DNA of 64,000 bases from a virus, in IMG/VR virus record IMGVR_UViG_3300025010_000004, positions 49,295 through 113,294 of that record. One strand, 5' to 3'. The notes beneath the pieces were generated by a model, which saw only the letters and a list, made by a program, of their open reading frames with translations, ran no database searches and was not told the DNA's origin. The position numbers were made by a program, and so were the translations under genes. Each line of letters opens with the position of its first letter. Position 1 is the stretch's first letter. This document shows, in pieces, positions 1 through 64,000 of this stretch.

Positions 1-467
1 GTAGAAACTACGAGCTTCCTGCCAGATTTTATAACGTCTCCTAGCCTCGGCAGAAACTGCTTGCGGTTACTGAGCTTAAGTTCAGGGGCGCAATATTCGA
101 TTATCTCGTCATTGTCCTCAAGCTGCTTGGCAAGAATTTTAGATATCTTACCCGGCTGGCCTTTCATAATAATCTCATTTTTAACCAGAGATATAGTAGA
201 AAGGTCAATCTGATTACCCTTTTGCACAGCCTGATGCAGTAGATGCGCAACAACAGAGTAAGCAACAGGGTAATCCTTCCGCAGCATCTGTTCAGATTTG
301 ACCATAGGGATCTCAACGCGAAACATGTTGTCTTCGTTAAGCCCAACCATAGCGTCGATTTCAGCCTTAGCCTTGCGCATTGTGGCATACACTTTGTCAA
401 GCGCGCCTGTAGGAATCCTGCGCTTTCGCAAAACCAATTCAATAGTTTTCAGCATTTCTTTGTTCAT
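1..467 (-). CDS. Hypothetical protein, 3' end beyond window
   Basis: An open frame starts at the ATG at 467, behind GGAGGGC, and stays open to the left edge, giving 155 residues. The N-terminus is basic (KTIELVLRKRRIPTGALDK) and is followed by mixed alpha/beta sequence with no motif I recognise. It belongs to the same minus-strand run as the genes to its right. No function is assigned. Confidence 0.8.
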   Translation of the reverse strand, partial: MNKEMLKTIELVLRKRRIPTGALDKVYATMRKAKAEIDAMVGLNEDNMFRVEIPMVKSEQMLRKDYPVAYSVVAHLLHQAVQKGNQIDLSTISLVKNEIIMKGQPGKISKILAKQLEDNDEIIEYCAPELKLSNRKQFLPRLGDVIKSGRKLVVS

Positions 468-488
468 TAAGGCCCTCCTTGCCGTTTT

Positions 489-677
489 TTATTTCTTCTG
501 AGCTGCCTCGATAAGCTTGGTAAGCTTTGCTCTCTCCTTCTTTGCACCTACACCTGCACCCAACCGCTTATCCAGCCGGTCGATTTGCTGCTGCGGCGTA
601 AGAAGGCCCCTCTGTTCGGCCCTAACCTGGGCGTCTTTACGTCTCTGGTCTTTTCTTTCAGGTGAATTAACAATCAT
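489..677 (-). CDS. Small basic protein, 62 aa
   Basis: The ATG at 677 follows AAGGAGGTC at good spacing. The protein is highly charged (Lys/Arg/Gln), predicted helical, with no cysteines or membrane segment, and ends AAQKK. It lies 21 bases upstream of the next minus-strand gene. Such small basic proteins are common in phage early regions, but nothing here identifies a function. Confidence 0.75.
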   Translation of the reverse strand: MIVNSPERKDQRRKDAQVRAEQRGLLTPQQQIDRLDKRLGAGVGAKKERAKLTKLIEAAQKK

Positions 678-713
678 GGTAGACCTCCTTGTGCTTGGTA
701 GTGTTTCGTTTGG

Positions 714-1139
714 TTACTTCCACCCCTTCTCTTCAAGTAGCCGTCTGAAGCGCGCTGCTTGTTCTTTTGCTTCAATAACTAGCTTGGCTTCTTCTACTTC
801 CCGCGCAGCAATCGCTTCGTCGGTAAAGTAGGTGTTGTACTTTTTTACTGCTATTTTTAGCTTCTTCCAGCCATCTGCGTGAATAACACAGGACCTAGAC
901 GGATGCCCTACTGGTGCGTTTAGTAAGTCTCTAGACAGCACCCTAAACTCAGCACCAGTAGTTGGGCCTGGTCGGCCATACGAAGAGCTGGCAAGTCTGA
1001 ACTTTGTAGTAGATATAAATCTTCGACTTTTATCTCCGAAATCTACGTAAGCGTGCGTCTGCTCCAGTATAGTTACTCTACAAAGTTCGAAATTATGCTC
1101 CGGGAGTAATTCTCCTTTAATCTTAATGTGCTTTGCCAT
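714..1139 (-). CDS. QTH-family protein 1 (141 aa)
   Basis: First of ten genes sharing a domain I do not recognise. Visible marks are an N-terminal AKHIKIKG strand, VTILEQTH followed by FGD, and a C-terminal helix around WKKLKIAVKKYNTYF. Unlike its paralogues it adds about 35 helical, charged residues (EVEEAKLVIEAKEQAARF) in place of a Pro-rich tail, and the middle W/Y-LRG motif is not clear. The start is fixed by AAGGGAGGTTC just before the ATG. Function unknown. Confidence 0.85.
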   Translation of the reverse strand: MAKHIKIKGELLPEHNFELCRVTILEQTHAYVDFGDKSRRFISTTKFRLASSSYGRPGPTTGAEFRVLSRDLLNAPVGHPSRSCVIHADGWKKLKIAVKKYNTYFTDEAIAAREVEEAKLVIEAKEQAARFRRLLEEKGWK

Positions 1140-1158
1140 GAACCTCCCTTCTTAGAAT

Positions 1159-1183
1159 AGGCTGCGCTTAATAAGCGCAGCCT
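1159..1183. terminator. Hairpin between QTH genes 1 and 2
   Basis: AGGCTGCGCT and AGCGCAGCCT form a 10-bp perfect stem with a 5-base loop, followed by TTT on the plus strand. It is probably a terminator, possibly bidirectional. Confidence 0.6.
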
Positions 1184-1199
1184 TTACTCATCCGTAGTA

Positions 1200-1544
1200 T
1201 TACCCGATAATTACCGTGCATACATCCGCTTTTTTCGGAGCCGGTGCAGGCACACATGCGAAGTACTTGTTATAGGCTTCGACAGCGGCTTTGAATTTGG
1301 CGTAGGTGGTTATGGGCATGGTGAGGGTGTAGTTGTTGCGGTAGGCGTTGTGGCCGCGAACAAAAACTTTATTGGCACCATCTACCTCAGGGTAAGCTGC
1401 GCTAGCAATGGTAAACCCACAGTGGGTAAACCTATCACTGCAGTCCCCGAAGTTGCTGTTAATATGAGTTTGCGAAAGGATCTGAACTTTTACAGTCTGG
1501 AAATCAGGAGCCACCGGGGTTACTTTACACGTAATTTTTTTCAT
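1200..1544 (-). CDS. QTH-family protein 2 (114 aa)
   Basis: Full QTH domain: KVQILSQTH then NFGD, VFVRG as the middle motif, and KAAVEAYNKYF as the C-terminal helix. A proline/alanine linker (PAPAPKK) leads to the tail ADVCTVIIG, which recurs with small changes in three other members. ATG at 1544 follows AAGGAGGAAAATTA. It is flanked on both sides by hairpins, so it may be transcribed as its own unit. Function unknown. Confidence 0.85.
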   Translation of the reverse strand: MKKITCKVTPVAPDFQTVKVQILSQTHINSNFGDCSDRFTHCGFTIASAAYPEVDGANKVFVRGHNAYRNNYTLTMPITTYAKFKAAVEAYNKYFACVPAPAPKKADVCTVIIG

Positions 1545-1568
1545 TAATTTTCCTCCTTGGAATGTTGT

Positions 1569-1588
1569 GGGGCCGCTTAGGCGGCCCC
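1569..1588. terminator. Hairpin between QTH genes 2 and 3
   Basis: GGGGCCGC-TTAG-GCGGCCCC, an 8-bp perfect GC-rich stem. There is no strong T run on either side, so terminator function is likely but not certain. Confidence 0.5.
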
Positions 1589-1602
1589 TGTGTGAAATAG
1601 AA

Positions 1603-1953
1603 TTAGCCGACGATTACAGCACACGCATCAGCTTTGGGAGCCGGTGGAGCACAGACAGCGTTTACACGGTTGTACTCTTTGACCGCCTCAACAACTTTCG
1701 CCCACAGCTTTTTGCCAACAACGACGGTGTTTCCGTTTTTGGCAGCGTCGGACCCACGGAGCCAGATGGTGTTATTGTCATCTTTGTCACGGGCGGGGTG
1801 CTTGTTGGAACCGAGGACGATTCCGTTGGAAGCGCGGAACTTGTTGCTGTAGCCCTTACCGAAGGCGTATCCGGTGTGGGTCTGCTCGGTAACATTAAAC
1901 ATGACCTTATTGTAGTTCGGGTTCACCACGGCCTGAAGTATAACTTTTTTCAT
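1603..1953 (-). CDS. QTH-family protein 3 (116 aa)
   Basis: Carries FNVTEQTH with the FG pair six residues on, SNGIVLGSNKHPARD, IWLRG and VVEAVKEYN, then the linker CAPPAPK and the tail ADACAVIVG. Closest visible relative is QTH protein 4, which shares SNGIVL-S-HPARD and IWLRGS. The ATG at 1953 follows AAAGGAGGAATTCTC. The proline-rich linker suggests a folded domain presenting a short C-terminal peptide. Function unknown. Confidence 0.85.
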   Translation of the reverse strand: MKKVILQAVVNPNYNKVMFNVTEQTHTGYAFGKGYSNKFRASNGIVLGSNKHPARDKDDNNTIWLRGSDAAKNGNTVVVGKKLWAKVVEAVKEYNRVNAVCAPPAPKADACAVIVG

Positions 1954-2001
1954 GAGAATTCCTCCTTTGTCTTTCGGGCATAGCCCTACAGTTAACTTGG
2001 T

Positions 2002-2032
2002 AGGAGGCTAACCGACTCCGCCGGAAGCCTCC
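2002..2032. terminator. Inverted repeat after QTH gene 4
   Basis: AGGAGGCT and AGCCTCCT form an 8-bp stem with a 15-base loop between two QTH genes. A terminator is plausible. Confidence 0.4.
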
Positions 2033-2073
2033 TTGTATATAAATTTATTCAGTTGTTCGCTACTGTGTTAATA

Positions 2074-2475
2074 TTAGCCGATGATTACAGCGCAGAAATC
2101 AGCAGGCTGTGCCGCAGGCTTACGCGGTGCCGGAGCCTTGGGAGCTGCATAGCAGCGAGGATCTGCGAAATCGAAGGCATTGTACTCTTTAACAGCAGCG
2201 ACGATTTTTTCCCACTCAGCTTTGGTACATTCAACTGCGGAATCGTTGCTTTTCGCCTTGGAGCCACGCAGCCAGATAACGTTCTTCTCATCTGTGTCGC
2301 GTGCCGGGTGGCTGTTGGAAGCAAGAACGATGCCGTTGCTGGCAACGAACTTACGGGGGTCAAGGCTCCGCACGTCACCGAAGTCGCGTCCTTTGTGTGT
2401 CTGCTCCAGCACTTTAAAGAGCACCTTCGTAAAGTTGGGAACGACTTGTGCGGTAATCTTGATGTGTTTTCTCAT
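2074..2475 (-). CDS. QTH-family protein 4 (133 aa)
   Basis: Start chosen at ATG 2475 (MRKHIKI), 6 bases after AAAGGAGG; the frame stays open further upstream only because the palindrome at 2509 reads MFY in frame. Residues 3-7 are KHIKI, EQTH is 24-27 and FG is 32-33; IWLRGS and AAVKEYN follow. A longer Ala/Pro/Lys linker (APKAPAPRKPAAQ) ends in PADFCAVIIG, the conserved C-terminal tail. Function unknown. Confidence 0.85.
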   Translation of the reverse strand: MRKHIKITAQVVPNFTKVLFKVLEQTHKGRDFGDVRSLDPRKFVASNGIVLASNSHPARDTDEKNVIWLRGSKAKSNDSAVECTKAEWEKIVAAVKEYNAFDFADPRCYAAPKAPAPRKPAAQPADFCAVIIG

Positions 2476-2508
2476 GGTAAATCCTCCTTTTGTTTGTATG
2501 CTGTTTAG

Positions 2509-2524
2509 GTAGAACAAGTTCTAC
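2509..2524. promoter_or_regulatory. 16-bp palindrome, copy 1
   Basis: GTAGAACAAGTTCTAC, 34 bases upstream of QTH gene 4. First of 20 copies of this site; operator or stoperator is inferred. Confidence 0.75.
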
Positions 2525-2538
2525 CTTCCCAACAGTGG

Positions 2539-3108
2539 TTAATGTTTATTCCTGTTTCCTCCGAAGTAGACCTTTTGATAGGCACGCTCCGCGCGCCAAG
2601 GCTCTACTTTTTCTTTAGCCGGTCTTTCCTTAACAGGAACACCAACCTTTTTGACTGCTGCGCTTATGGAACTCTTTTCTTTTTCTGGTTCTTTTACATC
2701 ATGAAACTCGTTGTACGCTTTTACCGCCTGCTTGAACCGATCATAGGTTTCTTTGCCAAGCTCGAACGATACTTTTCCTACATCGCTAGGACGAAACAAA
2801 AGAACTACACAGGTTCGATAGTGCAGACCTGGCTCATATTCACTAATTCTACCAAGCTCCAGAGAATACAAGTTAAGAGCATCTTCACCCTCAACTTTGT
2901 GGTTGAACACCTTAGACTTGTCGTTAAAATTTTCACCAAAATGAGTCTGTTCGGTTATAGTCACCTTAACGGTTTCAAATAACGGAGGTGTTATTTCCGC
3001 CTTATATTTTATGTGTCTTCTAACTTTTTTAGTAACAAAAGCACCTGTAACCCATTCGTACCGTTCAGGGTAAGTCTCTCCCTCATGGTAGGTGTAGTAT
3101 TTATACAT
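2539..3108 (-). CDS. QTH-family protein 5, extended (189 aa)
   Basis: The domain begins about residue 30 (RRHIKYKAEITPPLFETVKVTITEQTHFG) after an extra N-terminal segment rich in Tyr and Glu. It keeps the EQTH and FKQAVKAYNEF motifs but has CVVLLFRPS where others have LRG. The C-terminus is a 50-residue basic/acidic extension lacking the CxVIIG tail. AGGGAGGGCTAAA precedes the ATG at 3108. Function unknown. Confidence 0.8.
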   Translation of the reverse strand: MYKYYTYHEGETYPERYEWVTGAFVTKKVRRHIKYKAEITPPLFETVKVTITEQTHFGENFNDKSKVFNHKVEGEDALNLYSLELGRISEYEPGLHYRTCVVLLFRPSDVGKVSFELGKETYDRFKQAVKAYNEFHDVKEPEKEKSSISAAVKKVGVPVKERPAKEKVEPWRAERAYQKVYFGGNRNKH

Positions 3109-3119
3109 TTTAGCCCTCC

Positions 3120-3383
3120 CTATGTAAAGATGTAGCCACTAATTTTCAACAGCGCCCTACAGGATTTACATAGGTCCGAAAAAGAAGATACCTCTTCTCC
3201 ATTTTCGTCTGCGTCGCCGACAGTGGCTCCATCGTCTGAATAGTAACTTCCTTTACAGCACCAACATCCTTTCTTGTCGGAGTGCTCTCTGCCATTAACC
3301 CTTTCAACGAATGGGTCTTCTGATGTTTCTCCTACTTCTAGGATTGGGTTTTCCTTGTTAAATTTATTAAGATCAAAGTCCAT
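3120..3383 (-). CDS. Acidic Cys-pair protein, 87 aa
   Basis: Contains GCWCCKG and DLCKSCRALL about 30 residues apart, which fits a small zinc-binding fold; the rest is acidic (DDGATVGDADENGEE). The ribosome site ACGGGGGTAAA is weak but in place for ATG 3383. It sits between a QTH gene and another Cys-rich gene. No function can be named. Confidence 0.7.
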   Translation of the reverse strand: MDFDLNKFNKENPILEVGETSEDPFVERVNGREHSDKKGCWCCKGSYYSDDGATVGDADENGEEVSSFSDLCKSCRALLKISGYIFT

Positions 3384-3423
3384 TTTACCCCCGTAGAAAC
3401 GTTTTAAGTTAGTTAAGGCTACC

Positions 3424-4017
3424 TTACCCTTTATCTGAAAATAAGTCCAGTTGTAGCTCAGATTTGGGCTCCTCAGCTATGGTTTCTTTTTCTATGACAG
3501 GGGCAATATAGTCCTCTATCTTAAATTTCTTAGCTGCGGTCTTTAGAGGAGGCGAATATCCCCAACTTAACGGTTTTTCCTGCGCCAGAAATTTGGACAA
3601 TTTGAGCTTAGGCATGCGGGGCACGGTCAAATCTTTTTTGTCGTACATGTAAATTTTACATGCGTTAGCTATGCTGTCCTCCATAGAGCCTCTAGTAACC
3701 AGGAGATTTAGCCTCTCTGCTTCTATGAAAATGGCCCACATATCACGCTTGAAATCAGCGCGTATTGCTTCAGGCACGTAATCGTAACTGCATACCCACA
3801 ATTTACACTGCAGTGCCTTTACAGTGCATCCCCCAATCCCAAGGTATTTACAGTTAACGCAGCAGAAGTTTTCTCCTTCCCTTCTACGATGACGCTCGCA
3901 AGCTCCGCCGCTAATATGGCATGGATCGTAGTCAACCAGAAGTTGCAAAGTTCTATCATACAGATTGTTGAAAATAGGGATGAGCTTTTTAGCGTAGTCG
4001 TATTCTCCTACTGGCAT
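3424..4017 (-). CDS. Cys-rich protein, 197 aa
   Basis: At least eight Cys plus His residues fall between positions 30 and 75 (CHISGGACERH, CCVNCKYL, GGCTV, QCKLWVC), suggesting one or two metal sites, probably zinc. The C-terminal half is basic then acidic, ending LQLDLFSDKG. AAGGAGGTGTTAC precedes ATG 4017. I do not recognise the family; an iron-sulfur cluster is an alternative to zinc. Confidence 0.75.
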   Translation of the reverse strand: MPVGEYDYAKKLIPIFNNLYDRTLQLLVDYDPCHISGGACERHRRREGENFCCVNCKYLGIGGCTVKALQCKLWVCSYDYVPEAIRADFKRDMWAIFIEAERLNLLVTRGSMEDSIANACKIYMYDKKDLTVPRMPKLKLSKFLAQEKPLSWGYSPPLKTAAKKFKIEDYIAPVIEKETIAEEPKSELQLDLFSDKG

Positions 4018-4029
4018 GTAACACCTCCT

Positions 4030-4351
4030 TTAATCTTTGAAATACTCGTTGTATTCGTTAACCGCAGCTACTACCTCAGGCCAACGCGCAAATGGAATTG
4101 ACAGTTCGAAGTTATCTTCGTTTTTGTTATCTCCTTTGAGGAAAACATAATAGTGCTCACCTTCAAGAAAAGCCTCCGGCCTTCCCAAATCACTCATTAA
4201 TATGACTAGATTCGATGCCTTAAATTGATCTTCATATGCTCGGTCTTCGTAGGCACACCCGAACTCTTTATACACATGGGTCTGCTCTATTATTCTGACG
4301 CGCATTCTATCACCTTCGTCAGGCTTAGCTATCAGGCTTAATGTGCTTCAT
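4030..4351 (-). CDS. QTH-family protein 6, frameshifted after codon 5
   Basis: The open frame from ATG 4305 (91 aa, MRVRIIEQTH...) lacks the usual N-terminal strand. A correctly spaced GGAGG and ATG lie at 4351 and give MKHIK, the family N-terminus, but that frame stops at codon 9. Skipping one C after AAG restores MKHIK-LIAKPDEGDR-MRVRIIEQTH, matching the paralogues. The rest is intact: EQTH, EFG, VFLKGD and AAVNEYNEYF. This is either a one-base insertion (mutation or sequencing error) or a +1 frameshift. Confidence 0.7.
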
Positions 4352-4361
4352 TCATGACCTC

Positions 4362-5738
4362 CTACTCGATGGTTATAAGGTACGTTCCAGTATCCTTTGC
4401 ATTATCTTTTTTGGTTGTCTTTGCCGGCGTGTTCTCGTAAGTTACAGCAGACACTTTTTCTTCGACTTTTCGCACAAGATCAACCTCGACCACACCTTTA
4501 GGCTTCACTCCCCTTCTAGCCTTCGGTTTAACCTCAGCCACTACTGCCGCTTCTTCTACCTTCTTTTTAGCTGCTGGCTTCTTAGTCACAACAGGCGGAG
4601 GTAGAACTTCTTCTACCTTTGGAGGCTCTACTACAGGTGCTTCAATTTTGTTTATATGTACAATCTTATTTCCAGGTATGTACCCCTTGTAGTTGTACGT
4701 GCTTCCTACACGGGTCCAATCTGCATGCTTACTGGCCAGCCCAAACACGAAGTCTCCAGCAGTTTCGTCGTAGCAAACAGAAAAGTCTTTACGTTGATTA
4801 TCACAATTAGGTAACGGGCACCAAGGAACTTTAACGTCACCAAGGGCTTCATGATAAACCGCAGGAACTCTGTAGTCGCAGAGAGTATCCATAGAGTATA
4901 ATTCAGTCTTTCCCTGTTTCTTCATGGCTTCGATTACCTGGGTTCTATATGCAGCCGATACGCATTTAACATCCCCATAATACGGGTATTCATCTTTGGC
5001 CATATTTTTACGGTATATCATCCACCTTGCGACTGGCTTTCCATCTACCATGAGATAGCAACCTTTAGCGTAGGGCTGGTAGTGATACCACGCAGAAGGG
5101 TAAACCCCAGTATCATCAGCCACTTTAGGCCAAACCTTTCGGCTAATGTCTCCCCAATAGTCGTTTCCGACTCCCATGCAAGAGCCAGGAACTTTGGTCT
5201 TGTACATTGTGTAGTAGTCTCTGACGGAGTTACATACCACTATCGCAGAAGGTAAGAAGCTGTCGGACACCATTTTGGCTAAATCTCTCACTTGTGCGTC
5301 TCCATAACCAAGCTCCTTTAAATTTGTGTAGTCAGCCACAAGTTTGGCGAATGTGGTAATCTCCCACTTTAACGCTAGCTTAACTGCTCGCTCTGGAGTT
5401 GCAAACCTAACCTCCGTCTTTGGGTCTTTCAGAATTTTGGTTATATATTCAAGCACGTCTTCTGCTTTGAAGTTAGCTTTAATGTTAGGGTATACCCTAA
5501 CCTTGTCGGGATCGGATTTTACAGGGAGGGCAAGGGGCATTTCCGGCTTTACTTTGTAGCCGTAGCCTGCTCCTTCAATAACACCTTTTATCTTCTTGGT
5601 GACATTTGCCTTTATCTTCGGCAATGTTATTGCAAGCCGGAGGAACTTTTCAGCAGGCTTACCCACAACTTCTTTTGACTTCTCTGCTGTCTCAGGTTTG
5701 AGTTTGCCGAGTGCGTCCTTGTAAAATTTAAGTGCCAC
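4362..5738 (-). CDS. Large hypothetical protein, 458 aa
   Basis: The N-terminal 100 residues are Lys-rich. A central globular part (about 110-370) is rich in Cys, Trp and Tyr, with SCMGVGNDYWGDISRKVW, VARWMIYRKNMAKDEYPYYGD and WCPLPNCDNQRKDF. The C-terminal 90 residues are a Pro/Lys/Val low-complexity tail. AAGGAGGATTACAACAGTGGC frames ATG 5738. It is the largest unidentified gene of the left arm and lies directly upstream of QTH gene 6, with the next ribosome site overlapping its stop. I cannot assign a function. Confidence 0.8.
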   Translation of the reverse strand: MALKFYKDALGKLKPETAEKSKEVVGKPAEKFLRLAITLPKIKANVTKKIKGVIEGAGYGYKVKPEMPLALPVKSDPDKVRVYPNIKANFKAEDVLEYITKILKDPKTEVRFATPERAVKLALKWEITTFAKLVADYTNLKELGYGDAQVRDLAKMVSDSFLPSAIVVCNSVRDYYTMYKTKVPGSCMGVGNDYWGDISRKVWPKVADDTGVYPSAWYHYQPYAKGCYLMVDGKPVARWMIYRKNMAKDEYPYYGDVKCVSAAYRTQVIEAMKKQGKTELYSMDTLCDYRVPAVYHEALGDVKVPWCPLPNCDNQRKDFSVCYDETAGDFVFGLASKHADWTRVGSTYNYKGYIPGNKIVHINKIEAPVVEPPKVEEVLPPPVVTKKPAAKKKVEEAAVVAEVKPKARRGVKPKGVVEVDLVRKVEEKVSAVTYENTPAKTTKKDNAKDTGTYLITIE

Positions 5739-5781
5739 TGTTGTAATCCTCCTTAAAAGTAAAAAGTATACTTCTAGTTCT

Positions 5782-5970
5782 TTAGATAACCCATACTATA
5801 AGCGCTTCAATTCTAGCCAAGCATACTTCTAACGTAGGGGCAAACCTTATGTCTGCGTTGTCAATGTTGAACGCCATACAGAAGGCGGTTCCGAAATTCC
5901 ACAAGGGGTAAGGGTCGCTGAGGTATTTATTCTTGAATTCCGCGAAATCACGGTAGCTCAGTTCGATCAT
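5782..5970 (-). CDS. Small protein, 62 aa
   Basis: ATG 5970 follows GAAGGAGAAAACAC. The sequence has aromatic and acidic patches (YRDFAEFKNKYLSDPYPLWNFG) and a hydrophobic C-terminus (ARIEALIVWVI) too short to be a secure membrane segment. It starts just left of the divergent plus-strand promoter at 6021. Function unknown. Confidence 0.7.
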   Translation of the reverse strand: MIELSYRDFAEFKNKYLSDPYPLWNFGTAFCMAFNIDNADIRFAPTLEVCLARIEALIVWVI

Positions 5971-6020
5971 GTGTTTTCTCCTTCATTAAAAAATTATAAT
6001 GTTTGACATGCATTTTTTAC

Positions 6021-6049
6021 TTGACAAAATCAACTTTTTGTGGTATAAT
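6021..6049 (+). promoter_or_regulatory. Sigma-70 promoter for hairpin RNA 1
   Basis: TTGACA (6021-6026), 17-base spacer, TATAAT (6044-6049) preceded by TTGTGG. It shares sequence around the -10 with seven other promoters in the window and reads into the short RNA unit ending in the terminator at 6157-6182. Confidence 0.85.
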
Positions 6050-6184
6050 GCATTCATCGAGCCGTTAGGCGAAGATGAATGCTATAGGGTTTTAAGGTTA
6101 TGCCTTGCTGTATGCCTTGCTGTATGCTTTGCTTATGACCTTAACCCTGTGTCTACCCCGCCCGAAGGGCGGGAGGCGTTTTAA
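6050..6184 (+). ncRNA. Predicted short structured RNA 1
   Basis: A promoter and a strong terminator (CCCGCCC-GAA-GGGCGGG, then GTTTT) bracket about 130 bases with no convincing reading frame. The 5' part is a 9-bp stem GCATTCATC/GATGAATGC enclosing GCC-GTTA-GGC. The middle is an AGGGTT/AACCCT plus AAGGT/ACCTT stem whose loop repeats TATGCCTTGC. The same design occurs at 29824 and the first hairpin again at 43075. Because the -10 ends at 6049, the true 5' end may fall inside the first stem. Role unknown; an antisense RNA against ribosome sites is one guess. Confidence 0.6.
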
Positions 6185-6191
6185 TGAGAAT

Positions 6192-6207
6192 GTAGAACAT
6201 GTTCTAC
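6192..6207. promoter_or_regulatory. 16-bp palindrome, copy 2
   Basis: GTAGAACATGTTCTAC, overlapping the TAG stop of the NAMPT-like gene and just beyond the terminator of RNA 1. Confidence 0.75.
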
Positions 6208-7739
6208 CGGCCAAGTAACCTTGCACGTATATCTGATAGGTTACCGTCAACCAACAGCACCCCGTCCTTAAATATTGGACGCAGTAGGTCAGTGCCAGCT
6301 GCCGCTATCATGTTTTGGTTGGCTATTGACAATCCATCAATAGCCTCAATACCTTCAGCAGTCTGGACTACAACAACCCTACCGGTCAATGACTTTTTGA
6401 TCTTGTCTGTATCAGTGGCAGGATCTTTGAAGATATTAACTTCCTTTCCTTTAATTACGCAGTGCGTTGACTTCATAGCGAAACCAAAGGTATCCCTAGT
6501 ATTGTATTGGTAGGTGTACGAACCTATACCAAATACAATATTTGTGGAAGCGAATCCTTTGCGCTTTAGGCGCTCGCAGATGTCTTTAGCCCTCTCAATG
6601 GTTATAGAGTCGCCGTAGATAGCGCCTATGTGGGGGTCAAGCTGCTTGTATCCTTTGCTGTTGATAGTGCCTCCGAAGGTATCCCACAGGATTTCTATGA
6701 GTCCTTTATAGGCGCTTTCACTACACTCCGGGTCAAACCTCTCAACATATACCTCGTAAGTGGAATAGTCAATCGTAGTGTTTAGCCCACAAATAATATC
6801 AGCAGGATCTCCAGAATCAGGACGGATTACAACTTTACCATCCCTAGCCATGATAATATCTTTGAGCTTAGGAAGAATATTGCTGGTAACATGCCACAAA
6901 TCCCAAGTATCAGATACGAGAGATACAATTCCCGTAGGATATACGTCTTGGATTAATCTACGAAATGTTTCATACTCATCTACTTTTCCTCCAGCGCAGA
7001 CTACGCTGTGCTCAGTCGCCGGAACGCTACAGCCCACCAATTCTTTTTCGATATTGGCGTTGTATTTATCCTCAAGATAAAGTATAGCCGGAATAGTGTC
7101 TGTTCCTACAAACGATAGCAAGTGCCCTGCCCCACTTACACAAGCTGCTTCTACGGCCCCCATACCCCGCATTGAGAAATCGTGCCCCTGGAACTGCACG
7201 AAGTCTGGCATATCAGAAGTTTCCTCAGCGTATCTAGAAAGAATTTTGTGATATTCATACGCGATAGTGGCACTTGTGGAACCCTGCCACATCTCACACG
7301 AGGCCAAGGTTTCAATGTAGTTGGTAAGCCAGCCGAATCGTGGGTCGGTATTCTCAACAGTAAGCATAGGAACCCTTAGTGGAACAAGCGTTCCCTCCGG
7401 GACCGCTTTTATCAACAAAGGAAGATGCCCAAGTTCATGTAGCGCTCTTATATGTGTAGTATCAGGTTCCGCCACGCCTAACGTGAATTTAATCACCCTG
7501 CCGTACTCTCCAGCAACTTCATCAACAGGACGGCTGAAGAAGTTTTCGTTAAAGAAGTCGATAAGCCAGTCTTTAACGAACCCCTGGAAGGAAAACGCCA
7601 CCACTTTGTCAACGAACTTAATCCTTGACGTGCGAGGAATCCATGTGCTGTACACAATCTCAGTTCCGTCAGGATACTGGTCCTTGTGTCCGATTTTGTA
7701 GAAATCACACAGTAACGTTGCAATTAGTCCTTTACGCAT
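6204..7739 (-). CDS. nadV: NAMPT-family nicotinamide (ADP-)ribosyltransferase
   Basis: At 511 residues this is full length for the NAMPT family, which joins nicotinamide to PRPP to give NMN. Family motifs are in order: CDFYKIGHKDQYPDGT near the N-terminus, HDFSMRGMGAVEAA, GTDTIPA, ATEHSV with the likely catalytic His, SDTWDLWHV, VIRPDSGDP and GAIYGDSIT. It overlaps the PRPP-synthetase-like gene upstream by 8 bases and so is translationally coupled to it. Paired this way it may instead be the Namat enzyme of NARP1, using ADP-ribose pyrophosphate and nicotinamide to make NAD+ directly. The family call is secure; the exact acceptor is not. ATG 7739 follows GGAGGTAAAAAGAG. Confidence 0.92.
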   Translation of the reverse strand: MRKGLIATLLCDFYKIGHKDQYPDGTEIVYSTWIPRTSRIKFVDKVVAFSFQGFVKDWLIDFFNENFFSRPVDEVAGEYGRVIKFTLGVAEPDTTHIRALHELGHLPLLIKAVPEGTLVPLRVPMLTVENTDPRFGWLTNYIETLASCEMWQGSTSATIAYEYHKILSRYAEETSDMPDFVQFQGHDFSMRGMGAVEAACVSGAGHLLSFVGTDTIPAILYLEDKYNANIEKELVGCSVPATEHSVVCAGGKVDEYETFRRLIQDVYPTGIVSLVSDTWDLWHVTSNILPKLKDIIMARDGKVVIRPDSGDPADIICGLNTTIDYSTYEVYVERFDPECSESAYKGLIEILWDTFGGTINSKGYKQLDPHIGAIYGDSITIERAKDICERLKRKGFASTNIVFGIGSYTYQYNTRDTFGFAMKSTHCVIKGKEVNIFKDPATDTDKIKKSLTGRVVVVQTAEGIEAIDGLSIANQNMIAAAGTDLLRPIFKDGVLLVDGNLSDIRARLLGR

Positions 7740-8550
7740 CTCTTTTTACCTCCGTATAAAGTTGGTGTATGATAAGATTTTCTAGAGCAGTTGAATTACA
7801 CATTATGCTGTTTGTAGTATATACTTCGTCTATTAACTTTGATGTAAATATTTTCCCTGAGAATATAGTGTGCTCACAATGAGCAACCATAAGGTAAATA
7901 TTCGCAGCGCCATGGGATTTAAGCGCCTCGGCTGCCGCAATAAAAGTTCCGCCTTTGGAGCATAGATCGTCTACTATCAGAACTTTTTTACCTTTTACAC
8001 CTGTGCCTGACACAGAGTATTTTATGATATCACCAGTCTTGAAATCCCTTTCCTTGCTACCTACAGCGGAAGGATACCTTGCAACGTGACTATATCTCTT
8101 CTCAGCTCCTGCATCTGGGTAGAAAAGTATGGTGTTGTCCATTCCGTGCTTATCAACAAAGAGGGCCATGAGGGCTGGTATAATACTAATGTTTGTACAC
8201 CGGTTTAGAAGAGCAGTAGAAACGTCGGAATGTGCGTCAACTACTTTAACTCTCGCAAAGTGCATTGCGTTAATCATATCGCATATGTACTTTAAGTTGA
8301 AAGTGTATGTGTTGTTGGCTCTGTCCATTCTGCTGTACGGCATGTACAGAATCTTCAACGTCATTATGTTGTTCGGAATAACGTCATTCATGTAACTGCG
8401 AAGTATGTACAAGTCCATAAGGTCTTGATCGGTTTCGAACTTTAGTACAACAACTGAGCTGTTGTGAAAAGTTATCTTATTGTAGTTCAGGTATCTTTCG
8501 TTGTTAGGAAAAACACCGAACTCAACTTTTACATTGTCAATTAAAATCAC
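7732..8550 (-). CDS. Ribose-phosphate pyrophosphokinase-like enzyme (Prs or Adps)
   Basis: The protein has 272 residues against about 315 for a bacterial PRPP synthetase. The pyrophosphokinase signs are PYSRMDRA, VVDAHSDVSTALL in place of the usual VDLH motif, YPDAGAEKRY, and the PRPP loop VLIVDDLCSKGGTF. The divergent second motif and short length fit phage enzymes acting on ADP-ribose (Adps of NARP1) as well as ordinary PRPP synthesis. Start is GTG 8550 with AAAGGAGG ten bases upstream. With the overlapping NAMPT-like gene it forms a two-step NAD+ salvage unit; a palindrome copy lies 24 bases upstream. Confidence 0.88.
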   Translation of the reverse strand: MILIDNVKVEFGVFPNNERYLNYNKITFHNSSVVVLKFETDQDLMDLYILRSYMNDVIPNNIMTLKILYMPYSRMDRANNTYTFNLKYICDMINAMHFARVKVVDAHSDVSTALLNRCTNISIIPALMALFVDKHGMDNTILFYPDAGAEKRYSHVARYPSAVGSKERDFKTGDIIKYSVSGTGVKGKKVLIVDDLCSKGGTFIAAAEALKSHGAANIYLMVAHCEHTIFSGKIFTSKLIDEVYTTNSIMCNSTALENLIIHQLYTEVKRDA

Positions 8551-8573
8551 TGGATGTTACCTCCTTTATTTAG

Positions 8574-8589
8574 GTAGAACATGTTCTAC
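8574..8589. promoter_or_regulatory. 16-bp palindrome, copy 3
   Basis: GTAGAACATGTTCTAC between the pyrophosphokinase start and the upstream membrane gene, whose TAG stop it supplies. Confidence 0.75.
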
Positions 8590-8879
8590 TTATGCATTTC
8601 TTCGTAGTATCCTATGATTGGAGTGGTTATCGCAACGAACACTAGCCCAAAGATAGCTGAGCAGAACCCTAGAGACACGACTTCCTTTACGGTAGATATA
8701 TCCATTACGAAGTAGGCCACTAGCAGGCCTATCCAGAAACACTGGCAGAACGCGCAGTTATTTAGGAACCTTGTAGGAGTGGTTTTACTCATTAGTTTAG
8801 TCAGCCAACGCATGTGCTTGTGCTGAAACAGGAAGAACTGAACCCCTAATACGGTTAGTAGGAAAATACAGAATAACAT
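8586..8879 (-). CDS. Small membrane protein with CxxCxCFW motif, 97 aa
   Basis: Three hydrophobic segments can be seen (residues 1-17, about 47-62 and 70-90), with NNCAFCQCFWIGLL at the start of the second, a cysteine cluster at a membrane edge. TM segments and a terminal Lys suggest an inner-membrane protein. It precedes the NAD+ genes in transcription order and ends in the palindrome at 8574. I recall similar CxxCxxFW membrane proteins in phages but cannot name a function. Confidence 0.75.
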   Translation of the reverse strand: MLFCIFLLTVLGVQFFLFQHKHMRWLTKLMSKTTPTRFLNNCAFCQCFWIGLLVAYFVMDISTVKEVVSLGFCSAIFGLVFVAITTPIIGYYEEMHK

Positions 8880-8888
8880 TTTGCCTCC

Positions 8889-9977
8889 TTATTCTTTCGC
8901 TTTTATATTTAGCACAGGTTTTATGAAATCAACTACATCAATAGTAATACCCTCCTGCGCCTTCATGACGTAGTTAATGTCTTTGTATGCCTCTGGAGCC
9001 TCATCTAGTATGCTCCTATCTGTGGAACAAACAACGCCTTCCATCTGGCCTACGAATTTATCGTAGTCAAGATTCTTCTTGGCGGCGTTTCTGCCCATAG
9101 TTCGTCCACACCCGTGAGACGCCGATGAAAGAAACTTTTCATTACCAAGTCCTTTGGTGATGTACACACCATCCCTCATATTAGCAGGAATTATGCCAAG
9201 TTGATGTGCGTCGGCTGGCGTAGCACCTTTTCGGTGCAGCACTCCTTCTTTTGTAATAATTGCGTGGTTATGGTTTTCGTTAATTAGAAGATTGCTCTTG
9301 TATGTGACACCGAGAATCTTACATATTTTGTTTATCATTTTTAACCTGTTATATAACGCCCACTCTAACGCAAAATTCATATCCCCTAAGTAGGACAACC
9401 CAAGGTCTGATAATAAAGGAAACATTCTTCCTTGTTTCATGTACCACCCGCCTATTGTATGCCCAACGTTACGACTTCCTGAATGAATAGTCACACAATA
9501 CGTGCCAGTATTTTGGCTTATCCCTATCTCTATGAAGTGATTGCCCCCTCCTAGAGTACCTAGCTGCATAACAGATTTTTCTTTTACTCTCTGTTTCACT
9601 TCTTTAGGCATGTGAGAGTGGATAACATATTCAAAATGATAGTCTGACTTATCAAGAGATGAAAATCCAGTAGGGATGGTTTTAACTATATCATCGTATA
9701 ACTGTTTAAGGTTATCCTTTGATAGCTCATACTGAGGTATGTTTGTGTCAACCGAGCACATACCACATCCCACGTCGAAGCCTACGAAGCTAGGAGAGAT
9801 CATGCCGTCAAGCAAGGCCACTCCGCCGATTGGAAGATCATAACCAGCGTGAACGTCAGGCATAATAGCCAATTTTTTAAGACATTCCAATGAAAGAACG
9901 TCATAAATCTGCTGCTGCGCTGACTGCTCTATTTCTTCCATCGGCACCATAGACTGTAGTTTGTCAAGCTTGCTCAT
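8889..9977 (-). CDS. rtcB: RtcB RNA ligase
   Basis: RtcB joins 2',3'-cyclic phosphate and 5'-OH RNA ends with GTP and Mn2+, repairing cut tRNAs. Visible motifs are MPDVHAG (40-45), GFDVGCGM with the metal-binding Cys near 71, GTLGGGNHFIE, HSGSRNVGHTIG, NHNHA, and SHGCGRTMGR, which I match to the guanylate-accepting His region. At 362 residues it is shorter than the roughly 400 of E. coli RtcB, like other phage versions. ATG 9977 follows AAAGGAGATTAT. No RtcA or archease is next to it. In this genome it fits with the tRNAs, CCA enzyme and GluRS. Confidence 0.95.
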   Translation of the reverse strand: MSKLDKLQSMVPMEEIEQSAQQQIYDVLSLECLKKLAIMPDVHAGYDLPIGGVALLDGMISPSFVGFDVGCGMCSVDTNIPQYELSKDNLKQLYDDIVKTIPTGFSSLDKSDYHFEYVIHSHMPKEVKQRVKEKSVMQLGTLGGGNHFIEIGISQNTGTYCVTIHSGSRNVGHTIGGWYMKQGRMFPLLSDLGLSYLGDMNFALEWALYNRLKMINKICKILGVTYKSNLLINENHNHAIITKEGVLHRKGATPADAHQLGIIPANMRDGVYITKGLGNEKFLSSASHGCGRTMGRNAAKKNLDYDKFVGQMEGVVCSTDRSILDEAPEAYKDINYVMKAQEGITIDVVDFIKPVLNIKAKE

Positions 9978-9987
9978 ATAATCTCCT

Positions 9988-10338
9988 TTACTCCTTGAAA
10001 TATTCGTTGTATGCTTCTACTGCGGCTTTGATTCTGGGCCAGTCTTCCGAATAAATATCGAAAGTATGATAGTTTTGTATTGCAGACCCTCGCAGGTAGC
10101 ATGTTAAAGTTGTTCGCCTAGCATGACTTACTACTTTTTGGGTGTGCGGAATATTCCCAGCGTGTGATACTAGGCGCACTCCGTTATGACAGAAGTCTAC
10201 CGCTTGTTGTATTTGTACTACCTTTGGCAACTTTAAATCCCCAAAATCAGTATGAAAATGAGTTTGCTCAAGTATAGTTACAGCAGCCGCAGTCCTATCC
10301 TCAGACAAAACACATTTAAGTTTTATATGTTTAGGCAT
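9988..10338 (-). CDS. QTH-family protein 7 (116 aa)
   Basis: Begins PKHIKLKCVL, with VTILEQTHFHTDFGD, then CYLRGS and WPRIKAAVEAYNEYFKE ending exactly after the last helix, so there is no linker or tail. It lies 11 bases upstream of rtcB and 2 bases from the next QTH gene, so the pair and rtcB are probably one transcript. AAGGAGTAACT precedes ATG 10338. Function unknown. Confidence 0.85.
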   Translation of the reverse strand: MPKHIKLKCVLSEDRTAAAVTILEQTHFHTDFGDLKLPKVVQIQQAVDFCHNGVRLVSHAGNIPHTQKVVSHARRTTLTCYLRGSAIQNYHTFDIYSEDWPRIKAAVEAYNEYFKE

Positions 10339-10340
10339 AG

Positions 10341-10670
10341 TTACTCCTTGAAATATTCGTTGTAGGCTTTAACGGCCTCCTTAATTAAAGGCCACATGTC
10401 GGCAGGTACGTCGAACGCTACGTTTTTTCTACTACTGGATATTAACCTAACATCAACTTGCCCGTCAGTCTTGTTTCGTCCGTCAAAGTTAGGATAATTA
10501 TGCGTAGCAGAGAACAGGTCAATAACTCCGTGTCTGAATACTCTGCTATGCATTCTACCGGAAATATTTCCTCCAAACTCATCATCAAAATGTGTCTGTT
10601 CAAGTATAGTCACGGATGCGGTTTGTTTGTTTTTAGATAGTATGGCGGATAATTTAAGGTGTTTATGCAT
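10341..10670 (-). CDS. QTH-family protein 8 (109-111 aa)
   Basis: MHKHLKLSAIL, VTILEQTHFDDEFGG and WPLIKEAVKAYNEYFKE mark it as a neighbour duplicate of QTH protein 7; the middle motif is lost (VDVRLISSSRK). The start is either ATG 10670, five bases after AAGGGG, or GTG 10676, which overlaps the TGA of the upstream gene. The first is preferred. Function unknown. Confidence 0.82.
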   Translation of the reverse strand: MHKHLKLSAILSKNKQTASVTILEQTHFDDEFGGNISGRMHSRVFRHGVIDLFSATHNYPNFDGRNKTDGQVDVRLISSSRKNVAFDVPADMWPLIKEAVKAYNEYFKE

Positions 10671-10672
10671 AT

Positions 10673-10852
10673 TCACCCCTTCAACACATCTTTGTCATCA
10701 ACCCACACGTAGCCGGTAGCCAACTTGACTAAAGTTTTTCTGGCTACCCGCTCATAGACCGCGCCTTTAACCCCAAGCGTAGGAATGAACACCTCTTCGC
10801 GTTGCTTGATTATATTGGCAGATTTCCTATATCTTTTGGTTTCGGATTTCAT
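10673..10852 (-). CDS. Small basic protein, 59 aa
   Basis: Start ATG 10852 overlaps the stop of the upstream gene (ATGA), with GGGAGG upstream. The protein reads MKSETKRYRKSANIIKQRE at the N-terminus and ends WVDDKDVLKG; it has a short beta-like middle (FIPTLGVKGAVYERVA). Its TGA overlaps the possible GTG of QTH gene 8, so the genes are translationally coupled. Function unknown. Confidence 0.75.
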   Translation of the reverse strand: MKSETKRYRKSANIIKQREEVFIPTLGVKGAVYERVARKTLVKLATGYVWVDDKDVLKG

Positions 10853-10992
10853 TTATCGTACCTCCCGAATCCCTTGCCTTTACGGGCCTGTTTCCGGTCT
10901 ATCTTAAAGCCCTTGTCTTTTTCAACCTTCACGCCCTTTGTAGGAATCTTGCCGGACTTGATCTTCTCGAAGTTATTAGCGGATTGAGCCAT
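10849..10992 (-). CDS. Small Lys-rich protein, 47 aa
   Basis: Begins MAQSANNFEKIKSGKIP and ends GKGFGRYDK. It is Lys/Gly-rich with a very high predicted charge and no Cys. ATG 10992 follows GGAGACTACGA. The ATGA overlap with the next gene supports that it is translated. Function unknown. Confidence 0.7.
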   Translation of the reverse strand: MAQSANNFEKIKSGKIPTKGVKVEKDKGFKIDRKQARKGKGFGRYDK

Positions 10993-11004
10993 TCGTAGTC
11001 TCCT

Positions 11005-11193
11005 TTACTTGGTAGCTTTCAGTAAGGTGTTGGTGTGGAGTCTTCTGCAGTAGCCGTAAGTCTCTCTGCGGCTGTATGAAACCCAAGCTAAACAAAACTT
11101 GGTCGCACAAAGGTTTCTATTTCCGTCTTCGTTTGATATTCCTACTCCGAAAGGACAGCGTAGTTTTACAGCTTCTTCTTCCAGAATTCGCAT
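11005..11193 (-). CDS. Small Cys-containing protein, 62 aa
   Basis: Cysteines at LRCPFG, NLCATKFCLAW and YGYCRR could bind one metal ion. ATG 11193 follows AAAGGAGACATTAATA. A second frame (11117-11296) overlaps its start; only one of the two need be real, and this one has the better ribosome site. Function unknown. Confidence 0.7.
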   Translation of the reverse strand: MRILEEEAVKLRCPFGVGISNEDGNRNLCATKFCLAWVSYSRRETYGYCRRLHTNTLLKATK

Positions 11194-11296
11194 TATTAAT
11201 GTCTCCTTTGAATGCGGTTGATATTACTTTGGCGTAGTATAAAGCATTTTTAAATGAGTCACCTAGCAGCCAATATTTTATAGTCAGTAGTATCAC
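11117..11296 (-). CDS. Possible overlapping small ORF, 59 aa
   Basis: A GTG at 11296 overlaps the gltX stop (GTGA) and opens 59 codons with a hydrophobic N-terminus (ILLTIKYWLLGDSF) and a basic end (RSRNIKRRRK). It overlaps the 62-aa gene by 77 bases in another frame. The overlap with gltX favours coupling, but the evidence is thin. Confidence 0.25.
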   Translation of the reverse strand: MILLTIKYWLLGDSFKNALYYAKVISTAFKGDINNANSGRRSCKTTLSFRSRNIKRRRK

Positions 11297-12639
11297 TTTA
11301 ACGCCGCCTTCATTCTTGCGACGGCCTCTTTCTTTCCAAGGACGTGCATTACATTTACTACAGGAGGCGAAGCTGTTTTACCTGTGAGAGCCATGCGTAT
11401 TTGCGGTCCGAGTTCTTTTAGCGTTACGTTATGTTTTTTACAGCCGTGGCTAATGGCCTCTTCTATATCTTCTATAGAATAGGTCTTTTTCTTCTCAAGT
11501 ATTTCCACTATGGAACCTACTGAATGATCGGCCCTTACCGCTTTAGGCTTTTTGTAATACACCTCAGCCATTTCTGCAATCTCAATTAAAGTCTTTGCCC
11601 TCGGCTGCAACAACTTCACAACCTCAATAATATCAGGGCCTTTGTCAGTTTTGTAGTGCATGAACGGCTTGGCTTGTTCCGCTATTCTCTTGGGATCGCC
11701 GTTCTTAATCCAATGCGCGTTAATGTGCAGCATTTTGTTCGGATCAAGACACCCTGGCGCTCTACCTACCGAATTAAGCGAGAACTTTTGTATCAGGTCG
11801 TCCATTGAGAATATTTCTTCATTCTTGTAGCTCCAGCCTACACGGGCAAGCCCATTGACAACAGCCTCCGGAAGAAAACCTTTATCCCTGTAGTCAAGGA
11901 CAGAAGCATCACCGTTTCTCTTACTGAGTTTTTCGCCTTTATCATTAAGGATGAACGGGGTGTGGGCATATTCAGGAACCGGAAAGCCAAGCGCCTGATA
12001 CAGCATAGTCTGGGCTGGCACGTTGCCTACTCCGTCAACGCCTCGGACAATATGTGTAACACCCTGTAGGGCATCATCAACCATATTTGCAAGGAGGTAT
12101 CCTACGCTTCCGTCCTGCCGTTGGATTACGAAGTCGCTGATCTCGCTGTTCTTCACGCTGATCTTTCCGAGAACATGATCTTTCCATTCTACGCGGCCCT
12201 GGTCTTGGGTCTTAAACCGTATGACGAATGGCTTTCCTTCTTGCTCTGGCTTTTCATAGCAGGTTCTATCGTAGAGGGGCTTTTGCTTGTTCCTCAGCAT
12301 TTCATCCCTTTTTGCTGTGAGTTCTTCTGCCGTGCAGTAACACTTGTAGGCTTTTTTCTCTTTCAGGAGTTTATCTACGTATTCCTTGTAGATGTGACCT
12401 CGTTCGCTTTGGTAGATTATTTCTACGTCACTTTTGATGCCAAGCCAGTTGAGCCCTTCTAAAATGTTGTCTGCGAACTCTTGGGTAGATCTTGAAAAAT
12501 CGGTATTCTCAATACGCACGATAAAAGTTCCTTTATGTTGCCTAGCAAAAATATAATTATGCAAACTCTGGCGGGCCATCCCACAGTGCCCTGGGCCGGT
12601 GTTAGATGGTGCTACGCGGCATACAATAGGTTTAGTCAT
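11293..12639 (-). CDS. gltX: Glutamyl-tRNA synthetase
   Basis: Class I synthetase of 448 residues (E. coli GluRS has 471) that charges tRNA-Glu in the cytoplasm. The HIGH-type motif is PSNTGPGHCG (11-20) and the KMSKS-type motif is KLSKRNGD near residue 240; the catalytic-core sequences VRIENTDFSRST and YLLANMVDDALQGVTHIVRG fit GluRS/GlnRS. The C-terminal 150 residues should be the anticodon-binding helical domain. Start ATG 12639 has AAAGGAGAATTTAATT; the frame opens further up only across the palindrome at 12670. A phage tRNA-Glu(UUC) lies at 26398. A synthetase in a phage is rare. GluRS is the target of the HipA toxin kinase, so resistance to it is one possible reason to carry a copy. Confidence 0.95.
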   Translation of the reverse strand: MTKPIVCRVAPSNTGPGHCGMARQSLHNYIFARQHKGTFIVRIENTDFSRSTQEFADNILEGLNWLGIKSDVEIIYQSERGHIYKEYVDKLLKEKKAYKCYCTAEELTAKRDEMLRNKQKPLYDRTCYEKPEQEGKPFVIRFKTQDQGRVEWKDHVLGKISVKNSEISDFVIQRQDGSVGYLLANMVDDALQGVTHIVRGVDGVGNVPAQTMLYQALGFPVPEYAHTPFILNDKGEKLSKRNGDASVLDYRDKGFLPEAVVNGLARVGWSYKNEEIFSMDDLIQKFSLNSVGRAPGCLDPNKMLHINAHWIKNGDPKRIAEQAKPFMHYKTDKGPDIIEVVKLLQPRAKTLIEIAEMAEVYYKKPKAVRADHSVGSIVEILEKKKTYSIEDIEEAISHGCKKHNVTLKELGPQIRMALTGKTASPPVVNVMHVLGKKEAVARMKAALK

Positions 12640-12669
12640 AATTAAATTCTCCTTTGTGTTAGTTTGTAA

Positions 12670-12685
12670 GTAGAACATTTTCTAC
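12670..12685. promoter_or_regulatory. 16-bp palindrome, copy 4 (one mismatch)
   Basis: GTAGAACATTTTCTAC, 31 bases upstream of gltX and just left of the plus-strand late-type promoter. Confidence 0.65.
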
Positions 12686-12692
12686 TTTTTAG

Positions 12693-12723
12693 TTAATAAA
12701 AAATGCTTATATTCGGTATATAA
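12693..12723 (+). promoter_or_regulatory. Late-type promoter L1 (TTAATAAAA-N14-GTATATAA)
   Basis: TTAATAAAA at 12693-12701 and GTATATAA at 12716-12723. The same two boxes at the same spacing lie at 43241, 47913 and 59536, all on the plus strand ahead of genes. Here it reads into the endonuclease. Confidence 0.7.
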
Positions 12724-12774
12724 TACATATAGGAGCAGTTGGATTCGGCTCAAATAACTTATACTGGAGACGCG

Positions 12775-14031
12775 ATGAACCATTTTTACGTTTACTGCTA
12801 CACAAACCCAACAAAACCTGGAAGGTTCACTTTCCCTAATACAAATCTTTCTTTTCTATATGAACCTTTTTACATCGGTAAAGGTGCTTTAGATAGGATG
12901 TATAATCATGTTAATGAGTCAATTAAAAAGAAAAATAAAACATGGAAAAATAAAACAATTTTATCTATATTAGAATCTGGGTACAATCCTAAAGACTTTG
13001 CATTTAAGCTGGCTGTACAATTAACAGAGGAGGAGGCATACTCAGTAGAGGAAACGTTAATAGCCACTATCGGCAGGCTGTCTACTAGAAAAGGCCCACT
13101 ACTTAATATACGAACTGGCGGGTTAGGGAGTAGTAATAAAAGTTATTGGAAAACAACTAATAAACTAACCCCAATACAAGAATACGAATGTGTATCTTTA
13201 TACTTAAATGGTGAATCTATTAGTACATTATCAGCTAGGTTTGGGTTATTTAAAACCGCCATCCGAGGTATATTACTACGGCACGATGTAACAATAGTAC
13301 GTAAACCCACAGAAAAAAGAAGCAAGACTTTAAGTCTCATCCCAAATATTCTAGAAGACTACGAAAACGGTATGTCATCTATAAAAATAGGACAAAAATA
13401 CTGTATATCAAAACGCACTGTATTATCAGAGCTTAGGAAAGCAGGAGTAACTATGAAAGAGCCTGCTTTCTATAAGACTATAAAAGATGAAGATGTACCT
13501 AATATAAGAGCCGCCTTTTTACGTGGAGAACGTGTAGAAGCTTTGGCCAAAAAATATAAAGTATCCACTAATACTATAAATAGGGCTATTCGTTATAATG
13601 AAGTAGTAACAGCAACTGGAAAATTAAAAATTAAAACTAACATTACCAGGCATAACCTGCTTAAAAAACTAACCGAAGACCAAGAATATCAACTAGGTCA
13701 AGACTACATAGCTGGTATGTCATCTAGTGAATTAGCAGCAAAGTATAACGTTTTCTACACAACAGCCCTAGCAATTTTGAAACGACTCAACATACAAACT
13801 AGGCCTAGTTCAACACCAGACAAAACAACAATTGACCTAACACCAGAAGTTATAGAAATGTACCAGTCAGGACTAAGCTCTCTCGATATATTCAGAAAGT
13901 TGCCAGTAAGTCGCAACACAATTTTACGCATTCTTCACAGAAATAATGTACCACTTAGGCAAAGTGGAAAGCAGCCTACTAAGGTTATAGGTAGTAGTGA
14001 TGCAGAAGAACTTGATGCTATGATGCAATAG
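12775..14031 (+). CDS. GIY-YIG homing-type endonuclease with HTH repeats
   Basis: N-terminal GIY-YIG-like nuclease: HFYVYCYTNP (2-11), PFYIGKGALDRMYNH with the conserved Arg/His, and EETLIATIGR with a Glu, ending near residue 115 (LLNIRTGG). The rest holds five similar HTH-like units, each a YxxGxS(S) start, a middle AxKYxVS and a closing helix (ENGMSSIKIGQKY, LRGERVEALAKKY, IAGMSSSELAAKY, QSGLSSLDIFRKL). ATG 12775 follows TGGAG; a TTG at 12739 also has AGGAG. It is AT-rich and is the only large plus-strand gene of the left arm, so it looks inserted between gltX and the QTH genes. Confidence 0.85.
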   Translation: MNHFYVYCYTNPTKPGRFTFPNTNLSFLYEPFYIGKGALDRMYNHVNESIKKKNKTWKNKTILSILESGYNPKDFAFKLAVQLTEEEAYSVEETLIATIGRLSTRKGPLLNIRTGGLGSSNKSYWKTTNKLTPIQEYECVSLYLNGESISTLSARFGLFKTAIRGILLRHDVTIVRKPTEKRSKTLSLIPNILEDYENGMSSIKIGQKYCISKRTVLSELRKAGVTMKEPAFYKTIKDEDVPNIRAAFLRGERVEALAKKYKVSTNTINRAIRYNEVVTATGKLKIKTNITRHNLLKKLTEDQEYQLGQDYIAGMSSSELAAKYNVFYTTALAILKRLNIQTRPSSTPDKTTIDLTPEVIEMYQSGLSSLDIFRKLPVSRNTILRILHRNNVPLRQSGKQPTKVIGSSDAEELDAMMQ

Positions 14032-14050
14032 TAATAGCCTGTATTGAAAC

Positions 14051-14083
14051 AGGGAAGGCTAGCCATAAACACAAGCCTTCCCT
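14051..14083. terminator. Bidirectional hairpin after the GIY-YIG gene
   Basis: AGGGAAGGCT and AGCCTTCCCT form a 10-bp stem with a 13-base loop between convergent genes. The T tract is modest on both sides. Confidence 0.6.
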
Positions 14084-14115
14084 TCTTCTAACAGTCTACA
14101 ACGGTAGTTACATTT

Positions 14116-14781
14116 TTATCCGATCACAACAGCACAGGCGTCCACCGGTACTTCTATTGCTTTTGCAGGCGCAGCACATTTCTTCGATGCAGCGTAAACT
14201 TCGTTGTATTCTTTGACTGCATCTGCGAGCTTCTTGAAAGTGGCCGCAGGAACACGCATGACGTTGTTGTCCGAGCGGTTATCGGTTCCTCGCAGATATA
14301 GTTCGTTATGACCTATGCTGTAAAACGCTGGAGATGTATCGCTCAAAAGCTTGAACCCATTCGAGGCCACAAAATAGTTTGCATTTTCAGAAAAATCTTT
14401 TCGAATGTGCGTCTGCTCAAGAACCTGAACATCCACAAACTGAAAGTCGGGGCCAACCGGAGTGCCGGAGATCTTGATGTGGCGCGGGTCGAAGGAGAAG
14501 AAGGCGTTGTAGGCTTCGACGGCAGCTTTGATCTTGACGTATGTAGCAACTGGTACGGCTATGGTTCGGTGGTCCAGATCGCGCCGAGTTCCACGTACAT
14601 ACAGAAGACCCCCATAGAGAGCCAAAGCCCCTTGACTACTAAGAGTGAACCCATCGTGCTTGAATTCCTCACCACAAGTACCGAATTCAGCTCCCCTGTG
14701 GCTCTGCTCAACAATTCCTATCTCTACTGTCTGAAAATCCGGCCCGATAGGTTTCACACTCAGTTTGATACTTTTCTTCAT
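14116..14781 (-). CDS. QTH-family protein 9, tandem double domain (221 aa)
   Basis: Two complete QTH domains in one chain. Repeat 1 (about 1-98) has IGIVEQSH, AEFG, LYVRG and KAAVEAYNAFF. Repeat 2 (about 99-195) has IKISGTPVGPDFQFVDVQVLEQTH, LYLRG and LADAVKEYN. A short linker leads to the tail PVDACAVVIG. AAGGAGGTAACAA precedes ATG 14781. A head-to-tail fusion suggests the single-domain members may dimerise. Function unknown. Confidence 0.85.
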   Translation of the reverse strand: MKKSIKLSVKPIGPDFQTVEIGIVEQSHRGAEFGTCGEEFKHDGFTLSSQGALALYGGLLYVRGTRRDLDHRTIAVPVATYVKIKAAVEAYNAFFSFDPRHIKISGTPVGPDFQFVDVQVLEQTHIRKDFSENANYFVASNGFKLLSDTSPAFYSIGHNELYLRGTDNRSDNNVMRVPAATFKKLADAVKEYNEVYAASKKCAAPAKAIEVPVDACAVVIG

Positions 14782-14821
14782 TTGTTACCTCCTTTGTTGT
14801 GGTTGTGTTGCAAATTGAGAA

Positions 14822-14837
14822 GTAGAACTTGTTCTAC
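14822..14837. promoter_or_regulatory. 16-bp palindrome, copy 5
   Basis: GTAGAACTTGTTCTAC, 41 bases upstream of the tandem QTH gene. Confidence 0.75.
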
Positions 14838-14839
14838 TT

Positions 14840-15115
14840 TCACAGACTTATCAGTATACTCTTGCCGCGTTTGCGAATAGAAACCTCATAATTATCTTCT
14901 TTTTCTTGGGCGGAAATAAGAGAATCTCCATACCATACACAATATTTTTCATCACATTTAGCATCGTCTGGGAGCAGCCATATGGCCAAACGCTCTTCTG
15001 AGGTCTGCAGTTCGCGTAGGGCTTTTTCCAAGTCGGCGCGTACTAATTCCACCCTTTTCTTTGCGGCCAGCCACGTCTTTACAAGTTCTTCACCTTTACT
15101 TGTTAGATCAGACAT
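14840..15115 (-). CDS. Hypothetical protein, 91 aa
   Basis: The N-terminal 45 residues form a probable helix or coiled coil (GEELVKTWLAAKKRVELVRADLEKALRELQ), followed by a beta-rich part ending SIRKRGKSILISL. TTGGAGGAATAA precedes ATG 15115. It lies between the TPM group and the QTH tandem gene. Not recognised. Confidence 0.75.
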   Translation of the reverse strand: MSDLTSKGEELVKTWLAAKKRVELVRADLEKALRELQTSEERLAIWLLPDDAKCDEKYCVWYGDSLISAQEKEDNYEVSIRKRGKSILISL

Positions 15116-15190
15116 TTATTCCTCCAAGCTTGAATTAAGTAGCAACCTCTATTGAAAGCATAAGCCAACGCCGGTGCTTCTAAGAACCTA

Positions 15191-15718
15191 TCACCAGTCG
15201 CCTCCGCCTCCGCCACCTCCGAAATCTCCACCGCCTCCGCCGAAGTCGCTACCGCTGCTACTTCCACTGTCTCCTCCACCGCCGAACATCGAGCCTAGCG
15301 CAAATCCTGCTGCAGCAGCAAGGATAGAGTCGCCTGTTTCGCTGTGGCTGCGTTTGTGTTTACGTGCTTCCTCTTCCTCGCGCTCTTTTCGACGCTGTGT
15401 AGGCGACTTTGTTTCAGCCGGAGTAGGCCTTGGTGTAGGTGGTTGTTTATACATAGGAGTTGGGTTGGAAAAATTACCAGCAACATACCCGGCTGTAGCA
15501 ACTCCTAACGGAGCGTAGTTAGCTCCATTACGCTCGTTGTAGCTCTTTACTTCACTTCGGTAAGCAGCCACCTCAGCTAAGCGCCTTTCTTCGTCCTTCC
15601 GGCTCTGTTCGGCTTTTCTGCGTCTTCGGTTTCGTATAGCCAGAGCTATGGAAAGCCCGACGAAGAACACAAAAGCTACTACGAAAACAAGAATACAAAC
15701 TCTTGCAAGTGCATCCAT
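15191..15718 (-). CDS. TM protein with Gly-rich tail (TPM-tail-like), 175 aa
   Basis: One N-terminal TM segment (about 5-28, ARVCILVFVVAFVFFVGLSI) followed by Arg-rich cytoplasmic residues, a charged Pro/Glu linker and a glycine-serine C-terminus ending FGGGGGDFGGGGGGGDW. Bacterial TPM-domain proteins of the YgcG type carry such a GGG-SGGGG-W tail after their TM helices. The TPM domain here is encoded by the next gene, 15 bases upstream, so a usual single protein appears split in two. Inferred to be an inner-membrane partner of the TPM and LemA proteins. Confidence 0.75.
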   Translation of the reverse strand: MDALARVCILVFVVAFVFFVGLSIALAIRNRRRRKAEQSRKDEERRLAEVAAYRSEVKSYNERNGANYAPLGVATAGYVAGNFSNPTPMYKQPPTPRPTPAETKSPTQRRKEREEEEARKHKRSHSETGDSILAAAAGFALGSMFGGGGDSGSSSGSDFGGGGGDFGGGGGGGDW

Positions 15719-15733
15719 TTCGCCTTCTCCTTT

Positions 15734-16321
15734 CTATTTAATAGTGTTTAGTACTGCGTCAACGGCATCAACGAACCCTTTGTCGAAGTTGCCTTCCTTA
15801 AACGCAATGCGCATTTTGTCTCTGACTATCTTACCGGCGGCAATATCGGTTAGCTTCTCTTCCAATCCACGGCCAACCTCAATCCTCATTTTACGATCAC
15901 CGCGAGATGCAAAGATAAGCACACCATCGTCTTTGCCTGACTTGCCCAACTTCCACGTTTCGCATACCGTCATTGTGTACGACTCAATATCAGAGTCGTT
16001 CAGGGACGGTATCGTAAGAATGGCTATTTGTGGGCCTCCACTTTTTAAGGTAGAGATGAGCAGTCTGTTCAACTGGTTTTTAGCCGAGTCAGAAATCATC
16101 CCGGCATAGTCATTGACCGGAGCTTTTAGCTCAGGTATTACCGCCTTGTTGACGGGAGTTGTGTCACTGCACCCGGCTGCCATTCCTAAGGCAAAGATAA
16201 CTAACGCCAATGCTATTGGGGCTAATGCTTCCTTTAACCTGTACAAGCGATAACTGCAGGAGTACCCTGGCTGCCACACTTCTCGCAACCCACCTAGCCA
16301 GTATTGCAGGCGTTCTTTCAT
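15734..16321 (-). CDS. TPM-domain (YgcG/Psb32-type) membrane-anchored protein
   Basis: After a basic stretch and a hydrophobic segment (ALAPIALALVIFALGMAAGC), residues from about 65 match the TPM domain: PVNDYAGMISDSAKNQLNRLL, QIAILTIPSL, DDGVLIFASRGDRKMRIEVGRGLEEKLTD and a final VDAVLNTIK helix. TPM proteins occur in bacterial envelopes and are often next to lemA. The start was moved to ATG 16321, six bases after AAAGGAG, rather than the ATG two codons upstream that touches the ribosome site. It lies between LemA and the Gly-tail gene. Cellular role in phage infection unknown. Confidence 0.85.
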   Translation of the reverse strand: MKERLQYWLGGLREVWQPGYSCSYRLYRLKEALAPIALALVIFALGMAAGCSDTTPVNKAVIPELKAPVNDYAGMISDSAKNQLNRLLISTLKSGGPQIAILTIPSLNDSDIESYTMTVCETWKLGKSGKDDGVLIFASRGDRKMRIEVGRGLEEKLTDIAAGKIVRDKMRIAFKEGNFDKGFVDAVDAVLNTIK

Positions 16322-16332
16322 GCACATCTCCT

Positions 16333-16956
16333 TTACGGTTTATTGTTTGATGGAGCTGCGCCACTGAAGCTGACTTTGGGCGCAATCTTCGCTCCCTCGT
16401 CAGACTTGAACGGTGTCTTCTTTTCCAGGTTAAGCAGGAGCGAGTTTGTAATTGAATTTGGGAACGTTCGTATCATGGTGTTGAATTCAGCCACTACTTT
16501 GTTGTAGCGCACACGTTCCGTGTTTATCCGGTTCTCGGTTCCCTCCAATTGGCTTTGCAGATTCATAAAACTTTCATTGGCCTTGAGGTCGGGGTATTTT
16601 TCAGTTACCATCATAAGCCGAGACAAGGCGGAGCCGATTGTTTGTTGCTGCGCCTGGAACTTGGCCATTTGCGCTGCATCCTGAAGACCTTTAGGATCAA
16701 GTTTGATTTGACCTACCGAGGCGCGTGCTTGAGCAACCTGTGTAAAGGTTTCTTTTTCGTGGGCAGCGTAGCCCTTTACGACCTCTACGAGGCTGGGGAT
16801 GAGATCTGCACGCCGTTGATAAGCAGCCTCAACATCGGCCCACTTGGCAAACACTTGCTCTTCCTTCGCTTGGATGGAGTTGTAGCCGCACCCGCTGTTA
16901 ATCAACATGAACGCCGCCATTGCCAACATCAGCCCTACTCTTACGAAACTCTTCAT
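16333..16956 (-). CDS. lemA: LemA-family lipoprotein
   Basis: 207 residues with a lipoprotein signal (LAMAAFMLINSGC, Cys 23) and the LemA core: FAKWADVEAAYQRRADLIPSLVEVVKGYAAHEKETFTQVAQARA, then a second helix pair with LMMVTEKYPDLKANESFMNLQSQLEGTENRI and RVRYNKVVAEFNTMIRTFPNSI. LemA proteins are long helical bundles anchored at the membrane and are usually found beside TPM proteins, as here. Ribosome site AAAGGAGGAACAA. A palindrome copy sits 23 bases upstream. Finding this bacterial pair within a phage genome is unusual. Confidence 0.92.
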   Translation of the reverse strand: MKSFVRVGLMLAMAAFMLINSGCGYNSIQAKEEQVFAKWADVEAAYQRRADLIPSLVEVVKGYAAHEKETFTQVAQARASVGQIKLDPKGLQDAAQMAKFQAQQQTIGSALSRLMMVTEKYPDLKANESFMNLQSQLEGTENRINTERVRYNKVVAEFNTMIRTFPNSITNSLLLNLEKKTPFKSDEGAKIAPKVSFSGAAPSNNKP

Positions 16957-16978
16957 TTGTTCCTCCTTTGGTGTGATA

Positions 16979-16994
16979 GTAGAACAAGTTCTAC
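16979..16994. promoter_or_regulatory. 16-bp palindrome, copy 6
   Basis: GTAGAACAAGTTCTAC, directly upstream of the LemA-TPM operon. Confidence 0.75.
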
Positions 16995-17004
16995 TTGGTT
17001 AAGG

Positions 17005-17331
17005 TTAACGCATGCGATGCATCTCATCAAGGTCAACGTACAGTACGTCGCCTTCGTTACCAAAAAGTCCAAAAATGTTTATTCGTTCTTCTGTTGACAC
17101 CACCTCAAGCATGGCCCAGTCATTGCTGTAGGTCGCAGACGCTCCTTGTTCTCTGCTTCTGTTTTTCTCGTCCCTACCCCCGTAATACTGCTTGACTATT
17201 ACTACTTCGTCAAGCCCTACATGTGGGTTGTTTTGGTACTTAACGAACTGTGGCACAACAATCGCTAGTATCATACCAACAATTGCTACCACAATAAGCA
17301 ACTCTATCAACGTAAATCCACGCGATTTCAT
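17005..17331 (-). CDS. Type IV prepilin-like protein, 108 aa
   Basis: Textbook class III signal: KSRG then FTLIELLIVVAIVGMILAIV, with the cleavage Gly at 5, Phe at +1 and Glu at +5, followed by a hydrophobic helix. The mature domain is only about 85 residues, short for a major pilin and closer to a minor pilin or pseudopilin; there is no Cys pair. No pilus assembly gene is nearby, so it would need the host prepilin peptidase. AAAGGAGGTAAA precedes ATG 17331. Possible roles are pilus interference or superinfection exclusion; both are inference. Confidence 0.88.
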   Translation of the reverse strand: MKSRGFTLIELLIVVAIVGMILAIVVPQFVKYQNNPHVGLDEVVIVKQYYGGRDEKNRSREQGASATYSNDWAMLEVVSTEERINIFGLFGNEGDVLYVDLDEMHRMR

Positions 17332-17341
17332 TTTACCTCCT

Positions 17342-17497
17342 TTAACTCATTATTTTGTATCTTCCACCAAAGTTTATGTGCATAGCTGTTATGGGCGGAT
17401 TAGGCAAAGGCTTTCCACAAACCACACACTTAGGAATTTTGTAAAGGTTCAATACTTCCGCCGGAATGTACTTGCATATATGCTTAGCAAAAGTCAT
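17342..17497 (-). CDS. Small zinc-ribbon-like protein, 51 aa
   Basis: Reads MTFAKHICKYIPAEVLN and then IPKCVVCGKPLPNP. One CxxC knuckle plus the early Cys and His could bind a metal. ATG 17497 lies 4 bases after the stop of the upstream membrane gene, and its own stop merges into the ribosome site of the pilin gene, as in an operon. Function unknown. Confidence 0.7.
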   Translation of the reverse strand: MTFAKHICKYIPAEVLNLYKIPKCVVCGKPLPNPPITAMHINFGGRYKIMS

Positions 17498-17500
17498 ACG

Positions 17501-17695
17501 TCACCAGAACTTATGCAAGAAGTGAAACACTACGTAGGGAATGTAGCCTGCCCATAACACACACCCTAACCCAGTGACAGCAGCCGCTATTACTAAGAGT
17601 AGTATAACAATGTTCCTGTGAGGAAGCACACAAGAGGCTGTTATGACAAGACCAAACGCTATGAACATGTAAAGTATACAAGGATCAACAGACAT
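17501..17695 (-). CDS. Small membrane protein, 64 aa
   Basis: Two TM segments (about 7-26 and 30-52) with a short turn LPHRN. TAAGGAGAAACCAAT precedes ATG 17695. It lies between the QTH gene and the CxxC/pilin genes in one minus-strand run. A holin cannot be ruled out from topology, but the position in the left arm argues for an early-type membrane protein. Confidence 0.72.
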   Translation of the reverse strand: MSVDPCILYMFIAFGLVITASCVLPHRNIVILLLVIAAAVTGLGCVLWAGYIPYVVFHFLHKFW

Positions 17696-17707
17696 ATTGG
17701 TTTCTCC

Positions 17708-18283
17708 TTAATCTTCGAGATGTGCCCCGTAGTTCCTGCCGTCTGGAAGAGGTCTAATGGCTGCCTTGTACTTTTGGTATAGAGGGTTTCTCATTAAAAG
17801 GTTCTTACCGTACATGTCATAAATCTTATCAAATATACCACAACCTACATCATGGGTAGGCCCGGTTCCAGAAACACCACCAGTAAGCATGGCAATGAAT
17901 ATAAGCTCTTCCTCTGAAAAATATATCTGTGGCTTTGGCTCTTCCTTTGGTTTATCTGAGAAGTGTTCATTGTAGGCTTCGATTGCTGCTTTTACGCGGG
18001 GCCAATACCCAAGGGGTATACTAACCTCCATATTATCCCCCCCTTTGTTAGCCCCTCTGGTGTAAAGAGCTATATCAGCTTTACCGTCCATGAACCTTGG
18101 AAGCCCGTCTTTCGTATAGAACTGTGGGTGAGCAGAAGATACAATAGCGCACCCTCCAGAGAAGAATACCCCTACTCCTTGTGTAATAGTATCTCCAAGA
18201 TCAACTCCTCGATGAGTCTGTTCCACTATTACGATTTTCATAGTATTTCCTGCCAATTTGCCTACTACTCTTATGTGTTTCAT
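17708..18283 (-). CDS. QTH-family protein 10 with C-terminal extension (191 aa)
   Basis: MKHIRVVGKL, IVIVEQTHRGVDLGD, YTRGA and WPRVKAAIEAYNEHF define the domain (1-117). It then has 75 extra residues, including EEELIFIAMLTGGVSGTGPTHDVGCGIFDKI, that no other member has. Start ATG 18283 (MKHIR) is chosen over the longer open frame because GAGGAGG lies upstream and it matches the family N-terminus. Function unknown. Confidence 0.82.
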   Translation of the reverse strand: MKHIRVVGKLAGNTMKIVIVEQTHRGVDLGDTITQGVGVFFSGGCAIVSSAHPQFYTKDGLPRFMDGKADIALYTRGANKGGDNMEVSIPLGYWPRVKAAIEAYNEHFSDKPKEEPKPQIYFSEEELIFIAMLTGGVSGTGPTHDVGCGIFDKIYDMYGKNLLMRNPLYQKYKAAIRPLPDGRNYGAHLED

Positions 18284-18300
18284 ACCGGTAAATTCCTCCT

Positions 18301-18723
18301 CTATTGTGCTTCGTTTTTGTCGTAGATAGCGGCATACAAGGGTATATTGGCCGTGCAGCACTGTGAGTTGTAGGCTGCCAAATCGTAGCCTACAACTGCG
18401 AACGCCTTGTACATCATTATCCATAGCTTGAGTTCGGCTATCCTTTTGCGGACTGCCTTGCCGAACACGTAGAAGCGGATGGTGCGTATGATTGGGAGGC
18501 GCAGAATAGCATATTCTGCTACTGTTGGTAGTCCTTCGTATCTATTACATCTATGCCCTTTTATACTTATCCACGGGCAGGAGTCGCACTTAAGATTACT
18601 TACTTTGCACAAAGAACAACCCGTATAGGTCGTCTTGTGCGTGTATTTACGATACTCCACTATAAGCTGTTCCATAGCCTTGATATTCTCTTTGACGTTT
18701 ACCGGGGCCTTAAGCAGTCGCAT
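18301..18723 (-). CDS. Cys-rich protein, 140 aa
   Basis: GCSLCKVSNLKCDSCPWISIKGHRC (36-60) holds five Cys and one His, fitting a zinc or iron-sulfur site; another CC pair lies near the C-terminus. Helical, basic middle (RIAELKLWIMMYKAF). AAAGGAGAAATC precedes ATG 18723, within the end of cca, which it overlaps by 14 bases. Similar in style to the Cys-rich 197-aa protein at 3424. Function unknown. Confidence 0.72.
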   Translation of the reverse strand: MRLLKAPVNVKENIKAMEQLIVEYRKYTHKTTYTGCSLCKVSNLKCDSCPWISIKGHRCNRYEGLPTVAEYAILRLPIIRTIRFYVFGKAVRKRIAELKLWIMMYKAFAVVGYDLAAYNSQCCTANIPLYAAIYDKNEAQ

Positions 18724-20086
18724 TTTTGATTTCTCCTTTTTCTATGAGGGTTTTAGTGTATAACAGCCCGTCTTCCCTTGTCAAGAACTTTTCTTCCATT
18801 TGGTCTTCATACAGCCGTTGGAGGATAGCGCCGAAATGTTTTCCAGGCTCCATGCCCATATCAATAAGGTCTCGGCCAAGAATAATCGGGGTGACTTGTG
18901 ATTTTATTTCCTCGAACACGCGCATGACCTCAGAAATCCTAGCTGAGTTTTCAGGCTCATATTCAGCGGCTACAACACCACCACGTCCAAGCCTATCCGC
19001 CTTGTGCAATTTTACTAGCTTATACATGTCAACCGAGGCGGCCAACTTGCGCACAGCCTTACGGCTCACCCCTGCTTTCTTAAAATCGTAAGGCCTCATG
19101 TGATGCTTAATGAGATTTATAGCGGATTCAGTAAGTCCTATCTCATTTGTTAGCCGAGCGATAGCCTTTTCAGCCAAAGAAGTCTCTTCCGCGTGACCTT
19201 TGAAATGAATCTTACCGCTGTCTTCTGTGTTGACCTCATTAGGAACAAGCCCCTTCCCTAAATCATGAAATAAGAGGGCCAGCATAATATCCAATTCCCT
19301 GTCAATAACAGGAATGGCATCTATTGCCATAAGGGTGTGATTATACACGGAACCTTCTGGATGATACGTGCTTCCTTGTTCAATTTTCTTGGTAGCGACC
19401 AGCTCAGGAAACAGTACATCGAGAATGTCCATAGCCTCAAGCGTCTTGAAGAAAACGGATGGAAGAGGAGCGTTCATTAGAACTCGCACCACTTCATTAA
19501 ACACTCGTTCCTGAGGCAGAGCTTTAACTTTAATTGGGCCGTGTACTTTGCATAGCGCCATTGTTTGAGCTTCTATGTTCATGAACGGGTAAATAGCCTT
19601 GAACCTCGCTACTCTCAATATACGCAAAGGGTCTTCCATGAATGTGCCAACATTCACGTGCTTTATGCGCAAGATACGAAGGTCAGGTATCCCATTAAAC
19701 GGGTCTTCGAACTTACCCGTCAACGGATCGAGGTAAATAGCGTTCATCGTCAAGTCCCTACGAACCGCTGCCAAGCTCAACGGCAGCTCTTCGCGTATCC
19801 TAGCGGTTAGATCACGGTGTCCTTCGCCAGTTTGCTCATCAAGCCTCGGCAGGCTAACGTCAATATCTTTGACTTTGTAAACTCCGTATTGCTTGCCTAC
19901 GTAGTTGACCTCACCGAAAGTTTCGAGAACTGCTTCGAGCTTCTCGGCTGAGAGGTTGAAAACTTCAATGTCTATGTCGGTGGAAGGTATGCCTAGGAGT
20001 AAATTTCTTACGTGGCCTCCTGTATAAAAAACTGAACCTCCCGCCTTGTGAATTGCCAACGATAGTTCAAGCGCAAACTTTTGCAT
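18710..20086 (-). CDS. cca: CCA-adding tRNA nucleotidyltransferase with HD domain
   Basis: Adds or repairs the 3' CCA of tRNAs using CTP and ATP. 458 residues: class II nucleotidyltransferase head with GGSVFYTGGHVRNLLLG (16-32) and the catalytic DIDIEV (Asp 37, Asp 39), RRDLTMNAIYLDP, then EDPLRILRVARF, and an HD domain (NHTLMAIDA, LLFHDLGKG) with possible phosphohydrolase activity. Start ATG 20086 follows AAGGAGAAAGAAG. Four phage tRNAs encode CCA; the Met and Arg-like ones appear not to, so the enzyme would matter for them and for repair after tRNA cutting. A palindrome copy lies 16 bases upstream. Confidence 0.93.
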   Translation of the reverse strand: MQKFALELSLAIHKAGGSVFYTGGHVRNLLLGIPSTDIDIEVFNLSAEKLEAVLETFGEVNYVGKQYGVYKVKDIDVSLPRLDEQTGEGHRDLTARIREELPLSLAAVRRDLTMNAIYLDPLTGKFEDPFNGIPDLRILRIKHVNVGTFMEDPLRILRVARFKAIYPFMNIEAQTMALCKVHGPIKVKALPQERVFNEVVRVLMNAPLPSVFFKTLEAMDILDVLFPELVATKKIEQGSTYHPEGSVYNHTLMAIDAIPVIDRELDIMLALLFHDLGKGLVPNEVNTEDSGKIHFKGHAEETSLAEKAIARLTNEIGLTESAINLIKHHMRPYDFKKAGVSRKAVRKLAASVDMYKLVKLHKADRLGRGGVVAAEYEPENSARISEVMRVFEEIKSQVTPIILGRDLIDMGMEPGKHFGAILQRLYEDQMEEKFLTREDGLLYTKTLIEKGEIKNATA

Positions 20087-20102
20087 CTTCTTTCTCCTTA
20101 TG

Positions 20103-20118
20103 GTAGAATATGTTCTAC
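20103..20118. promoter_or_regulatory. 16-bp palindrome, copy 7
   Basis: GTAGAATATGTTCTAC, one base off perfect symmetry, upstream of cca. Its TAGAAT could also serve as a plus-strand -10 with TTGCAT at 20081 (17-base spacer). Confidence 0.7.
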
Positions 20119-20133
20119 TTGTGCTTCTGTCCT

Positions 20134-20276
20134 TAGTATCACATGCAAGATTACGTGTGCAATGTTATAAGTAAACTAAAGACCCTGCCTCTAATTTGCC
20201 AGTAAACTGGCGTTTCGAGTTCTCGACTAAGTTTAATTTATCCTTAGAACACCTTTATCTCTTGCATGTGAGACTA
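20134..20276. ncRNA. Candidate structured RNA closed by a long-range stem
   Basis: TCACATGCAAGA (20139-20150) pairs perfectly with TCTTGCATGTGA (20260-20271), and TTAGT/ACTAA extends the stem past an internal bulge. Inside are two hairpins, GCCAG-TAAA-CTGGC and TCGAG-TT-CTCGA. A terminator follows on the right. There is no reading frame with a ribosome site. The transcribed strand is uncertain: plus has a possible promoter (20081-20109), while minus would make it the cca leader. Confidence 0.5.
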
Positions 20277-20303
20277 AAAACAGAAGCTAGTTCTGTTTTT
20301 AGT
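20273..20303. terminator. Terminator of the 86-aa lipoprotein gene or of the RNA
   Basis: ACTAAAAACAGAA and TTCTGTTTTTAGT form a 13-bp stem with a 5-base loop. T-rich arms in both directions make it probably bidirectional. Confidence 0.75.
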
Positions 20304-20334
20304 TTTACGGATCAAATCAAGCCGCTATCTGGTA

Positions 20335-20595
20335 TCAGTCGAATCGCACCGTTGCGCCTTTGAAAAGAATACCTGAGCAAACAGTACCGTTAACGCTTGA
20401 TCCGTTGGGTGATTTTGCGGAAAATCCCGTATGATAAAAATCATCATCTGAGCAGGCAAAGAAGTTGTAGCCAGTAATTTGAATTTCTTTGTAGCCTTGC
20501 GCAGTCAGAACAGATGTTGCCTTCGATGCATCAGTGCAACCAGATAACAAACAGATGCAGCCCACCAACGTCATTGCCTTCATAGACTTTTTCAT
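20335..20595 (-). CDS. Small lipoprotein, 86 aa
   Basis: Signal peptide with lipobox LLSGC (Cys near 20), then a compact domain ITGYNFFACSDDDFYHTGFSAKSPNGSSVNGTVCSGILFKGATVRFD with two Cys that may form a disulfide. Proteins with this ACxxDD-TGF-xPNG-VxGxVCSG-KGATVRF pattern recur in Gram-negative phages and prophages in my memory; their function is not known to me. ATG 20595 follows AAGGAGAAAACAC. Both flanking gaps carry long-range inverted repeats. Confidence 0.82.
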   Translation of the reverse strand: MKKSMKAMTLVGCICLLSGCTDASKATSVLTAQGYKEIQITGYNFFACSDDDFYHTGFSAKSPNGSSVNGTVCSGILFKGATVRFD

Positions 20596-20618
20596 GTGTT
20601 TTCTCCTTTTATTGTTTA

Positions 20619-20887
20619 TTGCCTAGCTACCCAGCCTAGAGGAATCAGATGGCCAATCTACTAATGCCAAAGACCTTTACCTAGGATTTGAAAGACCTTT
20701 AAACTTTTCCACCTGAACTCTAAGGGTAAGACGCCTGAATATTGAGAGTTGAAGCCTGATCTTTAAGCTTTGAGCTTTGAAGACGGACGACTTTATAGGT
20801 CGTGTTAGCTTTTATATTCTCGCAATAAGAACGCTCTAACCCTTGCGTTAGGGGAGTAGAGTTTACTGATTTCGGGCAACTAGGCAG
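20619..20887. other. Structured 298-base gap upstream of the lipoprotein
   Basis: No reading frame is convincing between 20596 and 20893. TGCCTAG (20620) pairs with CTAGGCA (20880), and CCC with GGG inside it. Local hairpins are ACGAC/GTCGT (20787/20799) and CTAAC/GTTAG (20836/20847). It could be a leader RNA of the 86-aa lipoprotein gene. Pairing is weaker than in the neighbouring 20134 element. Confidence 0.35.
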
Positions 20888-20893
20888 TGTTGA

Positions 20894-21517
20894 TTATTCC
20901 GGTACTTCTACCTCAGTGATAGCGTTGCTTGTTGAAAGCGCCAGGTCAACTTCTCCCTCGAACTCGAAAATGTACTTCTGTAGCTTTTCGATCTCTTCAC
21001 GAATAGTGATCTGGTCGATTATGGAGTAGAGGTTGTTTTCCTTGAAGTTCTCTTCAAACTTCTTGTCGGCTTCGTGGTCAACCTTTCCTTCTTTACCACG
21101 CGCCACTTTGAGCATTTCGTCAAGCCGCGCGTTGGCGTCTTTGTTACCTGTTTCGATTGCCTTCGATATCTTGCCGAACTGGTTACGCAACTCATTGAGC
21201 AACTGCTTCTGGTACTCAATACTGGACTTTCGCTCAATAGCGTCGGCGACGGTGTAAGTAGTGCCAGCAATATCAACTGTCGTTGTAGCGTTGCTGACGA
21301 CTATGATGGCCTTGATCTTGTTGCGCCTATCAACAAGAGCGGTAACTGAATCGTAGCAGCCTTTGATCGTTTCCTTTACCTTTGCCTCATCAGTGAACCC
21401 TGCCGGTAGCGTCTTACCAACTTTCAGCGAGACGAATATACCGCCTGCAATTCCATGCTCGATGCGCTTGCCGAGCGTCTTCAACTCTACCAACAGTGCT
21501 GCGATTGACTTCTTCAT
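20894..21517 (-). CDS. Helical phage protein, 207 aa
   Basis: N-terminal KKSIAALLVELKTLGKRIEHGI, a middle VVSNATTTVDIAGTTYTVADAIERKSSIEYQKQLLNELRNQF, and an acidic C-terminus. The middle resembles a motif I remember from DIP1984-like and other phage proteins (SNATT-V-GG--TVAEAIERK), with long helices on either side. No enzyme motif. GAGGTAACAATC precedes ATG 21517. A palindrome copy lies 27 bases upstream. Function unknown; cytoplasmic. Confidence 0.78.
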   Translation of the reverse strand: MKKSIAALLVELKTLGKRIEHGIAGGIFVSLKVGKTLPAGFTDEAKVKETIKGCYDSVTALVDRRNKIKAIIVVSNATTTVDIAGTTYTVADAIERKSSIEYQKQLLNELRNQFGKISKAIETGNKDANARLDEMLKVARGKEGKVDHEADKKFEENFKENNLYSIIDQITIREEIEKLQKYIFEFEGEVDLALSTSNAITEVEVPE

Positions 21518-21543
21518 TGATTGTTACCTCCTGAGGTTTGATT

Positions 21544-21559
21544 GTAGAACAAGTTCTAC
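21544..21559. promoter_or_regulatory. 16-bp palindrome, copy 8
   Basis: GTAGAACAAGTTCTAC; provides the TAG stop of the 111-aa lipoprotein gene. Confidence 0.75.
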
Positions 21560-21891
21560 CTGTTAACTATAGTGTTGTAAAGTTCATCCGGCGTCAGTTC
21601 TCTGTACCTTCCAGTAGGGTTAGCGCTATGTATATTCTCATATTCAAACATACGAGGCTGCGCACATATTTCAACAGCTGATACTTTAGCAGCCTCAATT
21701 GTGTCCTCCAAATCCTGATCGTCGCCGGACAGTGTGGTAATGTACTTACCGATCATGTCCTTTTGCATCTTAACAGCGCAGTCACGTTCGTACTGCGTAA
21801 CTAGGTGGCTCTCCATGCGCCAGATAGGAGTATCATTTGAGCACCCTTGCACCATAACTGATACTGCTAAGATTAAAATAAATAGTTTCAT
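21556..21891 (-). CDS. Lipoprotein, 111 aa
   Basis: Signal peptide MKLFILILAVSVMVQGC with the lipidated Cys at 17. The mature part is mixed and soluble, with VTQYERDCAVKMQKDM and AVEICAQPRMFEYENIHSANPTGRYRELTPDELYNTIV, and two more Cys that could pair. It overlaps the upstream gene by 4 bases (ATGA) and has AGGGGAGGAT as ribosome site. An Rz1 role is unlikely since there is no Rz partner and Pro is low. Function unknown. Confidence 0.8.
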   Translation of the reverse strand: MKLFILILAVSVMVQGCSNDTPIWRMESHLVTQYERDCAVKMQKDMIGKYITTLSGDDQDLEDTIEAAKVSAVEICAQPRMFEYENIHSANPTGRYRELTPDELYNTIVNR

Positions 21892-22232
21892 ATCCTCCCC
21901 TTCGCTATCGCCTTAGATAATTCAAGGGTTGACAAATTCCTACTAGCAACCCTACGCCGCATGGAATTGGCTACAATTTGGGCACGGAAATTGGACGGCT
22001 CGGTATGGTCGTAGTTATTATTCACGTAAATCTCGCAGCCTCTTACTGTTACAGTTACATACTGCCCAGCCAGTGCATGAGACACATGACTCGGTTTATG
22101 AACAGGAGGATTGCAAATATCACAGATTGATTTCTTTGAAGGTGTTCCACATCTTTGGCACGTCATGGCCCCGCTCAAATTCTTGATGATAACATCATCT
22201 CTCACTGAATAGTCAAGCGCAATTGTTTCCAT
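21888..22232 (-). CDS. Zinc-ribbon protein, 114 aa
   Basis: TCQRCGTPSKKSICDICNPP (24-43) is a CxxC-x10-CxxC zinc ribbon. A beta-rich part (GQYVTVTVRGCEIYVNNN) and a basic helical C-terminus (SMRRRVASRNLSTLELSKAIAKGRI) follow. GGAGGGCATCGTA lies ahead of ATG 22232. Nucleic-acid or protein binding is the usual role of such ribbons; nothing more specific can be said. Confidence 0.78.
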   Translation of the reverse strand: METIALDYSVRDDVIIKNLSGAMTCQRCGTPSKKSICDICNPPVHKPSHVSHALAGQYVTVTVRGCEIYVNNNYDHTEPSNFRAQIVANSMRRRVASRNLSTLELSKAIAKGRI

Positions 22233-22261
22233 TACGATGCCCTCCTAAGGCGTCTGTTGAG

Positions 22262-22277
22262 GTAGAACAAGTTCTAC
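22262..22277. promoter_or_regulatory. 16-bp palindrome, copy 9
   Basis: GTAGAACAAGTTCTAC, 29 bases upstream of the zinc-ribbon gene. Confidence 0.75.
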
Positions 22278-22483
22278 CATGTGCTGTAAAGCCCTCATAA
22301 TTAGTGGTAACATTTTTAAAGCTGAGTGAGGATACACTTCGACGCTAAATTAGCGCTGGGTATACGTCTGCGCTAAATTGGACGTAACTATGCCCAATTA
22401 TTTAGATAGTACAGTACAAACGTTGCGGTTGATTGGTTTAGCAGGAGGTTAAATATTTATCTACATGATGGGAGTTATACGGT

Positions 22484-22771
22484 GTGAAGAATTCTACGGT
22501 GGGGGATACTATGATGGAGAATCGCCGGAAGAATGAAGAAGATTTTAGACGCTTCATTAGGGAGAGTTTGGTGGCACGGGCTATGAATTTCTTATTGCAA
22601 AGCTGGATGAATTGGTTTTTGAGGACTTTTGTGGACTGGTACATGGGTGAGGCCTCCTTGGCTTTCGCCGGTCAGTGCCTGGTTGTACAATTACAACCAA
22701 GGCTATACTACACCGCTTTTGTTATCTCAGAGCGGCAACTGAGGTTCCCGCAACGGATTGTGGCAACATAA
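22484..22771 (+). CDS. Possible plus-strand ORF, 95 aa
   Basis: The gap 22278-22809 has no clear minus gene. A plus frame from GTG 22484 (or ATG 22511, MMENRRKNEEDFRRFIRES) reads as an amphipathic helix, LVARAMNFLLQSWMNWFLRTFVDWYMGEAS, then less natural sequence. AGCAGGAGGTT at 22440 would serve an ATG at 22462, which opens only 23 codons. On the other strand a 68-codon frame (22438-22644) has a good AAGGAGG but looks like the antisense of acidic codons. A hairpin GGTTGT/ACAACC lies at 22683-22700. Either strand is possible. Confidence 0.3.
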   Translation: MKNSTVGDTMMENRRKNEEDFRRFIRESLVARAMNFLLQSWMNWFLRTFVDWYMGEASLAFAGQCLVVQLQPRLYYTAFVISERQLRFPQRIVAT

Positions 22772-22809
22772 GTTACCCACGCTCCCTGCGGTCAATCGTT
22801 ATACTTTAA

Positions 22810-23265
22810 TTAGAAAGGAAATACCATGGAAACTACTATTGGGCGTCTTCTGTTGTCTGCAAGCTCGCTTCCCAATCCTCCTTTGCTGTTTAGATAAACA
22901 ACTGTGGCTTGGAGAACAGCTACACTTCCCCAGATTGTGCGTCGTATTGTTTTGGATTCTACGTAACTTGCGGCAGCAGTGGTTATAGCACACCCAGCAA
23001 AGTAAAAGTATATTCTGTCGTCGCTAGGGTGCTCTCCTAATGCTGCGTTGGATTCATACTTATTTCGCCAGTTCTTAATGTCTAAGGTTTGCCCTAAATC
23101 ATCGGCAAGCAGTTTAATAGCATTGCCTAACATAACCTTATCCACCAATTCAAGCTGGTTTGATTGCAATTTTAGTGTAATCTCATCCTCAGAAAATGAA
23201 TGGGTAACTGAGGATAATAGAAGCGCTGTTGTCACTACTGCATACTTCCAGATAGTCTGAAACAT
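22810..23265 (-). CDS. Exported or membrane protein, 151 aa
   Basis: N-terminal signal MFQTIWKYAVVTTALLLSSVTHSFS, then a soluble part and a second hydrophobic stretch near FYFAGCAITTAAASYVES and RTIWGSVAVLQATVVYLNSKGG. Start set at ATG 23265, directly after AAGGAGGTGTATA, not at the longer frame. Probably periplasmic or inner-membrane. No family recognised. Confidence 0.75.
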   Translation of the reverse strand: MFQTIWKYAVVTTALLLSSVTHSFSEDEITLKLQSNQLELVDKVMLGNAIKLLADDLGQTLDIKNWRNKYESNAALGEHPSDDRIYFYFAGCAITTAAASYVESKTIRRTIWGSVAVLQATVVYLNSKGGLGSELADNRRRPIVVSMVFPF

Positions 23266-23288
23266 TATACACCTCCTTACACATTTCA

Positions 23289-23747
23289 TTAAAGGTTAAG
23301 CATTTTGCGCATGCTCGCAAAAATTTCTTCGGCGGTTCCTGTGAAGGTAACAACCATTTGTGCGCCCTTTTGCTTCTTATCTACGTGCGGTTCTTTAGAT
23401 GACTCCTTCTTTTCCTTTATATGCTTTTCTATAGACTGCTTTAAAGGAGTCCCAGCAGCCCTAGCAACCCACCCGTGTGACTTATTTACCCAAATGTTCC
23501 TTATTCCGTCTGACTCTATTTCTTTCCTGAGTACAGCTGGACTATTAAACGATACGGCTGCCTTGCCCATTTTCTCGGAAGACGGATATCGCCAGTAGCG
23601 TTCACGATCATCTCCTGTGTTATGCTTGTAGGCTACGATAAGCATATCACCGTTATCAAGCCTAGCACATATCTCTTTAAGAGTCATGTCCTGCTCAACA
23701 TTAATTGCTATAGACATTTTACCCATGTTTACAATCATCTTTTTCAT
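23289..23747 (-). CDS. Hypothetical protein, 152 aa
   Basis: An N-terminal alpha/beta part (MIVNMGKMSIAINVEQDMTLKEICARLDNGDMLIVAYKHN), a WRYPSSEKMGKAAVSF stretch, a basic Lys-rich linker (IEKHIKEKKESSKEPHVDKKQKG) and a last strand-helix TGTAEEIFASMRKMLNL. Ribosome site AAAGGAGTAGCC. Not recognised; cytoplasmic. Confidence 0.72.
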   Translation of the reverse strand: MKKMIVNMGKMSIAINVEQDMTLKEICARLDNGDMLIVAYKHNTGDDRERYWRYPSSEKMGKAAVSFNSPAVLRKEIESDGIRNIWVNKSHGWVARAAGTPLKQSIEKHIKEKKESSKEPHVDKKQKGAQMVVTFTGTAEEIFASMRKMLNL

Positions 23748-23788
23748 TGGCTACTCCTTTGCTGTAGTCATGCTGTTGATGTGGCCAT

Positions 23789-24058
23789 CTACCCCTTTAC
23801 AAGTTTTAGCTTAGGCTTCCTTATCCACCATATACGGTGTGCGGTACGCCTAGCCTTTGCCTCGTCCTTCTTATTCTCAGTTAGCCACTTAACGCCCAAA
23901 CACTTCTTATGGATTATTATGTCCTTGTAGTCAGGCTGCTTGACATACACCATATCAGAGCAGTTCCCAACCTGGCCACACCCGTTACACCTAACCTGCT
24001 TCTTATCATCTTCTATTTCAAACCATGTCGTAACTTCAACTTTGTCTTTGGCTTTCAT
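23789..24058 (-). CDS. Small zinc-finger-like protein, 89 aa
   Basis: VRCNGCGQVGNCSDM and IIIHKKCLG supply four Cys and one His about 25 residues apart, a likely zinc site. The C-terminus is strongly basic (KKDEAKARRTAHRIWWIRKPKLKLVKG). A palindrome copy lies 18 bases upstream. Nucleic-acid binding is plausible from charge and the zinc knuckle, but inferred. Confidence 0.73.
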   Translation of the reverse strand: MKAKDKVEVTTWFEIEDDKKQVRCNGCGQVGNCSDMVYVKQPDYKDIIIHKKCLGVKWLTENKKDEAKARRTAHRIWWIRKPKLKLVKG

Positions 24059-24075
24059 AAGTCACCTCGTAAGAT

Positions 24076-24091
24076 GTAGAAGATGTTCTAC
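24076..24091. promoter_or_regulatory. 16-bp palindrome, copy 10 (one mismatch)
   Basis: GTAGAAGATGTTCTAC; contains the TAG stop of the 43-aa gene. Confidence 0.65.
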
Positions 24092-24219
24092 CTATCGTAA
24101 AGCTTGTCTGATATTGATTCAACAAAATTCTCGTCTTCGGCGTAGTACTCCCCGAACTCGTGAAGGAAGTGCTTAAGGAATTCTATTTCATCGTCTGTAA
24201 AGAATATTTTTCTGCCCAC
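24088..24219 (-). CDS. Small acidic protein, 43 aa
   Basis: GTG 24219 follows GAGGTAACTAC and opens 43 codons beginning (M)GRKIFFTDDEIEFLKHFLHEFGEYYAEDE and ending SDKLYDR. It is a well-formed acidic helical protein 4 bases from the end of the Pol X gene. The stop codon lies in the palindrome. Function unknown. Confidence 0.7.
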   Translation of the reverse strand: MGRKIFFTDDEIEFLKHFLHEFGEYYAEDENFVESISDKLYDR

Positions 24220-24223
24220 GTAG

Positions 24224-24889
24224 TTACCTCTCTTCTGGTGGTCTATATCCAATCTGCAAAGCGCGGAATATAGATTCCTCTGTTGGAGTTATAAGTTTGC
24301 CATTAGGCGTAAATATACCTTTCTCCGATAACTTCCACCCTCTGCGCTTAGCTTCTTCGCGCATAAGTATGTTTAACCTAGCGGAGCCAGTCCTGTATAG
24401 CAACTGCGGCGCCCAATCTTCTTCATCGACTCTGTTGATATCGAGAGGGACTTCTTCCCAGGTTCCTCTTAATGTAACTGGGCCGTTAATCTTAACTTTA
24501 AACTCATTCTGACCTACCATGAACTGTTTGAACCGTTCAAATGTATCAGCGTCAGTCTGGAGTATAATATCTACGTCCTTGGAGTCAGGAAGGAGCCTCC
24601 TATAGGAGCCTACAACTTCCCACTTGCCACCTGTCCATTCCAGCATCGGTACTATTTCTGATAATACTTCATCTATTCTAGCGCGAGTTATACGCAGCTC
24701 TTTTACAGCCTGTAAAGTAGGCTTAGCAGGTAGTAATTGCAGATGTTTGCAAGTACCACGAAACCGAAACCCTTCGCAACTACAGTGCCAGTGTACCTTT
24801 TTCTTTGTGAGAGCATACACTTTCCCATCCCACCTCTCCACTTTATATTCCGTGTCAGACACGGGTATGAGTCGGTATCCGTATAGCAT
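24224..24889 (-). CDS. SWIM zinc finger fused to a family X DNA polymerase core
   Basis: The N-terminal SWIM motif CxC-x8-CxH uses Cys 36, Cys 38, Cys 47 and His 49 (HCSCEGFRFRGTCKHL). From residue 85 it has a Pol X palm: GKWEVVGSYRRLLPDSKDVDIIL with GS at 94-95 and Asp 105/107, then VPLDINRV with the third Asp at 150, and the thumb-like YRTGSARLNILMREEAKRRGWKLSEKGIF. Family X enzymes fill short gaps in DNA repair. At 221 residues it lacks the 8-kDa lyase domain; the SWIM finger may replace it in DNA binding. The fusion is unusual. An alternative is a Pol X-like nucleotidyltransferase acting on RNA. Confidence 0.85.
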   Translation of the reverse strand: MLYGYRLIPVSDTEYKVERWDGKVYALTKKKVHWHCSCEGFRFRGTCKHLQLLPAKPTLQAVKELRITRARIDEVLSEIVPMLEWTGGKWEVVGSYRRLLPDSKDVDIILQTDADTFERFKQFMVGQNEFKVKINGPVTLRGTWEEVPLDINRVDEEDWAPQLLYRTGSARLNILMREEAKRRGWKLSEKGIFTPNGKLITPTEESIFRALQIGYRPPEER

Positions 24890-24901
24890 TGGAAGCCTCT
24901 T

Positions 24902-25354
24902 TTACCACTTTAGGATAGGAGTATACCCGAGCGACTTTATCTCAGACATTTCTTCCTCAGTGGGAATGCCTACGTACAAGTTAGTGTTATACGAACACAA
25001 CTCACGCATTCTCTTCGCTATAGCAGCATCATACTTCCACACTGTATAGATTCCATCGGCGAGCATCACAAGCACATAGCTTGCTCTTGTTAACTCAAGC
25101 ACCGGATCTACGTTGTGGGCTATTACTTTCAGAATGTTAAGGTGTGCCTCAGCAACCTCAGTAGTCTCTGCCAAACCCCCGTGAAAGTTGGCTGAAAGAA
25201 CTACTGTAAAGTCTGGGATGTGCAACAAGGCGTCTGCCTGCCACATCCTACCCTTAGCCTTAGGCGCTCCAGGAACCATCTTGAGATGAGAAGCAACCCT
25301 CGCCCCTCTAAGTAGTAGCGACTGGTAGTAATTTGGATGCTTTTGGACGTTCAT
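24902..25354 (-). CDS. Hypothetical protein, 150 aa
   Basis: Begins MNVQKHPNYYQSLLLRGARVASHLKMVPG and has a hydrophobic beta-rich core (ADALLHIPDFTVVLSANFHGGL, ASYVLVMLADGIYTVWKYDA). It is followed by the Pol X gene 12 bases away and so may be co-transcribed with it. A palindrome copy lies 19 bases upstream. Family not recognised. Confidence 0.75.
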   Translation of the reverse strand: MNVQKHPNYYQSLLLRGARVASHLKMVPGAPKAKGRMWQADALLHIPDFTVVLSANFHGGLAETTEVAEAHLNILKVIAHNVDPVLELTRASYVLVMLADGIYTVWKYDAAIAKRMRELCSYNTNLYVGIPTEEEMSEIKSLGYTPILKW

Positions 25355-25372
25355 TGTGAACTCCTTTGTAGG

Positions 25373-25388
25373 GTAGAATATGTTCTAC
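25373..25388. promoter_or_regulatory. 16-bp palindrome, copy 11
   Basis: GTAGAATATGTTCTAC; contains the TAG stop of the Ala-rich protein gene. Confidence 0.7.
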
Positions 25389-26077
25389 TTCGCTATAATT
25401 AAACTAACAGCGTTGTCCGCTATAGCAGTAAAATCTATAGTGCATTCCGCCGCCGCCCTCGCCGCCGCGCTCGCCGCGCTCGCCGCCCTCGCCGCCGCCT
25501 CCGCCGCGCTCGCCGCCCATCCCGCCTCCGCCGCCCTCGCCGCCGCCTCCGCCGCCCTCGCCGCCCATCCCGCCTCCGCCGCCCTCGCCGCCCATCCCGC
25601 CCCCGCCGCCTCCGCCGCCGCCCCCGCCGCCTCCTTGGAAGGGGTTATAGCGTATTGTTTAGCAGCGTTTATTGCTTCTCTAACGCGCGTATCTGAAGGG
25701 CGTGTGTCTTCGAATACACTAAGTACTGACTCAGCGCAAAGCGCCGCAAACATAGTTCTTACTTGTGCATCAATAGCGCTACCTACCCACGTAGGAGAAC
25801 TTAGTTCACGTAAGGTGGTAAGTTTAAAGCACCCGACTTTACCAAAATCACTACACACTACTTTACCGGAAGCTTCCCATAGTCTAGGACTGTGTATGTT
25901 AGCGTGTATAGGATTGAGAAGGAATGCTAAGGTTGCGTTACTATAAGCGTGTAACACATCTGATGAGCAAAGACTGGGGTTGTCTTTTTTATTTTTCTTA
26001 TGGGTGACATTTTCGCCCCAGACTGTTGTTTTGTGGTAAGTTGTGTTGTCCTGTTCAGTTAGTTTGAAAAGTTTCAT
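25385..26077 (-). CDS. Phage protein with Ala-rich WAARAAEA repeats, 230 aa
   Basis: The N-terminal 150 residues are globular: MKLFKLTEQDNTTYHKTTVWGENVTH, HAYSNATLAFLLNPIHANI, LWEASGKVVCSDFGKVGCFKLTTLRE. Then about 60 residues repeat A-A-R-A-A-E-A with Trp inserted, followed by a closing FTAIADNAVSLIIAK. I remember this head-plus-alanine-repeat layout from other tailed phages, where it is annotated only as a DUF. The repeat DNA is almost pure GCC/CGC and would be prone to slippage and length change. Probably a long single helix. Function unknown. Confidence 0.8.
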   Translation of the reverse strand: MKLFKLTEQDNTTYHKTTVWGENVTHKKNKKDNPSLCSSDVLHAYSNATLAFLLNPIHANIHSPRLWEASGKVVCSDFGKVGCFKLTTLRELSSPTWVGSAIDAQVRTMFAALCAESVLSVFEDTRPSDTRVREAINAAKQYAITPSKEAAGAAAEAAGAGWAARAAEAGWAARAAEAAARAAEAGWAASAAEAAARAASAASAAARAAAECTIDFTAIADNAVSLIIAK

Positions 26078-26091
26078 TTTATCTCCTTACG

Positions 26092-26107
26092 GTAGAATAT
26101 GTTCTAC
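26092..26107. promoter_or_regulatory. 16-bp palindrome, copy 12
   Basis: GTAGAATATGTTCTAC, 15 bases upstream of the Ala-rich protein gene. Confidence 0.7.
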
Positions 26108-26121
26108 TTCATGACACTTAA

Positions 26122-26376
26122 TTATACTTGAATATCTAACAAGCCTTTACGCGCTTCCTCCATACTAATTGAGTGCCTATGTGCCCCTCTTTCAAGATTA
26201 GCTCTTATCATTACCCGTCTGATAGACGCACCACGTAATACTTTTGTGTTTCTATATCCAAGTAACTTATAGAGGTAGAACCTTATAAATGATACCTTGA
26301 ATGGAGTCCCTATGCCGCCGAAATAGTCAAACGCAACGCCTCCACTTCGATGTAAATAATAGTCGTATCTCTTCAT
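26122..26376 (-). CDS. Small basic protein, 84 aa
   Basis: Arg/Tyr-rich, beginning MKRYDYYLHRSGGVAFDYFGGIG and ending MEEARKGLLDIQV; predicted mixed fold without Cys or TM. A GAGGG lies ahead of ATG 26376. It is placed between the tRNA-Glu gene and the Ala-rich gene. Function unknown. Confidence 0.65.
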   Translation of the reverse strand: MKRYDYYLHRSGGVAFDYFGGIGTPFKVSFIRFYLYKLLGYRNTKVLRGASIRRVMIRANLERGAHRHSISMEEARKGLLDIQV

Positions 26377-26397
26377 TTAAGCCCTCGCTAATTAGCT

Positions 26398-26472
26398 TGG
26401 CGTCCCTTACAGGATTTGAACCTGTGTCTCTCGCGTGAAAGGCGAGTGTCCTGTCCACTAGACTAAAGGGAC
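26398..26472 (-). tRNA. tRNA-Glu(UUC)
   Basis: 75 bases including an encoded CCA. Acceptor GTCCCTT/AAGGGAC, discriminator G, anticodon stem CTCGC/GCGAG with loop CTTTCAC (anticodon TTC), and T arm CAGG-TTCAAAT-CCTG. It resembles E. coli tRNA-Glu closely in the acceptor, D arm and anticodon arm. It lies apart from the other tRNAs; the phage also encodes a GluRS. Confidence 0.95.
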
Positions 26473-26476
26473 GTAT

Positions 26477-26866
26477 CTACGCTGCATCGTCTGGCTCTTC
26501 ATCCCAGTACTTTGATATATCGGCTTTCTCTTTTTCGGTGGCGTCAGTAACAGAAAGCAACTTCCTAAGAATTCCGTAGAATTCGTCTGCTTCCTCTGCT
26601 ACAACTCCGCCATCTACGTTGTCCAGCCAATAATCTATTGTCTTAAACTCTGCTAGTGTTAGCAGAGGTTTTTGCGCGCCTGTAGAAGATATAGCTTTAA
26701 GCGCTCTATTGTAAGAATCTACCTCTTGCTGAAGTTCCTCTAGGTGTATTGATAACTCTCCAAACCTAACAAACATAGAGTCTCCGTCTTTATCCTTGTG
26801 GGACTTAACTAAGTGCTTGCGTATAAGATCGCGAGACTCTGTAATCCTGGACTCAGACAACTTCAT
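26477..26866 (-). CDS. Acidic helical protein, 129 aa
   Basis: Begins KLSESRITESRDLIRKHLVKSHKDKDGDSMFVRFGELSIHLEELQQEV and ends EKADISKYWDEEPDDAA. Mostly helical, with a coiled-coil-like middle. AGGAGGTAAA precedes ATG 26866. It lies four bases from the tRNA-Glu 5' end, so the two may share a transcript. Function unknown. Confidence 0.72.
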   Translation of the reverse strand: MKLSESRITESRDLIRKHLVKSHKDKDGDSMFVRFGELSIHLEELQQEVDSYNRALKAISSTGAQKPLLTLAEFKTIDYWLDNVDGGVVAEEADEFYGILRKLLSVTDATEKEKADISKYWDEEPDDAA

Positions 26867-26960
26867 TTTACCTCCTGATAGAAAAGAGTTAGTAACCGCT
26901 ACTTAGCTTACGAGGGCCTCGGATTTCGCACCCAACCATTAGAAATGGCCTTGTAGTTTG

Positions 26961-26980
26961 GCGGGCCGGAGCAGGCCCGC
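26961..26980 (+). terminator. GC-rich hairpin terminator
   Basis: GCGGGCC-GGAGCA-GGCCCGC followed by ATTTATT on the plus strand. No plus gene ends here, so it may stop stray plus transcripts or act on the minus strand. Confidence 0.5.
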
Positions 26981-27007
26981 ATTTATTCAGTTGTATGTTG
27001 GTGTATG

Positions 27008-27016
27008 TTAGAGCAT
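27008..27016 (-). other. Two-codon minigene (ATG CTC TAA)
   Basis: AAAGGAGGTGTATAACA precedes an ATG that is followed by a single Leu codon and TAA. The ribosome site is as strong as those of real genes nearby. It may be a decayed gene start or a minigene. Confidence 0.3.
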
Positions 27017-27067
27017 TGTTATACACCTCCTTTCTCTATGCCGGAAAGGAGTCCAGCAACTCAAGTG

Positions 27068-27083
27068 GTAGAACATGTTCTAC
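27068..27083. promoter_or_regulatory. 16-bp palindrome, copy 13
   Basis: GTAGAACATGTTCTAC; contains the TAG stop of the 70-aa gene. Confidence 0.75.
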
Positions 27084-27292
27084 TTACTACAAAACTGCCT
27101 AACTGCATTAACTACTTTGACGTAGGCGTAGCCTGTGAAGTAATTGTTGGCCACTTCTTTCAGAAACTTCTTGGACGGAGCTGTGGTAACGTCCATCTTT
27201 AGGTGCGCAGACAACGCACTCTTGAATTCTTCATCCGTCATTTTACCATCAACGAACTCTCTCATTATCTGCTTGGTCATTGGTTGACTCAT
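27080..27292 (-). CDS. Small protein, 70 aa
   Basis: ATG 27292 (MSQPMTKQIMREFVDGKMTDEEF) is preferred over the upstream ATG 27319 because GGGGATAAGG lies ahead of it. Two helices joined by TTAPSKKF and an aromatic end (YFTGYAYVKVVNAVRQFCSK). Function unknown. Confidence 0.65.
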   Translation of the reverse strand: MSQPMTKQIMREFVDGKMTDEEFKSALSAHLKMDVTTAPSKKFLKEVANNYFTGYAYVKVVNAVRQFCSK

Positions 27293-27372
27293 GGCCTTAT
27301 CCCCATGCTCATAAAACATGTTTTTATAGGGGTTACAAAACAGCCCCTAAGCAGCTGACTAACTTTTAATAC

Positions 27373-27543
27373 TCAGCATACGCAGTTTGCAATAGGGTGT
27401 CGGCATTCAGCACAACAAATTCCCCTGGTTTCATCGACCTTAATCTTTATTGCAACTGGCTTAGGCATATTAACTATAGCCTTAGCAAATTCTTTAATCG
27501 ACTCCTTTTTTCTCTTTCGACGTTTCTTTTCTTGCTGGGACAT
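27373..27543 (-). CDS. Small basic protein with C-terminal Cys cluster, 56 aa
   Basis: Strong AAGGAGGG before ATG 27543. The N-terminus is very basic (SQQEKKRRKRKKESIKEF); the C-terminus CCAECRHPIANCVC has five Cys and one His, a likely zinc knuckle. Nucleic-acid binding is plausible from composition only. Confidence 0.72.
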   Translation of the reverse strand: MSQQEKKRRKRKKESIKEFAKAIVNMPKPVAIKIKVDETRGICCAECRHPIANCVC

Positions 27544-27582
27544 TACGCCCTCCTTTGGGCAATAGGCTACCGCGAAGTATCC

Positions 27583-27714
27583 TTATTTCGAGTTAACCCT
27601 TACCGAGAAGGTAGCACCGGAGCGAACAACCACAGACGTTGATTTCTTCTTTCCTTTTTCCGCCAGTTGGCAACCTAGCGCCTTTTCCAGCATAGCAACC
27701 ACTGATGTAGCCAT
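27583..27714 (-). CDS. Small protein, 43 aa
   Basis: GGAGGGAAATGTC precedes ATG 27714. It reads MATSVVAMLEKALGCQLAEKG, a Lys turn, and a beta hairpin-like end STSVVVRSGATFSVRVNSK. Function unknown. Confidence 0.68.
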   Translation of the reverse strand: MATSVVAMLEKALGCQLAEKGKKKSTSVVVRSGATFSVRVNSK

Positions 27715-27745
27715 GACATTTCCCTCCTTGGATTAATTAAATTAG

Positions 27746-28150
27746 CTACCTCTTAGAGGCAACTTGAATAGTCTTCTTGTCTACTTCTTTACCATCTTCG
27801 TCTCTGATAACTACGGTTATGTACGTGGAACCGCGTTCCTTGACAGCTACGGTATGCGTCATAGGGACATATTGCTTAATGTGCTTTACAACATCTCCTA
27901 GAAGGAAGAAAGACATTCCATCCATGAAGTAGCTACGACTCGGAACACGCTCAACATCTTCGTGGCCGACGTTTATGATATGATTCCAGTTGCCAGCGGG
28001 AATGCTGTGTACAGGATCATACATATACACTCTTAGATGCTCTTTGGCAACCTCAAGAACCAGGCCAGTACCTCCTATGAGGCTGGTGGAGTAATCGCCA
28101 TGGTACTTTAGGATTCTAACTGCTGATCCTTTCTTAATGTCTGGGTTCAT
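27746..28150 (-). CDS. Beta-rich protein, 134 aa
   Basis: Starts MNPDIKKGSAVRILKYHGDYSTSLIGGTGLVLEV, reminiscent of KOW/SH3-like barrels that begin with a Gly-rich loop, and ends in a second beta sheet (TVAVKERGSTYITVVIRDEDGKEV). AAGGAGCACATC precedes ATG 28150. Cytoplasmic; the resemblance to KOW is weak, and the function is unknown. Confidence 0.72.
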   Translation of the reverse strand: MNPDIKKGSAVRILKYHGDYSTSLIGGTGLVLEVAKEHLRVYMYDPVHSIPAGNWNHIINVGHEDVERVPSRSYFMDGMSFFLLGDVVKHIKQYVPMTHTVAVKERGSTYITVVIRDEDGKEVDKKTIQVASKR

Positions 28151-28173
28151 GATGTGCTCCTTGCTATTTATTT

Positions 28174-28242
28174 TTAAGCACCAAAGAACTTTCTTTCCGC
28201 TTCTTTCTGCTTTCTGGCTGACTTACGATCTACCTTGCTCAT
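28174..28242 (-). CDS. Tiny basic ORF, 22 aa
   Basis: AAGGAGGCGTT directly precedes the ATG; the peptide begins MSKVDRKSARKQKEAERK and ends FFGA. It is short, but its ribosome site and operon position support translation. Confidence 0.5.
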   Translation of the reverse strand: MSKVDRKSARKQKEAERKFFGA

Positions 28243-28293
28243 AACGCCTCCTTAGTCATTGAATGTGTGCCATGATAACCGACCATGCAGAAG

Positions 28294-28309
28294 GTAGAAC
28301 ATGTTCTAC
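28294..28309. promoter_or_regulatory. 16-bp palindrome, copy 14
   Basis: GTAGAACATGTTCTAC upstream of the 27.3-28.2 kb gene run. Confidence 0.75.
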
Positions 28310-28460
28310 CTAACTTATGTTGTTTGATTTCATTTTCAAAGCTTCTTGTAGGGACTAAGGTAGCCTTGAAAATAACATCAAAGGTATTTTGGAGGCAGAC
28401 TATTAGCGGTCTGCCAGCGCACCAGCGACAACTGGAAACAGTTTTAAGTCATGCTTAGGA

Positions 28461-28523
28461 CTATAGCATTGCGCCGGAGCAGCAGGGGGCTACAGCGGGA
28501 AGCATCCATTTGATCGTTTTCAT
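28461..28523 (-). CDS. Tiny ORF, 20 aa, in a 240-base gap
   Basis: AAAGGAGGAATCACC precedes ATG 28523; the peptide is MKTIKWMLPAVAP followed by CCSGAML. The rest of the gap (28310-28550) holds a GCAGAC/GTCTGC hairpin and no other frame. It could be a leader peptide, a small membrane or secreted peptide, or a relic. Confidence 0.4.
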   Translation of the reverse strand: MKTIKWMLPAVAPCCSGAML

Positions 28524-28550
28524 GGTGATTCCTCCTTTCTTTTGGGTTAA

Positions 28551-28775
28551 TTAACAGTATTTACCATCCAAAGGGATGAATGTGACTATGTTTCTAGCGC
28601 CGTCTGGGATATGTTGAAAGTAATCTTGAAGACAGCACACCCAGGCCTCTTCTGTGGTTTTGCTAATACCATGTCCTGGCGTTCTCCAATATCCTTTATC
28701 AGTAATGTATATGTGCCCTTTAGTTTCTAAGGGAAGGGCTTTAATTTCTTCTTGGGTTAGTGTTTGAGGTGGCAT
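28551..28775 (-). CDS. Small protein, 74 aa
   Basis: TAGGAGACGTTAA precedes ATG 28775. Begins MPPQTLTQEEIKALPLETKGHIYITDKGYWRTPGHGI, with two adjacent Cys in the middle and a C-terminal Cys. No recognised family. Confidence 0.68.
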   Translation of the reverse strand: MPPQTLTQEEIKALPLETKGHIYITDKGYWRTPGHGISKTTEEAWVCCLQDYFQHIPDGARNIVTFIPLDGKYC

Positions 28776-28804
28776 TTAACGTCTCCTAAGATGTAAGAAA
28801 GCGA

Positions 28805-28820
28805 GTAGAACATGTTCTAC
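28805..28820. promoter_or_regulatory. 16-bp palindrome, copy 15
   Basis: GTAGAACATGTTCTAC, 30 bases upstream of the 74-aa gene and next to the tandem repeat. Confidence 0.75.
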
Positions 28821-28825
28821 CTTTA

Positions 28826-29062
28826 GGGTAACATGTAAGGTAAGGTAACTTACCGTTAATATATCTGTTAACCTTTGAGGTAACATGCAAGGTAACATGC
28901 AAGGTAATATATCTGTTAACCTTTGAGGTAACATGCAAGGTAACATGCAAGGTAACATGCAAGGTAACATGCAAGGTAACATGCAAGGTAACATGCAAGG
29001 TAACATGCAAGGTAACGCACTAACTAACCTATCCGTTAACCTTTAAGGTGATGATTAAGGTA
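28826..29062. repeat. 12-bp tandem repeats (AAGGTAACATGC) in a higher-order array
   Basis: Two blocks, each opened by ATATCTGTTAACCTTTGAGG. The first carries two GGTAACATGC units, the second seven full units plus a degenerate eighth. The gap 28776-29413 has no gene. To the right, 29240-29390 continues with AAGGTCA and TGACCTTGAA words. It looks like an iteron array or a site for a DNA-binding protein; the minus-strand frames over it are repeats without a ribosome site. Confidence 0.9.
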
Positions 29063-29372
29063 ATAACCCCAAATCCTACCGACCCTCGGTTTCCCCAAAC
29101 ATTATATAGAATATCAATAATAACAAAGTTTATGGGGGTTATGAAACACTACCTTCACCCAAAACAACCAAAACATAAATCCAATTCTCCCCATACCGCC
29201 TTGCCATATGTGATTTCAACTACTTAGCAACTACTCTCAAGGTCATTTTCAAGGCCACATTCCAGCAATTTTAGGTGCCTCTATTGCCACCTGGGAGTTG
29301 AAACCCAACCGTCCGGAATGTGACCTTGAAAGTGACCTTGAAGGTTATCTTTTAAAAACCTTCAAGGTCAAG

Positions 29373-29388
29373 GTAGAACATGTTCTAC
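29373..29388. promoter_or_regulatory. 16-bp palindrome, copy 16
   Basis: GTAGAACATGTTCTAC downstream of the 49-aa gene, beside AAGGTCA words. Confidence 0.75.
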
Positions 29389-29413
29389 CCACCGAAAATC
29401 AACTCCACCTCCG

Positions 29414-29563
29414 CTAGCGCACAATTAGCCTTTTATCAGGAACTACGATAACCGGCACGATAAGGCCCCGAGCTATAACCCCGTCCTTGAACAGGTTGAA
29501 TTCATTTCTGGTATTGGACATAATGCGGTGGATTTTCTCTTTGCCTCTTAGCAGGTCTTTCAT
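29414..29563 (-). CDS. Small basic protein, 49 aa
   Basis: Start ATG 29563 (MKDLLRGKEKIHRIMSNTRNEF) with CTAGGAGGGAAGCAA; the longer open frame again comes from the palindrome. It ends in a hydrophobic strand (IARGLIVPVIVVPDKRLIVR). Function unknown. Confidence 0.65.
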   Translation of the reverse strand: MKDLLRGKEKIHRIMSNTRNEFNLFKDGVIARGLIVPVIVVPDKRLIVR

Positions 29564-29587
29564 TTGCTTCCCTCCTAGGTTTGTGAG

Positions 29588-29603
29588 GTAGAACATGTTC
29601 TAC
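29588..29603. promoter_or_regulatory. 16-bp palindrome, copy 17
   Basis: GTAGAACATGTTCTAC; supplies the TAG stop of the 36-aa gene and lies 25 bases upstream of the 49-aa gene. Confidence 0.75.
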
Positions 29604-29710
29604 CTTTTAGTTGTTGGTTTGTTTCTGAAGTAGAGAGTCGATGCGATGCACACAACGGTACACCACGCTAAGAACAATAGCGTTTCTTCTAGGGATGTGA
29701 GATGTGGCAT
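29600..29710 (-). CDS. Small membrane protein, 36 aa
   Basis: AAGGAGGATTACCAA precedes ATG 29710. One TM segment (LLFLAWCTVVCIASTLYF) followed by a basic end NKPTTKR. Such one-helix peptides are common in phages; no function can be given. Confidence 0.65.
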   Translation of the reverse strand: MPHLTSLEETLLFLAWCTVVCIASTLYFRNKPTTKR

Positions 29711-29790
29711 TTGGTAATCCTCCTTATTTTTTAATTAAAGCCGAAGGCGGCTAAATTAAAAAATTATAATGTTCAAATCAAAAATAAAGC

Positions 29791-29819
29791 TTGACAAAAT
29801 CGCAAAAGTGTGGTATAAT
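29791..29819 (+). promoter_or_regulatory. Sigma-70 promoter for hairpin RNA 2
   Basis: TTGACA (29791-29796), 17-base spacer, TATAAT (29814-29819) preceded by GTGTGG. The AT-rich bases just upstream (TTAAAAAATTATAATGTT) also occur upstream of the promoter at 6021. Confidence 0.85.
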
Positions 29820-29823
29820 AGAG

Positions 29824-29910
29824 GCATATCTTGAGTGAAACGAAAGATATGCGGTTATAGGTTTATAAGCCTTTAGGTATGCCTTACCCTAAACCTTAAC
29901 CTATCTATAT
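29824..29910 (+). ncRNA. Predicted short structured RNA 2
   Basis: Same design as the RNA at 6050 with different bases: a 9-bp first stem GCATATCTT/AAGATATGC, then a second stem GGTTA-GGTTTA/TAAACC-TAACC whose loop contains TATGCCTT. Changed but still paired stems support conserved RNA structure. No terminator is obvious, so the 3' end is a guess; the 29.9-30.1 kb stretch after it holds only AAGGT/ACCTT words. Confidence 0.55.
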
Positions 29911-30103
29911 TTTCGTGCCGATTCCTGAATGATTCCGAAGGGTTACACAATACACTAATGATTACGGGTATTTATGTGTAGCCTTTATCAGCTTTATTAA
30001 CCTTCCAGGCACCTTCAATGTTACCTTGCAATTTATTCAGGCGTAGCCAAGTAATGTGCAAGGTAATGTTGAAGGTAGAAATCAAGTTACTTTCCTTTCA
30101 AAG

Positions 30104-30119
30104 GTAGAACATGTTCTAC
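30104..30119. promoter_or_regulatory. 16-bp palindrome, copy 18
   Basis: GTAGAACATGTTCTAC in the gene-poor region, beside a candidate structured RNA. Confidence 0.75.
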
Positions 30120-30145
30120 CTTCATAGCTTCTGTTTTAAGGCGCA

Positions 30146-30236
30146 AAAAAGCCGATCTAACGCAATTATAGGTCAGTACCTGGGCATGGATACCCAAGAT
30201 ATGGCTATAGTGGTTAGAATCGGCTTGTGGCTTTTT
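30146..30236 (+). ncRNA. Candidate structured RNA with terminator-like closing stem
   Basis: GCCGATCTAAC (30151-30161) pairs with GTTAGAATCGGC (30213-30224) with one bulge. Inside lie TGGG/CCCA and a TATAG/CTATA pairing. GGCTTTTT ends it like a terminator. There is no reading frame. Strand chosen from the T run; symmetrical AAAAAGCC on the left means the other strand is possible. Confidence 0.45.
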
Positions 30237-30376
30237 CATAGTTAATTTCCTTATAGCCCTTGTTTCGGCTATTTAGTGTATGTGGTTTATGCTTCAAATT
30301 TGACTTGTAAGGTAATTTGATTAATCACCTTAGCATGAGCTAGAGTAACTAATCAAGTGACCTTACAGGCATGGTT

Positions 30377-30420
30377 AAGGTGCCTGTAAGGTGCCTGTAA
30401 GGTGCCTGTAAGGTGCATAT
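30377..30420. repeat. 11-bp tandem repeat AAGGTGCCTGT, four units
   Basis: Three exact units and a fourth diverging at its end (AAGGTGCATAT), finishing at the stop of the 64-aa gene. Same AAGGT word as the other repeats in 28.8-32.5 kb. Confidence 0.85.
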
Positions 30421-30615
30421 TTAGGTGGTCAGGTCGATGTATTGACCACAGTTAGTCAGGCAAAAGTCAAGGTTAACGTGGTCAGGATTAACACCTGCTT
30501 TCAATTCAAAGACTTCATGTGCATAGAGGCACTGGCACTGCATATGCTCATAGTGCGTACATAGCGTACAAACTTTACGTGTACGCGCATTTTCATCGGC
30601 GATAATTCTAGCCAT
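30421..30615 (-). CDS. Small Cys-rich protein, 64 aa
   Basis: Start ATG 30615 (MARIIADENARTRKVCTLCTHYEHMQCQC) with AAAGGAGCATTAACC. CTLC, CQC and CLTNC with His residues suggest one zinc site. It lies alone between repeat regions, so it might bind them, but that is only a location argument. Confidence 0.7.
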   Translation of the reverse strand: MARIIADENARTRKVCTLCTHYEHMQCQCLYAHEVFELKAGVNPDHVNLDFCLTNCGQYIDLTT

Positions 30616-30670
30616 GGTTAATGCTCCTTTGCTACGTTCTTTTCTACGTAGCACGCTCAAATTTAGCTTC

Positions 30671-30728
30671 TAAAGGCTTTTCTAAAGGTCACTGGTATAG
30701 ATACTAGTAACCTTTAGAAAAGCCTTTA
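30671..30728. terminator. 19-bp perfect inverted repeat
   Basis: TAAAGGCTTTTCTAAAGGT (30671-30689) and its exact complement (30710-30728) form a very long hairpin between the 237-aa gene and the 64-aa gene. It contains AAAGG words. Terminator or protein-binding palindrome. Confidence 0.65.
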
Positions 30729-30762
30729 GACTGCCATATCGACAGCCTAAAGGCCCTTGTTG

Positions 30763-31476
30763 TTAGCCGTTAACCGCTTCTGCCTCCGGCTTTTCTTCTG
30801 CAGGAATAGCGCCTTCTTTAGCTTTCAGCTCCCTCTGCTTTTTCTCTTTTTCGGCCTTTTCAGCGTCAAGATCTGGACGCAACGCGTCTGCTATGGCGGT
30901 CAATGCCGGTTTGATTTCTTCCTTCAGCTCCGGTGACAGAAGCGCCGATTCTTCAAGCACTTTCAATGCAGCAAAGACCTTTGCAAGGTTCTTTTCGTGT
31001 TCCGTAGCGATAGGAGCAAAGGCGGGTTTTTTAGCCTTTACTACTTCGCCGGTAGTTTCATCCTTTACCGGCTCGCCGTCTTTCATTAGCACTTCTTCCG
31101 TAAAGTAAAGGTCGGTTATATTCCGGTCGATGTATTGCTGTAAAGCTTTCAGGCCGGAAGCGCGCTTGTTACCGTGCTTTATTGCTGCGGTAGTCCAGCT
31201 GTAAAACTTTGCCGGATTGTTGGGGTTAACGGTGCGGTGTTCTTCCGGAAAGGTATCATAGATGCGCTGTACGAAAAGCACTGTGTTTGCTTTTCCCGTC
31301 GAATAATCGGTAGTCATCGGGAAAATCGGTTTAAACATTTCAAACAATTCCTTGCTTCCCTCGTTAATTGCGTCAATCCCCTTGGAGAGGTTAAGCGCCT
31401 TTTCTGACGCGATTTTCCCCATTTCAATGAGGTTGACTGCCGCTGAACCTACAAGAATTTCCGCTGTGTTTGCCAT
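30763..31476 (-). CDS. Helical protein with charged tail, 237 aa
   Basis: N-terminal hydrophobic-helical part (ILVGSAAVNLIEMGKIASEKALNLSKGIDAINEG), a core with NTVLFVQRIYDTFPEEHRTVNP and YSWTTAAIKHGNKRASGLKALQQYIDRNI, and an acidic Glu/Lys tail ending EAEAVNG. AAAGGAGTTATCACC precedes ATG 31476. It is one of only two genes inside the repeat-rich 30-32.6 kb region, 57 bases from a palindrome copy. A role in replication or repressor-like binding is conceivable but unsupported. Confidence 0.78.
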   Translation of the reverse strand: MANTAEILVGSAAVNLIEMGKIASEKALNLSKGIDAINEGSKELFEMFKPIFPMTTDYSTGKANTVLFVQRIYDTFPEEHRTVNPNNPAKFYSWTTAAIKHGNKRASGLKALQQYIDRNITDLYFTEEVLMKDGEPVKDETTGEVVKAKKPAFAPIATEHEKNLAKVFAALKVLEESALLSPELKEEIKPALTAIADALRPDLDAEKAEKEKKQRELKAKEGAIPAEEKPEAEAVNG

Positions 31477-31505
31477 GGTGATAACTCCTTTTCTGTTGTC
31501 TGCTT

Positions 31506-31760
31506 TTGGCAGGGTATTCGCTTCCCGTTATGAGTAGAACATGTTCTACTTGTGGAAAGCTACGTTGTTTTAATGAGGATGCACTAATCCCTTGGTCTTA
31601 CGTTGGCATGGTTCTTGCATACCAGGGCCTTCATCTGCAAAGGCAGGAATTAGAACAATCTAATGAGAGAGACCGGGCCTAATGCCTTGCGGCATCACGC
31701 TATACATCACTCATATTGCAGAAGGAGTGCCAGTCTTGTTATGCCTGGCATTTTATTTTT
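31506..31760 (+). ncRNA. Possible plus-strand transcript with terminator
   Basis: TTGGCA (31506) and TTATGA (31528), 16 bases apart, form a passable promoter directly ahead of a palindrome copy. TGCCAG/CTGGCA (31728-31750) followed by TTTTATTTTT is a good plus-strand terminator. The 180 bases between hold no frame with a ribosome site, so a short RNA is possible. The promoter is weak. Confidence 0.4.
31534..31549. promoter_or_regulatory. 16-bp palindrome, copy 19
   Basis: GTAGAACATGTTCTAC, 57 bases upstream of the 237-aa gene and where a plus-strand transcript would start. Confidence 0.75.
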
Positions 31761-32584
31761 ATTACTTAGCAATATAGCATAGTTACAAGGTTACTATAAT
31801 GTTGTTATGCCTGTTATAACATTGGCTATGGGCCTTACTTGCTTAGATAGTAGGCACTATTTTCTGATAATTGTGTAAGTACGTGTAATTGTTACATAAT
31901 GTGCTGCCTAATAAATAGACAGCGTTGATTAAATAATAGGCAATATGCAATGAGCGTGCCAATATGTAATGAGTAGAACATTTGAGACTTATGTTGATTG
32001 TATGGCATGATATATGCATAGTAGCTATAATTGTAATAGTGGTTGGTATGGTATATGCATTAGCATATAGTGTGCCAACGTATAGTCTACTTAATCTATC
32101 GACTAAGTATATTAGCTTATCTTCATTAATACGGTCAGTCCTCATGCCTGTATTATACACTAGAACAGTGTTATAAAGCCAGCGGAGTATCATTATCCTG
32201 GCTTAATGAGTATACGTGGGGGCGGTGCGCTCATTAGAGCCGTTTTAATGAGAGCTATTTCCCATCCGTTCCACCTGAATAGTTATTTTAAACGTTACAT
32301 AATTGTAACAACCAAACATAACCATAAACATTATTTAAGTCACTTTCAATACCACCTTCAAGACTACCTTAAACATCACCATAAAGGTTACCTTTAAGGT
32401 TACCTTAACATCACCTTAACCCGCACCTACCCAGTATTTTACTTAAGGCACCCCAAAGATTACCTTAAATGTTACTTTCAATATCACCACAAACATTACA
32501 TTAAACATCACCATAAAAGTAACCTTCAAGATCAATTCCTAAAATTTAAAAATAAATACCAAATACTATATAGCCATATAAGAA
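31761..32584. repeat. Gene-free AT-rich stretch with ACCTT words
   Basis: 31761-32280 is AT-rich with many TATA-like words and only short frames lacking ribosome sites. 32330-32535 carries about ten ACCTT/AAGGT words at roughly 10-12 base steps (ACCTTCAAG, TACCTTAAAC, TTACCTTTAAGG, TCACCTTAAC), mirroring in reverse orientation the array at 28.8 kb. Possible origin or partition-type region. Confidence 0.6.
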
Positions 32585-32611
32585 AAGCCTCTCTATAAAA
32601 TAGAGAGGCTT
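32585..32611 (-). terminator. Terminator of the 32.7-35.5 kb minus operon
   Basis: AAGCCTCTCTA and TAGAGAGGCTT form an 11-bp stem with a 5-base loop; on the minus strand it is followed by TTCTTAT. Confidence 0.75.
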
Positions 32612-32681
32612 CCTTCTTCCATAAAAAATTTGGTCAAACGCTATATAACCCTACCATCCATATAGAGTATCGCGTCTAAAA

Positions 32682-32855
32682 CTACAACACCTCTCCCTCA
32701 AGCTTCTTAATCGACTCGTCAAACCTCATAACGTCATCAATCAAGCAATCTACTATGCCATCCAATTCTCCAACCTCATCGTCAAGCTCTTCAAACATCT
32801 GCTCAAGCTTTTCCAACCTACTCAATATGTTTTTAATATTATCATCTGTCAGCAT
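32682..32855 (-). CDS. Small coiled-coil protein, 57 aa
   Basis: AAAGGAGATTATAG precedes ATG 32855. Heptad pattern throughout (ILSRLEKLEQMFEELDDEVGEL, then IVDCLIDDVMRFDESIKKLEGEVL), strongly acidic. It overlaps the end of the upstream gene by 14 bases. Function unknown. Confidence 0.73.
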   Translation of the reverse strand: MLTDDNIKNILSRLEKLEQMFEELDDEVGELDGIVDCLIDDVMRFDESIKKLEGEVL

Positions 32856-33141
32856 CTATAATCTCCTTTACTTGTTTATACCTGCGTTTAGCCAGCTCAT
32901 CCAATTCAGCCTTCTCAACCTCATTAGTCCTAACTTCTTCTTCATATTCAGCAATCTCGTCTTTTATAGTAGGGCACAATAAGCATACCTTCCTATATAG
33001 CTTAGCCCCGCTTTGCACAGACACAGTGCCAAACCCAAACGACTTAGAGTTTCTAACCTTGTCCTTAATTCTAGACTGCCAATCATAGTCAACCACAATC
33101 CACTTATGAAAACCTAACCTGCATCTTAGGGGCATGTCCAT
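32842..33141 (-). CDS. Small zinc-binding-like protein, 99 aa
   Basis: MDMPLRCRLGFHKWIVVDYDW at the start and RKVCLLCPTIKDEI later give Cys, His and a CxxC, similar to small phage proteins that begin C-x-x-GxHxW and end CxxC. A charged helix follows. ATG 33141 lies next to the previous stop (33144). Function unknown. Confidence 0.7.
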   Translation of the reverse strand: MDMPLRCRLGFHKWIVVDYDWQSRIKDKVRNSKSFGFGTVSVQSGAKLYRKVCLLCPTIKDEIAEYEEEVRTNEVEKAELDELAKRRYKQVKEIIDADR

Positions 33142-33143
33142 AA

Positions 33144-33611
33144 TTACTCTACCTTAAACCTAAAAGGTTCCTTTCCTTGTCTAAACAACCATATTGCCTC
33201 AGCCTGGCAGCAATGACCTTCCTGCCCGAAGAAGTCAGAGAAGCCATTATACTGTTCTATGACTTTTATAAGTTCAGGGTTTCCTTTTAGGTACACCCAC
33301 CATAGCATGTAATAGAATTCTTTCAATAAACTTACCGGCCATTTTTTACCATTAAACATAAAAGCAACTGTGGTCTTTCCTTTAGCTTCCTTCCAATGTA
33401 ACCCAGTCTCTAAATTGCCCCAGGCATCTTCAATTACTTTGGCACGCTGGAACCTAGACTCTATTGACTCGCTTAGGATTCCGCTGCCTATGTAGGCGTT
33501 AAAAGCACTAAATCTCTTATCGCCTCTATTACTACATTCAAGGAATGGCGGTTCTCCAAAGAACTGCATATTATCTATCCCTACTAATATCAGATAGACT
33601 TGTTCTGTCAT
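33144..33611 (-). CDS. Conserved-looking phage protein, 155 aa
   Basis: Has a distinctive core: FLECSNRGDKRFSAFNAYIGSG, SIESRFQRAKVIEDAWGN, HWKEAKGKTT and FGQEGHCCQAEAIWLFRQG. I remember relatives in other phages and some bacteria but no named function. The combination of SNRGDKRFS and W-EAKGK looks like a binding or enzyme site. It overlaps the next gene upstream by 41 bases. Cytoplasmic. Confidence 0.75.
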   Translation of the reverse strand: MTEQVYLILVGIDNMQFFGEPPFLECSNRGDKRFSAFNAYIGSGILSESIESRFQRAKVIEDAWGNLETGLHWKEAKGKTTVAFMFNGKKWPVSLLKEFYYMLWWVYLKGNPELIKVIEQYNGFSDFFGQEGHCCQAEAIWLFRQGKEPFRFKVE

Positions 33612-33921
33612 TTAGACCACACAGCATATTACCTAAGGAATTAATTAATAGCCTATCTGTTTCTTTAAAAAAGGTATGAACATCCTCTATACCCTGTGCA
33701 TAGTCATATATGTCCGGTACGGGCTCCGCCTTAACTTCCTCAGCTTCATACGTAGGAAATATCTCTATGGCCTCTTTAAGGTCACTTTTAACTTCAGTCA
33801 AGCAGTTCTCGCATCTAACAAGATAGTAGAAATCGTACCACCCTGTCTTTGCGTTTATCTTAGCCAACTTGTTTACGTGTGCTCTGCCGTAGCATACAGG
33901 GCAAACTCTTCGTTTGTTCAT
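33571..33921 (-). CDS. Zinc-ribbon protein, 116 aa
   Basis: CPVCYGRAHV (7-16) and VRCENCLTE (35-43) form a CxxC...CxxC ribbon as in Lar-like phage restriction alleviation proteins, although the spacing is not diagnostic. An acidic linker and a helical end follow. TTGGAGGAACA precedes ATG 33921. Confidence 0.72.
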   Translation of the reverse strand: MNKRRVCPVCYGRAHVNKLAKINAKTGWYDFYYLVRCENCLTEVKSDLKEAIEIFPTYEAEEVKAEPVPDIYDYAQGIEDVHTFFKETDRLLINSLGNMLCGLNDRTSLSDISRDR

Positions 33922-33963
33922 TGTTCCTCCAATGGTGTATTTAAAGCCTTTTTAGCAGTTTTA

Positions 33964-34007
33964 CACAAAAAATGACGAAAATCGTTTAAAATTCGTCATT
34001 TTTTGTG
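33964..34007. terminator. Bidirectional terminator
   Basis: CACAAAAAATGACGAA and TTCGTCATTTTTTGTG, a 16-bp perfect stem with A/T tracts on both sides. Confidence 0.85.
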
Positions 34008-34025
34008 CGAAACCTTCGGTTTTCT

Positions 34026-34247
34026 TTAATTTTCTTCTGTTTCCTCAGCTTTTTCTTCTTTTTTGCTGTGTTCTTGCGTCTTTTTTATAAGCCATTTGCT
34101 CAATATATTCTCTGAAATGCAGTCTATACTCCATTTCAATGCCCTTGTAGATGCCTCTGAAACTCCGTAAGCTATGAATATAGGCAGGCTAAGCAGTAGA
34201 ATTATACAAGCTGTTACATTGGTTAGGACTTTAAACAGCTTGTACAT
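34026..34247 (-). CDS. Small membrane protein, 73 aa
   Basis: One TM segment (VTACIILLLSLPIFIAYGV) near the N-terminus, then an amphipathic helix and an acidic/Lys tail (KKEEKAEETEEN). ATG 34247 is next to the preceding stop, with GAGG inside that gene. Function unknown. Confidence 0.68.
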   Translation of the reverse strand: MYKLFKVLTNVTACIILLLSLPIFIAYGVSEASTRALKWSIDCISENILSKWLIKKTQEHSKKEEKAEETEEN

Positions 34248-34248
34248 G

Positions 34249-34563
34249 TTAGCATACCTCTACAATGTAGCAGGTGCTTTCTGGTTTTGTTGGGATGAAC
34301 AGCTTGTAGCCTTTAAAGTACCTAAGGCACCTTTCAGCAAACTCTACTGCATCTTCCCATATAGATGCTGGGCATTCATCAGCTTCTGGGCTAAGCGCTC
34401 TAACCGCTGCTAGAGCCAACGCGTAGTCTGGGTCGAATGTGTCCGTTTTGCTACAAAGGGAATATCCAACCCTAATCTGTCCGTCAATTACAGTCCCTAG
34501 GAACATGCCTACCTTCTGCTCTCTTCCCTGTCTTCGTTTATAAATGTATTGCGTAATGAACAT
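34249..34563 (-). CDS. Hypothetical protein, 104 aa
   Basis: Start ATG 34563 (MFITQYIYKRRQGREQKVGMFLG) with AAAAGGAGGAAGCAC. It looks like a small alpha/beta protein: GTVIDGQIRVGYSLCSK, DYALALAAVRAL and AVEFAERCLRYFKGYKLF. I remember phage proteins with the pattern KVGVF-G---DG-I-IG-S-C-K-D-F, annotated only as hypothetical. No function. Confidence 0.72.
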   Translation of the reverse strand: MFITQYIYKRRQGREQKVGMFLGTVIDGQIRVGYSLCSKTDTFDPDYALALAAVRALSPEADECPASIWEDAVEFAERCLRYFKGYKLFIPTKPESTCYIVEVC

Positions 34564-34576
34564 GTGCTTCCTCCTT

Positions 34577-34885
34577 TTAGTTACTGATATATCTAATAAT
34601 ACTTCCGTCATATGTGTAATACCCACTACCGTCCCACCGGTTAATAGTTACCCCGGTAGCCAAATCTTCATTCCTATTTAGCATACTCCAAGTTTTCTTT
34701 TCTAGTTGGCCGCATGGGTATACTCGGTAAACAATATCGTTCCTAGTCTTAACTTCGATATAGTCTTTTCCTTCTACAGTGTCTACCGTAATCTTCCCGT
34801 CTTTGGTAACAAACTCCTGTGCCAATACAATCATAGGCGATGTTACGAGTACCGCAATCATTGATATAGCTAGTACTAATTTCAT
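34577..34885 (-). CDS. Secreted protein, 102 aa
   Basis: Clear signal peptide LVLAISMIAVLVTSPMIVLAQ with cleavage after ALA/Q-like residues near 22. The mature part is beta-rich (KDGKITVDTVEGKDYIEVKTRNDIVYRVYPCGQ). AAGGAGAAATATAA precedes ATG 34885. Periplasmic; function unknown. Confidence 0.75.
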   Translation of the reverse strand: MKLVLAISMIAVLVTSPMIVLAQEFVTKDGKITVDTVEGKDYIEVKTRNDIVYRVYPCGQLEKKTWSMLNRNEDLATGVTINRWDGSGYYTYDGSIIRYISN

Positions 34886-34900
34886 TTATATTTCTCCTTT

Positions 34901-35098
34901 TTATTTTGTGCATGCTTTAACTGCTGCTTCTAGTACACCATCAGCGTCTTTTATTACTGATTGGAATGTAAACTTATAAACTATGTCTTTGCTCCATTTA
35001 GGAATTAACTCTACTAGTTCTTCTACAGGAGACACCCTGATTAGAGTTCCTGTTGGTAGCGCTTTATTTAGTCTTTCTACAAAATCTGCTTCTCTCAT
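34901..35098 (-). CDS. Small protein, 65 aa
   Basis: Begins MREADFVERLNKALPTGTLIRVSPVEELVELIPKW; a basic, mixed protein ending AAVKACTK. AAAGAGGATAAC precedes ATG 35098. Function unknown. Confidence 0.68.
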   Translation of the reverse strand: MREADFVERLNKALPTGTLIRVSPVEELVELIPKWSKDIVYKFTFQSVIKDADGVLEAAVKACTK

Positions 35099-35108
35099 GT
35101 TATCCTCT

Positions 35109-35282
35109 TTAGGAGAAACTGCAAGCTCCTAGGGTTTGAATATCTAAACCTTTAACTCTATTAGGCCAAGGTTTTGTTGCTACTATCTCTTTTAGACTGT
35201 CTATTTCTTTTAGAAGTTCTACCTCAATTTTAAGGTGCTCGATCTCTTTTTCTAGTTGTTTGATTCTTTCTTGGTTAGTCAC
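35109..35282 (-). CDS. Small coiled-coil protein, 57 aa
   Basis: GTG 35282 overlaps the TAG of the upstream gene and has AGGAG six bases ahead. Heptads run through ERIKQLEKEIEHLKIEVELLKEIDSLKEIV, followed by a Pro/Gly-containing tail. Function unknown. Confidence 0.7.
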   Translation of the reverse strand: MTNQERIKQLEKEIEHLKIEVELLKEIDSLKEIVATKPWPNRVKGLDIQTLGACSFS

Positions 35283-35548
35283 TATACGCTCCTATAATAA
35301 ATATGCCCATATTGCTCAAACTCTTTATCTGTTATACTAATATGGTAGTCAGAGTCTAGCTGAGATTTCACGTTAGCCATAATTCCACCTATATTGCAAG
35401 GTATTAATTTCCACAAAGTTTTGGTTATGATCGAATTTTTAGAGTAGTGCTCTTGGCATCTAAAGAAGGCTGAAGTTAAGTGTTTTGAAGCCATAGCCAA
35501 GTCATGTGCAGTGGCAAGGTGGTCTTCTAGGGTCATGGGTAGTTTCAT
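35282..35548 (-). CDS. Small protein, 88 aa
   Basis: Begins MKLPMTLEDHLATAHDLAMASKHLTSAFFRCQEHY; helical with two Cys and several His. ATG 35548 follows GGAGGTAACATTTACG and is the first gene after the minus promoter at 35584. Function unknown. Confidence 0.7.
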   Translation of the reverse strand: MKLPMTLEDHLATAHDLAMASKHLTSAFFRCQEHYSKNSIITKTLWKLIPCNIGGIMANVKSQLDSDYHISITDKEFEQYGHIYYRSV

Positions 35549-35583
35549 CGTAAATGTTACCTCCGTTTATTATTTATGCTTGC

Positions 35584-35612
35584 ATTATACCACACTTTAG
35601 GTGATTTGTCAA
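35584..35612 (-). promoter_or_regulatory. Sigma-70 promoter for the 32.7-35.5 kb genes
   Basis: On the minus strand TTGACA, 17 bases, TATAAT preceded by AGTGTGG. It starts the run from 35548 leftwards. Confidence 0.85.
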
Positions 35613-35645
35613 GCTTTATTTTTAATTTTAATGTTACAAACAAAG

Positions 35646-35669
35646 AGGGCGAGAACTTAATCTCGCCCT
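35646..35669 (-). terminator. Terminator of the Ser/Arg tRNA unit
   Basis: AGGGCGAGA and TCTCGCCCT, a 9-bp stem, followed on the minus strand by CTTTGTTTG. Confidence 0.75.
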
Positions 35670-35673
35670 CCCG

Positions 35674-35749
35674 GTACTGCCTAGCATTCGAACTCACAAA
35701 AAGTGAAAGGAGGAGAACACCTTTCGCAACCGACTAGCTTAAGCAGTAC
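35674..35749 (-). tRNA. Degenerate tRNA-like gene, possibly tRNA-Arg(UCU)
   Basis: 76 bases bounded by a perfect 7-bp acceptor GTACTGC/GCAGTAC, with a TTCGAAT T-loop sequence and a possible AAGG/CCTT anticodon stem around GTTCTCC (anticodon TCT). The D stem pairs only two bases and the T stem barely pairs, while TCAC-TTTTT-GTGA makes an extra hairpin in the variable region. No encoded CCA. It may be a decayed or highly unusual tRNA. Confidence 0.4.
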
Positions 35750-35753
35750 AATT

Positions 35754-35845
35754 TGGAGGAAGAGCAGGGATTCCAACCCTGAGAGCCTTTCAGCCCAACG
35801 CTTTTCAAGAGCGCGCCCCGCAAAGCCACTGGGGTCAACTCTTCC
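35754..35845 (-). tRNA. tRNA-Ser(UGA)
   Basis: 92 bases with CCA encoded. Acceptor GGAAGAG/CTCTTCC, anticodon arm CGCT-CTTGAAA-AGCG (anticodon TGA), long variable arm GGGCT...GGCTC, T stem CAGGG/CCCTG. Odd points are a T loop TTGGAAT (G at position 56 in place of C) and discriminator T, where Ser tRNAs usually have G. Confidence 0.88.
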
Positions 35846-35863
35846 TTAATTTTAATTGAACAC

Positions 35864-35892
35864 ATTATACCATACTTTTGTTGATTTGTCAA
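35864..35892 (-). promoter_or_regulatory. Sigma-70 promoter for tRNA-Ser and the Arg-like tRNA
   Basis: Minus strand: TTGACA, 17 bases, TATAAT preceded by AGTATGG. Confidence 0.85.
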
Positions 35893-35909
35893 GCTTTATT
35901 TTTAGTTAT

Positions 35910-37301
35910 TTAAAGAATATTTGCTGCTATCTCTGCCAGCTTGCTTCTTTCAGATTTTGTTAGGGTGATGTGCCCAGCTATTGTTTCGTTTTTAAATTTG
36001 TCTACTACATACGACAGGCCGTTGCTTGAAGCGTCTAGATACGGTACATCTATTTGTTCGAGGTCGCCCATAATCAAAATTTTAGTCCCTTCTCCTGCCC
36101 TAGTTATAATAGTTTTAATGGCATGTGGTGTTAACGACTGGGCTTCGTCAATAATTATGTACTGGTTTGGCAGACTTCTTCCTCGAATATGCTCTAGAGA
36201 GCCAAGCTCCAGTATGTTCTGGTCTATGAACTCATGCGCCCAACTTACTTTAGCCCTGTCTTTATTGTCTAGGCTACTAGTGACACTGAACTTCTCGCTC
36301 TTACCCTTTGTCTTAACTTTAGGCACATCATCAGCCTTCTTAGCTTCACCCATAATGAAGTCTATGTTGTCGTAGTAAGATGCCATCCAAGGTGCAAGCT
36401 TTTCTTCCATACTTCCAGGTAGAAATCCTAGTTGGTGTTTGTTGTCCATAGAAATTACAGGCTTTAGTAGTAACACCTTCTTGTACATCTTTTCTACCAT
36501 CACACTATGAAGGCCTGCTGCTAGAGCTACGAGAGTTTTTCCTACCCCGGCCTTTCCTATAATAGTAACCAAACTAATATCTGGGTTCAACAGCAAATCC
36601 AAAGCAAACTGTTGCTCTGAGTTTCTTGGCATCAATCCTAGGGTCTTTAAGTCCTGAGGTAGTAAGTCAAACCGCTTCATAATAGAGTTGTAGGTGACTA
36701 AAGCGGAATGTTTAGGATTGTCCATGCTATACAAAACAAAGCACTGGTTTGGGCTAGGAAAGTCCCCTGTTACAGTTACTAAGGCTTCGTCCAAAGCCCC
36801 TAGTGTATAAATTGCATCTAGGTTATCTTCTGTTACGTAGGCTTTACCTGTTCCTGTATAAAGGGTGTCTACGTTTACTTTAAGGTTATCGTATTCTTCT
36901 GCCTTGATTCCTACGCCCTCAGCTTTGATAGCTAGGTTGGAATCGTTTGTTATTAGGATGCCGTTGCATTGAATAGCTACGGCTAATATACGATTGTCTG
37001 CTAGGTCTTCATCTAGGTCAAGAGGCAGTCTGTCTAGAACTCTCCTAAGGGCTACCTCTATTCTTAGAGTCCCTCCACTTTTAAGGTCAACTCCCTCGTT
37101 TAGCATTCCTAGCTTGCGGCATTCTTTTAGGTTTCTTGCTACCTGCCTAGAGTTTCTTCCTAAATCGCTTTGGTCCTTTTTGTGATTGTCAATCTCCTCT
37201 ATGACTGTTATTGGTATGATTACATTATTGTCATCAAACTTAAACATTGCTTCTGGGTCATTCAACAGTACATTAGTGTCAAGGACGTAGGTTTTGGTCA
37301 T
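35910..37301 (-). CDS. phoH: PhoH-like ATPase with N-terminal PIN domain
   Basis: 463 residues. The PIN RNase-like domain (1-130) opens with KTYVLDTNVLLNDPEAM and carries VIEEIDNHK and DNRILAVA with acidic catalytic-type residues. The PhoH P-loop NTPase has Walker A IGKAGVGKT, Walker B YIIIDEAQSLTPHA and a late RSKLAEIAANIL. PIN-PhoH (PhoH2) proteins act in RNA cleavage/unwinding in bacteria and are common in phages. Its stop is near the tRNA promoter; a 31-aa Lys/Pro gene precedes it. Confidence 0.93.
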   Translation of the reverse strand: MTKTYVLDTNVLLNDPEAMFKFDDNNVIIPITVIEEIDNHKKDQSDLGRNSRQVARNLKECRKLGMLNEGVDLKSGGTLRIEVALRRVLDRLPLDLDEDLADNRILAVAIQCNGILITNDSNLAIKAEGVGIKAEEYDNLKVNVDTLYTGTGKAYVTEDNLDAIYTLGALDEALVTVTGDFPSPNQCFVLYSMDNPKHSALVTYNSIMKRFDLLPQDLKTLGLMPRNSEQQFALDLLLNPDISLVTIIGKAGVGKTLVALAAGLHSVMVEKMYKKVLLLKPVISMDNKHQLGFLPGSMEEKLAPWMASYYDNIDFIMGEAKKADDVPKVKTKGKSEKFSVTSSLDNKDRAKVSWAHEFIDQNILELGSLEHIRGRSLPNQYIIIDEAQSLTPHAIKTIITRAGEGTKILIMGDLEQIDVPYLDASSNGLSYVVDKFKNETIAGHITLTKSERSKLAEIAANIL

Positions 37302-37310
37302 GTTGGTTCC

Positions 37311-37406
37311 TTAGTTAGATTTAGGCTTCCTTGGTTTTCTAGGCTTCTTGGGTGGCTTCATAGGCATCGGAGCCATTCCCGGCATGGGCATTACTACTGG
37401 TGACAT
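37311..37406 (-). CDS. Tiny Met/Pro/Lys-rich protein, 31 aa
   Basis: TAAGGAGGTAAAGA precedes ATG 37406. MSPVVMPMPGMAPMPM is followed by basic Pro/Lys repeats and KSN. Low complexity, but the ribosome site and the 9-base gap to phoH support it. Confidence 0.6.
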   Translation of the reverse strand: MSPVVMPMPGMAPMPMKPPKKPRKPRKPKSN

Positions 37407-37424
37407 TCTTTACCTCCTTAGTAG

Positions 37425-37619
37425 TTACTTCCAAACGTATGAATTGTCGCTAAGTTTTACACACATTTTGTTTTCGTATACAACTCCTACAGCTTCTTTG
37501 TCGCATACAACTGTAGGTTCCTCTGGAAGTAATACCTCCATAACCTCTAGTGTACTGTCTAGAAATGCACAGCTTGGTAGTACAAAGGCAATTAGTAAAA
37601 TAGGTATGTATTTACGCAT
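37425..37619 (-). CDS. Small lipoprotein, 64 aa
   Basis: Signal MRKYIPILLIAFVLPSC with the lipidated Cys at 17, then STLEVMEVLLPEEPTVVCDKEAV and an ending KLSDNSYVWK. AAAGGAAGACT precedes ATG 37619. An Rz1-like role is not supported. Function unknown. Confidence 0.75.
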   Translation of the reverse strand: MRKYIPILLIAFVLPSCAFLDSTLEVMEVLLPEEPTVVCDKEAVGVVYENKMCVKLSDNSYVWK

Positions 37620-37635
37620 AGTCTTCCTTTAAAAT

Positions 37636-37711
37636 TGGAGCCTCCTCCCAGATTCAAACTGGGAACCTACTGATTACAAATCAGTTACTCTTTCAATTGA
37701 GTTAAGGAGGC
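37636..37711 (-). tRNA. tRNA-Thr(UGU)
   Basis: 76 bases with CCA. Acceptor GCCTCCT/AGGAGGC, anticodon arm ACTGA-TTTGTAA-TCAGT (anticodon TGT), T arm CCCAG-TTTGAAT-CTGGG, discriminator T. Canonical cloverleaf. Confidence 0.95.
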
Positions 37712-37715
37712 AATT

Positions 37716-37786
37716 TGGTCAGGTGTGCTGCGTCTAGCAACGGTCTTCCGCTCACAAAGCGGTTGTTCTAGTTGAACTATCACCTG
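37716..37786 (-). tRNA. tRNA-His(GUG), unusual short loops
   Basis: 71 bases with CCA. Acceptor CAGGTGA/ACACCTG (last pair mismatched), D stem GTTC/GAAC with a 5-base loop, anticodon arm CCGC-TTTGTGA-GCGG (anticodon GTG), and T stem GTTGC/GCAGC with a 5-base loop TAGAC in place of the usual seven. The G-1 typical of tRNA-His is not evident. Either an odd but working tRNA or a decaying one. Confidence 0.75.
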
Positions 37787-37792
37787 TTAGTT

Positions 37793-37877
37793 TGGTGGGA
37801 GATACAGAAATCGAATCTGTACGCCTGTCGGCACGACTTTCTAAAAATCGCATGTCTACCTGTTCCATCAATCTCCC
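37793..37877 (-). tRNA. tRNA-Leu(UAG)
   Basis: 85 bases with CCA. Acceptor GGGAGAT/ATCTCCC, anticodon arm CGATT-TTTAGAA-AGTCG (anticodon TAG), long variable arm GCC-GACA-GGC, T arm ACAGA-TTCGATT-TCTGT, discriminator A. Confidence 0.93.
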
Positions 37878-37887
37878 AAATATTAAG

Positions 37888-37959
37888 TAGCGGGTACGGG
37901 AGTCGAACCCGTAAGCAGAAGGTTATGAGCCTTTGCGTTAACCATTACTTACAACCCGC
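37888..37959 (-). tRNA. tRNA-Met(CAU) or Ile-type CAU
   Basis: Anticodon loop CTCATAA on AAGG/CCTT, T arm ACGGG-TTCGACT-CCCGT, acceptor GCGGGT/ACCCGC. If a seventh position is counted, the first pair is T-T, resembling the unpaired 1-72 of initiator tRNAs, but the three GC pairs of an initiator anticodon stem are missing. No CCA encoded. The D arm is weak. Confidence 0.8.
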
Positions 37960-37965
37960 ATAAAA

Positions 37966-38106
37966 TTACTCATCCAACATTACCAACTCTTCACCCAAAA
38001 ACGTCCAAACAGCACCGCATAATCCACACTCCCTAACATCTTGAGAAAACCCGTCAGACGAGCTTAGTGCTACTTTTTTACGTTCTTTGCATCTAGGGCA
38101 CTTCAT
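37966..38106 (-). CDS. Zinc-ribbon protein, 46 aa
   Basis: MKCPRCKERKKVAL and ECGLCGAVWTF form a classic CxxC...CxxC ribbon of about 30 residues. The start at ATG 38106 lacks a strong ribosome site (GGAAAATAAC). First gene after the minus promoter at 38137 and followed by four tRNAs. Confidence 0.7.
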   Translation of the reverse strand: MKCPRCKERKKVALSSSDGFSQDVRECGLCGAVWTFLGEELVMLDE

Positions 38107-38136
38107 GTTATTTTCCTTTTCAATTTAATATGACAC

Positions 38137-38165
38137 ATTATACCACACTTTGTGTAATTTGTCAA
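38137..38165 (-). promoter_or_regulatory. Sigma-70 promoter for the zinc ribbon and four tRNAs
   Basis: Minus strand: TTGACA, 17 bases, TATAAT preceded by AGTGTGG. Confidence 0.85.
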
Positions 38166-38168
38166 GCT

Positions 38169-38888
38169 TTATTTTTTGTTCCAGATACTTTTCTTATTCT
38201 CGTATGCTTCAACGTCAAGGGTCCAATCTTTAATAGTTAACTCATGGTTGTTGAAAGGCAGTTGGAAAGTTTCATTTGCAGGGTACCCTCCCCACTTTTC
38301 GCTAAAGTACTTTCCGTCCATTCCAAAAGTAATACTATTAGCACTATTGTAGCTTTCTGACTTTCTTATAGTGGCCGAACCATAGTGCCAAAACAGCGAC
38401 TGGTTTCCTATAAAGGCCCAATTAATGCCGGACAAATGCACCCTATGGTGGTAGTCGTTATCGCTGTAATACACGAACATATTTGGATCGAACGAGCCTA
38501 CGGTTTCGTAGCACTCTTTAGACATTGCCCAACAGTTCCAACTGTATTCATTTGCTACTGCAAACTGTAGGTTTTTATCCTCGAATTCTTTAACATAATT
38601 TTCTAGAAACCCAGGCTCCATTGTCGTATCAGAACCAACCACTACTACTAGCTCGTAGCCATTACTGAATGCATACTCTAGTATTTTATTCCAAGCGGCA
38701 CTTACTCCATTATGGTCAATACTTCTAAGAGTCGTAATTGTCTCTGTAAGCACTGAGTCAAATATACCAGTATCTTTATCTATGAACACAAGGTGGTCTA
38801 CACTATCTGATTTAGGCCAGCTTTTAATACATTTCTCTAGTAGGTCTGGGTTTGAAAATGCGGATGTAGCCAGTAAGCATTTTTTCAT
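38169..38888 (-). CDS. Glycosyltransferase family 2-like
   Basis: 239 residues: KKCLLATSAFSNPDLLEKCIKSW (first strand-helix), DHNGVSAAWNKILEYAFSNGYELVVVVGSDTTMEPGF with an acidic nucleotide-sugar motif, SYNSANSITFGMD, and FYSDNDYHHRV-type sequence (VYYSDNDYHHRVHLSG) with likely acceptor-site acidic residues. No TM segment. Last gene of the cluster 38.2-42.5 kb with another GT2, radical SAM, methyltransferase and GT4. Sugar and acceptor unknown. Confidence 0.8.
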   Translation of the reverse strand: MKKCLLATSAFSNPDLLEKCIKSWPKSDSVDHLVFIDKDTGIFDSVLTETITTLRSIDHNGVSAAWNKILEYAFSNGYELVVVVGSDTTMEPGFLENYVKEFEDKNLQFAVANEYSWNCWAMSKECYETVGSFDPNMFVYYSDNDYHHRVHLSGINWAFIGNQSLFWHYGSATIRKSESYNSANSITFGMDGKYFSEKWGGYPANETFQLPFNNHELTIKDWTLDVEAYENKKSIWNKK

Positions 38889-38920
38889 ACTAATCCTTTG
38901 CAGGTAACTTTGGTATTAGG

Positions 38921-39640
38921 CTAGAATACTCTAGGGTCGTTCTCATGAGCGCTTAACTCATTTCTTATCTGCTCTTCGGTTATATTATGATGGTGTGCAG
39001 TAAGGCCTTTTTCTAAGTTAGACCTAGACATACGTTCTTTCCTATTTTTAACTCTACGTTCTACTACATAAGAAGGGTCTGCCATCTGCCAGTGACTTCC
39101 TATAAAAGCTGGTTCGTTACTGTCCCACGAGCAGTAATGTTTATCCCCTACCCAACACTCGTGGATACCTAGGCCCCATTTAAAATTAGGCAATCCACCT
39201 TTAATGATATTCGGTTTTTTGTACATTTTGTGAAAGACCCCGTGCCTGCGTTGTTCTTTTATAGGCAGGCTAGGGTTAAGATCAGTTTCTGTATGGTGCC
39301 TAAAAACATCGTACAGCTTAGTAAAGTAAACATCCTTTGTCCCGTCTAAGAGTTGGTAGTCAAGGATAAATTCATCTGCATCGACGAGGAACACAAAATC
39401 TGCAGATGAATTTTGGTAGGCTTGGTTTAGAATATCCGTCTTTATAATATCATCCATTCCCGATGGAAATGAAAAGGAGCGAATTCTAGTATTAGGATAG
39501 CCCTCTACTATTCTTTTGGTATCGTCGGTAGTATCGGCATCTAAATACACAGTGATTAAGTCTATGTCTTTGTAGTGGTTTAAGAAGAATGGCATAAGAA
39601 ATTGTTCGTTATAAGCCATAACAATTAATTCAGTGGTCAT
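38921..39640 (-). CDS. Glycosyltransferase, GT2-like (DxD type)
   Basis: 239 residues. ELIVMAYNEQFLMPFFLNHYKDIDLITVYLDADTTDDTKRIVEGYP is a GT-A nucleotide-binding start. SADFVFLVDADEFI is the DxD-type motif. HGVFHKMYKKPNIIKGG and IGSHWQMADPSYVVERR follow, as in proteins that use a His-rich active site. Its start overlaps the stop of the radical SAM gene by one base, so it is coupled. Acceptor unknown. Confidence 0.85.
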   Translation of the reverse strand: MTTELIVMAYNEQFLMPFFLNHYKDIDLITVYLDADTTDDTKRIVEGYPNTRIRSFSFPSGMDDIIKTDILNQAYQNSSADFVFLVDADEFILDYQLLDGTKDVYFTKLYDVFRHHTETDLNPSLPIKEQRRHGVFHKMYKKPNIIKGGLPNFKWGLGIHECWVGDKHYCSWDSNEPAFIGSHWQMADPSYVVERRVKNRKERMSRSNLEKGLTAHHHNITEEQIRNELSAHENDPRVF

Positions 39641-40527
39641 TATAGTAGCTCTCCCACAAACCCTCTACCTTCTCCGCAGTTTTCGTCATCGGCTATGTCG
39701 CCTCTATAGTTACCTGGATACCAGCTTTTAATATTTTCTGCTAATTCTTCTTTAGTAAACTTATGGTCAAATATTTCTACGTCTGAGTCGTCAACCTTCT
39801 TAAGCCCAGCTTCCCTAAACTTAGCTAGAAGTAGCGGAGTAAACTTCTCAGTCTTATTTTTAATGAACTCCCTCTGCATTGGTATAGCCATACCACAGTT
39901 ACCACAAAGCGCGCTAACTTGGTCTTGAAAGTCGTATGGAGTTTTGTCCCACCACCCATCCACAACAGGCCAAGCGTTAGCCCCGCCGTTTAGTATTAAA
40001 TCCTGGCTGGCTGCGACTTCGCAGAAGTAACTCCCATGTTCATTGATGGTAGGGCACCAACTTTTCTGTACCCAGCACTGATTTAGGAGTTGGTCCTTTA
40101 TACGCTTGTCCTCTACTACCTCCGACAAAGCCACAGTAAGAGGTTGGTGCTTGCACACCTCCTTCTGTGCTGGGTCATGTGGGTTGAATGCTACATACGA
40201 AAACGTTTCATTTATAGTTGGGAGATACTCGTTGTATCTAGGCCCTCCAGAAGTCCACAGGTACACCTTATTTCTAGGAAACTTGCTTCTAATTAAAGCG
40301 CACATTTCTATAAAGTTGCTGTGGAGTACTGGTTCGCCTCCAATTATACCTATAAGGTTAGGCCAGTTCTTAAGGGAGTTTAGAGCTTCTTCTATCTTCT
40401 CTAAGCTCATATCTTTTACCTGGTCTGGCCTTAAATGCCTACTGTATCTGGAGCAGTACAAGCAAGCTCTTCCACATTTTGAGGTAACATCTATCTGGCA
40501 TACCCAGGCGTGATAAATAGGATTCAT
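39640..40527 (-). CDS. Radical SAM protein with auxiliary Cys (SPASM-like)
   Basis: CGRACLYC (Cys 18, 22, 25) is the CX3CX2C [4Fe-4S] site, followed by GIIGGEPVLH as SAM-binding GGE. Further Cys at CWVQKSWCPTINEHGSYFCEV and LCGNCG suggest auxiliary clusters, as in SPASM/Twitch enzymes. 295 residues. In the cluster it sits between a GT2 and a methyltransferase, with one-base overlaps. It may modify a sugar, a peptide or a protein; nothing shows which. Confidence 0.87.
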   Translation of the reverse strand: MNPIYHAWVCQIDVTSKCGRACLYCSRYSRHLRPDQVKDMSLEKIEEALNSLKNWPNLIGIIGGEPVLHSNFIEMCALIRSKFPRNKVYLWTSGGPRYNEYLPTINETFSYVAFNPHDPAQKEVCKHQPLTVALSEVVEDKRIKDQLLNQCWVQKSWCPTINEHGSYFCEVAASQDLILNGGANAWPVVDGWWDKTPYDFQDQVSALCGNCGMAIPMQREFIKNKTEKFTPLLLAKFREAGLKKVDDSDVEIFDHKFTKEELAENIKSWYPGNYRGDIADDENCGEGRGFVGELL

Positions 40528-40530
40528 TAG

Positions 40531-41115
40531 TTATTTCCTTAGGAACTCTTTGAATTTATCTACAGATATTAACCTCAAGGCATCTACGCGATTCTCTACT
40601 AGCCACTCCCAAGTAAGCTCTTCGTCCACACTAGGATTGTAAATTTTGTGCTCCTTAGGGAAAAATACTCCAACCCCGTAGTCAGTGTCTACTACGAAAG
40701 ATTCGTACCCATAGCCATAATTTATATCTACAACGGCCTTCCACACAGGACCCGTCCATTCTGAACATGTAGGAGGGACTGTTTGTAGATATTCTGAGTG
40801 TGGACTGCAATCATGCATAACTATTACGCCATTTGAATTAAGAACTTCCAGTGAATTCTGAAAATCCTTAAAAGACTGCTCTCTAGTGTGAAGTCCGTCT
40901 ATAAAAACTATATCAAACTTATCTTTATTGCCTGCGAAGAATTCATCAGAAGTCATTTCATGTGTGACCTCTTCACATTGCTTTACAGGGTCAACTCCTA
41001 CCTTAATTTGTGCATTTACGTTTCTTATAGAGTCGCCTACGTTGACACCTATTTCAAGATAGCTTTTGTAGCCGTACTTATCAATAAGACTATTAATTAT
41101 ATCTATTCTATTCAT
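40531..41115 (-). CDS. Class I SAM-dependent methyltransferase
   Basis: 194 residues: KSYLEIGVNVGDSIRNV is the SAM-binding motif I, FDIVFIDGLHTREQSFKDFQNSLEVLNSNGVIVMHD is motifs II-III with the D-G-H of Methyltransf_24-type sugar or FkbM-like enzymes. It overlaps the GT4 gene by 8 bases. Probable O-methylation of a sugar made by the neighbours; inferred from context. Confidence 0.85.
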   Translation of the reverse strand: MNRIDIINSLIDKYGYKSYLEIGVNVGDSIRNVNAQIKVGVDPVKQCEEVTHEMTSDEFFAGNKDKFDIVFIDGLHTREQSFKDFQNSLEVLNSNGVIVMHDCSPHSEYLQTVPPTCSEWTGPVWKAVVDINYGYGYESFVVDTDYGVGVFFPKEHKIYNPSVDEELTWEWLVENRVDALRLISVDKFKEFLRK

Positions 41116-42451
41116 GCATTCCCTCTATAGCTACAGATTCGTCTTTCATTACTTCCTCAATTACACCTTCGAATTCTTTTGCAGCAAAGTCCCAACTGAA
41201 CTCAGGTTTGTTGGCGAAGGCTATTGCCGACTTCGACCAAGCCTCTCTCTTTTTATCATCCCTAATCATATTCTTCATAGCGTTGGCGAAATCCGTAGGC
41301 TTTACTAGAGGACGTTCAAACGGCCCGTGCATTCCACCTAACCAGTATTTTTCTGCGTTAACTAAGAGGCCATTGCCTTTAACCATATCAGTTATACTAC
41401 CAGCTCCGTCAACTCCTATCTGTGGTAGTCCACAGGCTGCTGATTCTAAGTGGCAAAGTTCAAACCCTCCGCCTATACAAGTAGAAATAAAGCAATCGGA
41501 CATTCTATATATGTCTGCTATCTCTTCGTTAGTAAGACCTTCAGTGGCTCTGTCTGAACTGTTGTTCGTTATGATTACCTTTCCATTAATTCCAAGCCTG
41601 TCTATAAGTTCTGTTAAGTTCCACCCAACATCAACATTTTTGCAACCCAAGACTAGTACTGAGTTTGGGTATTTCCTTACAACCTCTTTGAATGCCTGCA
41701 AGGCTAGAGGCTGCTGTTTACGAACTGAGTTTCTTCCTACGTATGTAAAAACGAACGCATCCTTGTTAATGTTGAATTTGCTTCTGATTTCAGCTTTGCG
41801 TTCAGGTGAACAGGGGTAGTACGTCGATAGATCAACCCCATGATTTATTGTTTTCATACTTGCTAAAGCCCTACTATAGTTGCCTATATGTAGTTTTATA
41901 AACTCCAGTTGCTTATCTACCCAAGCAGTTTCAGTACTTCTAGATTCTATAAGCTGATGCCCTGCCGCTCTAAGTTTGGTTATCTGTCTGACAAACTCGT
42001 TTCGTATAGACACAAACCCAAATTCGTGGATAGGTACTATGTAGTTAAACCCAGCCAACATTTTAAGCCAGTTAATAGGAAGAGGCGCCCCGTCTATAGG
42101 AACATGAGTAACTGCCTTAAAAGTATTTCTGAGTTTGATAGGCACTATGGTATTATCGTTTATAAAAGAGTTCATGTGTACGTCCAACAGAGATATTACA
42201 ACGGCAGGTTTGTACTCTTCTACGATTGATACAAATTTATCTTCTGAATACTGGTCTTCCCCGCTAGTATATATTTTCCAGTTAGGCTCTTGCTTGTAGC
42301 CTTTACCTTCTGGATTTCCTAGCCCTAGTTCAGCTATTTCGTATTTATTAGTGGCGCTAAGTCTGTTCAGCAACTCTAAGGATACTTTTCCAAATCCTGA
42401 GTTAGAGGATACTGAGCAGTCAGAGTGCCATAGAATTTTAAGTTTGGACAT
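41108..42451 (-). CDS. Glycosyltransferase group 1 (GT4)
   Basis: 447 residues of GT-B fold: SNSGFGKVSLELLNRL near the N-terminus, FVFTYVGRNSVRKQQPLALQAFKEVVRKYPNSVLVLGC at the start of the second domain, and IYRMSDCFISTCIGGGFELCHLESAACGLPQIGVDGAGS, the E-x7-E nucleotide-sugar site. It is transcribed first in the cluster. No signal peptide, so cytoplasmic. Donor and acceptor unknown. Confidence 0.9.
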   Translation of the reverse strand: MSKLKILWHSDCSVSSNSGFGKVSLELLNRLSATNKYEIAELGLGNPEGKGYKQEPNWKIYTSGEDQYSEDKFVSIVEEYKPAVVISLLDVHMNSFINDNTIVPIKLRNTFKAVTHVPIDGAPLPINWLKMLAGFNYIVPIHEFGFVSIRNEFVRQITKLRAAGHQLIESRSTETAWVDKQLEFIKLHIGNYSRALASMKTINHGVDLSTYYPCSPERKAEIRSKFNINKDAFVFTYVGRNSVRKQQPLALQAFKEVVRKYPNSVLVLGCKNVDVGWNLTELIDRLGINGKVIITNNSSDRATEGLTNEEIADIYRMSDCFISTCIGGGFELCHLESAACGLPQIGVDGAGSITDMVKGNGLLVNAEKYWLGGMHGPFERPLVKPTDFANAMKNMIRDDKKREAWSKSAIAFANKPEFSWDFAAKEFEGVIEEVMKDESVAIEGMHE

Positions 42452-42517
42452 TAAAAGCTTCCTTCATATAGTTTATATACATCAAAGTGGTGGTAAAATA
42501 TTAAAGTTATTTTCTAA

Positions 42518-42703
42518 TTACTGTGGAGTATACCCGTCTTTTGCCCAGCCTTTACCTTTGAAAACTACAGCTACAGGGCCTACAGTTGGTTCCATGTCGC
42601 TTCCGCAGGTTGGACATTCGTACGTCCTAGGACTATTATATTTTTTATATACGTCAGTTACAACTTCTCCGCATAATTTGCAACTAAAATCAAGCAACGG
42701 CAT
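42518..42703 (-). CDS. FmdB-type zinc ribbon, 61 aa
   Basis: MPLLDFSCKLCGEVV and YECPTCGSDMEPTVGPVAVVFKGKGWAKDGYTPQ match the FmdB/putative regulatory zinc-ribbon pattern, with the typical F-G-GW end. The role in phages is not known. Confidence 0.82.
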   Translation of the reverse strand: MPLLDFSCKLCGEVVTDVYKKYNSPRTYECPTCGSDMEPTVGPVAVVFKGKGWAKDGYTPQ

Positions 42704-42706
42704 TTT

Positions 42707-42928
42707 CTATTTCCCCCTGTTCTTACGTCTTGAATCTTTGGCCATCTTGCGCTTGACCTTGGATTTAGCTTTTTTATTCTGAACCTTCTTCTGTGTAATC
42801 TCAAGCTTCTTTAGTTGAGATTTTTTGTAGGCCAGCAAATCAGCCACAACTTTATCGCGGCGGGATACTGCCTCTTCTATTCTAGCTACCTCGTCTACTG
42901 AAATTGATTCGCCGGGTGAATCTGTCAT
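42707..42928 (-). CDS. Small basic protein, 73 aa
   Basis: ATG 42928 (MTDSPGESISVDEVARIEEAV) follows AAGGAGGATTTAAA. Helical with a very basic end (KKVQNKKAKSKVKRKMAKDSRRKNRGK). First gene after the minus promoter at 42959. Function unknown. Confidence 0.7.
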   Translation of the reverse strand: MTDSPGESISVDEVARIEEAVSRRDKVVADLLAYKKSQLKKLEITQKKVQNKKAKSKVKRKMAKDSRRKNRGK

Positions 42929-42958
42929 TTTAAATCCTCCTTGATTTTTAAATAATGC

Positions 42959-42987
42959 ATTATACCATACTTTGCCCAAAAAGTCAA
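42959..42987 (-). promoter_or_regulatory. Sigma-70 promoter for the glycosylation run
   Basis: Minus strand: TTGACT, 17 bases, TATAAT preceded by AGTATGG. It faces the plus-strand promoters at 43046 and 43198. Confidence 0.82.
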
Positions 42988-43045
42988 GTAAAATATTTCA
43001 ATTTGGAAAAATAAAAAATTATTTTCACTTTCTGAAAGATTTTAC

Positions 43046-43074
43046 TTGACAAATTTCAATTTCTGTGGTATGAT
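43046..43074 (+). promoter_or_regulatory. Sigma-70 promoter upstream of the structural block
   Basis: TTGACA, 17 bases, TATGAT preceded by CTGTGG. The hairpin that follows is base-for-base the one at 6050. Confidence 0.8.
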
Positions 43075-43107
43075 GCATTCATCGAGCCGTTAGGCGAAGA
43101 TGAATGC
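43075..43107 (+). other. Hairpin leader 3 (same as RNA 1)
   Basis: 33 bases identical to the first hairpin at 6050 (GCATTCATC/GATGAATGC with GCC-GTTA-GGC). Downstream TATGCCT words recur (43139-43158), but the second stem is not clear and there is no terminator; this leader could read on into the structural genes. 43108-43197 has no gene. Confidence 0.65.
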
Positions 43108-43197
43108 TAAGAGGTTGTCATGGTGTTGACTTTGACTTATGCCTTTATATGCCTCCCCTACCCCTAAACATTATTTTATACGCCTTTCATTTTTTTC

Positions 43198-43226
43198 TTG
43201 ACTTTTGGTGAAAAGTGTGGTATAAT
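43198..43226 (+). promoter_or_regulatory. Second sigma-70 promoter of the structural block
   Basis: TTGACT, 17 bases, TATAAT preceded by AGTGTGG. Confidence 0.8.
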
Positions 43227-43240
43227 AGGTTTATTTTAAA

Positions 43241-43271
43241 TTAATAAAAAAATAAGATTTTAGGTATATAA
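43241..43271 (+). promoter_or_regulatory. Late-type promoter L2 (TTAATAAAA-N14-GTATATAA)
   Basis: TTAATAAAA at 43241-43249, GTATATAA at 43264-43271, 20 bases before the first structural-block gene. Confidence 0.75.
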
Positions 43272-43290
43272 AAGATATAGGAGAAGTTGA

Positions 43291-43674
43291 ATGAACCTCG
43301 CATCAATGTCCAAACACAGCATAGAACCAGAACAGGTTAGTAGAGACAATTCAGATTTGTGGAGATACAGCACAGTATTGTTCTCCGAGCTTAGGAAAGA
43401 AAAGTATTCCAAGGCCGACCCCGCAGCTTACCTAAAGTACTGTGAGGCAGTTGGCCTAGAGTCGTATTCAGAACCATTTAAAGATATAGATTTGAAACTA
43501 GATATCGAGAAGTTCAAGACCAAGCTTAAAGGAGTAGACCTTGAAGTTTTTACTTTAATGCTTTTAGGAATGAAGCATAGAGAAATTAAAGATATAGTAG
43601 GAATAAGCCAAGCTTCTGTTAGTCTTAGGCTCAAGAGGATAAGATCACTTTTTAAAGATTTCTATTTTGATTAG
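43291..43674 (+). CDS. HTH protein at the head of the packaging genes, 127 aa
   Basis: A C-terminal helix-turn-helix (DLEVFTLMLLGMKHREIKDIVGISQASVSLRLKRIRSLF) like sigma region 4 or LuxR-type HTH follows an acidic helical part. ATAGGAGAAGTTGA precedes ATG 43291. Position just before TerS suggests a transcription regulator of late genes or a DNA-recognition partner in packaging; either is inference. Confidence 0.78.
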   Translation: MNLASMSKHSIEPEQVSRDNSDLWRYSTVLFSELRKEKYSKADPAAYLKYCEAVGLESYSEPFKDIDLKLDIEKFKTKLKGVDLEVFTLMLLGMKHREIKDIVGISQASVSLRLKRIRSLFKDFYFD

Positions 43675-43682
43675 GAGTACTT

Positions 43683-44186
43683 GTGGATTTGTTTGAAGAT
43701 ATACCCAAGATAGACCCTACAGACGTACCTGATGTTGACCGTCGTGTAACTGTACAGGAAAGGCCTAGAGATTGGGAAGCAGAGAAATACGAAGTGGCTG
43801 AGTTGTTGGCCACTAAAGGCATGACACTACAAAGAGTCAGTGAAGTAACTGGTATCCCTATTTCAGCTATAAAGAGATGGAAGACTCAACCTGACTTTAG
43901 AAAGTACGTAAATGATTATGTATTAGAGATAGCAGAAACATTAAAAGCTTACAGGCTTAGTTTATACCTGAGGATGATCGACGCTAGAGTTGAGAAGATT
44001 GAAGAGATGGGAGATTATAGCCTACTGTCTACAAAAGATACTCTAGAAATTCTAGAAGCAATGAGACGGGAAACAGAGAAATCTGAAGATAAAGAACAGA
44101 CTCAGTATCTTAAAACAATAACGGCGCTAATCGACAAATCTCCTAGCACCATAGAAATAACTCATAGAGGAGATAAAAGTGAATAG
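43683..44186 (+). CDS. terS: Small terminase-like protein, 167 aa
   Basis: GTG 43683 follows AGGAGTACTT. Residues 30-80 form a HTH (VAELLATKGMTLQRVSEVTGIPISAIKRWKTQPDFRKY) typical of phBC6A51-type TerS, with long helices behind it (DTLEILEAMRRETEKSED). TerS binds pac or cos DNA. TerL is four genes on. No direct pac site was found. Confidence 0.75.
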   Translation: MDLFEDIPKIDPTDVPDVDRRVTVQERPRDWEAEKYEVAELLATKGMTLQRVSEVTGIPISAIKRWKTQPDFRKYVNDYVLEIAETLKAYRLSLYLRMIDARVEKIEEMGDYSLLSTKDTLEILEAMRRETEKSEDKEQTQYLKTITALIDKSPSTIEITHRGDKSE

Positions 44187-44601
44187 CCTATTTAACAAAA
44201 TTAAAAATATATTTACAGAATCTGTAGAATACCATACCAAGACTCCTTCGGCTGTTTTCAAAGCGTTTATTTCAATGGTGCTAATACAATTTGCAATGCT
44301 AAGTCTAGTATCTATAGGCTGTGGCGTTAAAGACATACCTGTAGCAGAAGGCGTGGTTTCTTCTGCACATTTTTGGTGGGGGCTTCTGGGGTTATTTGGA
44401 GCCTCTGCTTTAGCGTTTGAGAAGTACATCAAAGGCGATAAGTTGATGCTAGTACTAGGATACTTATCCGCTATATTGTCGTTGTCTGTGCTGACATATG
44501 ACTTCGCTGGAAGTCAACCTCCAATCCTAACCGGAGGAATATTGACCGCAACTGCTATTATGTTCCTAGGAGGACTGCTATATGGAAGGCTCAAAGCCTA
44601 A
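44179..44601 (+). CDS. Membrane protein, possible holin, 140 aa
   Basis: GTG 44179 overlaps the TerS end. Four hydrophobic segments can be seen (about 30-48, 62-78, 88-104 and 113-135) around GCGVKDIPVAEG. Topology and placement next to a second TM gene resemble holin pairs, but there is no endolysin in the window. Inner membrane. Confidence 0.6.
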   Translation: MNSLFNKIKNIFTESVEYHTKTPSAVFKAFISMVLIQFAMLSLVSIGCGVKDIPVAEGVVSSAHFWWGLLGLFGASALAFEKYIKGDKLMLVLGYLSAILSLSVLTYDFAGSQPPILTGGILTATAIMFLGGLLYGRLKA

Positions 44602-44872
44602 TCAATACAACAAGGACTTATGTGATTTAAGGCATGAGACACAGGTGAAAGAGGCAGAGAGCCTTAGAGACGAAGATAGAAAACTATGGGCAGCTATAGA
44701 CGAAATTATAAACCCAGCCACTGGCCACATAGCTATCCTTAGAGTAGACCTAGAAAGGAAGATTGACAGGCAGGACTCAAGATTAAACGGGCTTATAATC
44801 TCAATAATCACAGTGGCTGTCAGTGTCGCTATTGCAATAGGAGCCGAATTCTTTAAGAAATTCGTGAAATAA
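44582..44872 (+). CDS. Coiled-coil plus TM protein, 96 aa
   Basis: Charged helix (DLRHETQVKEAESLRDEDRKLWAAIDEI), VDLERKIDRQDSRLNG, and one C-terminal TM (IISIITVAVSVAIAIGAEFF). Layout as in XhlA-type or Rz-like lysis accessory proteins. Overlaps the previous gene by 20 bases. Role inferred. Confidence 0.6.
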   Translation: MEGSKPNQYNKDLCDLRHETQVKEAESLRDEDRKLWAAIDEIINPATGHIAILRVDLERKIDRQDSRLNGLIISIITVAVSVAIAIGAEFFKKFVK

Positions 44873-44876
44873 CCAA

Positions 44877-46448
44877 ATGAGTGTAGCAAAGAAACAGCCA
44901 GCATTACGTAGTTCGAAGGTATTAGACTACCTAAAAGTAAAAGGAAGAATTAGTTCTTATACATTTCTCGACCATGTAGGAAACATACCTCACGACGGAC
45001 AGCGAAAATTAATTGACGCGTATATGGAGAAGATAGAGCCTTGCGCAGAAACGGCAGCACTAGGGCTGGCCTTTGATTATAGGTACAGAACTTTAGTAGC
45101 TGCTTGTGGTCGTAGATGGGGCAAATCTTTCATTGTTTCAAATCTCGCAGCAGAGGAAATGCTTTACCCTAATGCCCAAGTTCTTATATGTTCTTACCGT
45201 CTAGAGAACTGTAAAGTTATTTTTAACCAAGTCAGAGAGATAATTAAAAAGCTTGGGGTCGAGATAGTAGCAGATAGGAAAAAGGAACTTGAGCTTGAGT
45301 TAGCGCATGGGGCTAAGCTTTGTGTAGCATCTAACGATAACGTAGAATCTAGGCTAGGTAATTCAGTATCCCTTTTAATTATTGACGAAGCTAAGTTGTT
45401 CCAGCGAGATTTGTACGAGACATACCTAGAGCCTCAGCTTCTAGACTACGCTCCATACTCTAGAGCAATTCTAATTAGCTCTCCTAAAGAGGGTTGGCTG
45501 CAAGACTACTATGACAGAGGGCAGAGTAACCATCCTGACTTTGAAGATTTTTGGTCAACGTCTTTTCCTACTTCATCAAACCCAACAATTTCAAAACAGT
45601 TCTTGGATAGACTGCAGAAACGAGTACCGCCTGATGTTTGGGAACAGGAGTACGAAGGAAAATTTGTATCTACCGCTGGTAAAGTGTTCAAAGAGTTTAA
45701 CAGACTAAACAACGTATTCACGGATAACGAGTTTCCTAAGTTTTGGGACTGGGTTAGAAGTAGAAACAACCCATTGTTTCACTCTGTAGACAGCGGCTAC
45801 ACACATTACTTCGCTGGTATATATTGCTTGCATATGGAAGACCTGGACACTTATTTTCTGTTCGGAGAGTATCAGGTTAATAAGAAGGTAACACCAGTAC
45901 ATGCTGATAACATAAAGACCTATGAAGAACGCTACGGAGTAGAACCGTATTTGCGATTTGCAGACCCAGCGGCTGCCCAGCAGATAGCAGACTTTACAGA
46001 ATATGATCTGTATTTCAACTTGTCTAGCAAGAGCCTTAGAGAGTCTATTAACTGCGTTAACACATTGTTCTTTCAGGATAGTAAAGTTACTAAAAGGAAG
46101 AGGCTTCTAGTGCATGAAAGTTGCGGAGAGCTTATACGGCAGTTATCACAGGTAGGTTGGAAAGAAGACTCCACGCAGATGGCTAGAGAGAACTCATCTG
46201 GAAGTGTAAAGCCTTTCACTAAGGACGATAACAATACCGACTGGGATTTGATAGACGCACTTAGGTATGGTCTGTTTAGTTACATAAAAATAGGAAACAC
46301 CGACCTGTCAGTTATAGATCATACCATAGGTCTTACACCAGCAGGTTATGAAGAAGACGCAGACGAAGAAGATATGGATATGTATAGAGCTTTAGCTGCC
46401 CAAGGGATGTTTAGAGTATCCAGCAATATAGACAATGAAGATGACTAG
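44877..46448 (+). CDS. terL: Terminase large subunit
   Basis: 523 residues. Walker A GRRWGKS (78-84), Walker B LLIIDEA near 165, coupling motif ISSP, and the C-terminal nuclease with FHSVDSG and a late DWDLIDALRY carrying the metal-binding Asp. Powers DNA packaging through the portal and cuts concatemers. Starts five bases after the TM gene. Confidence 0.95.
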   Translation: MSVAKKQPALRSSKVLDYLKVKGRISSYTFLDHVGNIPHDGQRKLIDAYMEKIEPCAETAALGLAFDYRYRTLVAACGRRWGKSFIVSNLAAEEMLYPNAQVLICSYRLENCKVIFNQVREIIKKLGVEIVADRKKELELELAHGAKLCVASNDNVESRLGNSVSLLIIDEAKLFQRDLYETYLEPQLLDYAPYSRAILISSPKEGWLQDYYDRGQSNHPDFEDFWSTSFPTSSNPTISKQFLDRLQKRVPPDVWEQEYEGKFVSTAGKVFKEFNRLNNVFTDNEFPKFWDWVRSRNNPLFHSVDSGYTHYFAGIYCLHMEDLDTYFLFGEYQVNKKVTPVHADNIKTYEERYGVEPYLRFADPAAAQQIADFTEYDLYFNLSSKSLRESINCVNTLFFQDSKVTKRKRLLVHESCGELIRQLSQVGWKEDSTQMARENSSGSVKPFTKDDNNTDWDLIDALRYGLFSYIKIGNTDLSVIDHTIGLTPAGYEEDADEEDMDMYRALAAQGMFRVSSNIDNEDD

Positions 46449-46457
46449 GAGTAATAC

Positions 46458-47900
46458 ATGAGTATTTTTAATAAATTGTTTGGCACTAAAGAAGTCGAAT
46501 CGGTGCAGCAGGAGGTGGCCATATCTTCTCCTGATATATGCCTGTTCTACTCCGATGCCAAACCAGTAGTTAACTATACTGAGAAAGATAATCGGGCAGA
46601 TAAGGTTAACTTTAGAGGTATAGGTTCAAGTAAGTATGGCTCTGGAACTCCTCCTGCGCTTTACGACAAATCTATAACAGCGGTAAAATCGTTCCCGATT
46701 GTGTATGGGTGTATAACCGCTATATCAGAAGCTATAGCATCCTTGAATGTAAAAGTGTACGAAGTTAACGGTGGGCAGAAGACCGAGGTAACAGACCATC
46801 CATTCTACCAGCTATTTTCAAGACCCAACCCTTACCAAGGAAGCTACGAGTTTCTAGAGGAACTGCAGCAGACTCTGGATGTAATGGGCAATGTATTTAT
46901 AGGTATAGAGAAGGTAGCAGGTACGCTTGAGCTTTACTTGCTTAACCCTAAATATGTAGCCATACTGCCTGACCCTAGAATTAAGGTAAAGGGTTACGTA
47001 TACTACATCAACGGCGAGACAGTAAAATATAAGCCAGAAGAAATAATCCATATTAAGTATACTGACGTTGATGACCCTTACTATGGAATCCCACCTTTGA
47101 GTGCAGCGACAGATGTTCTGTCGTTTGAAACTTCACGCCTTAAGTACGCCAATCAATTCTTTATTAACGGAGCTATCCCTACAGGTGTGTTAGAAACTGA
47201 TAGCAATCTAGGAGACTCCCTTCTTAAAAAACTAAGGTCTGAATGGTCTAACTTACATAGAGGCGTTTCTAATAGCCATAAGGTAGCTATCTTGCAGGGA
47301 GGTTTGAAATACAGAAACATAGCCTCTCCCATCAAAGATCTAGATTTTAAGGCTCTTAAAGAGGTAACTAAGGAAGACATACTTACTATTTACAAAGTTC
47401 CTGAGAGCGTTCTGGGCAACCAGTCGGGGACGGGTAGTAATGAAGGAAAGTCTGCCTTGACAGCGTTCTGGAGAGGCAGCCTTGTACCTAGACTTAAGCG
47501 TATAGAAAGTTGTCTTAACCGAGGGCTGTCTATAGATGTATTTGGGCAGGGAAAATTTTACTTCGAGTTTAATATCAAAGAAATCGAGGCCTTACAAGAA
47601 GATAAAGTAGCGCAATCTCAATACCTTAAAGAGATGATGGGGTCTAGTGTACTAACTGCTAATGAGTGTAGAGCCGTGCTTGGGTACCCTAGAATCGAAG
47701 ATGAATACGCTGATAAGTTGTTGATTTCTAACAGTTTTTTTGGAAATGCTTTGTTACCGGCAGACGCAGCTACTGCTGCGGCTAGTGCTGGAGGGGCTGG
47801 TAGTACTCAAGAAAAACCAGCTGTTAAGCCTATTGTGGCACCTAATCCGTCAAAACCTAAGCCAGCAAAAACTACTCCTGAAAAGAAGCCTAAAAAATAA
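46458..47900 (+). CDS. Portal protein (HK97 type)
   Basis: 480 residues. YGCITAISEAIASLNVKVYEV, HPFYQLFSRPNPYQGSYEFLEELQQTLDVMGNVFIG, DPYYGIPPLSAATDVLSFETSRLKYANQFFINGAIPTGVL and VPESVLGNQSGTGSNEGKSA are portal signatures. The C-terminal 60 residues are Pro/Lys-rich. Twelve copies form the packaging vertex. AGGAGTAAT before ATG 46458. Confidence 0.95.
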   Translation: MSIFNKLFGTKEVESVQQEVAISSPDICLFYSDAKPVVNYTEKDNRADKVNFRGIGSSKYGSGTPPALYDKSITAVKSFPIVYGCITAISEAIASLNVKVYEVNGGQKTEVTDHPFYQLFSRPNPYQGSYEFLEELQQTLDVMGNVFIGIEKVAGTLELYLLNPKYVAILPDPRIKVKGYVYYINGETVKYKPEEIIHIKYTDVDDPYYGIPPLSAATDVLSFETSRLKYANQFFINGAIPTGVLETDSNLGDSLLKKLRSEWSNLHRGVSNSHKVAILQGGLKYRNIASPIKDLDFKALKEVTKEDILTIYKVPESVLGNQSGTGSNEGKSALTAFWRGSLVPRLKRIESCLNRGLSIDVFGQGKFYFEFNIKEIEALQEDKVAQSQYLKEMMGSSVLTANECRAVLGYPRIEDEYADKLLISNSFFGNALLPADAATAAASAGGAGSTQEKPAVKPIVAPNPSKPKPAKTTPEKKPKK

Positions 47901-47912
47901 TTTTATTTTTAT

Positions 47913-47943
47913 TTAATAAAAATAACCGTATAAACGTATATAA
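47913..47943 (+). promoter_or_regulatory. Late-type promoter L3 (TTAATAAAA-N14-GTATATAA)
   Basis: TTAATAAAA at 47913-47921, GTATATAA at 47936-47943. It lies in the only sizeable gap between the portal and protease genes. Confidence 0.75.
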
Positions 47944-47959
47944 TAGTATAGAGGGATTA

Positions 47960-48013
47960 ATGAACATACTTGCTACTCCTACAGCAAAGGAGTATTTTGG
48001 AGTACTTGAATGA
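47960..48013 (+). CDS. Possible 17-codon leader ORF
   Basis: ATG 47960 opens MNILATPTAKEYFGVLE and stops at TGA overlapping the protease ATG (ATGA). Its ribosome site is weak (GAGGG). It could couple protease translation; equally the protease has its own GGAG sites. Confidence 0.3.
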   Translation: MNILATPTAKEYFGVLE

Positions 48014-48993
48014 GCAACCTTATAGATAAAAAAGAATTTAAAATAATTGCCCCCTTTGAGGTAAAATCAGAAGAGTCCACTGGTGAGATACTTACGCTAG
48101 AGGGCTTTGCAAACTACATGGGTGAGCCTGATTCTAACGGGTATGGCACCTATTCAGATCTTCAAGATGATACGGTACAAGTGAAAGGAATAGACCTTTC
48201 CATCTACAAGATTAACCCTATAGTTCTTCTACAGCATGATAAAGCACAGCCTATTGGAAAATGCGTTAAGATAGAAAAACGAAAAAATGGTTTGTGGGTG
48301 CGTATAGAAATTTACAAAGATGCTTGTGATGAAAAAGATTTCAACAGGATAAAGAATGAGATAATTAAGTCGTTTTCAATTGGGTTTATGGCCTTGAAAA
48401 CTGAGCTTAAAGAAACAGATTCTGGAAACTTCGTTAGATACATTATGAAGTCTAGACTGCTAGAGATATCGTGTGTATCAATACCGGCATCATCTCCATC
48501 TGTGTATAGCGTTATTAAATCAATTGATGGTGAGGGGTTCTATACAGAGCAGGTAGAAGACGAGGAAACTATTAGTAATACCAATTCAGATACTACATCA
48601 AATACCAAAGAGGAACTAACGATGAATATTAAACTGAAAAGGGCTGATCTTCTGACTGAGGCAGATCTAGATACTTTTAAATCCCTTGGGGGAAATACTG
48701 AGGAAGAAGTCGAAGTAGGCCTTTCCGATTTTATTAAAAGTATCGTAGCTAGAGAAGTTGCTGATATTCTAGCTGCTAAAGAATCTGCTCAGAAAGAAGC
48801 TGAGGCTAAAGCTCAAGAAGAGGCAGAAGCCAAAGCACAGGAAGAGGCTGAACTTAAGGCTGCAGAAGAAGCGAAACTTGCCGCAGAAGCAGAGGCGGTT
48901 AAATTGGAAGAAGCAAAAGAACTGGAAGCCGAGCTGGTTGAACTTAAAGCTCTCATAGACGAACTCCGAAGTTTGGCGACGGAAGAGAAATAA
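48010..48993 (+). CDS. Prohead protease fused to a scaffold-like tail
   Basis: 327 residues. HK97-type prohead protease (1-170): LEGFANYMGEPDSNGYG, VLLQHDKAQPIG with His 76, IIKSFSIGF with catalytic-type Ser 121/123, ISCVSIPASSPS. From about 215 to the end is an Ala/Glu-rich coiled coil (EAKAQEEAEAKAQEEAELKAAEEAK), which likely serves as the internal scaffold. No separate scaffold gene is present between it and the capsid gene. Confidence 0.9.
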   Translation: MSNLIDKKEFKIIAPFEVKSEESTGEILTLEGFANYMGEPDSNGYGTYSDLQDDTVQVKGIDLSIYKINPIVLLQHDKAQPIGKCVKIEKRKNGLWVRIEIYKDACDEKDFNRIKNEIIKSFSIGFMALKTELKETDSGNFVRYIMKSRLLEISCVSIPASSPSVYSVIKSIDGEGFYTEQVEDEETISNTNSDTTSNTKEELTMNIKLKRADLLTEADLDTFKSLGGNTEEEVEVGLSDFIKSIVAREVADILAAKESAQKEAEAKAQEEAEAKAQEEAELKAAEEAKLAAEAEAVKLEEAKELEAELVELKALIDELRSLATEEK

Positions 48994-49019
48994 TAACTAA
49001 TTATTAGGAGATAGAAAAA

Positions 49020-50339
49020 ATGAACGAAATTGAAGTTCTTAAACGTGAAATTGCTGAGCTTACTCAGCTGATGCAAACTAAGGCGCAGGCTGGGCAGTCC
49101 GCAGAAGTTAAAGAGCTTAGCGAAAAATTCGCAGCTCTTGAGTCTGCCGTTGCTGAGCGGAAGTTCAAATTTGATACCGCTGAGAAATCTCAGGTTGGTA
49201 TCTCTAAAGAAGCTGAGAAGAAGCTTGACGAACTTTTCATTGCCTCTGCTCTGCTTGTCCGTAAAGATGGCCGGCTCGACAAAGATGCTTACGCATCTAT
49301 CGCTGCTGCTCCTGACTATCGTGACGTACTCAAGGACGCCGTAGCTCTCCCTAACCAGGGTACTAGCTCTTCGCAGACTACTGCTGATGCAGTAGGTGGC
49401 GACTTTATTCCTTCTGGGTTCTCTTCTACCCTTCTTGAAGAAATCTGGCTCAAACTTGAAATCGCAGCTCTGTTTGATCGGTTCAATATGACCGCTTCAA
49501 CCTACACCTTCCCGTTTGCACCTGACCGTTTGGTTGCTCGTAAAGGTACTGAGGGTGCTGCGGTTTCTAAAGACCGCTTCGCAACCGACCAGATTATCTT
49601 CACCGCGAAGAAAATCATGGCGAACGTTGACTTCACTGACGAAATCGAGCAGGACAGCATTATAGCTATGCTTCCTCTTGTTCGTCGGAAGCTCATCGAA
49701 GGGTTCGCTATTGGTCAGGAGCAGATCTGTCTTAACGGTGATGTTACCTCTGGTGCCACTAACATTAACGGCGACCTAGATAGTACTCCGCAGGATATTC
49801 GCCTCACTGTGTCTGGTATCCGTAAGTCTGGTGCTTCACATATGTACAGCCTGGCTTCTGGTGGGCTGAGCGCCGACAACCTTCGGCTGCTTCGTACTAA
49901 AATGGGCAAGTATGGTAAAAACCCGTCCGACCTGTGCTACATCGTTAGCATGCAGGACTACAACAAGATTCTTGGGTTTGCAAACTACCAGACCCTTTAT
50001 CAGTATGGGCCTAACGCAGTAATCTTCACCGGAGAACTCGGAAGACTTGACGGAATCCCTGTTATCGTTACAGAGCTTCTGCCTTCGTCTGACGGTACTG
50101 CTACTACCGGCGTTAATGCCTCTGGCATTACTGACGCTACTGCAGAAAACAATGTCAAAAACATCTGTGGCCTTGTTAACAAGAATGCGTTTATGTGGGG
50201 AGATCGTAAATCGTTCGGTCTCGAAACCTTCCGTAACCCGTTCAACCAGATGACCTCCCTCATTGGTAGTCAGCGTCTAGACTTCCAGAAGGTTCTTACT
50301 TCTACCGATCCTACTGCGGTTTGGGGTATCAACTACTAA
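49020..50339 (+). CDS. Major capsid protein (HK97 fold)
   Basis: 439 residues with an N-terminal delta-domain coiled coil (IEVLKREIAELTQLMQTKA to about 110), then GGDFIPSGFSSTLLEEIWLKLEIAALFDRFNM, RKGTEGAAVSKDRF, AIGQEQICLNGD and a C-terminal LDFQKVLTSTDPTAVWGINY. The delta domain is expected to be removed by the protease. Codons are richer in C/G endings than its neighbours, as in highly expressed genes. ATTAGGAGATAG precedes ATG 49020. Confidence 0.95.
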   Translation: MNEIEVLKREIAELTQLMQTKAQAGQSAEVKELSEKFAALESAVAERKFKFDTAEKSQVGISKEAEKKLDELFIASALLVRKDGRLDKDAYASIAAAPDYRDVLKDAVALPNQGTSSSQTTADAVGGDFIPSGFSSTLLEEIWLKLEIAALFDRFNMTASTYTFPFAPDRLVARKGTEGAAVSKDRFATDQIIFTAKKIMANVDFTDEIEQDSIIAMLPLVRRKLIEGFAIGQEQICLNGDVTSGATNINGDLDSTPQDIRLTVSGIRKSGASHMYSLASGGLSADNLRLLRTKMGKYGKNPSDLCYIVSMQDYNKILGFANYQTLYQYGPNAVIFTGELGRLDGIPVIVTELLPSSDGTATTGVNASGITDATAENNVKNICGLVNKNAFMWGDRKSFGLETFRNPFNQMTSLIGSQRLDFQKVLTSTDPTAVWGINY

Positions 50340-50349
50340 GATTAAATAC

Positions 50350-50373
50350 AGAGGGGCTGTTCGCAGCCCCTCT
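50350..50373 (+). terminator. Hairpin after the capsid gene
   Basis: AGAGGGGCTG-TTCG-CAGCCCCTCT, a 10-bp stem with a stable UUCG loop but no T run. May stop part of the transcription or protect the capsid mRNA. Confidence 0.65.
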
Positions 50374-50390
50374 ACTCCTAAGAGGTTTGT

Positions 50391-50609
50391 GTGGAACTAC
50401 TTTGTATACAAAAATATAATGATATTAGATTTACACTTCTTCCAGGCGATACCACTGAAAAAGTTCCTTACCTTGATGACGAGTTTAAACTGGATCTATT
50501 GATGGACTATCCCGGTAACTTCAAGCTAATTAAAATGGAAGAAGCGCCAAAGGAATTCAAGATAGAGCTAAAAGAAGACAAACTAAAGAGTAAGATAACT
50601 AAGAAATAG
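50391..50609 (+). CDS. Small head-region protein, 72 aa
   Basis: GTG 50391 follows AAGAGGTTT. Acidic then basic, with RFTLLPGDTTEKVPYLDDEF and a Lys-rich end. It lies between the capsid and connector genes, so a head-associated role is inferred. Confidence 0.7.
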   Translation: MELLCIQKYNDIRFTLLPGDTTEKVPYLDDEFKLDLLMDYPGNFKLIKMEEAPKEFKIELKEDKLKSKITKK

Positions 50610-50617
50610 AGGCTTAC

Positions 50618-51169
50618 ATGGCATTCACTACAGTAGACAACGTAACACTATTTCTGAATAATCCTACACTAAGCCGTCCTCATGAGCTGCTTATCCCGAT
50701 GCTAATTTCTATGATTGATGGTTCTATTAAGAATTATTGTGGGTGGGAAATATCGGCAAAGGATTATGTTACAAAGTTTGATGGTAACGGCACCAATACC
50801 TTAGACCTTAGAGTTTACCCTCTTAATACATTAACTAGTCTTACTATAGATGGTGAGGACTATACTGAAATAGTATCACTTAACGAAGCAGATGGTGAGC
50901 TTTATTTTGACAGCAACGTTGGATCGGTATTTACTGCTGGGAAGCAGAATGTAGTAGCCAGTTATAATGCCGGGTTTACCGCTATACCCGCTGATCTAGA
51001 ATACGTAGCAACTTACCTTGTAGTACTAAATTTTAATCGCATCACTCAGGAAGCTATTGGAGTTTCAGAAGATACGTTCAACAATGTTAAAGTAAAGTAT
51101 GATCCTTCTGATATTCCTAAGCTAGTAAGTAATGCGCTAGATATGTACAGACGACGCTCTGTATACTAA
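50618..51169 (+). CDS. Head-tail connector (gp6-like), 183 aa
   Basis: LFLNNPTLSRPHELLIPMLISMIDGSIKNYCGWEI, LDLRVYPLNTLTSLTIDG and VVASYNAGFTAIPADLEYVATYLV match HK97 gp6-type adaptors in layout. Expected to sit under the portal. AGAGGCTTAC precedes ATG 50618. Confidence 0.82.
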   Translation: MAFTTVDNVTLFLNNPTLSRPHELLIPMLISMIDGSIKNYCGWEISAKDYVTKFDGNGTNTLDLRVYPLNTLTSLTIDGEDYTEIVSLNEADGELYFDSNVGSVFTAGKQNVVASYNAGFTAIPADLEYVATYLVVLNFNRITQEAIGVSEDTFNNVKVKYDPSDIPKLVSNALDMYRRRSVY

Positions 51170-51178
51170 GGGGTTGCC

Positions 51179-51796
51179 GTGCGAGGAGCTAAAAGTTCTG
51201 CTGACAGGATACTAAAAAGAGTAGGTATTATAGATGGTGAAGGCAGGATATACAACGTAGACTCTGCCACTTACAACTACGGTTATATTACCGTCAACCC
51301 TTTGGCCACAACTCCTTTTTCTAGGAGTATTGTACATAAAGGGTGGTTCTCTGGGACTTCTGATATAAGTAACGGAGACCTTCTGCAAGACCGAGGTGAC
51401 AACCTCTACTACCTTGTAATGTCGGTTAAGCAAGAAATTGATTCTGGCGCTTCTGCTTACATAGATGGAACGCTTTACTTAGCTAACAGGGTTGTAAACA
51501 TATATAGGTTTTCTGATACTTCTAAGAACTTCTTTGGAAAGGATGTTTCGGCTGGCCCTAGTGTAGTAGTTGAAAATATACGGGCTATGATTACTCCAAT
51601 AGCATTGGATGTACTTGAACAGCCTGACCAGACGTTGATTAAAGCCAAGATTAAAGTAGTTGTTCAGGCTAAGTATGGAGTTAAAGTTCAGGATAGAATA
51701 ACCACAACTTCTGGCGGCAACTATAAAGTAGTTTCTGTTGACAATGAATCTTTAGAGGGATTAACCGTACTGTACGTAGATGAGGATATTCGGTAA
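51179..51796 (+). CDS. Neck/head-closure-like protein, 205 aa
   Basis: GTG 51179, after GGGGTTGCC. Beta-rich: VNPLATTPFSRSIVHKGWFSGTSDISNGDLLQDRGDNLYYLVMSV and a final SGGNYKVVSVDNESLEGLTVLYVDEDIR. Position between connector and gp10-like gene suggests a head-closure protein. Overlaps the next gene by one base. Confidence 0.65.
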   Translation: MRGAKSSADRILKRVGIIDGEGRIYNVDSATYNYGYITVNPLATTPFSRSIVHKGWFSGTSDISNGDLLQDRGDNLYYLVMSVKQEIDSGASAYIDGTLYLANRVVNIYRFSDTSKNFFGKDVSAGPSVVVENIRAMITPIALDVLEQPDQTLIKAKIKVVVQAKYGVKVQDRITTTSGGNYKVVSVDNESLEGLTVLYVDEDIR

Positions 51797-52371
51797 TGAG
51801 TGTAGTGTCTCTGACAGCTAACAAAGCAGACTTAGACAGGATAGCTAAAAAGCTTACTGCCTTTTCTAAGGAACTTAAGGCACCAAGAGGACTATTGTTC
51901 ACATATAGGTTATACCTGCTAAACGAATACAAAGAAGCTATAGCTGGAGCTATGGGTTCTGTAAATGCTGTAGACGGGGGAATGGCGCAGATAAACTTTA
52001 TGAAACCAATTTCCGTTTTCTGGAAACCACTAACTCCATTTACACTTAAAGACAAGTCTATTAGGCATGGTGGGACAAAAAGAAGTTTGACTATATGGGA
52101 AGATTCTGGAGATACTAAGAAGGCTGTACGTGTATTTGAAAATGAAGGATTCGCCGGGATAAGTAGAGCAGCAAACCCTATAGAATACGAAAGAGCACTT
52201 AGTGTAGAATACGGCAATTTTATCTGGCAGGAATCCAAACAGATCAAAGGAGCAGCAAGAGCACTATTTACAATAGCAAATGAATCTTTTAACCAGAACA
52301 GAGACGTTATAGTAGAACAAGTTCTACTTAGGATAAGGGCTGCTAAAGAAAAGGTTAACTGGGGTGGTTAA
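51796..52371 (+). CDS. Tail completion protein (gp10-like), 191 aa
   Basis: LDRIAKKLTAFSKELKAPRGLLFTYRLYLLNEYKEAIAG and IKGAARALFTIANESFNQNRDVIVEQVLLRIRAAKEK are helical, as in HK97 gp10-like proteins. It contains an exact copy of the 16-bp palindrome at 52312-52327 coding for VEQVL. Immediately followed by the tail terminator. Confidence 0.72.
   Translation: MSVVSLTANKADLDRIAKKLTAFSKELKAPRGLLFTYRLYLLNEYKEAIAGAMGSVNAVDGGMAQINFMKPISVFWKPLTPFTLKDKSIRHGGTKRSLTIWEDSGDTKKAVRVFENEGFAGISRAANPIEYERALSVEYGNFIWQESKQIKGAARALFTIANESFNQNRDVIVEQVLLRIRAAKEKVNWGG
52312..52327. promoter_or_regulatory. 16-bp palindrome, copy 20, inside a CDS
   Basis: GTAGAACAAGTTCTAC within the gp10-like gene; the only copy found right of 31.6 kb. 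Confidence 0.7.
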
Positions 52372-52791
52372 ATGGTAGGACTAGATGATGTAGAAGCAAG
52401 CCTTTTTAAATACCTCTATGATACGCTAGAAGTTGGAAAAGGTATTGCAGTACATGACAGTATAACGCTAGAAGATTTTTCAGCGTTTACTAAATGGGTG
52501 GTAATGGATACACTCAACACTTACGTAGGAGCACAACCTAAAACTCTTTATTTTCTAAGAGCCGCTGTACAACATGGAATGAAGAATGAAAGTACCGAAC
52601 TTGCTAGTTTAGTTGACACGGTTGTAAATGAGGTAGATGGAGCGAACGTACCTATCTATGACTATGAAACTGAAGAGCTTGTCGGTAATATGAATATAAC
52701 TGTAGATTCAATATCTCCTGCTATACCACATAGTAGTGGAGGTAGTTTTAGAAGTATAACACTTACTGTGACCTATGAAGGTCACGCTTAA
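52372..52791 (+). CDS. Tail terminator-like protein, 139 aa
   Basis: DVEASLFKYLYDTLEVGKGIAVHDSITLEDFSAFTKWVVMDTL and AVQHGMKNESTELASLVDTVVNE fit the alpha/beta tail terminator fold in position and size. It would cap the tail tube. Abuts the preceding stop. Confidence 0.72.
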   Translation: MVGLDDVEASLFKYLYDTLEVGKGIAVHDSITLEDFSAFTKWVVMDTLNTYVGAQPKTLYFLRAAVQHGMKNESTELASLVDTVVNEVDGANVPIYDYETEELVGNMNITVDSISPAIPHSSGGSFRSITLTVTYEGHA

Positions 52792-52815
52792 TTAACTTAA
52801 TAGGAGAAATATATT

Positions 52816-53802
52816 ATGGCTACTCTTGGAAAAGAATATCAGCCTAGGGTAAAAGATGCCGCTAACGTACTCGTAGGTGTTGCTCAGGTTAGGGTTGGAC
52901 GACCTTCCGTGCGCGCTGCTGGTACTGCTGCTGTAAAGGCTGTGCAGTTTGTTGGAACAAGTGCTATTACTGTAGATACTTCTACTGGCACTAGTGTAGA
53001 TATCGTTAGACCTAGTGATATGTCAACTGGTGGGACATTGCCTACTGGATGTACCTTGGCAGCTTCTGGCACGTACACTGGCGATTACGACGGTTGTTTT
53101 ATTATTCGGGTAACTGACTCTACTACCGTTGATATTTACGGCCCGAATGCCTATAAGGATGCTGATGTTGCTATTTCTAGTCTTACTAACTACAATATGA
53201 AGTTGGCCGCTGCGACTACCTCTGGTGCTCTTATTTCGGGAACTCCGGCTACTTCGCCTACGGCTGGACAGACGTTTGTAGTTCCGGTCTGGTCGGGAAC
53301 TGCTCAGGATAAGAATCAGACTGGTATCGTGTCTCCTTACTCGATGTTTTCTGGGTCTACTGAGTCGGTTGGTGGTTTGAAATCTGCTTCGTTTTCTCCT
53401 AAACTCGAATCCGTAAAAACCTTGGAAGCGGGGTTTCCGTCTGAGGTATTTGATAGGATAGTCGAGCGCACGTCAGTTGAAGTGGCTTTTGAGAGTTTTG
53501 AATACACCAACGATAACATTCAATATCTTAAAAATATGGTATCGGAAATTATTAACGAAGCTAAACTTCCGTCTGTGCCGGTTGAGATAGTGATGCGCAC
53601 GCGCGGTAATAGCTTAATCAGCTTCTGGATCAATAATTGCAGTATTACCCAATTTCCGAGCTACTCCCCGATCTCCGATTATTCAGCCCTCACTTGGAGC
53701 CTCGGGACGACAAAGTTGACTGAGATAACAGGGGCCACTTCAGAATACAATGTCTGGCTTTCTAATGCTCCTATTTACACTGAACTTCTTTATACCCACT
53801 AG
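52816..53802 (+). CDS. Major tail tube protein, 328 aa
   Basis: An N-terminal GKEYQPRVKDAANVLVGVAQVRVG, a Thr/Ser/Gly-rich inserted part (50-170) and a C-terminal tube domain (VGGLKSASFSPKLESVKTLEAGFPSEVFDRIVERTSVEVAFESFEYT). The large middle may be a surface Ig-like or decoration domain. Strong TAGGAGAAATATATT and C/G-ending codons suggest high expression. Confidence 0.85.
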   Translation: MATLGKEYQPRVKDAANVLVGVAQVRVGRPSVRAAGTAAVKAVQFVGTSAITVDTSTGTSVDIVRPSDMSTGGTLPTGCTLAASGTYTGDYDGCFIIRVTDSTTVDIYGPNAYKDADVAISSLTNYNMKLAAATTSGALISGTPATSPTAGQTFVVPVWSGTAQDKNQTGIVSPYSMFSGSTESVGGLKSASFSPKLESVKTLEAGFPSEVFDRIVERTSVEVAFESFEYTNDNIQYLKNMVSEIINEAKLPSVPVEIVMRTRGNSLISFWINNCSITQFPSYSPISDYSALTWSLGTTKLTEITGATSEYNVWLSNAPIYTELLYTH

Positions 53803-53830
53803 ATAAGTATTTGATTTAACTAACTAAATT

Positions 53831-53884
53831 AAAGGGGCAGCGGATTGCAAGCCGTGGCAGAGTTTATCGCCTGCCAGCCCCTTT
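53831..53884 (+). terminator. Terminator after the tail tube gene
   Basis: AAAGGGGC/GCCCCTTT with an inner GGCAG/CTGCC stem, then CTTAATT. Confidence 0.75.
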
Positions 53885-53920
53885 CTTAATTAACGATACT
53901 TTTGATAAGAAGGAGTTTAA

Positions 53921-54589
53921 GTGAAGACTTGTACTAAATGTAACAGAGAATTGAGTATAGATAACTTTAATAAAGATTCTAAGAACAAGAATAGGCTACA
54001 GACTGTATGCAAGGACTGCATGAAGATTTATCAAGCAGCCTGGTACCAAGCAAACAGAGCCAAAAAGTTGGAGCAAGGAAAACAATGGCGTATAGATAAC
54101 AAAGAGCACCACTCGAAACAAGCCAAGGAATATAATAAAGCCAATAAAGATAAACAAGCCAAAGTAGCTAAAGAGTGGTATAATAACAACAAAGAGCATA
54201 GGCTTGAACTGTGCAGAATTTGGAATAGCAATAATAAAGATAAGAGAAAAATATATTCACACGTCCGAAGAGCATTAGTAGCCGGAATGCCCGGATCGTT
54301 CACTGTGGAAGATATAGAGCAATTAAAAATCGCACAAAATAACATTTGCCCTTTCTGCGGAGAAAGTATTAGTACTACTCATGAGATAGACCACATTATA
54401 CCAGTAAGTCGAGAAGGGTCTTCTAATTTCCCTAGCAACTTACAACTTTTATGCAGAACTTGTAATAGACAAAAGCAGAACAAAACTAACGAAGAATTCC
54501 TACACTACCTTAAAATAACAGACAAAGCTAAATACAATACAGCTTTAAATATAAAACTAGAAGCAACTAAATTTCAGGAGGCAGCATAA
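53921..54589 (+). CDS. HNH endonuclease with N-terminal zinc ribbon
   Basis: 222 residues. N-terminal CTKCNRELSIDNFNKDSKNKNRLQTVCKDC, a long basic Asn/Lys/Gln helix and the HNH: NNICPFCGESISTTHEIDHIIPVSREGSSNFPSNLQLLCRTCNRQK. GTG 53921 follows AAGGAGTTTAA. AT-rich and inserted between tail tube and chaperone genes; likely a free-standing homing endonuclease. Confidence 0.9.
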   Translation: MKTCTKCNRELSIDNFNKDSKNKNRLQTVCKDCMKIYQAAWYQANRAKKLEQGKQWRIDNKEHHSKQAKEYNKANKDKQAKVAKEWYNNNKEHRLELCRIWNSNNKDKRKIYSHVRRALVAGMPGSFTVEDIEQLKIAQNNICPFCGESISTTHEIDHIIPVSREGSSNFPSNLQLLCRTCNRQKQNKTNEEFLHYLKITDKAKYNTALNIKLEATKFQEAA

Positions 54590-54591
54590 TT

Positions 54592-54990
54592 ATGAGTTGG
54601 GAACGCATGAATGAAAAACTTTACTCCATCAGACTGAACGACAAAATGACAGATATCGAATGTCCCTACGGCAAGGTTGAAGCAGTATTTAAAGCTTTCG
54701 TTGGCGCAGGTGGCATCGTAACAGATGAAGGTGTCCAGACTGATATTGTTGGTCTGATTAACAATTTCGCAGTTGTAGGAGATATCATTCTTACTAAGTA
54801 TGACGATAAAGGTAAGATAGTAGAAGAAGGCAACTGCAGGAATCTTTCAGCCTCAGAGATCAGCGAGCTGTTTGAGATCGGTTCAGATATAGTAGAGGGT
54901 TTTTTAAACACCATTTCCAAACTAAACCAGAAAAAGAACCTGGGAATGGTAGACGAAAAAGGTTCGGAAAGCAAGACGAAGAAGGACTAA
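54592..54990 (+). CDS. Tail assembly chaperone (gpG-like), 132 aa
   Basis: MSWERMNEKLYSIRLNDKMTDIECPYGKVEAVFKAF and ASEISELFEIGSDIVEGFLNTISKLNQKKN fit a gpG-type chaperone between tube and tape measure. An in-register slippery site G-AAA-AAG lies at 54930-54936, from which a -1 shift opens a 124-residue extension to 55307. Confidence 0.85.
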   Translation: MSWERMNEKLYSIRLNDKMTDIECPYGKVEAVFKAFVGAGGIVTDEGVQTDIVGLINNFAVVGDIILTKYDDKGKIVEEGNCRNLSASEISELFEIGSDIVEGFLNTISKLNQKKNLGMVDEKGSESKTKKD

Positions 54991-55307
54991 CGGTAGATGA
55001 GCTTATCCTTTCTTTAGCAGACTGGCAACCATCCGAAGCTATACTGTATAGGTGGAAATATAGTTGGCCTGAAATTCTAAAGTTCTTTAACCGCAAGCAA
55101 AAAGAGTATGTGGAAAAGAGATCGGTAGACTATGATTTCTTAGTACAATTAGCAACCGCTGCTCTGGGTGGGAAAAGTTCGGAAGAACAGGTAGGGGTAG
55201 ACACTGGAGAAGGCATAGAGGAAATGACTGCGGAGCAGGAAGCTAATCTAAGAGCTATGTTAGGTGCAGATTTTAATACCGTCTATGGAAATAATGAGAG
55301 TAGTTAA
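54592..55307 (+). CDS. Frameshifted tail assembly chaperone (gpGT-like)
   Basis: Reading -1 after G-AAA-AAG at 54930 continues as KEPGNGRRKRFGKQDEE, then LTVDELILSLADWQPSEAILYRWKYSWPEILKFFN and ends YGNNESS at 55307. The -1 frame is open across the whole overlap and has no good start codon of its own, as in lambda G/GT. A second GAAAAAG at 54955 is out of register. The exact shift site is inferred. Confidence 0.82.
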
Positions 55308-55311
55308 TAAG

Positions 55312-55356
55312 TGGTGGGTTGAACTGGGTAAAGCCGAGTCTTGACCCACCATTTTT
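55312..55356 (+). terminator. Terminator between chaperone and tape measure
   Basis: TGGTGGGT and ACCCACCA with a 24-base loop, then TTTTT. Probably leaky since the tape measure follows without a clear new promoter. Confidence 0.65.
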
Positions 55357-55378
55357 AGTTTTTATATAGGAGATGGGT

Positions 55379-58300
55379 ATGCCAGCCAATGAGCGTTTAG
55401 GAATAGAAATACAATTTAACTTTGAAAAAAATCTAGAAGCCTCTATTTCTAAGATACAAGACGCTTTTAAGAAACTAAACGATCTTAAGATTGATCTTGG
55501 TATTAATAAACGTATTGGCGACGAGTTTAAAGGAACTGAGAAGTTCTTTGAAGAGTTTGCTAAGCAAAGTGGGCAGTCGTTTAACAAGTCAGCCGAAGAC
55601 GTTAAGAAGTTTAAAGAGCAACTAGCCGCTCTTCATACTCAGTTGTCAGCTAGAAAGAATGCTTACAATCTATTGAATCTTGAAGGCGCTTCTACGGAAA
55701 TCGACAAGCATCAAAAGAAGATAGCCGATTCAGTCAAAAAAGAAATTGAAGATAGAAATAGCGCCAATCAAAGAATTCTTAGAGCCTTCGCTGCGTACAA
55801 AGAGTCTAAACTAAAAGAAGAGGAGTCTCTTAATCAGAGGTCGCTTAGAGCTTTTGCTTCGTACCAAGAATCAAAAGATAGAGAAGAAGCAGCGGTTAAC
55901 AATAGGAGCCTAAGAAGCTATGCTAGGTTTCTAGAAGCAAAGCAGTCTATGCTTGATAGGCATAACCGTCAGATTGAAACTGCGCGTAAGATGATGTACA
56001 AAGACCAAGCCGACGCGGCAATAGGGTCTGGTAGCGCCTCTGCGTGGTCTGCTTCTATATCTTCTAGGATGCAGAATATAGTTGGAGTAGACAACACCAA
56101 GTGGGCAAGTGACATAGCTACTCAAGCTAAGCAAGCCGACCACTTCATGCAGTCGTTAGCCAAGCAAGGCTTGCGTATGGTTAACGGAGAGCTAGTACAA
56201 ATAACCAAAAGTGGAAAAGCTATGAACGATATGTTTTCTAAGCTTACCACTAGACTTATAGAGTTCTACTCAATCAGGAAAGTACTGTTCTTAATCTCTG
56301 GAGAGTTTCAAACTGCTTATCGGTCAGTAACAGATTTTAATCAGGCGCTTCACGACACTGCTGCTATTGCTAACGCTTCTAATAGTCAAATGGCTAAGTT
56401 ATCAGAAGCTGCTCTTCAAATTTCTACACATTCTAAATTCTCTGCTGCTCAAGTAATGGAATCTATGAAGATGCTGGCACAGTCTGGCGTCGAGTCAAAG
56501 GATATCCCAGAGGTAGCAAGGGCGGCAGACTTCTTTGCCACAGGTACAGGTTCAACTGCGCAGCAAGCTAGCCAAGTATTAACTACAGCTATGAACGTGT
56601 GGAAGATAGAAGCCAAGGATAGCACAAAGATAACCAATATTCTTACTGCTGCTCTTAACGCTTCTAAACTAGAAGTAGGGGATCTTTCTACCTCCTTTAA
56701 CTACTTAGCCAACCAGTCGGCGTTGTTTGGGAAGTCTATAGAAGAAACAACTGCGTTAATCGCAACTATGGCTAATCAGGGGATTAAGGCCAGCACTATA
56801 GGTACGTCTATGTCTCAGTTCATGACTAGACTAGCCGCGCCGACTCCTAAGTTTAACCAACTTCTTAAAGAGTATAATATAGCAGCAAAAGATATATCTC
56901 CGAAAACTCATACTATGGTTCAAATAGTAAAAACGTTTGAGGATGCGGTAAGTAGAACTGGAAAGAAGGGAGTAGAGGTAGAGCACATATTCCAGGCTTT
57001 AGAAGCTAGGGTAGGCAGAGGATTTGCTACGCTGGTACAGGCAGGTTCTGAAAAACTAGAATTAATGGAAAAGCGTATAACCAATACTAACGCTGCAGCC
57101 GTTGCGTGGAATGAGTCCATGAAGGGATTTCATGCCCAACTAAACGTGCTCCGTAGTGAGTTAGTAACAACGATTAACTCTCTACTTTCTGGGCTAGGTG
57201 AATCATTCAGGTCAATTGGCACCAAGATGCAAGACTTGCTTGTAGGTTTTAGAACAGGAACTGGAGAAATGGTAGTTCACGCTACTGCTATGACTACTGC
57301 TATCGCCGCCCTTTTCTGGACTTTGTATAGCCACCCTATTATAGCGGCTGTTTCATTAACCCTGGGCGGAGTTCTGTTTATTATAAAAGAGATAGGAGAA
57401 GCAGCAAACAAAACCGCTAGAGAGATCGAGGCAAGCACTACTAAGATGGCCGAGAACTCAGCTGAGTATCAGCGCAAAGCGGATGCCTTGTACACTATCT
57501 TAGGGTTAGTAGACAAAAACAACCTTGCAGAAGATGGAACTGTTAAAGTACAGGAGAAGAGCAGAAAGAAAATACAGGAACTTATAAATCTATACCCTAC
57601 TTTTTTCAAGGAGCTAGACGCTAAGAAACTTAAGTACGATGATATTACCTCCGCTATTAGAAGAATGAATGAAGAGCGGGATAAAGAAATACGCAGGGAT
57701 GTAGATAGCTACAACTCAAACGTACTTAAAACTGTACAGATTAGAAGAGAACTAGCTGACCTCGAAAAGGAAAGAGATAAAGAGTATGCAGAAGGTACTC
57801 AGGATTTCTTTGGCAACAAAGGTAGTGCTTTAGTAAATAGGAAAATAAAGAACAAGCAGATTGAGTTGCAGCAGGCGGAAAGTGCTATCAAAACACAAGA
57901 TGCCTCTTTAGCCCCTAATGGTGAATACGGAAAATATTTCAACGCAGGGGCAGGGGAGTATCTTTACAAGAAGCTAACAGATAAAGAAAAAGCTGAAGAA
58001 AAGGACAGCACTAAGCCTGAGTACGTAGCTCCACTTTCTAAAACTGAAAATGGACTTACTTTAGAGGATAAGTTAGAGAAGGATTTGGATATATTTAAAA
58101 AGAATCTATCCGACTATTCTAGAAAAACTACGGAGCTAGAAGAAAAGTCTAAGATGGATGGCCTAAAGGCCACTATGAAGTTAGACGAGAAGGTGCTATC
58201 TGACGGAAATGCTTCTTTTGAGGATAAGCTTGCGGCGTCTATGCGCCTACGGCAGAAGTGGGTAGAGTATTATGAAGCTGAATACCAGAAAGATGCTGCA

Positions 58301-59539
58301 GCAGCCAAGCGTGAATTGTTGGAAAAGTCTGGGGCTTATGGTCTTTATGAAGGAAATGGTGAGGCTGATAAAGCATTAAAAGCAAGGCTTGATGCTCTTA
58401 AGAAGGAAAGAGATGATAAAGTCTCTACTATACCTAAGCTAGGTGAATCCTTGCCTGATGAAGGTAGAGTAAAGATAACGTCTGATAGGCTGGAGAAGCA
58501 GGCCGACAAGGTTTTGTTCACTCGGCAGCAAGAAATAACGCTTCGCAAAGAAGATGCAGCCACAGCAGAAGAAGTGTTAGAGTTGACTATAAAGCAGACT
58601 GAGGCACAATTAGAAAACTCTGCTGCTAAGAAAAAAGCCTACGAAGACAATATATCTAGCCTTGAAGTTTGGGTTAGTGAAAATAATGAAAACAACAAGT
58701 ACTACAAAGAAAATGTGGACGCGCTTGAGTCTCTTAAAGACAAACATTCTGCGGTGGTGCAGCTTATAAAACAGCAGAACGCAGAACTAGCTAGACAGAA
58801 GGATAATAGTTTCGGCGGTAATTTCGGTAGAGGGGTTAAGAAGGGTTCCATAGGGTTTGGCACTACTAATGAGCGTACTGAGCAGCTAGGGGCTGATATT
58901 ACCTCTACTCTAGGAGATGGATTAACGTCTACTATAGACAATATGATTACGGCCCTAGGTAAAGGGCAAGATGCCTGGCGGTCTTTCAGGGAAGGGTTAG
59001 GCGGGATACTTAAAGATATCGGAGATATGCTACAGAAGTACATAGCTAAAATGATTGCAGTGGCTATAGTACAGAAGATAATAGGAATAGCCTCGTCTTT
59101 CGGGGGCGGTGCAGATATGGGCGGAGCACAGTTTACTCCTAGTCCTTATGAAACTACCGTTGTCGGCCCTGCAGGTTTTGCTGGCGGGGGCTACGTTACT
59201 GGAGGGGTTAAAGGTATTGATTCGGTGCCTGCTATGTTGGCTCCAGAAGAGTTTGTAGTTAAGGCAGAATCTGTTAGAAAGTACGGTGTTGATTTTATGA
59301 ATGAACTTAATGAAGGTAGGGTTAAGCGATTCTCTGACGGAGGAAGTGCGGGTGGTGCGGCTGCTACAAAAGAAAAAGCAGGCAGCTCTGAAGTAGGAAA
59401 TTTGCAAATTATAAATCTCGTAGATCCAAATACAATTCCACAGACTTCGGATGCCCAGATAATAAACGTAATAAACCTTGATATAGCGAAACGAGGCCCG
59501 ACATATAAAACGATTAAATTTGCACAGCAAGGAAATTAA
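55379..59539 (+). CDS. Tape measure protein
   Basis: About 1387 residues, predicting a tail near 200 nm by the usual 0.15 nm per residue rule. A TP901-type core at about 310-560 (TAAIANASNSQMAKLSEAALQISTHSKFSAAQVMESMKML, TSFNYLANQSALFGKSIEETTALIATMANQG), long coiled coils around it, a hydrophobic part (TAMTTAIAALFWTLYSHPIIAAVSLTLGGVLF) and a C-terminal GGYVTGGVKGIDSVPAMLAPEEFVV. Start moved to ATG 55379 because ATG 55373 touches AGGAG. Confidence 0.93.
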   Translation: MPANERLGIEIQFNFEKNLEASISKIQDAFKKLNDLKIDLGINKRIGDEFKGTEKFFEEFAKQSGQSFNKSAEDVKKFKEQLAALHTQLSARKNAYNLLNLEGASTEIDKHQKKIADSVKKEIEDRNSANQRILRAFAAYKESKLKEEESLNQRSLRAFASYQESKDREEAAVNNRSLRSYARFLEAKQSMLDRHNRQIETARKMMYKDQADAAIGSGSASAWSASISSRMQNIVGVDNTKWASDIATQAKQADHFMQSLAKQGLRMVNGELVQITKSGKAMNDMFSKLTTRLIEFYSIRKVLFLISGEFQTAYRSVTDFNQALHDTAAIANASNSQMAKLSEAALQISTHSKFSAAQVMESMKMLAQSGVESKDIPEVARAADFFATGTGSTAQQASQVLTTAMNVWKIEAKDSTKITNILTAALNASKLEVGDLSTSFNYLANQSALFGKSIEETTALIATMANQGIKASTIGTSMSQFMTRLAAPTPKFNQLLKEYNIAAKDISPKTHTMVQIVKTFEDAVSRTGKKGVEVEHIFQALEARVGRGFATLVQAGSEKLELMEKRITNTNAAAVAWNESMKGFHAQLNVLRSELVTTINSLLSGLGESFRSIGTKMQDLLVGFRTGTGEMVVHATAMTTAIAALFWTLYSHPIIAAVSLTLGGVLFIIKEIGEAANKTAREIEASTTKMAENSAEYQRKADALYTILGLVDKNNLAEDGTVKVQEKSRKKIQELINLYPTFFKELDAKKLKYDDITSAIRRMNEERDKEIRRDVDSYNSNVLKTVQIRRELADLEKERDKEYAEGTQDFFGNKGSALVNRKIKNKQIELQQAESAIKTQDASLAPNGEYGKYFNAGAGEYLYKKLTDKEKAEEKDSTKPEYVAPLSKTENGLTLEDKLEKDLDIFKKNLSDYSRKTTELEEKSKMDGLKATMKLDEKVLSDGNASFEDKLAASMRLRQKWVEYYEAEYQKDAAAAKRELLEKSGAYGLYEGNGEADKALKARLDALKKERDDKVSTIPKLGESLPDEGRVKITSDRLEKQADKVLFTRQQEITLRKEDAATAEEVLELTIKQTEAQLENSAAKKKAYEDNISSLEVWVSENNENNKYYKENVDALESLKDKHSAVVQLIKQQNAELARQKDNSFGGNFGRGVKKGSIGFGTTNERTEQLGADITSTLGDGLTSTIDNMITALGKGQDAWRSFREGLGGILKDIGDMLQKYIAKMIAVAIVQKIIGIASSFGGGADMGGAQFTPSPYETTVVGPAGFAGGGYVTGGVKGIDSVPAMLAPEEFVVKAESVRKYGVDFMNELNEGRVKRFSDGGSAGGAAATKEKAGSSEVGNLQIINLVDPNTIPQTSDAQIINVINLDIAKRGPTYKTIKFAQQGN

Positions 59540-59566
59540 TAAAATTTCCGCCTTTCAGGTATATAA
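59536..59566 (+). promoter_or_regulatory. Late-type promoter L4 (TTAATAAAA-N14-GTATATAA)
   Basis: TTAATAAAA at 59536-59544, overlapping the tape measure stop, and GTATATAA at 59559-59566, 21 bases before the gpM-like gene. Confidence 0.75.
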
Positions 59567-59587
59567 CTATAGTAGAGGTATAAATTA

Positions 59588-59971
59588 ATGTCAATACCAG
59601 CATACCCTGTAGTAGATGCTACCACTGGGAAAAAAATTAGAAATCCGTCTCGCCCTATTACGTACGGTGTTAAGACCAGCACTATTAAAGACCCATTTGA
59701 TAGCTCTCATAGTCAGAGACGCGCTAGGTCGAAGCCTATTAATACTTTTGAGTTTAAGTATGTAGCGTTAAATGCCACAGAATATTTAACTCTTAGAAAT
59801 TTTTTCATCTCAAGACTAGGGTCGGTAGAAGCCTTTACCTGGGTCGATCCTGTATCTAAAATAACGTACAAGGTAATTTTTGCTATGGACGTTTTCCAAG
59901 CCCAAAATACTTTTCATAATGTAGCTGGGCCTCTATACGAACTTTCAATAAAACTTGAGGAAGTACCTTAA
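59588..59971 (+). CDS. Minor tail protein (gpM-like), 127 aa
   Basis: INTFEFKYVALNATEYLTLRNFFISRLGSVEAFTWVDPVSKITYKVIF and a last YELSIKLEEVP are typical of the small beta-rich protein after the tape measure (lambda gpM or DUF2460-like). Overlaps the next gene by one base. Confidence 0.78.
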   Translation: MSIPAYPVVDATTGKKIRNPSRPITYGVKTSTIKDPFDSSHSQRRARSKPINTFEFKYVALNATEYLTLRNFFISRLGSVEAFTWVDPVSKITYKVIFAMDVFQAQNTFHNVAGPLYELSIKLEEVP

Positions 59972-60285
59972 TGTGCCCTAAAGATATTATAGAAAAAATA
60001 CAAGTTATGGCTGCTTTGCAACGCAAGGAAATCTGTGGTGTTGTACTAAAAGACAACACCATTATCCCAATAAAAAACGTTTCAAGCAGCCATAACACTT
60101 TTGTATTTGACAAGAGAGAATGGTTCACGTTGCTAAATACAAAACCAGACATACTATGTATTTACCATAGTCATCTAAATGGAAATACTGAACCTTCTGA
60201 AACCGATTTAAATTGTCAGAACATAATAATGTACGACTTTCTTATAGTAGCAGGAAACGATTGGAGCTACACACCCTATGCCTAA
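59971..60285 (+). CDS. JAMM/MPN metalloprotease-like tail protein (gpK N-half), 104 aa
   Basis: Complete JAMM site: Glu 20 (KEICGVV), His 66 and His 68 (YHSH), Ser 76 and Asp 79 (SETD) in the H-x-H-x7-S-x2-D pattern. In lambda this domain is the first half of gpK; here it is a separate gene and the NlpC/P60 half lies at 62425. Probably cuts or trims a tail or cell-wall target. Confidence 0.88.
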   Translation: MCPKDIIEKIQVMAALQRKEICGVVLKDNTIIPIKNVSSSHNTFVFDKREWFTLLNTKPDILCIYHSHLNGNTEPSETDLNCQNIIMYDFLIVAGNDWSYTPYA

Positions 60286-61363
60286 AAATCTAACCACACT
60301 ATTCAAAACAGAAGCTGTAGCAGAAGAACAATCGCAGCTTTTACATTTGATGACTCTAGAAGTACCTGATGTGCCTGACTTCACCTTTTGCGACAGCAAT
60401 GACGATGCTACCTATAATAGTGTAGTGTACTCTAAATTCCCATGTAAATTTAATGGAGTAGAGGTAACTAGCACAGGAGAGATTAATAAGGCTAATATAC
60501 AAGTCTCTAACGTAGACAGGACTATTTCGTCTATGCTAGAGAACTACAATGGTCTTAGGGGCTGTACTTTAAGAGTTAAGACTGTATTTGCTAAGTTTTT
60601 AGACACGGTAAACACAGGCTGGAAATTTAAAAATAGTGTGTGCGGGTGGGGAGCAAGTGGTGCTACATTAGCGACTGGTGGGGATGGCGTTTTAGTAACA
60701 TCTACGTCCAACGACCCTATGTTTTACATATCTAACTTATCATTTTCTGGTGCTACTTACACAAAGGTTAAGGTACTGATAAAACGAATAGCAGGTACTT
60801 CTTGGGAAGGTATTCTGTTTTATCACACCACACTACATGGGGCAACAGAATCTTACAAAAAGATAGCAGCACAACCTACCTATTTTTCTGACTATATAGA
60901 GTTAATTTATGATATGTCGCAACTTTCAAACGGCGGTGATGATTGGGTTACTAGCACCATAACCGATTTAAGGTTTGATTTTGGAAGTACAAACCAAGAT
61001 GCTTTCAAGATAGCATACATAATCGTAGAAGACGGCAATGGAAACATACTAGAAGTCCCAAACCCCGACGCTAGCACTACTTCGTTTTCAGAAGAAGTTT
61101 ATGTAATTGACTCGTACACTGCTAATGAAAGTTCTGTTCAATTTAATCTAGAGCCTTTGATAGACTTTAGCGTTAAACTACCTAGGCGCAGATATACCAG
61201 TGTTTGCTATTGGAGATATAAAGACCCGCTTACCTGCGGGTACACTGGAGAGTTGCCTACCTGTAAGAAAGATTTGGTAGATTGCAAAGCACATAATAAT
61301 TTGGCTAGGTTTGGCGCGTTCCCCGGTGTGCCATCACACGGGAGACGAACGCTATATTTCTGA
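60278..61363 (+). CDS. Minor tail protein (gpL-like, Fe-S type), 361 aa
   Basis: DUF2163/gpL-like: LTTLFKTEAVAEEQSQLLHLMTLEVPD, FNGVEVTSTGEINKANIQVSNVD, and a C-terminal region with Cys at SVCYWRYKDPLTCGYTGE, TCKKDLVDCKAHNN and RFGAFPG. In lambda gpL four C-terminal Cys bind a [4Fe-4S] cluster; the same spacing type is seen. About 90 extra residues lie between domains. The C-terminus is followed at once by a HNH gene. Confidence 0.83.
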   Translation: MPKNLTTLFKTEAVAEEQSQLLHLMTLEVPDVPDFTFCDSNDDATYNSVVYSKFPCKFNGVEVTSTGEINKANIQVSNVDRTISSMLENYNGLRGCTLRVKTVFAKFLDTVNTGWKFKNSVCGWGASGATLATGGDGVLVTSTSNDPMFYISNLSFSGATYTKVKVLIKRIAGTSWEGILFYHTTLHGATESYKKIAAQPTYFSDYIELIYDMSQLSNGGDDWVTSTITDLRFDFGSTNQDAFKIAYIIVEDGNGNILEVPNPDASTTSFSEEVYVIDSYTANESSVQFNLEPLIDFSVKLPRRRYTSVCYWRYKDPLTCGYTGELPTCKKDLVDCKAHNNLARFGAFPGVPSHGRRTLYF

Positions 61364-61391
61364 CAACTATTTGATTTTATTGAGGTTTTTT

Positions 61392-62459
61392 GTGAACGGC
61401 AAAGTATTTACTAGGCTTACAGTGTTAAGAGATGTAGGTAGAAATAAATGGGGCGAAGTTATTTGGGAATGTCTATGTGATTGTGGCAAATTAACAACAG
61501 CTACTACTCACATTTTAAATCGTGGTGATAAAAAATCATGCGGTTGTTTAGGTAAAGGCGGAAAGAAAAACTGTGTTGGAAATACATATGGAAAATTAAC
61601 GGCACTATACGAGATAGGAAAGATAAATAAGTCAGAAAGCATTTACTATTTCTGCAAGTGCGATTGTGGTAATACTAGAGAAGTTTCTGGTGATTGTTTG
61701 AGAAGTGGTGATGTAGTATCCTGTGGTTGCACTAAAAATAAGAAGAGGTTGGTAGGAAAACGGTTCGGAAAATTAGTAGTGGAATCCGAACACGGCAGAA
61801 GCAGTAACGGGTGTATTATATGGAATTGTGTATGTGATTGTGGCAAAAGAGTTACTAGAATGTTTGTGTCATTACATGAATCTTCTTCTTGTGGGTGTGC
61901 TGTAGTTAGACTAAACCAGTATACTCCTCCAATAAAAGATATTTCAGGCCATAGGTTTGGCAAATTAACGGCCATAAAAATATCAGGCAAGTCGCATGGA
62001 AAATATAAGTGGGAATGTTTATGCGACTGCGGAAATACTGTAAGTGTTCTGGTATCAGCACTAACTGGCGGAAAAACAAAGTCCTGTGGTTGTATACTAA
62101 AAGTAGATCGTACTGGACCAAACCACCACAATTATAACCCAGAATTAACGGACGAACACAGACAAGCAGGTAGAGCGTTCCCAGCATACGCAGTCTGGAG
62201 AACAGAGGTATACAGACGAGATAGTTTTACTTGCCAGTGCTGTGGAGAAGTGGGTGGAAAATTAAATGCGCATCACTTAGAAGATTACGCTAATAATCCT
62301 ACACTGCGTACAGAATTAAGTAATGGAGTTACTTTGTGTGAAAGTTGCCACGAAATGTTTCACAGTATCTACGGAAAACAAAACAGAAATTACAAATGGC
62401 AATTTGAAAAATTTAAAGAGCAATATGAGCTATCTAGACTATCTAAAAATTCCGCATAA
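61392..62459 (+). CDS. HNH endonuclease with repeated zinc motifs, 355 aa
   Basis: Start GTG 61392 with TGAGG; the longer frame overlaps the gpL gene. At least four repeats of the form FGKLTV-(x)n-W-E-C-x-C-D-C-G-(x)n-SCGC (EVIWECLCDCGKLTTATT; GKLTALYEIGK and FCKCDCGNTRE; WNCVCDCGKRVT; WECLCDCGNTVS) lead to the HNH: WRTEVYRRDSFTCQCCGEVGGKLNAHHLEDY and TLCESCHEMFHSI. AT-rich. It separates gpL from the NlpC gene, as an inserted homing enzyme. Confidence 0.88.
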   Translation: MNGKVFTRLTVLRDVGRNKWGEVIWECLCDCGKLTTATTHILNRGDKKSCGCLGKGGKKNCVGNTYGKLTALYEIGKINKSESIYYFCKCDCGNTREVSGDCLRSGDVVSCGCTKNKKRLVGKRFGKLVVESEHGRSSNGCIIWNCVCDCGKRVTRMFVSLHESSSCGCAVVRLNQYTPPIKDISGHRFGKLTAIKISGKSHGKYKWECLCDCGNTVSVLVSALTGGKTKSCGCILKVDRTGPNHHNYNPELTDEHRQAGRAFPAYAVWRTEVYRRDSFTCQCCGEVGGKLNAHHLEDYANNPTLRTELSNGVTLCESCHEMFHSIYGKQNRNYKWQFEKFKEQYELSRLSKNSA

Positions 62460-62820
62460 ACATCTAGGAAGAGACTTCAATGGCTGTGATTGTCTAGGAT
62501 TAATATTACTGTTTTACAAAAATAGTTTAAACATAGCCCTACCTGACTATACAGACTATGAAGAACATTGGCACCTAACTGATGCTAAGAAAGTTATACG
62601 ATTGTACTCAAGCTTCGGATTCACAAAAACTAACACCGTAAATAAGTATGACATTATATTAATAAACGAATCAGGATACCCGAAACACTTAGCAATAGTA
62701 CTAGATGAAAGCTACATGCTCCACACCATAGAAGCAGGAACTATCTGTAGCGAGTATAGGCAAGGTTTTTGGGCAGATAAAATACACAGCGTATACACAA
62801 GAGGTTTACATTGCGAGTAA
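62425..62820 (+). CDS. NlpC/P60 peptidase tail protein (gpK C-half), 131 aa
   Basis: DFNGCDCLGLILLFYKN with catalytic Cys 23 and PKHLAIVLDESYMLHT with the His mark a NlpC/P60 cysteine peptidase that cleaves peptidoglycan stems. ATG 62425 (MSYLDYLKIPHKHLGRDF) overlaps the end of the HNH gene. Pairs with the JAMM protein to make up lambda gpK. Confidence 0.88.
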   Translation: MSYLDYLKIPHKHLGRDFNGCDCLGLILLFYKNSLNIALPDYTDYEEHWHLTDAKKVIRLYSSFGFTKTNTVNKYDIILINESGYPKHLAIVLDESYMLHTIEAGTICSEYRQGFWADKIHSVYTRGLHCE

Positions 62821-64000
62821 TCTTTGACCCACATTTTAGAAAATACACATCATTTAAAGATGAAGTAACTACAGTAGGTGCTACTTTAAATGAGAATCTA
62901 CAGGATCTTTTTAATCAACTTCCTCAGTTGCTTGTGTATCTTACTGCTCAGAACTCAGAAGAAGCTGACAAGACTTCGTTTAAGTTAAACGATAGCTATG
63001 TATTCGAGGCAGACTCGTTGTGGGTTGAAGTTACTGCCGAAGATGTGTTGTATGTTGGTAGGGATATTCCCGAAGGTGCTGGGGCTGTCGGAAAGATAAT
63101 TGCTGGGGTGGTACTAATAGTAGCTGGTATTATTAGTAATGTAATTTGGCCTGGGAATCCGTTTCAGACCTACTTATACACTACAGGAGCTTCTCTAATA
63201 ATAGGTGGAATCGCTGAGGCTATTATAGGGCAGCCTACACTCCCGACCTTTGATTCAGGCACCTCTACTTCGTCTACCTACACATTCTCAGGAATAAAAA
63301 ATACCACTACTCCAGGCACTCCTGTAAGTATTATTTACGGGGAGCATAGGGTAGGTGGGCATACTCTTAATGCATTTGTAGATGTTTTAGGAACCGATCA
63401 ATTTCTCTATGCTCAATATGGGTTGTCTGAAGGAGAGATAGATAGTATAGACGTAAATTCTATAAAAGTTAATGACCAAAATATAACACATTTCGAGGAT
63501 ATAGCTGCGTTCTGGCGCGCCGGTACTGTTAATAATGAACCCAAGTGGCCTCTAATTGCCCCTAAAGAAACTAGCAGTTACTATAATCTAAACACGTCTC
63601 CTATCTATGTCTACCCAGAGGAAACCGGGTTTGAATTTATACTACTAAATGCTGAGTATATTAACGGGGTATCAATACCTTTTAGCCACGGTATTTCTCA
63701 CCATACCTCTTCCTTTGACGATCGCATCACGGATACAATTATAAATAAAGTAGAACTTTATTCTGGGGGCACTTTACTAGCTACAAAAGAAAATGTATTT
63801 CCAGTTACAGCTTTCCGTGAGTGGGTTGTCCCCAGTGGTTCCCTGTTTGCATACATAATGAACCCATTTACTGCTACTGTAGACTTATCGTTTGACCCTG
63901 TAAATACTCCTATTACTGTTAAAGTGTATTTGTCTGAGTGGTTGTCATATTATAATGACCATAATCATACCAGAAAAACCACGTTAGTAGTTAATGATTA
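62811..64000 (+). CDS. Tail tip/host specificity protein J-like, 3' end beyond window
   Basis: TTG 62811, after AAGAGGTTTACA and overlapping the NlpC stop by 10 bases, opens 396 codons to the edge. It begins RVIFDPHFRKYTSFKDEVTTVGATLNENLQDLF, has a hydrophobic segment (AVGKIIAGVVLIVAGIISNVIWPGNP and SLIIGGIAEAIIGQP) as in gpI/gpJ starts, then NTTTPGTPVSIIYGEHRVGG, a J-type hub motif. Expected to determine host binding. Confidence 0.85.
   Translation, partial: MRVIFDPHFRKYTSFKDEVTTVGATLNENLQDLFNQLPQLLVYLTAQNSEEADKTSFKLNDSYVFEADSLWVEVTAEDVLYVGRDIPEGAGAVGKIIAGVVLIVAGIISNVIWPGNPFQTYLYTTGASLIIGGIAEAIIGQPTLPTFDSGTSTSSTYTFSGIKNTTTPGTPVSIIYGEHRVGGHTLNAFVDVLGTDQFLYAQYGLSEGEIDSIDVNSIKVNDQNITHFEDIAAFWRAGTVNNEPKWPLIAPKETSSYYNLNTSPIYVYPEETGFEFILLNAEYINGVSIPFSHGISHHTSSFDDRITDTIINKVELYSGGTLLATKENVFPVTAFREWVVPSGSLFAYIMNPFTATVDLSFDPVNTPITVKVYLSEWLSYYNDHNHTRKTTLVVND

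What the first reader, a model, noticed from the sequence alone, without database searches (positions are those of the whole stretch)
38169..42451. Glycosylation cluster with radical SAM and methyltransferase
Seen: five coupled genes: GT4, class I methyltransferase, radical SAM with auxiliary Cys, and two GT2-like enzymes, under one promoter beside the structural block. Phages use glycosyltransferases to decorate DNA, capsids or host antigens; a radical SAM in the set is unusual.
Basis: partly seen in the sequence, partly recalled or inferred. Interest (0 to 1): 0.68.

Follow-up and report, generated by a model that had tools for sequence, protein, structure and literature searches.

The report
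Phage sugar-decoration cassette with radical-SAM enzyme
A phage known only from environmental DNA carries five coupled genes that very probably build and chemically alter a sugar chain, most likely on the phage particle itself, using a radical-chemistry enzyme from a large, mostly viral family found in uncultured phages but not in the roughly 50,000 catalogued phage genomes.

Summary
Five tightly spaced minus-strand genes (GT4, Methyltransf_24, radical SAM, two GT2-type enzymes) occupy exactly 38169-42451. They lie behind one strong promoter-like site, after two small genes, divergent from terminase and portal. The record is a 113-kb metagenomic T5-like phage. With a 20-sequence alignment the radical SAM protein models well (pLDDT 88). 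Its best solved matches are SpeY and BtrN, 'Twitch' radical-SAM dehydrogenases that oxidise alcohols of sugar-like substrates. All 93 aligned relatives keep four auxiliary cysteines. Relatives fall into an anaerobe clade beside GT2 and sugar-epimerase genes, and 129 viral contigs; three divergent members give no match in 50,697 phage records. In the closest phage relative the same five gene types sit directly upstream of terminase, on its strand; in others the enzyme sits among head and tail genes. No thymidylate-synthase-family base hydroxymethylase, GtrA or tyrosine integrase was found, so DNA glucosylation and classical serotype conversion are less likely. Best reading: a virion-glycan cassette in which the radical SAM enzyme oxidises a sugar. 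Glycan cassette: strong; virion target: moderate; exact reaction: inferred. One near-identical contig carries divergent alleles of the radical SAM and last GT genes, each beside an endonuclease-like gene.

The parts
42959..42987 (-). sigma-70-like promoter (TTGACT-17-TATAAT, extended -10 TG) that would drive the operon
   Evidence: consensus scan, 11 of 12 matches; the region is 99% identical in the relative L002; not shown to function
42707..42928 (-). small Lys-rich protein of unknown function, first gene behind the promoter
   Evidence: ORF (likely ATG start at 42928); homologs in the relatives L003/L005, which lack the cassette at this position
42518..42703 (-). small Zn-ribbon (FmdB-like) protein, second gene of the operon
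   Evidence: read from the sequence; the homolog L003:6361-6582 matches Zn_ribbon_8 at 1.9e-9
41108..42451 (-). GT4 glycosyltransferase, 447 aa
   Evidence: PF00534 1.6e-15; phrog_2170 4.8e-30; nearest solved chain by sequence is the glycosyltransferase B736L, 3oy2, 1.3e-7
40531..41115 (-). class I SAM methyltransferase (Methyltransf_24), probable sugar O-methyltransferase, 194 aa
   Evidence: PF13578 1.2e-10; FIDGxH motif conserved in phage relatives; no [DNS]PP[YFW] motif; family hits within three genes of the radical SAM gene in 22 of 82 viral loci
39640..40527 (-). Twitch-type radical SAM enzyme, 295 aa; core C18-X3-C22-X2-C25, auxiliary C151-X17-C169-X38-C208-X2-C211
   Evidence: PF04055 2.5e-9; four auxiliary Cys in 93 of 93 relatives; AF2 pLDDT 88.2, pTM 0.87; Foldseek best hits SpeY and BtrN
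38921..39640 (-). GT2-type glycosyltransferase (GT2a, Glyco_tranf_2_4), 239 aa, with a DxD (VDADEF)
   Evidence: PF13704 1.1e-8; its family lies within four genes of the radical SAM gene in all 12 loci of the window's subclade, L119-L130
38169..38888 (-). GT2-type glycosyltransferase (GT2b), 239 aa, last gene of the cassette
   Evidence: PF00535 3.2e-5; phrog_29879 5.2e-11; weak rhamnosyltransferase similarity, TIGR01556 9.7e-10, far below its cut-off
38137..38165 (-). strong promoter-like site immediately downstream of the cassette, starting the tRNA/PhoH unit
   Evidence: 12 of 12 consensus matches; similar sequences recur upstream of other minus-strand units, for example 35892-35864 and 35612-35584

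Best explanation
The cassette is a cytoplasmic glycan-assembly and tailoring module used to decorate the phage particle, with a head or tail protein as the likeliest acceptor. Three glycosyltransferases (GT4, GT2a, GT2b) add sugars taken from host nucleotide-sugars. The Methyltransf_24 enzyme O-methylates one of the sugars. The radical SAM enzyme abstracts a hydrogen from a sugar carbinol carbon with a 5'-deoxyadenosyl radical, and its fully ligated auxiliary cluster takes the electron, giving a keto-sugar. Shown here: the gene set, the Twitch architecture, the fold match to SpeY/BtrN, repeated linkage to GT, MT and epimerase genes, and placement within structural gene blocks of relatives. Inferred: that the substrate is a sugar, that the net reaction is oxidation rather than epimerisation, that MT24 acts on oxygen of a sugar, and that the acceptor is a virion protein.
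For: Foldseek of a confident model: SpeY E 7e-9, BtrN E 1e-6, both aligned over about 250-290 columns. Four auxiliary cysteines invariant in 93 of 93, no further invariant cysteine seen beyond these and the three of the core; BtrN has a four-Cys-ligated cluster and does a two-electron oxidation (PMC9012708). Cellular relatives: of 33 selected neighbouring proteins 19 are GT2 and 8 are NDP-sugar epimerase/dehydratase. Phage relatives: L119 has GT4-rSAM-MT24-GT2a-GT2b directly upstream of TerL-portal on one strand; rSAM within four genes of GT2a in all 12 subclade loci; MT24 within three genes in 22 of 82 loci. The phage neighbours examined include major head, head-tail adaptor, head closure, tail terminator, major tail, portal and glycosyltransferase families. 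No base hydroxymethylase of the TS family, no GtrA, no tyrosine integrase, no hydrophobic segments.
Against: No glycan, acceptor or reaction has been observed. In this phage the cassette is on the strand opposite the structural genes, under the same promoter type as the PhoH/tRNA units. TM-scores to SpeY/BtrN are only 0.4-0.5 at about 15% identity. Structural-block placement could also suit enzymes that alter the host surface, as proposed for pelagimyophages (PMC7029224). Some cellular relatives sit among flagellar export genes (L037, L040), so proteins may be direct substrates. The neighbours scanned were chosen by me, not drawn at random.
Confidence: 0.55

Rival explanations
1. The cassette modifies the host cell surface (O-antigen, capsule or S-layer glycan) during infection to block superinfection or free progeny from decoy receptors; the radical SAM and MT enzymes tailor that surface sugar.
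For: GT2 and epimerase genes flank cellular relatives, and nucleotide-sugar genes follow the one in Brachyspira L038. A Brachyspira plasmid block of radical SAM, glycosyltransferase and rfbC is interpreted as LOS/glycosylation (PMC4267127). Radical SAM and GT cassettes in pelagimyophage host-recognition clusters are read as O-chain modification (PMC7029224).
Against: No GtrA flippase and no tyrosine integrase found; no membrane segment in any of the five proteins; homologous cassettes lie between head and tail genes.
Confidence: 0.25
2. The enzymes glycosylate phage DNA as a shield against restriction.
For: Phage glycosyltransferase sets that hypermodify DNA are known (Pyle et al. 2024, cited in PMC12619734). 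PHROGs labels the methyltransferase family 'DNA methyltransferase'.
Against: No thymidylate-synthase-family base hydroxymethylase in G000, although the record may be incomplete; only a ThyX-like match; no [DNS]PP[YFW] motif in the MT. The Tet/JBP search was uninformative because no control rang.
Confidence: 0.07
3. The radical SAM enzyme is a peptide or protein maturase (RiPP-like), and the GTs glycosylate the same modified protein.
For: The core matches RiPP-maturase models weakly, HxsC 5.5e-10. Two Selenomonadaceae relatives lie beside flagellar export genes.
Against: The HxsC score is 38.6 bits against a cut-off of 268, core only. A SPASM motif would need seven cysteines (PMC6231123); here four are invariant. 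No precursor peptide was seen, though none was systematically sought. Best full-length fold hits are the small-molecule dehydrogenases SpeY and BtrN.
Confidence: 0.08

Closest known systems
BtrN and SpeY, Twitch radical-SAM dehydrogenases of aminocyclitol antibiotic pathways
   Same: CX3CX2C core, one four-cysteine auxiliary site, best full-length fold matches
   Different: about 15% identity, TM 0.4-0.5; encoded in phages beside GT and MT genes; substrate unknown
Mycobacteriophage virion glycosylation (Freeman et al. 2023, known here only through citing papers)
   Same: phage-encoded glycosyltransferases; glycans on capsid and tail-tube proteins
   Different: no radical SAM enzyme is described there in what I could read; unrelated phage group; glycan here not demonstrated
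Radical SAM gene cassettes and glycosyltransferases of pelagimyophages (PMC7029224)
   Same: radical SAM genes and GTs in variable phage regions linked to host recognition
   Different: different phages; no sequence comparison made here; GTs interpreted there as LPS modification
Chlorovirus glycosyltransferase B736L (3oy2; its virus and the capsid-glycan role are from general knowledge)
   Same: nearest solved sequence to the window GT4 (1.3e-7); GT plus MT logic of capsid glycans
   Different: eukaryotic virus; distant similarity
Brachyspira hyodysenteriae plasmid block (radical SAM, GT group 1, epimerase, rfbC; PMC4267127)
   Same: radical SAM with glycosyltransferase and rhamnose-type genes; a relative occurs in Brachyspira alvinipulli (L038)
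   Different: cellular; homology of that plasmid protein to this family was not tested
Intronless homing / marker exclusion by free-standing endonucleases in T-even phages (PMC2988022)
   Same: endonuclease gene beside a swapped allele, consistent with co-conversion of flanks
   Different: here inferred from one contig pair; cleavage not tested

Membership tests
Twitch radical-SAM dehydrogenase (BtrN/SpeY type) | CX3CX2C radical-SAM core | tested here: met
   C18, C22, C25 in 92 of 93 aligned relatives (one gap); the allele in L002 is CX4CX2C
Twitch radical-SAM dehydrogenase (BtrN/SpeY type) | single auxiliary cluster site with four cysteines | tested here: met
   C151, C169, C208, C211 in 93 of 93; cluster itself not observable with these tools
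Twitch radical-SAM dehydrogenase (BtrN/SpeY type) | full-length fold similarity | tested here: inconclusive
   top hits SpeY 7e-9 and BtrN 1e-6, probability 1.00, but TM 0.4-0.5
Twitch radical-SAM dehydrogenase (BtrN/SpeY type) | two-electron oxidation of a carbinol | not testable with these tools
   needs anaerobic enzymology
SPASM radical SAM (RiPP maturases) | seven-cysteine SPASM motif, two auxiliary clusters | tested here: not met
   only four invariant auxiliary cysteines; motif definition from PMC6231123
Methyltransf_24 (PF13578) | score above Pfam gathering threshold | tested here: met
   42.6 bits against 26.3
DNA N-methyltransferase | motif IV [DNS]PP[YFW] | tested here: not met
   absent
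GT4 / GT2 glycosyltransferases | Pfam gathering threshold for PF00534, PF13704, PF00535 | tested here: met
   57.5/26.4, 35.9/27.5 and 24.3/23.3 bits
Virion glycosylation module | glycan on a head or tail protein, lost when the GT is deleted | not testable with these tools
   only genomic placement supports it
Gtr serotype-conversion cassette | GtrA flippase with temperate lifestyle | tested here: not met
   no GtrA and no tyrosine integrase in G000, which may be incomplete; serine integrase not searched
T-even-like DNA glucosylation | hydroxymethylated base supplied by a TS-family hydroxymethylase | tested here: not met
   no PF00303 match in G000; ThyX-like match only

The most novel reading that the evidence does not exclude
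A large, mostly viral family of Twitch radical-SAM enzymes, not found in isolate phage records, is a standard part of virion-glycan operons in uncultured phages. There it oxidises sugars attached to capsid or tail proteins, which would be radical-SAM tailoring of a viral glycan. In this lineage, homing endonucleases exchange the radical SAM and terminal glycosyltransferase alleles and so diversify the glycan.
Probability: 0.35. Interest if true: 0.78.

Novelty: new variant of a known kind. Interest (0 to 1): 0.56.

Why it matters
Phage particles are usually treated as bare protein shells, and only a few virion glycans have been characterised. If the reading is right, many uncultured phages build chemically elaborate glycans into their heads or tails with an oxygen-sensitive radical enzyme. 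That would affect receptor binding, immune recognition and defence evasion, and would supply new sugar-modifying enzymes. The family also offers a sequence marker for finding such phages.

Tried and rejected
Direct blastn/tblastn of the region and of single proteins against 50,697 phage records: nothing for rSAM, GT2a or GT2b; distant hits for GT4 and MT. Single-sequence scans of viral and genome contigs with the rSAM found nothing; alignments reached 113 genome and 129 viral relatives. A first AlphaFold model from two sequences was useless (pLDDT 42) and was not used. DNA-modification and classical Gtr readings were tested and set aside. I first took the 100.000% identity of G001 to window 1-37796, followed by sudden divergence through the cassette, as proof of a hypervariable island. 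I withdrew that because a metagenome strain switch or chimera at the tRNA region would look the same. A junction search found no second contig to decide it. The Tet/JBP search had no positive control. The phage host could not be assigned.
Full report
CHECK OF THE OBSERVATION. They overlap or lie within 32 nt of each other. The promoter scan puts an 11/12 site at minus 42987-42959 and a 12/12 site at minus 38165-38137, just after the last stop codon. Two small genes, one Lys-rich and one Zn-ribbon-like, lie between the first promoter and the GT4 gene. Terminase and portal genes start at 43291 on the other strand.

WHERE IT LIES. The window is the last 64 kb of a 113,294-bp IMG/VR record. TerL is about 30% identical to those of T5-like phages. 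The phage carries NrdD/NrdG-like genes and therefore probably infects a host that grows without oxygen (inference), which suits radical-SAM chemistry. Its relatives L003/L005 (TerL 74% identical) have the two small genes followed by PhoH without any GT, MT or radical SAM gene at this place. The cassette is therefore accessory: gained in this lineage or lost in the other.

THE RADICAL SAM PROTEIN. The closest sequence is 60% identical, in L119. Alignment of 93 relatives shows the three core cysteines in 92 of 93 and four auxiliary cysteines, C151-X17-C169-X38-C208-X2-C211, in 93 of 93. In the 20- and 22-sequence alignments no other cysteine is invariant, so there is no universal cysteine to donate a hydrogen, which leans to oxidation rather than cysteine-dependent epimerisation (inference). 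With 20 sequences AlphaFold gives pLDDT 88.2 and pTM 0.87. Foldseek ranks SpeY (7e-9) and BtrN (1e-6) first. Both are Twitch dehydrogenases; BtrN performs a two-electron oxidation with a four-cysteine auxiliary cluster (PMC9012708). TM-scores of 0.4-0.5 make this a resemblance of architecture, not proof of the same reaction.

RELATIVES IN CELLS. A genome scan found 113 relatives. The nearer cellular ones come mostly from anaerobe lineages such as Gastranaerophilales, Selenomonadaceae, Brachyspira, Lachnospiraceae and Desulfopila. Among 33 selected neighbouring proteins, 19 match Glycos_transf_2, 8 match NDP-sugar epimerase/dehydratase, and four are flagellar export proteins from two Selenomonadaceae loci. 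A more distant relative on a Salinivibrio plasmid also lies beside two glycosyltransferases.

RELATIVES IN PHAGES. A scan of viral contigs found 129 relatives (80 kept), whereas tblastn of three divergent members found none in 50,697 phage records. A FastTree tree places the window protein with L119 and L002 in a subclade with L120-L130. In all 12 loci L119-L130 a GT2a homolog lies within four genes of the radical SAM gene, often adjacent. MT24 homologs lie within three genes in 22 of 82 loci. L119 has GT4-rSAM-MT24-GT2a-GT2b followed by TerL and portal on the same strand. L034, binned as a Gottesmanbacteria genome but carrying a terminase and an internal virion protein, has MT24-rSAM-NDP-sugar epimerase. 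Fifty selected neighbours of these phage genes include major head, head-tail adaptor, head closure, tail terminator, major tail, head protease, portal and glycosyltransferase families. In L137 the gene is followed by GT2, MT24 and a protein whose start resembles CMP-nonulosonate synthetases (by eye, not tested).

MECHANISM. The set reads as a cytoplasmic sugar-transfer and tailoring line fed by host nucleotide-sugars; no NDP-sugar epimerase (PF01370) is found in G000. Its repeated placement among head and tail genes makes a virion protein the likeliest acceptor. Against DNA: no TS-family hydroxymethylase, no DNA-methyltransferase motif IV. Against a Gtr-type cassette: no GtrA, no tyrosine integrase, no hydrophobic segments. 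Host-surface modification remains the main rival.

ALLELE EXCHANGE. The contig G001/L002 has GT4 at 95% nucleotide identity (dS 0.24), MT at 91% (0.33) and GT2a at 89% (0.59), but the radical SAM gene at 61% (dS 2.2) and GT2b at 65% (dS saturated). Next to each divergent allele, and only in L002, lies an extra gene: an EndoVII/HNH-like gene (phrog_1035, 6e-26) after rSAM, and a second, weakly endonuclease-like gene before GT2b. The first ends in ...GFVGELL, the very end of the window's radical SAM protein; L119's ends in GFKGEL. This is what insertion of an endonuclease gene at the 3' end of a window-type radical SAM gene would leave, together with exchange of the upstream allele, as in intronless homing with co-conversion (PMC2988022). 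Caution: G001 is 100.000% identical to window 1-37796 and then diverges abruptly, so part of the contrast may reflect a strain switch in assembly. The within-cassette contrast does not depend on that breakpoint, but it rests on one contig.

NOVELTY. Phage glycosylation cassettes and radical SAM genes in phages are both known, the latter noted in pelagimyophages (PMC7029224). What appears new is this Twitch family as a recurrent partner of GT and MT genes inside phage structural blocks; a literature search for the combination returned nothing that describes it.

Noticed in passing
window 11293-12678 (-) and 26398-26472 (-): The phage encodes a glutamyl-tRNA synthetase (PF00749 2e-82) and a tRNA-Glu; a whole aminoacyl-tRNA synthetase is unusual in a phage of this size.
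   Followed up: no
window 6204-9977 (-): NAD-salvage and repair block: nicotin(amid)ate phosphoribosyltransferase, PRPP-synthetase-like protein and RtcB RNA ligase; possibly counter-defence against NAD depletion or tRNA cleavage.
   Followed up: no
window 33144-33611 (-): NADAR-DarT1-like antitoxin domain protein (PF22397 6e-9) in a phage, a possible anti-DarT (ADP-ribosyl removal) factor.
   Followed up: no
window 15734-16956 (-): Adjacent TPM-domain and LemA-family proteins, a pair normally seen in cells.
   Followed up: no
window 18710-20086 and 24224-24889 (-): CCA-adding/polyA-polymerase-like protein with HD domain, and a DNA polymerase beta-like protein.
   Followed up: no
window 35584-35612, 35864-35892, 38137-38165, 42959-42987 (-); 43046-43074, 43198-43226 (+): Recurrent near-consensus extended -10 promoters head the transcription units here, minus-strand and structural alike.
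   Followed up: partly
window 41108-42451 and 38169-38888: By eye, the EX7E motif of the GT4 reads GGFELCHLE, with Gly in place of the first Glu; GT2b has SDT where DxD is expected.
   Followed up: no
L002 3535-4269 and 4992-5618: EndoVII/HNH-like gene and a second endonuclease-like gene inserted inside the cassette of a near-identical phage contig, each beside a divergent allele.
   Followed up: partly
window 37797-37965 versus G001: Sharp breakpoint from 100% to about 44% identity inside the tRNA-Leu/tRNA-Met region; recombination or assembly strain switch.
   Followed up: partly
L037, L040 (Selenomonadaceae): Cellular relatives of the radical SAM gene sit within the flagellar export genes (FliP/FliQ/FliR), hinting at a role in flagellar glycan or protein modification.
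   Followed up: no
L020 8074-11073 (relative phage G002): Anaerobic ribonucleotide reductase ORF of 999 aa against about 659 aa in G000, with an internal insert that looks like an intein (by eye).
   Followed up: no
L034 (JAHFKK010000003.1): A contig binned as Candidatus Gottesmanbacteria carries phage terminase and internal virion protein genes, so it is a phage or a misbinned contig.
   Followed up: partly
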